DNA of 35,329 bases. Source: an uncultured candidate division Zixibacteria bacterium. GTDB lineage: Bacteria > Zixibacteria > MSB-5A5 > GN15 > PGXB01. The notes beneath the pieces were generated by a model, which was not told where the DNA came from, did not search any database, and was given only the letters and a program-made list of their open reading frames with translations. The stretch lies in the NCBI GenBank assembly GCA_937867135.1, contig CALMKK010000370.1, positions 1 to 35,329 of the forward strand, given 5' to 3'. Positions 1 through 35,329 of the stretch are shown piece by piece (the stretch's first letter is position 1; each line of letters opens with the position of its first letter). Both the position numbers and the translations under genes were made by a program.

Positions 1-620
1 CCGGAACCGGGAAGAATAAAAATTTCGTTGGAGGCCGCCACGCCGCAAATCATTACTTTGGCCCCGCGCACTACGATTCCGTCCGGGCGCTTTTCGACGA
101 TACGAAGACACATATCCGGATTGTCCTGCGCAACCGGCGATTTGGTGCGATCCCCTTTCGGATCGGTGAGAGCTCCGGAGATAGTAATATCCCGCATTTG
201 AGCTTCACGAAGCCAGTTGAGTAACCGGACGTGATAATCAGTTCCCAATTTTTGATCCATCTCGTACGTGGTTATAAACATCGAATTAAGGGCGGTCCAG
301 CCGACACAGCGCCCGCCGGTGCAGGTCCCGGTTTTCTGAAACATATGTCGTTTCAGCCGGGAGTTGGCATACATATCTTCGGGTGCTCGAATAATCGATA
401 AATAGCGGCTAATTGGTTCGCCGGTAAGGGATGAAGTAGTGGTTAAAATGTCACGCTCGGCCGGATCCTCCAGCAATTTATAGGATTGACCGTGCCCTTC
501 GATCGTATTTCGCGTGGCCGGATGGGTGGTGACATCGTTAATCAATTCGTCAAATTTATAGATATTCGGCCGCATCCTGCGAAGAGATTCGAGATAATCG
601 GAATAAGTTCTTAAGGCCAT
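1..620 (-). CDS. 4-hydroxybutyryl-CoA dehydratase / 4-hydroxyphenylacetate 3-hydroxylase (HpaB) family protein, partial (N-terminal ~206 aa; continues off the left edge)
   Basis: Manual minus-strand translation from ATG at 620: MALRTYSDYLESLRRMRPNIYKFDELINDVTTHPATRNTIEGHGQSYKLLEDPAERDILTTTSSLTGEPISRY...TTYEMDQKLGTDYH...GALTDPKGDR...LRIVEKRPDGIVVRGAKV; open to the window edge; motifs typical of the AbfD/HpaB family. Confidence 0.85.
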   Translation of the reverse strand, partial: MALRTYSDYLESLRRMRPNIYKFDELINDVTTHPATRNTIEGHGQSYKLLEDPAERDILTTTSSLTGEPISRYLSIIRAPEDMYANSRLKRHMFQKTGTCTGGRCVGWTALNSMFITTYEMDQKLGTDYHVRLLNWLREAQMRDITISGALTDPKGDRTKSPVAQDNPDMCLRIVEKRPDGIVVRGAKVMICGVAASNEIFILPGS

Positions 621-773
621 TTGGGACTCCTGACGGTTATTTGGGAAGATTTAATACATGTTTAAATATAAGCGGCCGGGGGTCTATTCGCAAGCGAAGA
701 GACTTTCCTGCATTTGAAATCACTTGTCAGATATGGGACGAGTGCTATATTAATACTATCCAGGTCGGCTTTT

Positions 774-2546
774 ATGCAGATTAGACAAGTCCTTTTTATT
801 CTTATATCGGTTTTAATTCTGGCCGTTTTAATAATCCATATAAGCCAGTATATATTTCTCTGTGACGACGCCTTTATTTCTTTCCGCTATGCCAAGAATT
901 TTGCTTCGGGAATGGGACTCGTCTTTAATTCGGGCGAGAGAGTCGAGGGGTATACCAATTTTCTCTGGACGATGATTTTGTCAATTATATCTTTTCTCGG
1001 GCCGGCCCCGGATCAGATGGCCAATATTTTGAGTGTCTTCTTTTCGTTGGGACTACTCGGCGTTTATTTCTACTTCAATCGGAAGTTTTTTTCAAAAGGG
1101 AGCAATGACTTTTTCATTCTTTTAGGGCCGCTATTCCTGGCGACAAATCGAACATATGCGGTCTGGTCCACCGGCGGACTGGAGACGGCGCTTTTTTCGA
1201 TTCTCCTATTCACGGCGATAATGATGCTGGTGGAAGCCAGGCAAAATAATCGGCGGCTTTATTGGTCGGCCCTGCTATTTTCACTTGCAGCCTTGACCCG
1301 TCCCGAGGGGATTCTGCTGTTCGCATCATTTTTCGGCTACTATCTGCTTACTATTATCAAGGATAAGTCACAAATAATTATATTAATTAAGGCCGCCGGG
1401 ATATTTGTGATTCTGGTCGGTTCTCATTTTATTTTTCGGTTAATTTATTACGGCTATCCCTTTCCCAATACTTTTTATGCCAAGGTGACCGGCGACTGGT
1501 TCGATGTCGGATTCATTTATCTCTGGCTTTTCATTCATGAATACGGACTCTATTTCATTATAATTATGGCGGCGCTGATTTTCGGCCGCCGCAAAATGCG
1601 GAAGGGACGGGGATATTTTTCGCTTATGTTGATTCCGTTTTTGCCATATGTGCTATATCTGGCTTATATCGGAGGCGACCATTTCGAATTTCGACCGTTG
1701 ATGCCCCTTATACCGTTCCTTGCACTTGTTGTTCAAGAGACAATTCGCGCTCTGTACGACCTGATAGCCGGATATAAAAAGACTATAGCCGGATTAGTAA
1801 TAACAGGCACGGCAGCCATTCTGCTTTTTTTCTGGACAGTTCCGTCACTTCTGTCGCATCTAAATTTCCCGGACAAATATGATTCCGCAATTGCGGTGCA
1901 GAGCGCCAAACCGGGAACATTGATGGCAAAAATTCCGGTGCTCAATCTTTATCTCAAGGCATTTGACTCTCTTCATGCCGTCGTAGCACTGCAATTTTCC
2001 GGGATACGCCAGGAGGAGCATAAAATGGCCCTGGAGCAAGTATTCGAGCCGCAGGCCATGATGATGAAGAAGATGGTGGAAAATAAATATATTCAGCCCG
2101 ATGAGATCATTTCTCTCTGGTGTGTCGGGGCGATTCCCTATTATTCGGGTTTGACAACCATAGATTTTCTGGGCCTGACCGATGAACATGTGGCGCATCG
2201 GGCGACCCTATGTCTGGCGGATATGGTTCGCCGTTCCAATCGGCTTATGGCCCATGAAAAGCGGGCCGACTGGAATTATTTGGCGCAGCGCAAGGTGCAA
2301 TTTATTTCCACCCATCCCTCCAGATTCTTTTTTCCTCAGGAGCAGTTTTTAACAAACGGGCAGTTGGATGCGAGCAAGATTCCGGAAAAAGCATTTCTGG
2401 CGCCGGTCGGCGAGGGGCAGATGTTTGTCTGGCGCTCCACTTTTCCTCCGGAATACTTTCGAACCACATTCAATAATCGCGGCTTGGATTTTTATTTAAA
2501 ATCGCCGCAGGGAACCATTATCTACTCTCCCGCATCGCAACATTAA
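774..2546 (+). CDS. Polytopic membrane protein, glycosyltransferase-39/ArnT-like (mannosyltransferase-type)
   Basis: Long ORF with many TM helices; N-terminal 'DDAFISFRYAKNFASGMGLVFNSGERVEGYTNFLWT' typical of GT-C family membrane transferases; ATG at 774 preferred over the TTG at 714. Confidence 0.75.
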   Translation: MQIRQVLFILISVLILAVLIIHISQYIFLCDDAFISFRYAKNFASGMGLVFNSGERVEGYTNFLWTMILSIISFLGPAPDQMANILSVFFSLGLLGVYFYFNRKFFSKGSNDFFILLGPLFLATNRTYAVWSTGGLETALFSILLFTAIMMLVEARQNNRRLYWSALLFSLAALTRPEGILLFASFFGYYLLTIIKDKSQIIILIKAAGIFVILVGSHFIFRLIYYGYPFPNTFYAKVTGDWFDVGFIYLWLFIHEYGLYFIIIMAALIFGRRKMRKGRGYFSLMLIPFLPYVLYLAYIGGDHFEFRPLMPLIPFLALVVQETIRALYDLIAGYKKTIAGLVITGTAAILLFFWTVPSLLSHLNFPDKYDSAIAVQSAKPGTLMAKIPVLNLYLKAFDSLHAVVALQFSGIRQEEHKMALEQVFEPQAMMMKKMVENKYIQPDEIISLWCVGAIPYYSGLTTIDFLGLTDEHVAHRATLCLADMVRRSNRLMAHEKRADWNYLAQRKVQFISTHPSRFFFPQEQFLTNGQLDASKIPEKAFLAPVGEGQMFVWRSTFPPEYFRTTFNNRGLDFYLKSPQGTIIYSPASQH

Positions 2547-2571
2547 AAAATGGCCGGCGGATAGCCGGCCA
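2545..2571 (-). terminator. Intrinsic terminator
   Basis: Stem TGGCCGGC (2551-2558)/GCCGGCCA (2564-2571); A6 at 2545-2550 becomes a U-tract for the minus-strand gene ending at 2596. Confidence 0.7.
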
Positions 2572-2595
2572 TAAATTCGAATCGATGAATATTCC

Positions 2596-3633
2596 CTAAC
2601 GTTTCAAAATCAGGTAAAGCGGCTTGGAGCCCGAATGCTGCCAGGAGGCATTGACCGGGTCGGCCGAATGAGCATTGGCGGCCGCGATGGTCACCTGTAC
2701 CGAATCAAGCCCGGCCAGGGCCAGATTAACATCATCGGCATGACCGGTATTAAGCGCCCGAGCCAGAACAATGGTCCAAGTGTGCGGCGTGGAAGTGGAA
2801 TCATATTGGGAGATTGCGGCGACATCCCAACGGCTGTAGCTGGAGCGGGTCGGCGAGTCATATATGGTCGAATCAATTCTGTATCCCGGCATTTTGTAGT
2901 CGGTCGGCCAGGTGATAGTGGCGTAATCCATAGTTACGGTATCGGTGAGATATAAATATGGCCCATGAAATTCGGTCGTGTCTTTGTGCATGTAATATGG
3001 GGTGTTGTTTTGAGCATTCCAGTTGTCTCGGTAAACATAGGCGTTTATGGTATTATCAAAGGCCCGGCCGGAGACATTATTCCACCATTCATCATCGGCC
3101 AGAAAACCGGGCGCCGTGGAGGTGGCGCTCCAATTTATAACATCGGCATGACCGGTGGTCGGCCTCATATTAGTGGCATGACACATTTTGGAGCAATCGG
3201 CCTTTTCGGTTCCATTATCGCCGGCATCGAACATGACAAAGAATCTGTCATCACCGGCCGAAGATACCTGTTCCCAGTCGATTACCTGTGTTAAGGGGCG
3301 CATATAATTCCCCCAGATATTGGCGTTGGCATCCTGCCATTTCGCCCGCAGGTAAAGGGTGTCGTTCTTCTTTATGGCCTTAAGAATGACATTAATTTTC
3401 CCTAAATCGGCATCGAACCCATAATCACTGCTTCCGCCTATTTCTATTGTGGCGGAATCGACCGCGCTCCAAATGGCGGCATTTACGTTGCTCATACCGG
3501 GAGCCGCCGTAGTATCGACCACCAATCTGATGAGCGGAACCGGCGGAGGAGGAGGATTGGAGCCTTTATCACCGCCGCAGCCGGCTATATAAATAATCGG
3601 GATAAACATAATAAGGATGGATAATTTTTTCAT
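2596..3633 (-). CDS. Lipoprotein with ethylbenzene-dehydrogenase-like heme-binding domain
   Basis: Signal sequence with lipobox 'YIAGC'; 'LYLRAKWQDA', 'RFFVMFDAGDNG' and 'ADCSKMCHATNMRPTTGHADVINW' pattern as in ethylbenzene dehydrogenase-related (EB_dh) domains. Confidence 0.65.
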   Translation of the reverse strand: MKKLSILIMFIPIIYIAGCGGDKGSNPPPPPVPLIRLVVDTTAAPGMSNVNAAIWSAVDSATIEIGGSSDYGFDADLGKINVILKAIKKNDTLYLRAKWQDANANIWGNYMRPLTQVIDWEQVSSAGDDRFFVMFDAGDNGTEKADCSKMCHATNMRPTTGHADVINWSATSTAPGFLADDEWWNNVSGRAFDNTINAYVYRDNWNAQNNTPYYMHKDTTEFHGPYLYLTDTVTMDYATITWPTDYKMPGYRIDSTIYDSPTRSSYSRWDVAAISQYDSTSTPHTWTIVLARALNTGHADDVNLALAGLDSVQVTIAAANAHSADPVNASWQHSGSKPLYLILKR

Positions 3634-3723
3634 ATTTCCTCCGGGGTTCGATGAATCTTTACAAATAACTTAAACTATTGCGGCATTTCTGTCAATGTAT
3701 TATTTGGCGGACAAATGGGGCAT

Positions 3724-5463
3724 TCAGACTTTTTTCACTATCACCATCGTCAAATCATCGAAGACATGCGATTCCGCGGCAAAATCTCTGACGGCCTGAT
3801 AGATTTTTTGAAGTACTTCGGAAGCCCGTGCAGTCTGATTCCGTTTGAGGACCTCCACCAACCGCTCAATTCCAAAATCCTCTCCCTTACCATTTTTGGC
3901 CTCCGAGACGCCATCGGTATAGAACAGAATCAAATCTCCGGATTGAATAAAAATGGGACGTTCTTCATAATCGGTTTCGGGAATCACGCCCAGCGCCAGG
4001 CCGCCTTCTTTCAGAAATTCCATTCGTTTGTTGCGCCGCAGTAAAATCGGGTGATTATGTCCGCAATTTGAAAAGGTAAAAATGTCATTCTTGGAATCAA
4101 GGACCCCGTAAACGGCGGTAACATAATTCTCCCGTTCCACCGATTCATAAATGAGGGAATTGACTTTGCGGCAAATCATCCGAATGGCATAGTTATTCCG
4201 GATTTCGGCGATCAGCGAGGCCCTAAAGGCGGCCATAATCAGGGACGCCGGAATACCTTTTCCGGCCACATCGGCGATGGCGATTCCGGTTTGATGTTCA
4301 ATTATTTTAATGAAATCAAAATAATCGCCGCCGACTTCGCCCGACGGGATATTCACGCCGGAAATATCGTAGCCTGCAATTTGCGGATCATGTTTGGGCA
4401 GAAAGGTCAGCTGAATTTCGCGGGCAATGGCCAATTGCTCTTCGAGACGTTTGTTTTCCAGCATTTTTTTATGGAGCATCGCCCGCTCGATGGAAATGGC
4501 GGCATGACTGGCAAAAGCCAAAATAAGTTCCAGGCTCTTTCGATTGAAAAATGACAGATGATCCGATTCCAGATTTAAGACACCGATGATGCGGCCGTCG
4601 ATGCGAATCGGGGTCACAATTTCCGATTTGGTCTGTTGCCGGGCGCCGATATATCGTTCATCTTTGGTAACATCGGAAACAATTACAGCCTCGCCGTTTT
4701 TCGCAACCCATCCGACCAGGCCCTGACCTATTTTCAATTGGACATATTCCTGTCGGGAAGGGTCATAGCCATTGGCAAAAACGGTGGCAACCTCGCCTCT
4801 CTCTTCATTAATCAGGAATACTCCGCCGGCGTCGAAGCCGACAACTTTTTGAAGAGAATCGAGAATCAGTTGCAGGACTTCGTCGATATTCAGAGTACTG
4901 CTCAGTTTTTTCCCGACATCATAAAGCAATTGCCGTTCCATGGCCTCTTGTTTCGCTTCGCGGTAAAGTCTGGCGTTATCGATAGCGACCGCCATCTGGT
5001 TGGCCAAACCGACCATAGTATCCAGATCCTCGCTGCTGTATTCACCGTTGATTTTATTGATGGCTTCAATCACGCCGATCATTTGTCCCCGGCCGATCAG
5101 GGGAATGGCAAGAACCGATTTGAAGGAAAAGTCACCGATCGCATCAGCCTGCTGATGGTATCTCGGATCGGATAGAACATCGTTGATAATCACCGGTTCC
5201 TGGTGTTCCGCCACCCAGCCGATTATCCCCTGTCCTTTTGGCAGAGAGAGAGATTTGACCGAATAATCGCGCCCGTCGAAGAAACGGACTTTCATTACAT
5301 CCAGATTTTTATCCAAACGATAAGCCAGGGCGGCTTCGGAGCCGGTGGCGTCAACCGTCAGTTCCAATACCTGGCGCATTAATTCTTCATATTCCAGCGT
5401 GGAATTGAGCGTACGCGCCGCATGCAGGAATAATTTCTCTAATTTCGATTGATGTGTTGTCAT
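3724..5463 (-). CDS. GAF-GAF-PP2C (SpoIIE/RsbU-type) serine phosphatase
   Basis: Two GAF repeats (LPKGQGIIGWVAEHQEPVIINDV; LKIGQGLVGWVAKNGEAVIVSDV) then PP2C motifs 'GGDYFDF', 'IADVAGKGIPASLIMA', 'FSNCGHNHPILLR', 'LFYTDGVSEA', 'FDDLTMVIVK'. Confidence 0.9.
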   Translation of the reverse strand: MTTHQSKLEKLFLHAARTLNSTLEYEELMRQVLELTVDATGSEAALAYRLDKNLDVMKVRFFDGRDYSVKSLSLPKGQGIIGWVAEHQEPVIINDVLSDPRYHQQADAIGDFSFKSVLAIPLIGRGQMIGVIEAINKINGEYSSEDLDTMVGLANQMAVAIDNARLYREAKQEAMERQLLYDVGKKLSSTLNIDEVLQLILDSLQKVVGFDAGGVFLINEERGEVATVFANGYDPSRQEYVQLKIGQGLVGWVAKNGEAVIVSDVTKDERYIGARQQTKSEIVTPIRIDGRIIGVLNLESDHLSFFNRKSLELILAFASHAAISIERAMLHKKMLENKRLEEQLAIAREIQLTFLPKHDPQIAGYDISGVNIPSGEVGGDYFDFIKIIEHQTGIAIADVAGKGIPASLIMAAFRASLIAEIRNNYAIRMICRKVNSLIYESVERENYVTAVYGVLDSKNDIFTFSNCGHNHPILLRRNKRMEFLKEGGLALGVIPETDYEERPIFIQSGDLILFYTDGVSEAKNGKGEDFGIERLVEVLKRNQTARASEVLQKIYQAVRDFAAESHVFDDLTMVIVKKV

Positions 5464-5658
5464 ATCTTAATATAAGACCTGCGGGTTAAAGCCCGAAATA
5501 AAAAGTATATCATAACAGAATTCCGGAAATGTTAGGGTCATATTAAAAATAGAGACGGTCTTTCAAATTATCAAAATCATTATACGACATCTAATTGGAG
5601 AAGGCCATAATATATATACGTGGCACAACATAAGGTATTGTAATGACTTATACCGCGC

Positions 5659-5684
5659 AAAAAGAGGAGGAAAGCATATCCTCT
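5659..5684 (-). terminator. Putative intrinsic terminator downstream of yifB/comM-like gene
   Basis: Stem AGAGGA (5663-5668)/TCCTCT (5679-5684) with A-run 5659-5663; short stem. Confidence 0.4.
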
Positions 5685-5713
5685 CCCAAAAACCATTTGG
5701 CGGCTTTTAATTC

Positions 5714-7261
5714 TCACATAAGCCAGAGATTCCTGTCCAGGGAGCGATAATGAATGGCCTCGGCAATATGAACGGCGTCAATTTGTTCGGCTCCTTCAAG
5801 ATCGGCGATTGTCCGCGCCACTTTAAGAATGCGGTCATACGCCCGTGCCGATAGCCCCTGGCGGTTGATCGCCAGATTCAATAAGGATTTCGATTTTTCA
5901 TCAATCGGGCAATAATTCCGAATGTCTTTGGACTGCATATGGGCGTTGCAGAAAATCTTTTTTTCATTATGGAACCGCTCCAGTTGCCGTTTGCGGGCGG
6001 TGTTGACCCGCGTCCGGATTATCTCCGATTTTTCGCCGGAAGCCTCGGACGACAGTTCTTTGAATTTGACCGAAGGAACCGTGATATGAATATCAATTCT
6101 GTCCAAAAGCGGCCCTGAAATGTGGGACATATAGCGCTGAATGGCCCCGGCGGTGCAATTACATTCATGACTGCTGTCACCAAAATAGCCGCAGGGACAG
6201 GGATTCATCGCCGCGGCCAGCATGAAAGCGGCCGGGTATGTCAGAGAGGTGGCGGCTCGCGACAGTGTGACATGGCCGTCTTCCATCGGTTGCCGAAGAA
6301 CCTCCAGCACATCCTTATGAAATTCGGCGATTTCATCGAGGAACAAGACGCCATGATGCGCCAGCGACACCTCGCCCGGTTTGGGAATGCGCCCGCCGCC
6401 GATCAGGCCGGCATCGGATACGGTATGATGCGGAGAGCGAAAGGGCCGGGTCGCAATTAGGGCGGTATTACCCGGCATCAGGCCCGCCACGGAATGTATT
6501 TTGGTTGTTTCTAAGGCTTCCGCCACGGTCATATCAGGGAGAATAGTGGGGAGCCGTCGGGCCAACATGGTTTTTCCGGAGCCGGGGGGGCCAATCATGA
6601 TTATATTATGCCCCCCCGCCGCGGCCACTTCCAGAGCCCGTTTGGCCGATTCCTGACCTTTTACGTCACAGAAATCGACATCGTATTTTCGTGACAGCGA
6701 AAAGACGGAATTTATATCAAGCTCGAAGCGGCTGATGGTGCTGGTATCCTCCAAAAAGGCCACCGCTTCTTTTAGCGAGTTGACCGGGTAAACCGGGAGA
6801 TTTTGCGCCATGGCCGCCTCGGAGGCGTTTTCTTTCGGCACCAATATTCCTTTTATTCCCTTGCTATCCTGAACATGCATGGCCATGGGAAGGACCCCGG
6901 GCACCGGACGCACCGCGCCATCGAGCGATAATTCGCCCAAAATAACATAGTCATCGAAGGAATCGCGTAAAATCTGACCGGTGGCGGCCAGGATACCGAC
7001 CGCCATCGGCAGATCGAAAGCCGAGCCCTCTTTGCGGATATCAGCGGGAGCCAGATTGATCGTGACCTTTTTATTGGGAAAAATGTAGTCGGAATTTTTG
7101 ATGGCGGCGGTAACTCGTTCTTTTGATTCCCGCACCGCCCCATCGGGCAACCCGACCGTAATGAAAAGGGGTAATTGTTGCTGTAAGTCGGCCTCGACTT
7201 CGACCAGATATGCATTTACCCCCAATGTTGCCGATGAATAAACTTTTGACAGCATAAGCAC
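5714..7261 (-). CDS. YifB/ComM family Mg-chelatase-like AAA+ ATPase
   Basis: 'MIGPPGSGKTMLARRLPTILP', 'FRSPHHTVSDAGLIGGG', 'GVLFLDEIAEF', 'MNPCPCGYFGD', 'GLSARAYDRILKVARTIADL' are hallmark YifB motifs. Confidence 0.95.
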   Translation of the reverse strand: MLMLSKVYSSATLGVNAYLVEVEADLQQQLPLFITVGLPDGAVRESKERVTAAIKNSDYIFPNKKVTINLAPADIRKEGSAFDLPMAVGILAATGQILRDSFDDYVILGELSLDGAVRPVPGVLPMAMHVQDSKGIKGILVPKENASEAAMAQNLPVYPVNSLKEAVAFLEDTSTISRFELDINSVFSLSRKYDVDFCDVKGQESAKRALEVAAAGGHNIIMIGPPGSGKTMLARRLPTILPDMTVAEALETTKIHSVAGLMPGNTALIATRPFRSPHHTVSDAGLIGGGRIPKPGEVSLAHHGVLFLDEIAEFHKDVLEVLRQPMEDGHVTLSRAATSLTYPAAFMLAAAMNPCPCGYFGDSSHECNCTAGAIQRYMSHISGPLLDRIDIHITVPSVKFKELSSEASGEKSEIIRTRVNTARKRQLERFHNEKKIFCNAHMQSKDIRNYCPIDEKSKSLLNLAINRQGLSARAYDRILKVARTIADLEGAEQIDAVHIAEAIHYRSLDRNLWLM

Positions 7262-7392
7262 CTCTCTAATGACGGCCGGATCTGCCGGTTTTTTCAGGTT
7301 TGTGGCTTTTGCCGGCTCGATAGTATTATAGGAATGGGCGCTGACAGATGCTGTCAGTGAAAATTAGATAAATCTATAATAATCAGGAAATA

Positions 7393-7863
7393 TTAGAGTT
7401 TGTTCCAGAGCTCTATGCGGCGATAGAGGGCGGTATCGGAGGTTTTAAAAACAATCGTGCCATGATCCACCAGATAAAGATATTCCGCCTGAGGTTTTTC
7501 ATCGATGACACATTTTTGCGAACTATTTAAACCAATATTTTGAAGTTTCAATGAATCGCGGCCGAAAAGGAATTTCCCCGCTATGACATCGCAAAACAAC
7601 CAATCCTGATCCGCATCATTATGATACATGCGGAAGGTATCTGGCTCGACGAAATAGAAATTCATAGTATCGATTTTAATTAATTGATCCGGCGACTGCC
7701 AGTGTTGAATCACCTCATAAATACCTTTATAGGTCCCCGGCATGAATTGCACCGGGCTGGAGGTGCTATTTTTGCCGCAGCCGCCGCTTGTCACAAGAAG
7801 AGTCGAGGCGGCGGAAATAAAGAGGATTAAAAATATTATAAATAGGCGTCGCATAGGATTCAA
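7393..7863 (-). CDS. Hypothetical lipoprotein (paralogue of 7925..8368)
   Basis: Signal peptide with lipobox-like 'TSGGC'; body 'GTYKGIYEVIQ...FRMYHNDADQDWLFCDVIAGKF' resembles the neighbouring ORF. Confidence 0.7.
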   Translation of the reverse strand: MNPMRRLFIIFLILFISAASTLLVTSGGCGKNSTSSPVQFMPGTYKGIYEVIQHWQSPDQLIKIDTMNFYFVEPDTFRMYHNDADQDWLFCDVIAGKFLFGRDSLKLQNIGLNSSQKCVIDEKPQAEYLYLVDHGTIVFKTSDTALYRRIELWNKL

Positions 7864-7875
7864 ATTTTCTCTAGA

Positions 7876-7902
7876 AAACGGCCTTGTTTCAACGGGCCGT
7901 TT
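7876..7902 (-). terminator. Putative intrinsic terminator of the lipoprotein gene 7925..8368
   Basis: Stem AAACGGCC (7876-7883)/GGCCGTTT (7895-7902), located just downstream of the minus-strand stop; short U-tract. Confidence 0.4.
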
Positions 7903-7924
7903 GCAGGTAATACTTCACCTGATT

Positions 7925-8368
7925 CTATTCCTTCTTAATGGCGATTTCAACCCAGCGACTGCCATCTCTCATAGTGCCGGAAATCTTGACGCTGTCGGAT
8001 TCTCGGACGATGGAAAAGGTTCCGACCGGGATATCGTCATGAATGCAGGTGAAAACATCGATTACACTAGTATCGGATAAGGTTAATTTATCAGTCGTGA
8101 CGTAATTTCCGGTAATATCACAAAAAACCTTGGGCAGAAGATCGGTTTTTTCGGCATACATCCAAAATTTATAATCGCTGAAGGTCCACATAATCCATTC
8201 CTGCACGGTGGTCGGAGTGGAAGTATCATAGCCGCGTATAACCGTAATCATTCCATGATAATTGCCAACCAGCGTGCTCGGGGGCTTGACAACAATATCT
8301 TTCGCGCAACCAAACATCAAAGCCAATACGAAAATGGCGATAACCATAAACATGAAGAATCGTGCCAT
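7925..8368 (-). CDS. Hypothetical lipoprotein (paralogue of 7393..7863)
   Basis: Signal peptide with 'LMFGC' lipobox; 'GNYHGMITVIRG...FWMYAEKTDLLPKVFCDITGNY'. Confidence 0.7.
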   Translation of the reverse strand: MARFFMFMVIAIFVLALMFGCAKDIVVKPPSTLVGNYHGMITVIRGYDTSTPTTVQEWIMWTFSDYKFWMYAEKTDLLPKVFCDITGNYVTTDKLTLSDTSVIDVFTCIHDDIPVGTFSIVRESDSVKISGTMRDGSRWVEIAIKKE

Positions 8369-8554
8369 CTCTATCTCTCCTCCAATTCTGATTTTTCTTT
8401 CAAAACTTTATAATTATATGTAAAATCGAGCGCAATTTCAACCTATTATTTATTTCCCCATTAATATTGACCGCGAGAAGGCCGGTTTTGTTTAAATAAA
8501 TTATGTCTTTAAAATCAATTAAAGATAAATGGAAGTCAGCTCTCGTGTCGCCTT

Positions 8555-9262
8555 TTAATCAGCGTGCTTTAACTTGTTGGAAATAAATGGAATATGCAAA
8601 AGCCCGGACAGTGATGAGATAGTATAATCAGGCTCTTCGCGGGGATAGCGGACAATCTGGTTTCGGTGGGGTCCCACCTGCAATCTGATGGCGTTCATCC
8701 CCAGTAACTTGGCCGGGACAATATCATTGTCCTGCCTGTCTCCGACCATGGCGGATTCCTCGGGTCGGGAACCGAGAACCTGAAGCACGGTAAGAAAAAT
8801 GCGAACATCCGGCTTGGCGAGCCGCAACTCCTCCGACATTAATCTGGACCCAAAATATTGCAATATCCCCCACTCTTCAAGAAGTTTCACCATGGCCGAC
8901 CTCTGATTGGCAACAAGCCCCAATTTGAAACGACCCTGCAGTTGCTTGAGGGTATCAATGACTCCGGGAACTGGCTCCATATACTTTTCAAAGGGAAAGA
9001 GGTCGCATTCACGCCGCAATTCAGAGAATAGGTTTTTATCCGGCTTAACCATATGCCAAATGACATAAGAAATAAATGACGGAGCGCAGCAGGCGACCGC
9101 CTCTTCTACCATTTTGTCGACATTTAATTCGGTGAAAATATGTCCGGTCTTTTCGCGCACTAATTGCATCAGGTGGCTGTGCCAAGCGGCGATGGCGGGG
9201 TCATCATTGACGAGCGGGCCGCCGACATCAAAAAGAATCGTGGAAATTTTATCCATAATCAT
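8555..9262 (-). CDS. HAD-superfamily hydrolase
   Basis: 'ISTILFDVGGPLVND' motif I, 'LGLVANQRSA' motif II, 'KPDVRIFLTVLQVLG...AMVGDRQDNDIVPAKLLGMNAI'. ATG at 9262 preferred because the longer ORF would overlap the terminator at 9294..9318. Confidence 0.85.
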   Translation of the reverse strand: MIMDKISTILFDVGGPLVNDDPAIAAWHSHLMQLVREKTGHIFTELNVDKMVEEAVACCAPSFISYVIWHMVKPDKNLFSELRRECDLFPFEKYMEPVPGVIDTLKQLQGRFKLGLVANQRSAMVKLLEEWGILQYFGSRLMSEELRLAKPDVRIFLTVLQVLGSRPEESAMVGDRQDNDIVPAKLLGMNAIRLQVGPHRNQIVRYPREEPDYTISSLSGLLHIPFISNKLKHAD

Positions 9263-9293
9263 ACCCTGACTTGTCAATTTGCGAGAAGATAAT

Positions 9294-9318
9294 AAAAAGG
9301 GCCCGGTCATGCGGGCCC
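9294..9318 (-). terminator. Intrinsic terminator downstream of ppdK
   Basis: Stem GGGCCCG (9299-9305)/CGGGCCC (9312-9318), A5 at 9294-9298 giving a U-tract on the minus strand. Confidence 0.75.
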
Positions 9319-9335
9319 AATTATTTCGGAAATTG

Positions 9336-12194
9336 CTATTTATCGCGTTCGGCGGTTTTCTTCTTTTCCTTAATGGTCGCCTGAGCGGCCGCCAGACGGG
9401 CAATCGGCACCCGGAACGGCGAACAGGAGACATAATCAAGGCCCATACGATTGCAGAATTCAATCGAATCGGGATCGCCGCCATGCTCGCCGCAGATACC
9501 GATCTTCAAATCCGGCTTTACGGAGCGGCCTCTTTTGGTCCCCATCTCCACCAGTTGTCCGACCCCGGTCTGATCGATGGAGACAAAGGGGTCTTTCGGT
9601 AGAATCCCCTTTTCGACATAGAAACGCAAGAATTTCCCGGCGTCATCGCGCGAGAATCCCATCGTCATCTGGGTCAGGTCATTGGTTCCGAAACTGAAAA
9701 ATTCCGCTTCGGCCGCGATTTCCTCGGCGGTCAGGGCGGCCCGCGGGATTTCAATCATCGTTCCGATAAGATATTCGATTTTGGTCTTGTGCTTGCCGAT
9801 TATTTCATCGGCAATCCGCTTGACGACCTCTTTTTGATTTTTGAATTCATTGATATGCCCCACCAGCGGAATCATTATTTCCGGGACAATATTCTTCTTA
9901 TCCTTGGCGACATGGCAGGCCGCTTCAATTATGGCCCGCACCTGCATTTCCGTTATTTCCGGATAGACAATACCGAGACGGCACCCGCGATGTCCCAGCA
10001 TGGGATTGATTTCTTTCAACTCATCGATTCTCTGCAAGATTTTTCGTTTCCTCGCCAGAATCTCGTCGTAATGTTCATCGGTTTTATCGAGCTCCGAGAT
10101 TTCTTCTTCGACGACTTTTTTGTTGGGCAGGAATTCATGCAACGGCGGGTCGAGAGTCCTTATAGTTACCGGGAGACCGTCCATTACCTCGAACAATCCT
10201 TTAAAGTCACTCTTTTGAAACGGGAGAAGTTTATCCAGGGCCTGCTGACGATCTTCGGTAGTATCCGCCAGAATCATCTCCTGCACGATCGGGAGACGAT
10301 CTTCGGCAAAGAACATATGTTCGGTACGGCAGAGGCCGATTCCCTGAGCTCCGAATTTGCGGGCCTGAATGGCATCGCGCGGGGTATCGGCGTTGGCCCG
10401 GACTTTCAGGCGACGGATTTCATCGGCCCAGCTCATAAACTCGGCGAATTCGCCTGATAGTTCCGGTTCGATGGTCGCCACGGAACCGATCATAACTTCG
10501 CCGGTCGAGCCGTTAATAGTAATTACGTCCTTTTCCTTGAGAATGAGTTTGCCGATCTGCAACTGCTTTTTGGCTTCATTGACCCGCGCCGCTTCGCAAC
10601 CGGCGACACAGCATTTTCCCATACCGCGAGCCACGACCGCGGCATGCGAAGTCATCCCGCCGCGCGATGTAAGAATTCCGGCGGCGGCATGCATCCCCTC
10701 GATATCATCGGGATTGGTTTCCTGTCGGACAAGAATGACCGGGTCTTTGCCCTTGGCGGCCTTCACGGCGGCATCGGCGGTAAAATAAATCGCCCCCGAA
10801 GCGGCTCCCGGCGACGCCGGCAAACCGCGCGCGACCACCTCGAATTCCGCATTCGGATCCAGTCTGGGGTGCAGTAATTGATCCAGTTGCACCGGCTCCA
10901 GACGCATCAGGGCCTCTTCTTTGGTTACCAGCTTCTCCTTCACCATATCGACCGCAATTTTCAGGGCCGCCTGAACGGTGCGTTTGCCGGTGCGCGTTTG
11001 AAGCATGAACAGCTTGCCTTCCTGAATGGTGAATTCGAAATCCTGCACATCGCGATAATGCTTTTCGAGGCGGGTTGTAATATCTTTCAATTGCTTATAA
11101 ACATCAGGCATTTCATCGCCCAGTTGTGTTATCGGCTGCGGTGTCCGAATTCCGGCGACGACATCTTCGCCCTGCGCATTCAATAAATATTCCCCGTAAA
11201 ATTCCTTTTCGCCGGTGGCGGGATTGCGGGTAAAGCCGACGCCGGTGCCCGAGGTATTGCCCATATTGCCATAGACCATCGCCTGGATATTGACCGCCGT
11301 CCCCAGATCGCCGGGAATATTATTCATTCGGCGGTAACTGATGGCCCGGGGGTTATTCCAGGAACGGAATACGGCATCACGGGCCATTCGCAATTGAACC
11401 ATGGGATCATCGGGGAAAGACTCGCCGGTTTTTCTTTTTATAATCGCTTTGTATTTTTTGACAATGTCATTAAGATCTTCGACCTGTAACGAGGAATCCT
11501 GCTTTATTTTTCGTTCTTTCTTCTTCTGTTCGATAATCTCTTCAAATTTCTCCTTATCGATGCCCAACACAACACTGCCGAACATCTGGACAAAGCGGCG
11601 GTAGTTGTCATAGGCAAAACGCTCGTCGCCGGTTTTTTTAATCAAACCGTCAAGCGTTTGCTTGTTAAGGCCCAGATTGAGAATGGTGTCCATCATGCCG
11701 GGCATGGAAAATTTGGCGCCGGAGCGGACCGATACCAGAAGAGGATCATTCGGATCGCCGAATTTGGCTCCGACCAAATCTCCGATTCTATCCACCTGTT
11801 TTTCCAGATCCCGGTCAATATCTTTCGGAATCTGCATTCCGCTCTGATAAAAAATCTTGCAGATTTCGGTTGTCATCGTGAATCCCGGAGGAACCGGTAT
11901 TCCGGCCCGGGTCATTTCGGCCAATCCGGCTCCTTTGCCGCCCAATAAATCGCGCATGGTTCCGTCACCGTCGGCCTTGCCGCCACCGAAAAAATAGTAC
12001 GGCTGATGTTCAATTGAATATGCTCCGGACGGTTTTTCTTTCGCCGCTTTGGATTTTCCGGGGATTTTCGCGTCTTTACTCTTTTTTATCGTCTTGGGTT
12101 CAACTTTTTTAGGCATGCTTTTTTCCTTCGAAACTTTTTTCGGGCCCTTGGCTTTGGCAGATTTTTTTGGGTTATCTTTTTTTGCCGCAATCAT
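9336..12194 (-). CDS. ppdK: Pyruvate, phosphate dikinase with Lys-rich N-terminal extension
   Basis: 'YYFFGGGKADGDGTMRDLLGGKGAGLAEMTRAGIPVPPGFT', 'GILTSRGGMTSHAAVVARGMGKCCVAGC', 'IGLCRTEHMFF', 'FSFGTNDLTQMTMGFSRDD', 'GICGEHGGDPDS'. Confidence 0.97.
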   Translation of the reverse strand: MIAAKKDNPKKSAKAKGPKKVSKEKSMPKKVEPKTIKKSKDAKIPGKSKAAKEKPSGAYSIEHQPYYFFGGGKADGDGTMRDLLGGKGAGLAEMTRAGIPVPPGFTMTTEICKIFYQSGMQIPKDIDRDLEKQVDRIGDLVGAKFGDPNDPLLVSVRSGAKFSMPGMMDTILNLGLNKQTLDGLIKKTGDERFAYDNYRRFVQMFGSVVLGIDKEKFEEIIEQKKKERKIKQDSSLQVEDLNDIVKKYKAIIKRKTGESFPDDPMVQLRMARDAVFRSWNNPRAISYRRMNNIPGDLGTAVNIQAMVYGNMGNTSGTGVGFTRNPATGEKEFYGEYLLNAQGEDVVAGIRTPQPITQLGDEMPDVYKQLKDITTRLEKHYRDVQDFEFTIQEGKLFMLQTRTGKRTVQAALKIAVDMVKEKLVTKEEALMRLEPVQLDQLLHPRLDPNAEFEVVARGLPASPGAASGAIYFTADAAVKAAKGKDPVILVRQETNPDDIEGMHAAAGILTSRGGMTSHAAVVARGMGKCCVAGCEAARVNEAKKQLQIGKLILKEKDVITINGSTGEVMIGSVATIEPELSGEFAEFMSWADEIRRLKVRANADTPRDAIQARKFGAQGIGLCRTEHMFFAEDRLPIVQEMILADTTEDRQQALDKLLPFQKSDFKGLFEVMDGLPVTIRTLDPPLHEFLPNKKVVEEEISELDKTDEHYDEILARKRKILQRIDELKEINPMLGHRGCRLGIVYPEITEMQVRAIIEAACHVAKDKKNIVPEIMIPLVGHINEFKNQKEVVKRIADEIIGKHKTKIEYLIGTMIEIPRAALTAEEIAAEAEFFSFGTNDLTQMTMGFSRDDAGKFLRFYVEKGILPKDPFVSIDQTGVGQLVEMGTKRGRSVKPDLKIGICGEHGGDPDSIEFCNRMGLDYVSCSPFRVPIARLAAAQATIKEKKKTAERDK

Positions 12195-12258
12195 TTTAGC
12201 CTCCAGACCAATATTTTTTTATCGGAAATGAATACGATATTTTATACCGATACGCAAT

Positions 12259-12299
12259 AAAAAAGGCGGCCGAAATATTCGTTGAAATAACCGGCCGCC
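12259..12299 (-). terminator. Putative intrinsic terminator
   Basis: Stem GGCGGCCG (12265-12272)/CGGCCGCC (12292-12299) with A-run 12259-12264, downstream of the ORF ending at 12320. Confidence 0.6.
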
Positions 12300-12319
12300 G
12301 TCTAATTCGGGGATTGATT

Positions 12320-12643
12320 TTACATGGTAAACAGACGTTCACCATTAATGATTTTTTCCAGAATTTTAAGGGTTTTCTCGACCGGAGAATGCATAATATC
12401 GGAAGTATTAAAAGTGGATCTAATCACTTCGCGAGGGCAATTAAAGTTGGCTCTCCCCCGCCCCCCACGGGCCTTTTTCTTGTGTGTCAAATTATACTGC
12501 CTTTGATATTCCTTGGCCTTTTCTTTGTGGAGTTGATAATAACGCCTCTGATACTCCCGGCGGGCCTCCGGCGTTGAAAGTTTGCCTTTCCTTTTTTTTC
12601 TGGTTCTTGGCTTGGCTCCAGCGGATTCGTCCGTTATAGCCAT
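12320..12643 (-). CDS. Small strongly basic hypothetical protein
   Basis: 107 aa; 'ARREYQRRYYQLHKEKAKEYQRQYNLTHKKKARGGRGR' repeat-like basic segment; own terminator downstream. Confidence 0.55.
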   Translation of the reverse strand: MAITDESAGAKPRTRKKRKGKLSTPEARREYQRRYYQLHKEKAKEYQRQYNLTHKKKARGGRGRANFNCPREVIRSTFNTSDIMHSPVEKTLKILEKIINGERLFTM

Positions 12644-12892
12644 CCCCCCACCTCTCTTTCGGGAATGAGTTTAGTTACCCAAAATGCAATACTTACCACT
12701 CGGCCCACGTATTACTTTATAAATTATACCGATCGCGGTTCCATTTGTCAAGAAAATTCTGCACTTTTATAAAAAATTCTTGCGCAATATTTTTATCCCA
12801 TTGCACTTAACAGAAGAAATAAAATGAGTTTATTTTAATCGTTTGATTCCATTTTAATTACGAGCAATTAAAAATTGACTCCCGTCTGAAAG

Positions 12893-12923
12893 AAAAAAGC
12901 CCCGCTTCCAAAGGCGGGGCTTT
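12893..12923 (-). terminator. Intrinsic terminator of the triplicated-cassette operon
   Basis: Perfect 10-bp stem AAAGCCCCGC (12896-12905)/GCGGGGCTTT (12914-12923), U-tract from A6 (12893-12898) on the minus strand. Confidence 0.85.
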
Positions 12924-12948
12924 GACAATTGACACCGGCAGAAATCTG

Positions 12949-13743
12949 TTATGAACCGGATTGAGCGGCGCCTCTCCTATTCATATATTGAATAAACTCA
13001 TAAATGGAAAGAACAACGAAAATTCCAATTATGAGTATCCAAATAATTAGATAAGAGGACGTGGCGTGCCATGAGGTGGCTGTCCAGTTACCGATGGCCT
13101 GAATCCTTTGCACAAACAGAGAAATACGACCCATAACGGTGTATCCAAAAGAAGCTCCGAATCCAATCATCAGGATACCAATCCCGAATTTGGCCACTCC
13201 GTTGAATAATCCGGTGTGTTCCTTGGAAAAGAAGAAATAGAACAGGGCCGCGATCACCCCGACGAAAATCAACGCCTGAGAATATCCGGCGGTCGAATCA
13301 AGGTAGCCGCTTCCGAAAAAGTTGCCCCAATCGATGGCTTTTCTGATAGAGGCATAAAGCTGCAGGTTAATGCTGGTGCGCATGACCAGAGGAATGGTGA
13401 TGCCGGTACCGATACCGATATAAATGGCAATCGGCCAGCGGCTGATCCAGGCCCATTTGCGTGAAAACCGGGTCCACATCATCACGCCCAATACGGCCGG
13501 GAATATATACCACCAGCTCTTGGCGTCCAGCCAGAGAAAATAGAAATGGCCGTCGCTTAAGAAACTGAATAGATTCGGCACCAGCCCGTTGTGCCAGAGC
13601 AGAATCACGAAATATCCGGCCGAGACTCCGACCATGAGATGCTCGGCAAACTTGTATAGCGGATTATCGCGGTAAAGAAATGAGAAAATGCAGAGCGTCA
13701 AAAAGGCTCCCAGAGTTGTCCAAAGAAATGTACCCATTGGCAT
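12949..13743 (-). CDS. Cassette copy A, subunit 4: polytopic membrane protein of unknown function
   Basis: 'FLYRDNPLYKFAEHLMVGVSAGYF', 'FFFSKEHTGLFNGVAKFGIGILMIGFGASFGYTVMGRISLFVQR'; homologous to 16555..17358 and 20160..20807. Confidence 0.85.
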   Translation of the reverse strand: MPMGTFLWTTLGAFLTLCIFSFLYRDNPLYKFAEHLMVGVSAGYFVILLWHNGLVPNLFSFLSDGHFYFLWLDAKSWWYIFPAVLGVMMWTRFSRKWAWISRWPIAIYIGIGTGITIPLVMRTSINLQLYASIRKAIDWGNFFGSGYLDSTAGYSQALIFVGVIAALFYFFFSKEHTGLFNGVAKFGIGILMIGFGASFGYTVMGRISLFVQRIQAIGNWTATSWHATSSYLIIWILIIGIFVVLSIYEFIQYMNRRGAAQSGS

Positions 13744-13757
13744 ATTATCCCACCTCC

Positions 13758-14627
13758 TTAACCTTTTCTCGCCTTGCGACGAGCCAGAATGAAACCGATA
13801 TTACCCATGATGATAAAAATAATGATTACCAGATGGGCATAAACCTGAATCCTCATGCCGTCAAGAGCCTCGCCGGGATTGTCGGCCAAGGCTTCGTACT
13901 GGGCCGCCCCCAGCAGACCGCCCATAATCCCGAAAACCTGCCCGGAATTAAGATAGGGATAATAATCGGCCGACATAACGCCGGTCAGACCCAGGGCCAG
14001 CGGGAAATTATAACGGCTCTGACCGTAGGTTATCCACATATCGCTGGAACTTCCCGATGATAATTCCACGACGCATTTGACTTGATCGTAGTTTCTAATG
14101 TTTCTCATCATCGGCAGAGAATCAAGCGGCTTGCCATAATAGTCGGTCGGGAACGGTATCCTGAAATCCTGACCCATGGCCAGAATAATCAGCGCCGGGT
14201 ACGGTTTGTAACCGAGAAAAGTATAATCGACGCCGTCTTCAATTTGTCTTCCTTTATAGAAGACGCCGTTATATGTCCCATCCTGTTTCACCGAATCTGC
14301 GACAGCCTTTATTACCTGATCCACCATGGCCGGCCCGTTTTGCGAGAGGGCCGAGAAAATGACTTTCAGGTGTTTCCGGAAAGCCTGCTCGACAATGGCG
14401 TAGAACATCGGGTGCAATTCTGCCAGAGACGAGGGATCATAATCGACTGCGACAAAAATGACATCATTCGGTTTTAAGGTATCAATAAAATTATAGACCG
14501 CCTTAACCTCCGGTGATTTATTAAGTTTAATCGTAAAAGGTATGGCATAGGTTATTACGCAGACCAGGGCCACAAAGAGGAAAACCCAACGGCGATCCAA
14601 GGTCATTAATCGATCAAATATATTCAT
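13758..14627 (-). CDS. Cassette copy A, subunit 3: membrane-anchored protein with DYDP-motif domain
   Basis: 'DVIFVAVDYDPSSLAELHPM', 'GVDYTFLGYKP', 'PLDSLPMMRNIRN', 'YYPYLNSGQVFGIMGGLLGAAQYEAL'; ATG 14627 with upstream GGAGGAAG. Confidence 0.85.
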   Translation of the reverse strand: MNIFDRLMTLDRRWVFLFVALVCVITYAIPFTIKLNKSPEVKAVYNFIDTLKPNDVIFVAVDYDPSSLAELHPMFYAIVEQAFRKHLKVIFSALSQNGPAMVDQVIKAVADSVKQDGTYNGVFYKGRQIEDGVDYTFLGYKPYPALIILAMGQDFRIPFPTDYYGKPLDSLPMMRNIRNYDQVKCVVELSSGSSSDMWITYGQSRYNFPLALGLTGVMSADYYPYLNSGQVFGIMGGLLGAAQYEALADNPGEALDGMRIQVYAHLVIIIFIIMGNIGFILARRKARKG

Positions 14628-14637
14628 AGCTTCCTCC

Positions 14638-15279
14638 TCAATCCCGGCCCAAGTAGGCGCGTTCAATTCCCAACATGACTTTCAAAGCGGTGGCAACCGC
14701 CCCGAGACCCAGGCCGATGATAATGGCCCGCTTGGCCGCCAGATTGGGGACGTTAAGAAGCCATGAAGTTGTCTTCTCAAGGTACACTCCGAAGGTGCCC
14801 AGATAAGGATTGAAACGGAGCATCACGATGAGCGCCGCCAGAAGCAGGACGGTGGCCAGCACGGATCGGGCGCGGAAGGCGCGATAAGCGGCCGATGCAA
14901 TATAGAACGCCAGGAGGGAGAACATGGTGGCCTGAATCGGAATTATGATGTACTGGAACAGGTGAATGAACATATAATTCTCGAGGCCCTCCTGCGTATA
15001 AAAATGCCGTCCGTAGTCAAAGCCAAAGACTATCATGGCCGCCAAACCGAGCAAAGTCGCAATAGGATATTGCCATCCCGGGACGCGCCGACGAATTTTC
15101 TCATATGATACTCTTATCAGCGACCAGATTCCCAGCGCCATCGCGAAGATACCGATGATAATAATCCATTTTAATAGGAATTCATTGGTATCCAGCGAAA
15201 AATCATTTGGAACAAAATACTGGACAATCATCACCAGCGCCAGGGTGAAAACCAGCATTAACGGAACTTGTCTTTTCAT
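14638..15279 (-). CDS. Cassette copy A, subunit 2: polytopic membrane protein of unknown function
   Basis: 'MKRQVPLMLVFTLALVMIVQYFVP', 'FYIASAAYRAFRARSVLATVLLLAALIVML', C-terminus 'IERAYLGRD'; start moved to 15279. Confidence 0.85.
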   Translation of the reverse strand: MKRQVPLMLVFTLALVMIVQYFVPNDFSLDTNEFLLKWIIIIGIFAMALGIWSLIRVSYEKIRRRVPGWQYPIATLLGLAAMIVFGFDYGRHFYTQEGLENYMFIHLFQYIIIPIQATMFSLLAFYIASAAYRAFRARSVLATVLLLAALIVMLRFNPYLGTFGVYLEKTTSWLLNVPNLAAKRAIIIGLGLGAVATALKVMLGIERAYLGRD

Positions 15280-15295
15280 GAATGGTTTCCTCCCT

Positions 15296-16525
15296 TTAAT
15301 TGCCGGCTTTAAAAAGTTCAAGGAACCAGTTCCAGCGGAATTGCGAGGCGATAATTCCCAGGATGGAAATAACGATAATCGCCGCTTTGCCGTAATCCTG
15401 CGCTTTCAGAGAACCGAGCAAAATCGGTTCGCGGCTCAGATAAGCCGAGGCGGCGTACAGCTCCTCGCCTATGAGAGTATAATCGCAGGCGACCACAAAA
15501 AACGGAATCTGCGCTACCTGATCAGTACCGGAAATCTGCACCGATCCGGCCAGGGCGCCGGTTTCGGCCAGCAGAAGCGATTCGGCGTAAAACGTTCCCA
15601 TATAGATATTGGTCGCCGGCAACTGACGGAGCATAGTGCCGTTTACGGCCGCGACATAGGCAAATTGATTGGAGGTTACATAGTAGACCATGTCGTCGTT
15701 ATAGGCGTCGGGACGTCCGGCATCGAGATAGGCCGTTCGAACCGTCTCCTGTGCGACCGTCATCACGATAGCATCATAGCAGGGAACAATCAGGCCGGTT
15801 TGATATTCCGCCACTTTCTTGGCCACCCGTCCGAGAATGGTGAAGGATGCAATAGTGGCGATATCGGCGGCTGTTCCCAGACCAAGGACATAGAGAATCG
15901 GCTTACCCATTTCGGTGGCACGGCCAATGGCTTCATCAACCGCTTCAATTCCGGCCAAGCGGCGCACAAACAGCTTGGCACCTTTTCGGGCCCTTCGTAT
16001 GAAGAAAATAGTTATGGCGGCAAAACAGAGCACAAAAACCAGGACCAGGGTTCGGCCAACATTATATAATTGTCCGACAGCCTTAACCGGTCCGATCACC
16101 GGAGAATCGGAATAGACATTGCTATCGGCAGTTATGGCCCGGACGATATAATAATAATCGGTGTCGTTCGGCATGAAATCCCGATCATCCGGCTTTCGTC
16201 CGCCCATATCCACATATTCACTGCTGCCGGAGGGAGCCATCCCTTCCCTGAGAACAAAGCCGCTATCGGGGAAGAAAGATCGAAGGAATTTGTATCCCAG
16301 GACCGTTTTTTGCCCGGCACCGTCATCAGCCGAAAGTGTCCATCGCAAAGTTAAGGAATGACCATTATCGTTCGGCGAATCCATGGCGGTAACATTGGTT
16401 GCCGGAGCCGGAGGCGAAATGGCCGGGATGGCGGATGCCTCCACTGTTTTGACACTATCCTGCGCCAATGCCGGGAGAGCCAAAGCCAGCAAGAGACATC
16501 CGAGAATCATTATTTTAAATTTCAT
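15296..16525 (-). CDS. Cassette copy A, subunit 1: signal peptide, FN3 domain, TM, DUF6754-like domain, TM
   Basis: ATG at 16525 gives signal peptide 'MKFKIMILGCLLLALALPALAQ'; FN3 'TLRWTLSADDGAGQKTVLGYKFLRS'; core 'AGIEAVDEAIGRATEMGKPILYVLG...CDYTLIGEELYAASAYLSREPILLGSLKAQD'. Confidence 0.85.
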   Translation of the reverse strand: MKFKIMILGCLLLALALPALAQDSVKTVEASAIPAISPPAPATNVTAMDSPNDNGHSLTLRWTLSADDGAGQKTVLGYKFLRSFFPDSGFVLREGMAPSGSSEYVDMGGRKPDDRDFMPNDTDYYYIVRAITADSNVYSDSPVIGPVKAVGQLYNVGRTLVLVFVLCFAAITIFFIRRARKGAKLFVRRLAGIEAVDEAIGRATEMGKPILYVLGLGTAADIATIASFTILGRVAKKVAEYQTGLIVPCYDAIVMTVAQETVRTAYLDAGRPDAYNDDMVYYVTSNQFAYVAAVNGTMLRQLPATNIYMGTFYAESLLLAETGALAGSVQISGTDQVAQIPFFVVACDYTLIGEELYAASAYLSREPILLGSLKAQDYGKAAIIVISILGIIASQFRWNWFLELFKAGN

Positions 16526-16554
16526 ACACACCTCGCAAAGTTGTATATGTGCAC

Positions 16555-17358
16555 TTATTTGACCAGTCCCAGCCAGTCGTGGAAAAGGAAAGTTAACCTT
16601 CCCACCAATAACGAAACACGCCCCATGACGGTGTAACCGAAGGAGGCGCCGAAAGTAATCATCAAAACCCAAATGCCCATCCGGGAGGCATAACCGAAAG
16701 CCCCTTTGTGTTCTTTGGAAAAGAAAAAATAAATCAGGCCGCAAAAGACACCGACAAAAATCACCCAATTGGAAAGGCTCATTGCGAATTGTCCGGTTAT
16801 CGACAACGAAAAATCGGAGAAAAACGGCCCAATCCCTCTCCAGTCGGTTACCAGAGGCACGAAAGTATTGCTCACCTGACTTATAAAATCGGAGCGAAGA
16901 TAACGAATCAAATTAAGCCCGGCGGTGGTCCCGACAATAAAAGCCAGCGACCAGCGCGACAACCAGCCCATCTTGGATGATAATCTCATAAGAAGAAAGA
17001 CGCCGAGAATAAGAGGAATAAAGAAAAAGATATCAAAACCTTTGTACGGAACGCCGAAATAGGTGCATAGGGACGGTGAAATCCGCGGCAAAAGATTTCC
17101 GACGAAGGTTGACCAGAATCCGACCGACATCCAGTAGGCGGCGGAAACTCCCACGAACAGGTGCTCGGCAAATTTGTAATAGGGATTGTCTTTATATAGA
17201 AAGGATAAAATCGAAAGAGTAAGAAAGGCGGCAACCGTTACCAGAAAAGCATCGGTCAAATTATGGCCCGCTTGCGATCCAATAATAATCCAGCTCAGGC
17301 CGAATATCAGGACCGCGGCGGCAAATATTACGATCGACCATATTCTGGAGTTATTCAT
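16555..17358 (-). CDS. Cassette copy B, subunit 4: polytopic membrane protein of unknown function
   Basis: 'FLYKDNPYYKFAEHLFVGVSAAYW', 'FFFSKEHKGAFGYASRMGIWVLMITFGASFGYTVMGRVSLLVGR'; extra N-terminal TM relative to copy C. Confidence 0.85.
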   Translation of the reverse strand: MNNSRIWSIVIFAAAVLIFGLSWIIIGSQAGHNLTDAFLVTVAAFLTLSILSFLYKDNPYYKFAEHLFVGVSAAYWMSVGFWSTFVGNLLPRISPSLCTYFGVPYKGFDIFFFIPLILGVFLLMRLSSKMGWLSRWSLAFIVGTTAGLNLIRYLRSDFISQVSNTFVPLVTDWRGIGPFFSDFSLSITGQFAMSLSNWVIFVGVFCGLIYFFFSKEHKGAFGYASRMGIWVLMITFGASFGYTVMGRVSLLVGRLTFLFHDWLGLVK

Positions 17359-17359
17359 C

Positions 17360-18271
17360 TCATTCTCCCCTCGATTTCAAAACGAAGTAAGAAATATTGC
17401 CGAAAATAATAAAAGCCATGATTACCAGATGCGCCATGGTCTGCGGTCCCATCATTTTTATTCCCGGCTGGGGGGTTTCGGCAAAACGGGGATATTTCCG
17501 TTTCAACTCCGATTCGTATTCGGCGGCTCCCTTAATTCCACCCAAAAGACCCATTAATTGATTGGGGTAATAGGGATAAAGCAGCGGGGCGGAAACGGCG
17601 GCGCAACCTCCCACTACCGGAATATGTCCCGGATCTCCGGCAAAAAGGACCCATTCTTTGACACCGGGCAGTCCACCGCCGACCGAAATCAAAAGATCCA
17701 TATCGCGCAGAGAACGGATGCCATTCATAATCGGCAGGGAATCGAGATTGATGCCATTGACATCGGTCAGATACATTTTTCGGATATCGGTAATAATGAC
17801 ATTGAGAACGCCGGTCCCGCCTGCTTTGTACCCCAAATTGACATAATCGACCCCGTTTTTCTTTTCAGGAAATTCCGTTTTTATTATTCGATCAATGGCC
17901 GTCGCCACCATCGGTTGTCCGGTCGCCCACAGGTTCATAAAATAGACGCGGTGTCCCTTGGCCATGGCGTGGCGCACGAAAGCATCGGTCATGGGGTTAA
18001 CTTCGGGAGCCATAGCCGGGTCGTAGTCAAAGGAAATCAAAATTTTCGAGCCGGGCGGAAGATTCTCAATTTTATCGAAAGCGGCTTTGACGATCGGGGT
18101 GGCTTTTTCGGAGAAGGAAATATTGAACAATATCGGGACCGCCACCGCCAAACCCATAAAGAGAAAAATGAAGCGCCGCTCCACATCGCGACCCCTGATA
18201 GATTTGATAAATAGGTACAATAATCCGGCGGCAATTATGGTGAGCGAAATGATAAGGCCCCATTTATTCAT
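17360..18271 (-). CDS. Cassette copy B, subunit 3: membrane-anchored protein with DYDP-motif domain
   Basis: 'SKILISFDYDPAMAPEVNPM', 'GVDYVNLGYKAGG', 'NLDSLPIMNGIRS', 'YPYYPNQLMGLLGGIKGAAEYE'. Confidence 0.85.
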   Translation of the reverse strand: MNKWGLIISLTIIAAGLLYLFIKSIRGRDVERRFIFLFMGLAVAVPILFNISFSEKATPIVKAAFDKIENLPPGSKILISFDYDPAMAPEVNPMTDAFVRHAMAKGHRVYFMNLWATGQPMVATAIDRIIKTEFPEKKNGVDYVNLGYKAGGTGVLNVIITDIRKMYLTDVNGINLDSLPIMNGIRSLRDMDLLISVGGGLPGVKEWVLFAGDPGHIPVVGGCAAVSAPLLYPYYPNQLMGLLGGIKGAAEYESELKRKYPRFAETPQPGIKMMGPQTMAHLVIMAFIIFGNISYFVLKSRGE

Positions 18272-18941
18272 TATCCACCCCCAGATAGGTCCGCTCGACA
18301 CCGAGAATCAGTCTTAAGGACATGGAAATAACACCGAGGGCGATACCGATCATAATGGCGCGCTGACCGGCCAGATTGGGGGATGACATAATCCAGATGG
18401 CCAGATTGGGAATCTGAAGCAATGAAAAAGATTCGGGAACCCAACCGGTGGCATAGACCCCGAGGGGGGTCCGTCCGAGAAGGATTATGAATGCCGCAAT
18501 CAGCAGGATGGTGGCTTCTTTATTTTTGGCTCGGAAAGCTCGATAGGAGGCCGAGGCCACATAAAATGCCAAAAGAGCATACATGGTCGAGCCGAGCGGA
18601 TAGAAAATATTATAATATAAAGTCTGGAATAATGAGCCGGTCGCGGCGACATCGCCGGTGATACCGTTCGGGTTGGCAATCTTAAACAGCCCCGCCGCCA
18701 GCATGACAATAAATCCGGTCAGAGTGACGGCGGAAAAGGCCCAATCCTTTTGGCGACGATAAATTTTGTTGCCATGGATGCGAATCAGATTGCCACCGCC
18801 CAGGAAGAAAGCAAAGACGGCAATAATATCGAAAAAGACGGAAAAATTCTCGCCGAGCCTCTCGGCCGGCGGGAAGAAGACCGAGACAATCAATACCGCG
18901 CCGACAATGAAGGTTATAATGACCGGGACCTGGCGTTTCAC
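18264..18941 (-). CDS. Cassette copy B, subunit 2: polytopic membrane protein of unknown function
   Basis: 'MKRQVPVIITFIVGAVLIVSVFFPP', 'NLIRIHGNKIYRR', 'FYVASASYRAFRAKNKEATILL', 'GVERTYLGVDNE'. Confidence 0.85.
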   Translation of the reverse strand: MKRQVPVIITFIVGAVLIVSVFFPPAERLGENFSVFFDIIAVFAFFLGGGNLIRIHGNKIYRRQKDWAFSAVTLTGFIVMLAAGLFKIANPNGITGDVAATGSLFQTLYYNIFYPLGSTMYALLAFYVASASYRAFRAKNKEATILLIAAFIILLGRTPLGVYATGWVPESFSLLQIPNLAIWIMSSPNLAGQRAIMIGIALGVISMSLRLILGVERTYLGVDNE

Positions 18942-18957
18942 GATATTTTATTCCTTT

Positions 18958-20163
18958 TCAATTTTGTACCGTAAAAATGTTGGAGAGAAATTGATGAATA
19001 TCCGTAAAGAACTGCCCGCCGCCCATCTGAGAAACGGTGGCGGCCAGTACGCCCAGGATTATGACAATCATGGCCAGAAGCTTTCCCATATCCTGGCCTT
19101 TGAGTGAACCCAATTGCTTCGGTTCATTCGAAAGGTACGCCGAGGCGGCAAAAAGCTCTTCCCCGATCAGGGTATAGTCACAGGCGGCGACAAAAAACGG
19201 CAACTGAGCCGGTTGAGCGGTTCCGGCGATCTGAATAGCCCCGATGGAATTTCCGGTCTCGGCCAAAATCAATGATTCGGCAAAGAAGGCTCCCAGATAG
19301 AAGCAGGTGGCCGGTTTTTGCCGCACCATGATACCATCGACCGCCGCCACATACCCGAACTGCTCGTCCGTAATATAATTTACCATATCATCGCTATAAG
19401 CATCGGGCCGTCCCGCGCCCATATAGGCTTCCCGAATAGTCTCGCGGGCGGTGGTCATCACCAACGAACGGGATACCGGCATATTTATGCGAATATCATA
19501 ATCGGCCACGACCTTAGCCACCCGGCCCAGAAGCGTGATTCCGGCGATGGTTTGTACATCATCCATATCATTAATGCCGGGAACGAAAAGAATGGGGCGT
19601 CCCATTTCGGTGGCGCGACCAATGGCCTCATCAATCGCCTCCAGTCCGGCAATTTTGCGGATAAATAATTTTTTCCCTCGCGTGGCGTGTGAAATGAAAA
19701 AGATGACCGAGCCGCAAAGGAAAAGACCGATAATGAAAAGATTGAGAAGATTCCAGTTAATCAGTTCCATGCGCGGTACAACGGCCGCCGAAATTTCGGA
19801 AAAATAGAGATGGCCGTCCGAGCTAGTCGCCACCTGATAGCGATAGCTTTGACCCTTATAGACTGATTTATCGCGATATGATGAGGTCCCGGCGCTGACA
19901 AAACCGATTGAGATAAAACTGTCAAGAGGATCTTCGGCGCGATAGATTTCGTACCCGCTGATGCTGCCATTTCCTTTATCGTCGGGCGATAACTGCCATG
20001 ACAGTTCAACCGCCTCGCCGCGGTCATATTTAAAATCATAGGCGACAACTTTCGAGGGAGGCGCAATTGACTCCTGTCCGCATAAATAAGCAGGCAGGAG
20101 CAATATTATAAAAAAGGATAATCCGAAACGGCAAAATGGTCGATTGGCTCCGCGCATTGTCAC
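18958..20163 (-). CDS. Cassette copy B, subunit 1: signal peptide, FN3 domain, TM, DUF6754-like domain, TM
   Basis: GTG at 20163 (or ATG 20157); 'FCRFGLSFFIILLLPAYLCGQ' signal; FN3 'ELSWQLSPDDKGNGSISGYEIYRA'; 'AGLEAIDEAIGRATEMGRPILFVPGINDMDDVQTIAGITLLGRVA'. Confidence 0.85.
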   Translation of the reverse strand: MTMRGANRPFCRFGLSFFIILLLPAYLCGQESIAPPSKVVAYDFKYDRGEAVELSWQLSPDDKGNGSISGYEIYRAEDPLDSFISIGFVSAGTSSYRDKSVYKGQSYRYQVATSSDGHLYFSEISAAVVPRMELINWNLLNLFIIGLFLCGSVIFFISHATRGKKLFIRKIAGLEAIDEAIGRATEMGRPILFVPGINDMDDVQTIAGITLLGRVAKVVADYDIRINMPVSRSLVMTTARETIREAYMGAGRPDAYSDDMVNYITDEQFGYVAAVDGIMVRQKPATCFYLGAFFAESLILAETGNSIGAIQIAGTAQPAQLPFFVAACDYTLIGEELFAASAYLSNEPKQLGSLKGQDMGKLLAMIVIILGVLAATVSQMGGGQFFTDIHQFLSNIFTVQN

Positions 20164-20807
20164 CTGATCAGCCTCAGCCAGTCCCCGAAGATGAATTCCA
20201 TGCGGCCGATCAGAAGCGACATTCGGCTCATGACGGTATATCCAAAAGAGGCTCCGAAGGTAATCATAATGGTCCAGATGCCAATTCGGGCCGCCCCACC
20301 AAAAACGCCTTTATGTTCTTTGCTGAAAAAGAAATATACCAATCCCGTAAAGGTTCCGCCGGCGATGACCAGATTGCCGATAGTATCATATAAAGAGGCT
20401 TCAAATATCGGCTGGCCGAATTTAGTGCTGAAAAGAGGCGCCAGAGTGCTTTGGACCTGAAGCATGACGTTGGAGGAAAAATAATTTATGATATAAAGAC
20501 CGGCTGTCGCCCCGACCACAAAAGCCAGCGGCCAGCGGGAGATCCAACCGATCGGCGGAACCAGCCTCAGGAGCATCATAAATCCGAGAACGGCTCCGAC
20601 TAACAGCATGTAGTGGGGATCCGGGCTGGTTACCCCCCTCCAGAAAAGACCGAGTATATTATCATAAAATAGGGTGACAAACCAGTACCCCGCCGAGATT
20701 CCGACAAAAATCGATTCACAGACTTTATACCAGGGATTATCTCTATAAAGGAAGGAGATAATTCCCAAAGTGAGAAAGGCGGCAACCCAGATTCCAAACG
20801 TATCCAT
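20160..20807 (-). CDS. Cassette copy C, subunit 4: polytopic membrane protein of unknown function
   Basis: ATG at 20807 (MDTFGIWVAAFLTLGIISFLYRDNPWYKVCESIFVGISAGYW); 'FFFSKEHKGVFGGAARIGIWTIMITFGASFGYTVMSRMSLLIGR'. Confidence 0.85.
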   Translation of the reverse strand: MDTFGIWVAAFLTLGIISFLYRDNPWYKVCESIFVGISAGYWFVTLFYDNILGLFWRGVTSPDPHYMLLVGAVLGFMMLLRLVPPIGWISRWPLAFVVGATAGLYIINYFSSNVMLQVQSTLAPLFSTKFGQPIFEASLYDTIGNLVIAGGTFTGLVYFFFSKEHKGVFGGAARIGIWTIMITFGASFGYTVMSRMSLLIGRMEFIFGDWLRLIR

Positions 20808-20808
20808 G

Positions 20809-21810
20809 TTATTTCTGCTCCTTTCTCGCTTTATTCTTTTCACCAAGGAAAAAGGCGGCATTTCCGATCAGGATAAAAGCGATTACAATGACATGCGAGA
20901 ATGACTGGGGCAGCATGTAGAAGGTCGCGGTTCCTTCTTTGCCGGTGGCCCGTTCAAATTCGGCAGCGCCGCTCAAACCACCTAAAAGCCCCTTCAATTG
21001 ACCGGCGCGAAGGTACGGGTACATGCCGGTAGCCTGAACGCCGGTGTTTCCCGCGCCCAATTTTAAGCCGTAGCGATCGACGGCCACCTGAATCCATTCC
21101 ACCGTTCCCGGATAGCCGGCCGAAAGATTAAAGGAATAATCGATATTGGAAAAATTCCGGACATCGCGCAGAAGCGGAATCGAATCATATGGAATCCCTC
21201 TGGTATCGCGGGGAAACATCGTCCGAAAATCGGTTCCCATGCGTTGGATGACAAATTCATTTCCGGTTTGAAAGCCGAGATCCACGTAATCTATTCCCCG
21301 CTCCAGTTTTTTCTTCACAATCGAGGAGTCGGCCAGAGCAATCTGAAGGGCCAATTCCGCTTGTTGCGGGCCCTGAGGCCAAAGTCCCATAATAATTATC
21401 TTCAAATCGTGTTCCAGGCAAAGGCGGAAGTATGATTCCGCCATCGGCTGTAGTTCCGGAGCCGAGGCCGGGTCGTAGTCAAATGAAACCAGAACCTTTG
21501 AGCCGGGTTTCAATTGCGCCGTGGAATCATATACGGTTTGCACTTCCGGTGAAACGCGGATCGGCTGATGGATTTTCATGAAAAACGGCAGAACCACCGC
21601 AATGCCGACAAAGAGAAACACAATGCGTCGTCCCACGAAATGGCCGTTAATGGTACGAATAAATATAAATATAAGAGCCAGTAAAATCAGTCCGATAATC
21701 AGGTAAGAAACGGTCGTGGAAAAAACAATCGGTTTAGGCACCAGCAGGAAAATCATCGCCACAATGACAATCAAGGCGCCAAAGAGAAGGAGATCCTGTT
21801 TCATAATCAA
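20809..21810 (-). CDS. Cassette copy C, subunit 3: membrane-anchored protein with DYDP-motif domain
   Basis: 'SKVLVSFDYDPASAPELQPM', 'GIDYVDLGFQTG', 'PYDSIPLLRDVRN', 'YPYLRAGQLKGLLGGLSGAAEFE'. Confidence 0.85.
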   Translation of the reverse strand: MIMKQDLLLFGALIVIVAMIFLLVPKPIVFSTTVSYLIIGLILLALIFIFIRTINGHFVGRRIVFLFVGIAVVLPFFMKIHQPIRVSPEVQTVYDSTAQLKPGSKVLVSFDYDPASAPELQPMAESYFRLCLEHDLKIIIMGLWPQGPQQAELALQIALADSSIVKKKLERGIDYVDLGFQTGNEFVIQRMGTDFRTMFPRDTRGIPYDSIPLLRDVRNFSNIDYSFNLSAGYPGTVEWIQVAVDRYGLKLGAGNTGVQATGMYPYLRAGQLKGLLGGLSGAAEFERATGKEGTATFYMLPQSFSHVIVIAFILIGNAAFFLGEKNKARKEQK

Positions 21811-22460
21811 TCACCCCCCAGATAGGACCGTTCAATGCCGAGGATAATGCGCAGGGAGGTCGAGACAATGCCCAGAGCGATGCCAATCATGATGGCCCGC
21901 TGTCCAGCAGAGTTGATAAAACCCATTATCCAGATGGTAATCTTGGAAGGCATCAGGCTCTCGGGCAGATGAATAAAAGAACCGATGGCATCCCCCACCG
22001 GGACCCGTCCAATCATAACGAAGAAAGCGGCCAGAAGAAGCAAAGTGGCTTCCAGATTTCTGGCGCGGAAGGCGCGATAAGACGCCGACGCGACGAAAAA
22101 TGCCAGAAGCGCAAACATCGTCGCCGAAAGAGGGGAATAGACCCAAGTATACAGCCAATCAAAACCGGTTCCCGGATCGCGGAACTGAGAACCGCCGGCA
22201 AAACCGATTGTTGCGATTAATAGAAAAGAAGCGATAATGATTGCGGCGTAGCCCCAACCGGAGCGACGGCGATAAATCTTATCGGCGGAAATGCGCATCA
22301 AGTTCAACGCTCCGAGCCAGATGGCACAGGCTCCAATAATGGCGAACCAATCGGAAAACCACGAATTGAATTGATTGAACGGCGCATGGGGAATAAAATA
22401 TTGAATGACAAAAATTACTCCCACAACGGCCGTAATGATTAAAGGAACTTCTCGTCTCAT
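21807..22460 (-). CDS. Cassette copy C, subunit 2: polytopic membrane protein of unknown function
   Basis: ATG at 22460 preceded by GGGAGGAT; 'MRREVPLIITAVVGVIFVIQYFIP', 'FFVASASYRAFRARNLEATLLLLAAFFVMIGR', 'GIERSYLGGD'. Confidence 0.85.
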   Translation of the reverse strand: MRREVPLIITAVVGVIFVIQYFIPHAPFNQFNSWFSDWFAIIGACAIWLGALNLMRISADKIYRRRSGWGYAAIIIASFLLIATIGFAGGSQFRDPGTGFDWLYTWVYSPLSATMFALLAFFVASASYRAFRARNLEATLLLLAAFFVMIGRVPVGDAIGSFIHLPESLMPSKITIWIMGFINSAGQRAIMIGIALGIVSTSLRIILGIERSYLGGD

Positions 22461-22473
22461 ATTTTTATCCTCC

Positions 22474-23703
22474 CTACCCAATCACCTTGAAATAGTTCGA
22501 CAGCTGGAAAAGATTGAAAGATTCCAGCAGGATACCGACGATAATCGCCACCAGAATAATCGCCTTGCCAATATCCTGTCCTTTTAGAGAACCGAGCAAT
22601 TTCGGTTCACGGGATAAATAGGCCGAGGCGGCAAAAAGCTCTTCGCCGATGAGAGTATAATCGCAGGCGGCCACAAAAAAGGGCAACTGGGAAGGTTGAC
22701 CGGTTCCGGCAATCTGAATGGCGCCGATCGAATTTCCGGTTTCCGACAAAATCAACGACTCGGCGTAAAAATTACCCATAAAAAATATGGTGGCCGGCTT
22801 TTCACGCACGACCATACCATCAATACCGGCCGCATATCCGAATTGATCGTCAGTCAGGTAATGAACCTGCTCATCCCGGAAGGAATCGGGACGGCCGGCC
22901 TTGGTATAAGCCTCTTTGACAATTTCCTTGGCCGTGACCATAACCAGCGAACGACTGACCGGGACTTCAATCCAGGTTTCGTATTCGGCCGCCAATTGTG
23001 CCACCCGGCCCAAAATAGTGATGCCCGCAATAGTTTGGACATTATCCATATCGGAAGTGCCGGGGATAAAGAAAATCTTTTTGCCCATTTCCGTGGCTCG
23101 GCCGACCGCCTCATCGACGGCGTCAAGACCGGCAATTTTACGAATAAACAATTTCTTCCCTGATTTGGCCTGGTTGATATAAAAAATAATAAGACCGCAT
23201 AAGATTATCATGCCGATAAAGACATTGAGGCGACGCATGTCGAACCATTGCGGTTTTGATTCGACCGGCCCGAATATATCTGTTTCGCTGGAAACCTGCC
23301 AGAGCAGTTGCCCGGCTTGACGGGAAGAATTGACGGCCATTATCTTATAATAATACGGAATATTGTCGGCGGCATCATTATCGATATATTGTTGTGAGCC
23401 GGCCGGGACCTCAGCCACTTTCGCAAAACCGCTCTCTTTATTTTGAGAGCGTAAAATCTTATAGGCCGTAACCTTGCCGCCGGGGTGATCATCGATGGAT
23501 GAATCCCAAGTAATTATAACGGCATGGCCGGCATCATTGGGATTATCCATAACAACCAAATTCCTGGGCGCGACCGGCGTAACATCGGGCGGAGGGGTGT
23601 TAAATAGGCCGGCCGTTGAGGAATCAACGGGGGGTTGTGCGGCGGAAAGGGAAGCCCAAAGAAGCAGGGTGAGGCTGAACAGAATCGTGCGGTTTGTAAT
23701 CAC
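22474..23703 (-). CDS. Cassette copy C, subunit 1: signal peptide, FN3 domain, TM, DUF6754-like domain, TM
   Basis: FN3 'VIITWDSSIDDHPGGKVTAYKILRS'; core 'AGLDAVDEAVGRATEMGKKIFFIPGTSDMDNVQTIAGITILGRVA'. The ORF track starts at ATG 23748, but that codon lies in a hairpin without a Shine-Dalgarno; GTG 23703 gives 'MITNRTILFSLTLLLWASLSAAQ'. Confidence 0.8.
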   Translation of the reverse strand: MITNRTILFSLTLLLWASLSAAQPPVDSSTAGLFNTPPPDVTPVAPRNLVVMDNPNDAGHAVIITWDSSIDDHPGGKVTAYKILRSQNKESGFAKVAEVPAGSQQYIDNDAADNIPYYYKIMAVNSSRQAGQLLWQVSSETDIFGPVESKPQWFDMRRLNVFIGMIILCGLIIFYINQAKSGKKLFIRKIAGLDAVDEAVGRATEMGKKIFFIPGTSDMDNVQTIAGITILGRVAQLAAEYETWIEVPVSRSLVMVTAKEIVKEAYTKAGRPDSFRDEQVHYLTDDQFGYAAGIDGMVVREKPATIFFMGNFYAESLILSETGNSIGAIQIAGTGQPSQLPFFVAACDYTLIGEELFAASAYLSREPKLLGSLKGQDIGKAIILVAIIVGILLESFNLFQLSNYFKVIG

Positions 23704-23716
23704 GCTTCCCACTTTC

Positions 23717-23755
23717 AAAAAAAATCTCACAGACGAATTGAACGTCATCTGTGAG
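23717..23755 (-). promoter_or_regulatory. Hairpin followed by U8: intrinsic terminator or attenuator at the head of the cassette operon
   Basis: Minus strand CTCACAGA-TGACGTTCAATTCG-TCTGTGAG-A-TTTTTTTT; arms 23748-23755 and 23726-23733; T8 from A8 at 23717-23724. Confidence 0.65.
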
Positions 23756-23993
23756 GTTGGTTCAAAATATCCTGTTTTCGCGATATGTATATTTCATATT
23801 TTCATATATTGATGGCGATTAATAAAAAGCCTGCCGCCACCTCATATAAATCGGTTGTGAAATTTAACGAGATGTTCCTCAAGTGTCAAGTCCAAAATGC
23901 CGGACAGCATTCGACTGCCGATTGGCAAATAAATCAGGAGCCGCGGATTTACCGCTATTTAGATTTAACGCAGAAGGGAAATAGGCGGTTGAT

Positions 23994-24416
23994 TTAACGA
24001 GAATCGGCTTTGGATTGAACCATTTGAAAGCTTTTTTGACTGGATAAGAAACGCCAATAGGCCCGTTCGATAATCAGGGAGACTTCCGGGCCCTTGAAAG
24101 GTTTGGTGATATACTCATCGGCCCCGAGACTCAGCGCTTCTTTCACGGAACCGGCGTCGCCGTAACCGGTCATCATAATTACGCCGACATCGGGGAACGA
24201 TTTTTTCACGACCTGAAGTAATTCAAAACCGTCCATTTCCGGCATTCTTATATCGGAAACAACCAGATCGACATGACTGGATTTCAAATATTCCAGCGCC
24301 TCGCGTCCGCTTCCGACCGCTTTTATGCTGTATCCCTTGCGTTGGAGGAGCTGTTCGAGAACGCTCCGCACCAGAGGCTCATCGTCGACTATCAGAATTG
24401 TTACGCTGGTTTTCAT
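23994..24416 (-). CDS. Single-domain response regulator (CheY-like)
   Basis: 'ILIVDDEP', 'LVVSDIRMPEMDGFELL', 'VIMMTGYG', 'EYITKPF' receiver motifs. Confidence 0.9.
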   Translation of the reverse strand: MKTSVTILIVDDEPLVRSVLEQLLQRKGYSIKAVGSGREALEYLKSSHVDLVVSDIRMPEMDGFELLQVVKKSFPDVGVIMMTGYGDAGSVKEALSLGADEYITKPFKGPEVSLIIERAYWRFLSSQKSFQMVQSKADSR

Positions 24417-24844
24417 CTGGTTCCACCGGTGGTACTTTTTTGCAGTGCTAATGTCACCTCATCCACAAAATCTTCAAGCAGGACCGGCTTGTAAAGCAAT
24501 GAGGCGGCCCCTCTGATTCCGGCCTGATTAATCAGGCGCTCGGTGGCGTTACCGGTAATGATAATAACCGGCAGATGCGGCTTGATTTCCTTTATTTTGG
24601 CGACCGCTTCCACCCCGGCCATTTCCGGCATGATTAAATCCATCGTAACCAGATCGTAATTATTGGCTCTTACCTTATTAATGGCGTCCAAACCATTGGC
24701 GGCCAAATCCACTTCGACCGACGGCGTGATGGTACAGAATTCTTTGAAGACATCCTGAACCCTGGGTTCATCGTCGACTATCAAGATGCGAAAGGAGCGC
24801 CCCCGTTGTCGGGCCATTTCTTCTATTTTATTCAATTTTATCAT
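24413..24844 (-). CDS. Single-domain response regulator
   Basis: 'RILIVDDEPRVQDVFKEF', 'LVTMDLIMPEMAGVEAV', 'VIIITGNA', 'LLYKPV'; ATG at 24844 preferred. Confidence 0.88.
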   Translation of the reverse strand: MIKLNKIEEMARQRGRSFRILIVDDEPRVQDVFKEFCTITPSVEVDLAANGLDAINKVRANNYDLVTMDLIMPEMAGVEAVAKIKEIKPHLPVIIITGNATERLINQAGIRGAASLLYKPVLLEDFVDEVTLALQKSTTGGTR

Positions 24845-24885
24845 TATCAATCCTAACCCTTTTCCGCCGGGTCGCAAAACGGCGG

Positions 24886-25272
24886 CTATTTATAGTTATC
24901 GACCTTTCCCTTCCTTTTTTTAATATCGGCCACAGTTTTTAAAATACTGCGGCTGAGGCTCAAAATCTCGTTGAGCGAGGTTTCAATACGATCCAGCTTG
25001 TCGCTTTCCGAGGGGGGTGAATAGACCAATTTATCTTCATTCCGGAAGGAACGCATAATCGACGCCACTTCCCGGATTACCTCCACCGATCCGTTGATCA
25101 GCCGGGTAAATTCCGGCTCCAGGTGGGCCAATTCGGCCGCCTGGCTCTTATTGCGGGCGAGGCTGATGGCCAGATTAAGGGCCAGCATCTTTACCTGATT
25201 GGCCAAATCATCAACCTGAATCGACCAATCGTCGACGCTTATTTCCGGTTTTTTATCATCCGGTTGGGTCAT
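24886..25272 (-). CDS. Small cytosolic protein resembling the MCP signalling hairpin tip
   Basis: 'VDDLANQVKMLALNLAISLARNKSQAAELAHLEPEFTRLINGSVEVIREVASIM' parallels the MCP tip 'I..IA.QTNLLALNAAIEAAR...EVR.LA..S..A..EI'; no TM or HAMP. Confidence 0.65.
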   Translation of the reverse strand: MTQPDDKKPEISVDDWSIQVDDLANQVKMLALNLAISLARNKSQAAELAHLEPEFTRLINGSVEVIREVASIMRSFRNEDKLVYSPPSESDKLDRIETSLNEILSLSRSILKTVADIKKRKGKVDNYK

Positions 25273-25622
25273 ACTTTCACCAATTCTTTGATTTTTTCTT
25301 TCAGCGGAACAATATCGGAGGACTTCACAACGTAAGCATCGGCTACCCAGGTATGGAAATCGGATTTATAAGTCGAATAAGCGGAGTTGAGGATAACAGG
25401 AAGAGCCGGGTATTGTTCTTTTATCTTCTTAAGGACTTCCAGTCCGGTTGTTTCCTCCAATTCGATATCAAGCACCACCAAATCCAGGCCGATTTCCGCC
25501 GCAATCTTGAGGGCCTCATCGGCCGATGCCGCTGTAACCACCTCATATCCTTCGCGGCTCAGGTAGTCCTTGTATAATTTTCGGATATGGTCTTCATCAT
25601 CGACAATCAGCAATCTATGCAT
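25269..25622 (-). CDS. Single-domain response regulator
   Basis: 'HRLLIVDDEDHIRKLYKDYLSREGYEV', 'LVVLDIELEETTGLEVL', 'YVVKSSDI'. Confidence 0.88.
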   Translation of the reverse strand: MHRLLIVDDEDHIRKLYKDYLSREGYEVVTAASADEALKIAAEIGLDLVVLDIELEETTGLEVLKKIKEQYPALPVILNSAYSTYKSDFHTWVADAYVVKSSDIVPLKEKIKELVKV

Positions 25623-27387
25623 CCTGCCCTCCTTTATATTGAGGCAACTCTATATATATTCTCGGCAATCCTTCCTCGGAACTTTCCAATCCATAATTAC
25701 CGCCGTGATAACGAAGGGTTTCGCCGGCCACAATGATTGACAGTTTCTGCGTGCCTGTTGAATTGCCAAAGACTTGTTTCATCGTTTTTAAAACCTTGGC
25801 GCGCGACTCTTCGGTCCCGTTAAACCCGATGGTAAATTTTATCATCCCTTCGTGGATGCCGGTGGACAATTCCATCAGACATTCATCGGTCATCTCATCC
25901 AGGGCCGCCAGCAGAAATTGCAGAAGGGCATGTTGTAGTTGATCGGGGTTACCCCAGACCGCCAGTTTTTCGCTGGCCAGCCTCATAAACGGCGTCCGAT
26001 GGCGGTTACGGGTTTTGGAGGCCAACAGGCCGCTGGTTTGGACCACCAAACGGTTGAAGTCTATTTCCTGGGTTTTGGTCCGGCTGGCTTTCGAGAAATC
26101 AAGGACATGATGCAATACCGTTTCGGCCCGTTTGGTTTCGGAAATAATGATATTGAGGTATTCGGTATTGCTGTCATTTCCCCCCGATGAAAGCATGAGA
26201 TTGGCAAAGCCCCCGATAACGGTCAGGGGATTCCGCAATTCATGAGCAATTGATGAAGTCAATTCGCCGATGACGGACATTTTTTCGACTCGGATAATCT
26301 GCTCCTGCGATTCGGCCAATTGTTTATTCATTTCCTCCAATTCCTCAGTATGCTCGAGGAGATTATCGTAAAGCCGGGAGCGTTCAATGGCGACGGCCGT
26401 ATGGTTGGCGAAAATCTGAAGCAATTCCACTTCGGAGGAAATGATCCTTTTGCCGGTGATGCGGTTGTCGGCGGCGATGATGCCTAATATCTTGCCTTTC
26501 CCCACGATTGGAACCACGGCCAGATTTTCGGAATTCAGGCGGGTCATAATATCCCGTGAAGTCGAGGAAAGATCATCTTTGCCATGAATATTAATACCGC
26601 ATCGTTCTCGGGCCGCCCGGCTGAAAAAGGAGTCATCGGTTAAGGATACTCTCCACCCGGCTATGAATGAACTGAGAGTGTAATTTGAGGAATTCTCCCG
26701 CTCGCTGTAGTCGTCGAGCAATTCTTTCAAGGTTTTTTTCTGGCTGTCGAGACGCGACCAAATTTGTCCGGCCTCATCGGGATTTCTTGGCCCGACCGCC
26801 AGTTGCCCTTCGGCATATTCCCCGGATTCATTGGCGAGAAACAGGAAGGCGCGATTGAACCCGAGCCCCTGATTGGCGGTCACCCCGGTTAATATTATTT
26901 TTAAAACTTCATCCAAATCGGCCGTTGAAGACAAAGCCTCCGATACCTGCGACAAAATTGACAATTCCAGAATCGCTTCTTCGAGGTCGGCCTTTCGTTT
27001 GGAAATATCGGTCACATCCTGGACGATTCCCAGGACGCCGGCAATTTCGCCGGTGGGCATTCGATAAGGACTGCCGAAGACATTGAGGATGGCAAAATGC
27101 CCCAGGCGATTGGTGCAGCGATGTTCTTTTTTCTGGAAGGTCTGACCGTTTAGTATGGCATTGAAGCAGTCGCTGAGATCGCAATTAATGACGGACTCGA
27201 TATCCTGTACGGGCGCCCCGCACGCCTCATCGGCTCTTCCGAACCCGATGATGGCGGCGGCCGAAGCGTTGAAATATTCGATCACGCCGCACCGGTTAAT
27301 CATAAAGAATCCCAGCGGGGAATTGTCAAAATGGCTTTTCAAAAAAGTAACATCGATTTCCGTCGACGGAGTCCTGACATATTCCAT
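25615..27387 (-). CDS. PAS-GAF-HisKA sensor protein with degenerate HATPase domain
   Basis: PAS 'HFDNSPLGFFMINRCGVIEYFNASAAAIIGF'; GAF ending 'NHTAVAIERSRLYDNL'; H-box 'SSIAHELRNPLTVIGGF'; CA-like C-terminus without N, G1 and G2 box residues. Confidence 0.85.
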   Translation of the reverse strand: MEYVRTPSTEIDVTFLKSHFDNSPLGFFMINRCGVIEYFNASAAAIIGFGRADEACGAPVQDIESVINCDLSDCFNAILNGQTFQKKEHRCTNRLGHFAILNVFGSPYRMPTGEIAGVLGIVQDVTDISKRKADLEEAILELSILSQVSEALSSTADLDEVLKIILTGVTANQGLGFNRAFLFLANESGEYAEGQLAVGPRNPDEAGQIWSRLDSQKKTLKELLDDYSERENSSNYTLSSFIAGWRVSLTDDSFFSRAARERCGINIHGKDDLSSTSRDIMTRLNSENLAVVPIVGKGKILGIIAADNRITGKRIISSEVELLQIFANHTAVAIERSRLYDNLLEHTEELEEMNKQLAESQEQIIRVEKMSVIGELTSSIAHELRNPLTVIGGFANLMLSSGGNDSNTEYLNIIISETKRAETVLHHVLDFSKASRTKTQEIDFNRLVVQTSGLLASKTRNRHRTPFMRLASEKLAVWGNPDQLQHALLQFLLAALDEMTDECLMELSTGIHEGMIKFTIGFNGTEESRAKVLKTMKQVFGNSTGTQKLSIIVAGETLRYHGGNYGLESSEEGLPRIYIELPQYKGGQDA

Positions 27388-27391
27388 GGTT

Positions 27392-28267
27392 TTAAACTCC
27401 CGCCGAAGACTTTTGCAGATTTATCATTTTTATCTTGTTGCCGCTGCCGATATATGTTTCCGATACCAGGTCCTCGATTTTCAACAGTCGGCGATTGATT
27501 TGGGCGATTTTCAGCGATTCCTCTTCCACTGTTTTCAGGCGTTCCACTACTTTTTTATCCAAATCCTTATTCGTAAACAGCAGACATTGAATATTGCCGA
27601 CTATTACCGAAAGCGGATTATTGATTTCATGGTTTATTGAAACGGCCAATTGGCGGACCGCTTCCAGTTTTTCGCTGTCAATCCGGCTTTTCTGAACGGC
27701 CTTTAACTCCTTTTGCATTTTCAGCAAAATTTGATTTTTCCTCTCCAGTTCCCTCTGATAAAGAAGGCGTTCAATGGAGACGGCCAATTGGTCGCCGACC
27801 ACAAGCAGCAATTTCTGATCCTTATCTTGGAAAAAACCGGGCCGGCTGTGGGCGTAACTGACCGTCCCGATAATTTTATCTTCCACCAGAAGCGGAATTA
27901 TAAGAAAGGAGCTTTTGGCCTCTTCCGGCGGTCGATCCTGATTTTTCAGATTGGATAGAAGAATCGGCTTCTTCTGCTGGGCGGCCCAGGCGTTTAGGCC
28001 GCTGCCGGCATCGAACTGCACAAAATTAATCGGATCGATCTTCGGACCAAGGGTGACAACTTCCTCCAATTCCTTTTTCTTCCGGTTGAAAAGGTAAAGG
28101 GTTGATGATTCAAACGGAATGACGGTCTGAATTACTTCCAGAATCCGCTGAAAGGTTGCCTTAAGCGGCGGCTCCTTGCGTAATATCGCCGCAATTTCAT
28201 TGACGAGATTGATTTTGGTCCAGAACCGACTGACCGGCTCATCGTTCTTGTCATTCTTGCGAGTCAA
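27392..28267 (-). CDS. GAF-DHp protein (histidine-kinase-like, ends before an ATPase domain)
   Basis: GAF 'VIPFESSTLYLFNRKKKEL...SVSYAHSRPGFF'-type; H-box 'LAVSINHEINNPLSVIVGN'; stop ~75 aa after the His. Confidence 0.85.
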   Translation of the reverse strand: MTRKNDKNDEPVSRFWTKINLVNEIAAILRKEPPLKATFQRILEVIQTVIPFESSTLYLFNRKKKELEEVVTLGPKIDPINFVQFDAGSGLNAWAAQQKKPILLSNLKNQDRPPEEAKSSFLIIPLLVEDKIIGTVSYAHSRPGFFQDKDQKLLLVVGDQLAVSIERLLYQRELERKNQILLKMQKELKAVQKSRIDSEKLEAVRQLAVSINHEINNPLSVIVGNIQCLLFTNKDLDKKVVERLKTVEEESLKIAQINRRLLKIEDLVSETYIGSGNKIKMINLQKSSAGV

Positions 28268-28856
28268 AATGATTTCCTCTGGTTGCGGCTTTTATATCTT
28301 CAAATAAAGCCACCGCGGCCTTTTCTTCGAGCGCATCAAAAAGTGAAATTTTCTCATCGGCCGGGAGTTTCAGGGCCGGATCGGTCGGCTCATCATCGAT
28401 CAACTGCCATTGATCCGATCCCTTCATTTCCCAGTAAAATCGGTCCATCTTAGCCACCCGCCTTTTAGCCACATCGACAATGCGCAATTGCCCGGTAATA
28501 ATTCCATAAACCTGGTAGCGGTAGACCGCCAGCGGAACAACGGTTATTTTTTTCTGGATCAAATCAAGTTTTTCAACCGTGATATCGATCAGGAAGCGGG
28601 CCTTCTGAGCCTTCCCGCGCGTTATAACCTGTTCCAGATTTTCGAATTTTGCAGGTTTGGCGGCCTGAATATTAACGGCGAGGGGCTGATGATTAAGCGT
28701 CGAGAGTTTGTATTCCAATCTCTCGGCTAAATGGGAATCGGCGTAGGGACAAGCGGCCGGGCTAATATTGACGATGACCGAATCCTGAGCCCGGACGGCT
28801 AATCCGCCGACCAGCAACATGCTGGACAATATAATTGTTTTCACGCGATGATTCAT
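28251..28856 (-). CDS. Hypothetical exported protein
   Basis: Signal peptide 'MNHRVKTIILSSMLLVGGLAVRAQ'; no recognised domain. Confidence 0.7.
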   Translation of the reverse strand: MNHRVKTIILSSMLLVGGLAVRAQDSVIVNISPAACPYADSHLAERLEYKLSTLNHQPLAVNIQAAKPAKFENLEQVITRGKAQKARFLIDITVEKLDLIQKKITVVPLAVYRYQVYGIITGQLRIVDVAKRRVAKMDRFYWEMKGSDQWQLIDDEPTDPALKLPADEKISLFDALEEKAAVALFEDIKAATRGNHFDSQE

Positions 28857-29378
28857 CTATCGATCTTCCCCGGTTACTCTTTTGCGATAGACATACTTAT
28901 TCAGCATTTTCTTTATTCCTTCATCGAAAGAGGTCAGATTGCGCGGCAAAACTTCCATTTCAGCCGCGCTGAAAATATCGCGAAGATATTCTTTCGAGAC
29001 AAATTCAACGCCGACCAGCCATTCCTTGTCGTCGGCATCGACCCTTTTGACCATACCCACCACATTATCTATAACCTCGATATCCTGGAGGGAAAATCGA
29101 AGCAAAATTACGGCGCCTTCTTCGACCGGTTCGGCGGCGGCAATCAGCACGCCTCCGGCGGATATGTTGAGCACGGCGCCGTTATAGGATTGGCCGTCGC
29201 CGTCGGGCCAGAAGCCGCCGGCTGAGTTCTTTAGCAGCGCGAAGCGGACCGGTTCGGCAACCTGCAGACGAACGTACCGTCGCTGCTTATCGCTATGCAC
29301 ATTAAAAGGCGGTTTTAAATTAATGACATCCTTGTCAGTCGCCATCTCGGAAATTACTTTTACGCGGGACGGGTTCAT
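28857..29378 (-). CDS. PilZ domain protein
   Basis: 'RRYVRLQVAEPVRF...VLNISAGGVLI' matches RxxxR and (D/N)xSxxG. Confidence 0.85.
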   Translation of the reverse strand: MNPSRVKVISEMATDKDVINLKPPFNVHSDKQRRYVRLQVAEPVRFALLKNSAGGFWPDGDGQSYNGAVLNISAGGVLIAAAEPVEEGAVILLRFSLQDIEVIDNVVGMVKRVDADDKEWLVGVEFVSKEYLRDIFSAAEMEVLPRNLTSFDEGIKKMLNKYVYRKRVTGEDR

Positions 29379-30133
29379 ACAATTTTCCCTTCTATGGAAA
29401 CAATTTTATTATATTTTTCTATTAAATATTCGGTCAGAACGGAGCGGCCGGTTTCATCGAAGTCGAACATCTTAAGCGGCAAATTGCGAATAAGATTTTT
29501 GGGGAGTTTTTCCGCGCAATTTTCTCTTATGACAAATTCCACGCCGACTCGATTTAGATTATCTTCGTGGCGCTGGCGGTGGCGGATCCGTCCCACGAGA
29601 AGGCCCGGCAGATCAATTTCGGATAAGCCCAGATGGAGGACCACAAATCCCTCCGGGCCGATAAAGGTCGGAATTTTGACCAGCATACCGCCGCCGCCGA
29701 TATTAATGGTCGATGTTTCCAGCCATTTGAGTTTATTGAGGCGGATAAATCCGATATTAGTTTCATCGAAAAAGGTCAGTCGGACCTGATGTTCCAGATC
29801 AAGGCGCAGGAATTGCCGCTGCAATTCGGGACATACTTCGCCCGCTATAGGTATTTGCAGGCGACCGATTCGAGGAATCGCCAGCACCGATCTGAATTTA
29901 ACAGGTTCCCCTTTATAGTCGAATATCACTTCGATCCTTTGACCGGCAACCAGTTGATCGATACGGCCGCAGGAACCGGATCGATCTATGATTAATCGAT
30001 TATCGGTCAGGGCCGTAACGCGTGTCGTCAGTAAGTTCGACGGGAATTGTTCGGTGCGGAGATGAATTTCCCGACCCACCAGCCGGGAATAATCGATTTG
30101 GGCGCTGCTGATGACAACGGTTTCGCTGTTCAT
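29375..30133 (-). CDS. YcgR-like protein with PilZ domain
   Basis: N-terminal YcgR-like beta domain then 'RQFLRLDLEHQVRLTFF...TINIGGGGMLV'. Confidence 0.8.
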   Translation of the reverse strand: MNSETVVISSAQIDYSRLVGREIHLRTEQFPSNLLTTRVTALTDNRLIIDRSGSCGRIDQLVAGQRIEVIFDYKGEPVKFRSVLAIPRIGRLQIPIAGEVCPELQRQFLRLDLEHQVRLTFFDETNIGFIRLNKLKWLETSTINIGGGGMLVKIPTFIGPEGFVVLHLGLSEIDLPGLLVGRIRHRQRHEDNLNRVGVEFVIRENCAEKLPKNLIRNLPLKMFDFDETGRSVLTEYLIEKYNKIVSIEGKIV

Positions 30134-30882
30134 TATATCAGCCCTTTCCGGCGATCTTTTATCTGCTGCTCGAAAATAAATTTCACGATTTTGTTCTGAA
30201 TACTGTAATTGAAGGACTTCACCTGACTGGGCAAAAGATCAATTTCATTTTGACTGAAATATTTAAGCAAATTGCGATCGAGAATGAATTCCACCCCGGC
30301 AAATTTGTCTTCATCCATGCGCACGATGCGGCAACAGATAGCCGCCACCAGGCGCGGAATTCCCAGAATTTCGTATTTTGAAACCTTTATAAGAATAAGT
30401 TCACTCTTGGACAAATCATTTCCGGCTTTCATCAACAGGCCGCCCGCCGAAACATTGGCGGTGTGGGAATCTTTCCAAATAAGAGTGCTCATACCGCTCT
30501 CCAAAGACACACTTTTGAGCGGTGCATATTTCAAATCCAGACGCATATCAAGCCGCACGAATTGCCGCCTCTGGACGCGTTCCACGCCGCCGATATTGTA
30601 GAGTTGAATCATTTTGTCGTTCGAATTGGGAATCGGCCGCAATCGGGCCGAGAAACGATAAAGAGCGTCGGGCCGCATGAAATGCACATAGACAAAGGCA
30701 TTGGCCGTCAATAGCTTGTTACCGCCGATAAAATCCGGTTTGGTTATGAGCACGCCCTCGCTGTTGATATCCTCAACCCGTGAGACATATACTCCCTGCT
30801 CGCTCCCTTCACCGACCACTACCTCAATTCTCTCCCAGGGCTTGAGGAGAAAAGTATCAGTGCTTTGTTTAGTGCTCACCAT
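30133..30882 (-). CDS. YcgR-like flagellar brake protein with PilZ domain
   Basis: 'WERIEVVVGEGSEQGVYVSRVEDINSEGVLITKP' then 'RRQFVRLDMRLDLKYAPL...TANVSAGGLLM'. Confidence 0.85.
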   Translation of the reverse strand: MVSTKQSTDTFLLKPWERIEVVVGEGSEQGVYVSRVEDINSEGVLITKPDFIGGNKLLTANAFVYVHFMRPDALYRFSARLRPIPNSNDKMIQLYNIGGVERVQRRQFVRLDMRLDLKYAPLKSVSLESGMSTLIWKDSHTANVSAGGLLMKAGNDLSKSELILIKVSKYEILGIPRLVAAICCRIVRMDEDKFAGVEFILDRNLLKYFSQNEIDLLPSQVKSFNYSIQNKIVKFIFEQQIKDRRKGLI

Positions 30883-30890
30883 AATCGTCT

Positions 30891-32075
30891 TTAAACCGTC
30901 TTGGATGCCGCCAGATTGCTCCGCCCCTGCTCAATCGCCAATTCCAGAATTTTCCGGGCCATGGCGGTCCGACTCTGGTCGCCTTTATGTTTATAAATAA
31001 ATTCCTGACCGTTCCTGATGGTGGTATTGAAATATTCCCGCGCCAAATCAAAATTGCCGATTCGCCGTGAGAGTTCGGCAATCAGATACGAGGCCTGTAT
31101 CTGCTGATTTCCCTCGCCGATATCCCGGCCGTCTTCATAGGCACTTTTATAGTATTTCACCGCCAGTTCCAGGGCCTCTCGTTCGTTGCGCGGAATGCCG
31201 CTCCATTTTTCGGCCAGATGGCCCAAAAAATCATGGAAGGTCGGGAATTCATGAAATCCGAGCGGAACATCGCCATCAGCCGAGCCGACGGCCAGGCATT
31301 TGTGTTCCCGAAAGATGTCTTGCACGGCATCGATTTTCGAATCGGACAGCGATAATAATTCCCGAAGTGCGTTCAGCTCGGCTTCGTACTTATCGCGGAT
31401 TGGGTAAAGAGACGACTTTATTTCAGCCGAGATTTTTTCATCCTCGAATTGGGAAGCGGCGCATTTCTCAAAATCAAAAGATTTTACTTTAAGGTTGTAT
31501 ACGGATTGGCGCAAATTCTCGAGAATATCGCCCATTTCGGTAAGATGTCCCTTTAAGGCCTGCTGATTGGTGTTCTCTCCGGATGTCATCTCCCGGAAGA
31601 TCCATGCAATCCGCAGGTAGAAGCGCCCCAGATCAAGATCGACCTGTTTATCGTTGAGAGTCTCATCGACAACGGCCAGAATGATTTTCAATATGGCCGT
31701 CTCATTGGGATAGCGATGCGGGGCAAGTCGATCGCCGATAATTTTTAAAATAGAATCGGGCTGGGCCAGCATATCCAAATGCTTTTCCTTAACCGTCTTA
31801 AGGCGATAGGTCTTGAAATACTGATCCTCTTTCCATTCCTTGAAGCTGTTGGTGAATTCCCGGGTATAATGGCAACTGGTACAGGAAGCGGTAAAGAACA
31901 GAAGCGGATTATAGGCTTGATATCTGGGATTGCGCCATTTTCGTCCGGTGGGACAGAAATCGGTGTCCCGATCGGATTCCGTATAGGCGCCCATTCTGAG
32001 CGTTTCATATTCGTTTATGGTCTTGCAGATTGGACACTCGACCTTGGTTAGAAATACGGGTGTTTCCGATGCCAT
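30891..32075 (-). CDS. DUF2225 family protein (zinc-binding Cys pairs)
   Basis: 'VECPICKTINEYETLRMGAYTESDRDTDFCPT...YNPLLFFTASCTSCHYTREF' typical of DUF2225. Confidence 0.8.
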   Translation of the reverse strand: MASETPVFLTKVECPICKTINEYETLRMGAYTESDRDTDFCPTGRKWRNPRYQAYNPLLFFTASCTSCHYTREFTNSFKEWKEDQYFKTYRLKTVKEKHLDMLAQPDSILKIIGDRLAPHRYPNETAILKIILAVVDETLNDKQVDLDLGRFYLRIAWIFREMTSGENTNQQALKGHLTEMGDILENLRQSVYNLKVKSFDFEKCAASQFEDEKISAEIKSSLYPIRDKYEAELNALRELLSLSDSKIDAVQDIFREHKCLAVGSADGDVPLGFHEFPTFHDFLGHLAEKWSGIPRNEREALELAVKYYKSAYEDGRDIGEGNQQIQASYLIAELSRRIGNFDLAREYFNTTIRNGQEFIYKHKGDQSRTAMARKILELAIEQGRSNLAASKTV

Positions 32076-32515
32076 TAGCTGTTCCTCGCTATTCCTTGAA
32101 GATTCATATTTTGTTTAAGAAAGGAGAGTTCTCCGTCGGTAACTTTCAGCGTTTTCCGAATTTCGGCGCTGGTTTTCCGCTCCGCCAGCATCTCTTTGGC
32201 CAGGCGGATAATCTCCTGGCGATCACGGGTTTTGTGACCGTCGGCTGGGGCGCTTGCCGTGGAGCGATGGCTCCGACGCGGCCTGGTTGCATTCTCTTTT
32301 AAATTAATAAACTCGACATCCGGTTTCTTCTCCGGCGTTGGGCCGTTAGCCGGCATTTTGGGCAGGTTCAAAGGCGCGGTTCGGGACAGGGCGGCGCGCG
32401 TTGCCTGACGGCGTTCCGTCCAGAGTGAATAAATTACCGCCGTCAACAAGCCGGCTGTCACAAAACCGGCAAAATTCAATCCTATTTGCACTATCTGATC
32501 CGATGAAAATCCCAT
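32075..32515 (-). CDS. Membrane-anchored hypothetical protein with C-terminal helical domain
   Basis: N-terminal TM 'IGLNFAGFVTAGLLTAVIYSLW'; C-terminal 'IIRLAKEMLAERKTSAEIRKTLKVTDGELSFLKQ' HTH-like. Confidence 0.65.
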   Translation of the reverse strand: MGFSSDQIVQIGLNFAGFVTAGLLTAVIYSLWTERRQATRAALSRTAPLNLPKMPANGPTPEKKPDVEFINLKENATRPRRSHRSTASAPADGHKTRDRQEIIRLAKEMLAERKTSAEIRKTLKVTDGELSFLKQNMNLQGIARNS

Positions 32516-32533
32516 TTTATGTTTATCCTTTCC

Positions 32534-32836
32534 TCAGGCAGTTATGTCAAGATGCTCCTGCGGCGGGCCCTCTTCCTCATTGTCTTCATTGCCTGATTCT
32601 TCCTCTTTCTCATTATCTTTCTGCTTCTCTTCTTGTTGCTGTTTATCTTTGCTTATAATTACCGAATCGGTCTTTTCCGTTTCATGCGTCCTTTCGGCAT
32701 CGACACTGATCTTCTCCTTCAGGGCGGCGGCGAACTGCCGCTGCTCCATCTCGGAATGAGCCTTCTGCATTTGATTCAGTTTCCCCGCCACTTCCGCTTT
32801 GGAAAGGGCATCGGAAAGCTCCACCGGCCGAATCAT
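32534..32836 (-). CDS. Small hypothetical protein with charged Q/E/K-rich tail
   Basis: ORF in the fliA operon, 'KQQQEEKQKDNEKEEESGNEDNEEEG'. Confidence 0.6.
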   Translation of the reverse strand: MIRPVELSDALSKAEVAGKLNQMQKAHSEMEQRQFAAALKEKISVDAERTHETEKTDSVIISKDKQQQEEKQKDNEKEEESGNEDNEEEGPPQEHLDITA

Positions 32837-32851
32837 GACGCTGTTCCTTTT

Positions 32852-33733
32852 TTAACCGCTCAAAGCAAATCTCTCGCGAATCATTCCCCGGAGTTTCAGG
32901 ACAGCCTTGGTGTGTATCTGGGACACCCGCGATTCCGAAATCGACATGACTTCGCCGATTTCCTTGAGCGTCAGTTCTTCAAAATAGTACAGGGCGATGA
33001 CCAGTTTTTCCTGTTCGGTCAGACGGTCGATGGCCGTCACCAAAAACGCCCGCAATTCATCTTTTTCCAATTCTCCCAGGGCAGTGGCCCGATGTTCGTC
33101 GCGCACCGTTTCGATTCGCGGCACCTGATGATTATCGTCTTCGCGATAAATGGTTTCGTCAAGCGACAAAAGCGACGAGCCGGTGACATCGCCAATGGCC
33201 AGCATTAATTCCTCCACGGTACACCCCAGCCTTTCGGCCAGTTCGGCGTCGGTCGGGGGACGACCATAGTCATTTTCCAGAGACAAAAGGGCCCGCTCGA
33301 TTTCGCGGGATCGCGCCCGGGTCGAACGCGGCACCCAGTCCAGAGCCCGCAATTCATCCAGAATGGCACCCCGGATTCTGGGGACAGCGTAGGTCTCGAA
33401 CTTGACGCCCCGATCCGGATCGAAATTACGAAAGGCTTCGACCAGACCGATAACGCCGGTATTGATCAAATCCGACAATTCCACCGAACGGGGAAAGCCG
33501 ATCGCCATTCGTCCCGCAACGTTGCGAACTAACGGTAGGTACCGTCGGAGCAGCCGTGCCCGCACATCGGGATTGGCATCACGCTGATAGCGAAGCCAGT
33601 CGATGGTCATTTCAGTCACCTTCTTTTCGACTTTGACTTCCTCTTCGGGAGCCTTATAGACAGAAATCCGATGGGGCCTGTTCGCTTTAAGCTCAGCCCG
33701 TTTTACTTTTGGTTTTCGCGTCGTACTAATCAT
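32852..33733 (-). CDS. fliA: FliA/WhiG-family RNA polymerase sigma factor
   Basis: 'YLPLVRNVAGRMAIGFPRSVELSDLINTGVIGLVEAFRNFDPDRGVKFETYAVPRIRGAILDELRALDWVPRSTR'; region 4 'EKLVIALYYFEELTLKEIGEVMSISESRVSQIHTKAVLKLR'. Confidence 0.95.
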   Translation of the reverse strand: MISTTRKPKVKRAELKANRPHRISVYKAPEEEVKVEKKVTEMTIDWLRYQRDANPDVRARLLRRYLPLVRNVAGRMAIGFPRSVELSDLINTGVIGLVEAFRNFDPDRGVKFETYAVPRIRGAILDELRALDWVPRSTRARSREIERALLSLENDYGRPPTDAELAERLGCTVEELMLAIGDVTGSSLLSLDETIYREDDNHQVPRIETVRDEHRATALGELEKDELRAFLVTAIDRLTEQEKLVIALYYFEELTLKEIGEVMSISESRVSQIHTKAVLKLRGMIRERFALSG

Positions 33734-33740
33734 AAAAACG

Positions 33741-34616
33741 CTATTCCTCTTTTATATCGGCTAAAACCTTGGGAGTATTTATTTTCGTGGCCTGTTTTGT
33801 TGCTTCCGGCTCTTCATAGCCGGTTTTCTCTTTCCAGAGACGATTCCGTAAATACAAAAACCGTTCCGTACCGGGACCTTTCGGATCAATTTCGAAAAGA
33901 GATTTTTGCCCTGCGATTGATTCGATAATCGATTTGTCCTCAAGCAGATAGCCGGCATCAAAAGGAAGCCGCCCCAGAAAGGTCTCCGAGAGTGCGGTCA
34001 GTTTCTGATAAATGAAGGCCGCCTCACTGTAGTTTTGAACACGATTGATCAAAAGATGAACAGAGATTTTCCGGTTGGAACGAACAAGATATTTGAATAA
34101 TCCATAGGCGTCGGCGATCGACGTCAGCTCAGGATTTAAAACAATCAGATTGAGATCGGCCGCATTGGCCGCCAACGTAATCAGGTTTACCAATCCCGAC
34201 GGAGTGTCTATAAATATAAAATCATACGAGGCAAATATTTCGGGAATATCAGCCAGCAATCGGGCGAATGACGATTCGTCAAAAGCATTTTCTTGCGCGC
34301 CGACCGACGGAGAAGCAATGAATGAGAGGTGCGGCTGTACCATAACCGCCGCCGAAGCCACTATATTGCGATCGGCGATAATATCGGCCAGAGTGAATCG
34401 GGGAATAAAATTCCCCAAGATATGCTGATTGCCGAAATACCAATCGGCATCGATGACGAGGCATTCCGCACCGGTTTGAGCCGTCACAACGGCCAGGTTA
34501 TAAGCTGAGATCGATTTGCCGACCCCCCCTTTGCCCGAAAGGAAAGACACCACCAACGGCTTTCTATTGCTTTCGGAAAACAGACCGGGAAAATCGGTCA
34601 GACGATTATTAGGCAT
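33741..34616 (-). CDS. flhG: FlhG/MinD-like ATPase
   Basis: Deviant Walker A 'SFLSGKGGVGKSISAYNLAVV', 'DADWYFGNQH', 'FIFIDTPSG'; between fliA and flhF. Confidence 0.9.
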   Translation of the reverse strand: MPNNRLTDFPGLFSESNRKPLVVSFLSGKGGVGKSISAYNLAVVTAQTGAECLVIDADWYFGNQHILGNFIPRFTLADIIADRNIVASAAVMVQPHLSFIASPSVGAQENAFDESSFARLLADIPEIFASYDFIFIDTPSGLVNLITLAANAADLNLIVLNPELTSIADAYGLFKYLVRSNRKISVHLLINRVQNYSEAAFIYQKLTALSETFLGRLPFDAGYLLEDKSIIESIAGQKSLFEIDPKGPGTERFLYLRNRLWKEKTGYEEPEATKQATKINTPKVLADIKEE

Positions 34617-35329
34617 GAGGCACCTCTTCGATTCTCATGACCTTGCGAGCTATGGCCGTGGCGTCCGGCAAATCCAGTTTTCCATTTCCGCCGGAAGAGG
34701 AACTGGTATAGGCCAGCGGGATTTCGAGATATTCGGCCATGGTCAGGATGGCGCCCCATCGTCTGGTTTCATCACAATGTCCGGCAATCAAGTATTTGGG
34801 CAGCAGGGCTTCAAAATGCACCATGGCGTCGATTAAATCGCGCGATTTGGAACAGACCGAATAAACCAGGAAGACAATATCGGGCTTCAATTGCATCAAT
34901 CGCTTGGCCAGAGCGGCTCCCTCTTTGCCATGGCAGGAAAGGGAGGGAGTATCTATCAGTAGAATGGTATCGCCGGCAAGTTTTCTTTTCAAATTCGCGG
35001 AGTTTTCAAGGGGTATGTTGAGCATCTCGGCATAACTGCCAATTTCCTCATAGGCCGCGACCTTGAGATTATCGAGCGAGGCCAGGGTTACTTTCTTCTT
35101 TTCATCGACCGTCAAACGGGCCGCCAGCTTGGCCAGCGCCGATGTTTTACCGGCGCCGCTTGGCCCCACAAATGCCATTTTCATCCCCGGCTCAATTTTG
35201 ATTTCGGGTGCGATTGCTCCTGATAATTTTTCTTGCAGGACGCCAAAGGCGACATCTTCGATATTGTCATTACCGCCGATTTTATCTTCAATCGCCTTGG
35301 TGATGTGGCGCGCCACTTCGACCGGGATA
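34609..35329 (-). CDS. flhF: FlhF, SRP-like GTPase, partial (5' end beyond the right edge)
   Basis: 'MAFVGPSGAGKTSALAKLAARLTVDEKKKVTLASLDNLKVAAYEEIGSYAEMLNIP', 'ILLIDTPSLS'; frame stays open (...PVEVARHITK) to the window edge. Confidence 0.9.
   Translation of the reverse strand, partial: IPVEVARHITKAIEDKIGGNDNIEDVAFGVLQEKLSGAIAPEIKIEPGMKMAFVGPSGAGKTSALAKLAARLTVDEKKKVTLASLDNLKVAAYEEIGSYAEMLNIPLENSANLKRKLAGDTILLIDTPSLSCHGKEGAALAKRLMQLKPDIVFLVYSVCSKSRDLIDAMVHFEALLPKYLIAGHCDETRRWGAILTMAEYLEIPLAYTSSSSGGNGKLDLPDATAIARKVMRIEEVPHA

Follow-up and report, generated by a model that had tools for sequence, protein, structure and literature searches.

Trp-type leader-peptide attenuators carry a short leader open reading frame (ORF) and a terminator before the first gene, while processive antitermination by the NusG paralogues RfaH, LoaP, and UpxY pairs a long operon with a leader element. 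The leader of a 12-gene DUF6754 operon in candidate division Zixibacteria resembled these systems and transcriptional riboswitches in part: (i) as in trp-type attenuators, it contained ATG-initiated short ORFs and a terminator before the first gene, but it lacked a ribosome-binding site, a run of regulatory codons, and a conserved mutually exclusive hairpin; (ii) as in transcriptional riboswitches (Rfam), a leader terminator preceded a membrane-protein operon, but the window gave no match at gathering score in Rfam 15, and the leader was poorly conserved apart from a TATGAA box; and (iii) as in NusG-paralogue systems, a long operon was combined with a leader element, but every family genome gave at most one NusG match and thus had no paralogue. 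Premature termination in Escherichia coli 5′ UTRs is reported to have been found by 3′-end mapping (PMC7815308). Compared to 5′-leader attenuators of this type, the Zixibacteria locus displayed the same order of promoter, leader, intrinsic terminator just before the first start codon, and long operon, but its element was limited to one Zixibacteria family, and no leader peptide, ligand, or antiterminator was found for it.

The following features, all on the minus strand, were recognized in the window (the whole 35,329-nt stretch of DNA analyzed):

23861 to 23889, minus strand: conserved sigma70-like promoter predicted by motif match (TTGACA at 23889-23884, 17-nt spacer, and TAAATT at 23866-23861)
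23793 to 23798, minus strand: conserved TATGAA box in the leader, here 43 nt 5′ of the hairpin
23757 to 23765, minus strand: TTGAACCAA, immediately 5′ of the hairpin (family alignments and upstream-ORF survey)
23755 to 23726, minus strand: terminator hairpin with an 11-bp stem and an 8-nt loop (sequence and family conservation)
23724 to 23717, minus strand: U8 tract of the terminator, TTTTTTTT, with the T-run invariant in family alignments
22474 to 23703, minus strand: first cassette gene, coding for a DUF6754 protein with signal peptide and FN3 domain (Pfam PF20539, E=6.6e-128)
12949 to 23703, minus strand: 12-gene cassette, three times DUF6754 plus three membrane proteins (packed ORFs and three DUF6754 matches)
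12899 to 12920, minus strand: strong intrinsic terminator 3′ of the cassette, GCCCCGCCTTTGGAAGCGGGGC plus T6, a natural 3′ end

The hairpin arms CTCACAGATGA (23755-23745) and TCGTCTGTGAG (23736-23726) paired with each other, including one T.G (G.U) pair, and enclosed the loop CGTTCAAT (23744-23737, minus strand). The element had the shape of an intrinsic terminator, namely a stable hairpin and then a U-run, with a single A (23725) intervening. The sequence-only reading had described this hairpin plus T8 with the correct sequence and coordinates, but the 8-bp arms it gave proved to be 11 pairs long. The stem was the longest among 17 terminator-like sites in the 20-30 kb part of the window, the local folding energy was -15.3 to -16.8 kcal/mol, and when the leader was dinucleotide-shuffled 5000 times, a stem of 10 or more pairs plus T8 never arose. 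On the d'Aubenton-Carafa score, the leader hairpins were mostly weak (negative in eight of the 10 scored); d was about -11 here versus about +38 for the operon-end terminator, making partial, adjustable termination at the leader the natural reading.

ATG 23748, the start codon annotated for the first cassette gene, was located within the 5′ arm of the hairpin and had no Shine-Dalgarno sequence before it; its G was the G of a stem pair changed from G-C to A-T in the same-genus relative G001, which had ATA at this position. GTG 23703 was in frame and yielded a signal peptide directly, and in most family members the start codon lay just past the U-run. GTG 23703 is probably the preferred start, because ATG 23748 is not conserved and lacks a Shine-Dalgarno sequence and most family starts follow the U-run; the earlier doubt about ATG 23748 was thus supported. 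The encoded protein displayed the layout signal peptide, FN3 domain, membrane helix, and cytoplasmic domain; its predicted structure (AF2/Foldseek; mean pLDDT 70) matched a known fold for the FN3 domain only, and the literature search found no paper on DUF6754.

The predicted promoter, with an estimated transcription start at about 23853, followed the upstream gene and preceded the hairpin by 134 nt, and the terminator accordingly lay between the putative promoter and the first gene. The family form was CTTGACA...TTARATT with small changes, and most order members had TTGACT...TAGATT or TACATT. With a predicted promoter conserved across the order upstream of the hairpin, cassette-bound transcripts should cross the terminator; since GTG 23703 follows the U-run after a mere 13 nt, transcripts from this promoter would have no way around it. 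The interval between promoter and terminator was poorly conserved except for the TATGAA box, which was found about 37-46 nt 5′ of the hairpin in 10 of the 12 family leaders (TATGA sought 34-50 nt before the hairpin; mean 0.65 and maximum 4 in 500 shuffles); a leader-peptide start and a binding site are its candidate roles. GAAC and then CCTC were common to most family copies in the alignments, and a 6-codon ORF from TTG 23765, starting within TTGAACCAA, was present only in this genus. In the leader ORF survey, Shine-Dalgarno sequences were lacking, and neither the codons nor the stop position were conserved. The 5′ arm paired with the rest of the leader, as expected of an antiterminator, no more than in shuffles across the 12 leaders, and 10 of them were predicted to adopt the terminator as the default fold. 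Relaxed Rfam searches of the relatives gave three chance-level matches below threshold (E 2.8-3.2), and the literature search on Zixibacteria leaders and terminators found nothing.

Comparison with related genomes, proposed in the sequence-only reading as a check on the hairpin, showed that of the 13 family genomes with the first cassette gene, 11 had the hairpin ahead of it, whatever lay upstream. A T-tailed hairpin of -11 to -17 kcal/mol ended 19-31 nt before the start in 10/12 family leaders, with 0-1 such hairpins in shuffles and one on the reverse strand; the eleventh family hairpin, beyond these leaders, was in G005. The covariance model R1, built from a 91-nt part of the leader, detected one clear copy each in 12 of the 15 family genomes, whereas 66 further order members gave none. 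The twelfth copy was in G009, a genome outside the model, and it had the same promoter along with the TATGAA box on its 5′ side and a GTG start with signal peptide, followed by the contig end, on its 3′ side. The hairpin was absent from two genus-g2 genomes that contained the first cassette gene, and G003 had neither an R1 copy nor a detectable first cassette gene. In a structural alignment made by hand, and thus biased in favor of the structure, 93% of cells paired and seven pairs were changed on both sides, among them the G-C to A-T change between the two same-genus genomes; in an unfitted MAFFT alignment, covariation was not above shuffles, because the inner stems of three rows were misaligned. 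With the former alignment structure-biased and the latter null, the weight falls on the independent detection of the hairpin in each genome.

Beyond the family, distant Zixibacteria such as L063, L066, L070, L071, L073, L074, L076, L077, and L090 had T-tailed hairpins with different arms at a similar place. Among 78 non-family leaders, 18 T-tailed hairpins versus 4-11 in shuffles passed a loose criterion (a modest excess), and seven versus 0.5 passed a strict one (a clearer excess). Most f4 members had the cassette and the same promoter, with a long leader that contained no terminator; the absence of the hairpin from the two g2 genomes and nearly all f4 members, despite their cassettes and long leaders, indicates that the operon can do without it. 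In f4 (order relatives, e.g., L014 and L016-L031), a TTG start for the first cassette gene was noted by eye. Leader terminators of this kind were uncommon in 400 kb sampled from G001, the complete genome of the same genus: 10 of 126 long upstream gaps passed loosely, and only three of these 10 had a promoter upstream. CTCAC...GTGAG plus T5, searched as a regulon pattern in 15 genomes, had one match elsewhere (in G003), and this idea was rejected.

Several other genes were observed next to the leader or cassette. A small cold-shock-domain-like gene was directly upstream of the leader in G004 (L004) and G006 (L007) and, with a broken frame, in G009 (L179); a cold-shock-domain antiterminator was considered from this neighbor, and it was set aside because being neighbors in a handful of genomes does not demonstrate a function. 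A 376-aa protein was the upstream neighbor of the cassette in the distant relatives L063, L066, L070, L073, and L077, and in L063, L066, and L077 a protein that by eye looked similar to MutL/GlmL-type ATPases came before it, which suggests a functional link.

The sequence-only reading had left two roles for the hairpin, i.e., ending the upstream signaling operon or acting as an attenuator for all 12 genes. The signaling operon (23994-35316) encoded two kinases, three response-regulator domains, three PilZ proteins, a DUF2225 protein, and a sigma factor, and in this genus its end was 239 nt upstream on the same strand, as expected if the hairpin were its ordinary terminator and the cassette started further on. 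However, this operon adjoined the hairpin only in the same genus (G001) and in none of the other family genomes with upstream sequence; a T-tailed hairpin still preceded the cassette in G011 (L012), where the upstream gene was a divergent RRM-protein gene, and also in L071, L074, and L076, distant relatives likewise with a divergent upstream gene. Sequence comparison thus shows the hairpin, in its fixed place from promoter to start, to be independent of the upstream genes; moreover, the conserved promoter intervenes, and the 13 nt between U8 and GTG 23703 are too short for another promoter. A role as signaling-operon terminator is therefore largely refuted and extremely improbable. The unit of promoter, leader of about 135 nt, and terminator, present in single copy per genome, is also of the right size for a gene of a stable small RNA with incidental read-through into the cassette; this is very unlikely, however, given that the element was always directly 5′ of the same gene, was little conserved outside the short boxes, and was followed by a cassette without any other promoter.

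A passive partial terminator, or a hairpin stabilizing the 5′ end of the mRNA, would set a fixed level or give protection without regulation; it agrees with the weak terminator scores, the terminator as default fold, and the failure to find a cis antiterminator or an Rfam match, but a constant leak would hardly explain the TATGAA box at a fixed distance and the conservation of the CCTC/GAGG arms, and stabilization needs no U-run, yet the U-run is conserved. Such a passive role was considered unlikely. In leader-peptide attenuation, TATGAA would contain the start codon of a short leader ORF, and translation of this ORF would either melt the terminator or allow it to form. An ATG plus an AAA, AAC, or AAG codon was indeed at a similar place in most leaders, and the ORF ended a few bases 5′ of the hairpin in G000, G001, G004, and G009; against this, there was no Shine-Dalgarno sequence, conserved peptide, or codon run, the stops were widely scattered, and G007 had no ATG at the box, leaving this mechanism quite improbable.

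The reading best matching these comparisons was that the 12-gene DUF6754 operon has, in its 5′ leader, a transcription attenuator specific to this lineage. This is probable rather than certain, and the support comes from the position and conservation of the hairpin, the weak terminator scores, and the second leader box; the earlier suggestion of an attenuator controlling all 12 genes was upheld to this extent. RNA polymerase would start about 150 nt ahead of the gene, at the conserved promoter, and would synthesize a leader of about 100 nt, including the TATGAA box, before the hairpin; part of the transcripts would end at the hairpin plus U8, the operon would be transcribed only by polymerases reading through, and translation would begin at GTG 23703, 13 nt past the U-run. 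Read-through would be regulated; since no conserved cis antiterminator was found, the likeliest regulator would be a ribosome or an RNA-binding protein that recognizes conserved sequence in the leader. A further, tentative possibility, held at well under even chance, is that the TATGAA box and the CCTC-arm terminator represent a new family of regulated attenuators, recognized jointly by an RNA-binding factor or ribosome signal that turns on the entire DUF6754 operon, with the unrelated hairpins at this place in distant Zixibacteria as independent versions of such control.

The cassette ORFs overlapped or nearly abutted, and the leader would control the whole cassette as far as its natural 3′ end. 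The three-fold repeated four-gene set was composed of DUF6754 and two membrane proteins flanking a 302-333 aa soluble-domain protein, and it was found Zixibacteria-wide. The mechanically assigned TTG start of the third DUF6754 gene (15296-16768) overlapped the preceding gene by about 200 bases, and its true start is probably ATG near 16525.

The element is a real, conserved, family-specific leader terminator and most likely an attenuator, and the kind of control it represents is already known. It would provide a concrete control point for a large membrane operon conserved in Zixibacteria, the R1 model finds it in new genomes, and the start of the first cassette gene is corrected to the preferred GTG 23703. 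If the TATGAA box is indeed a recognition site, it would point to a new leader-RNA regulator.
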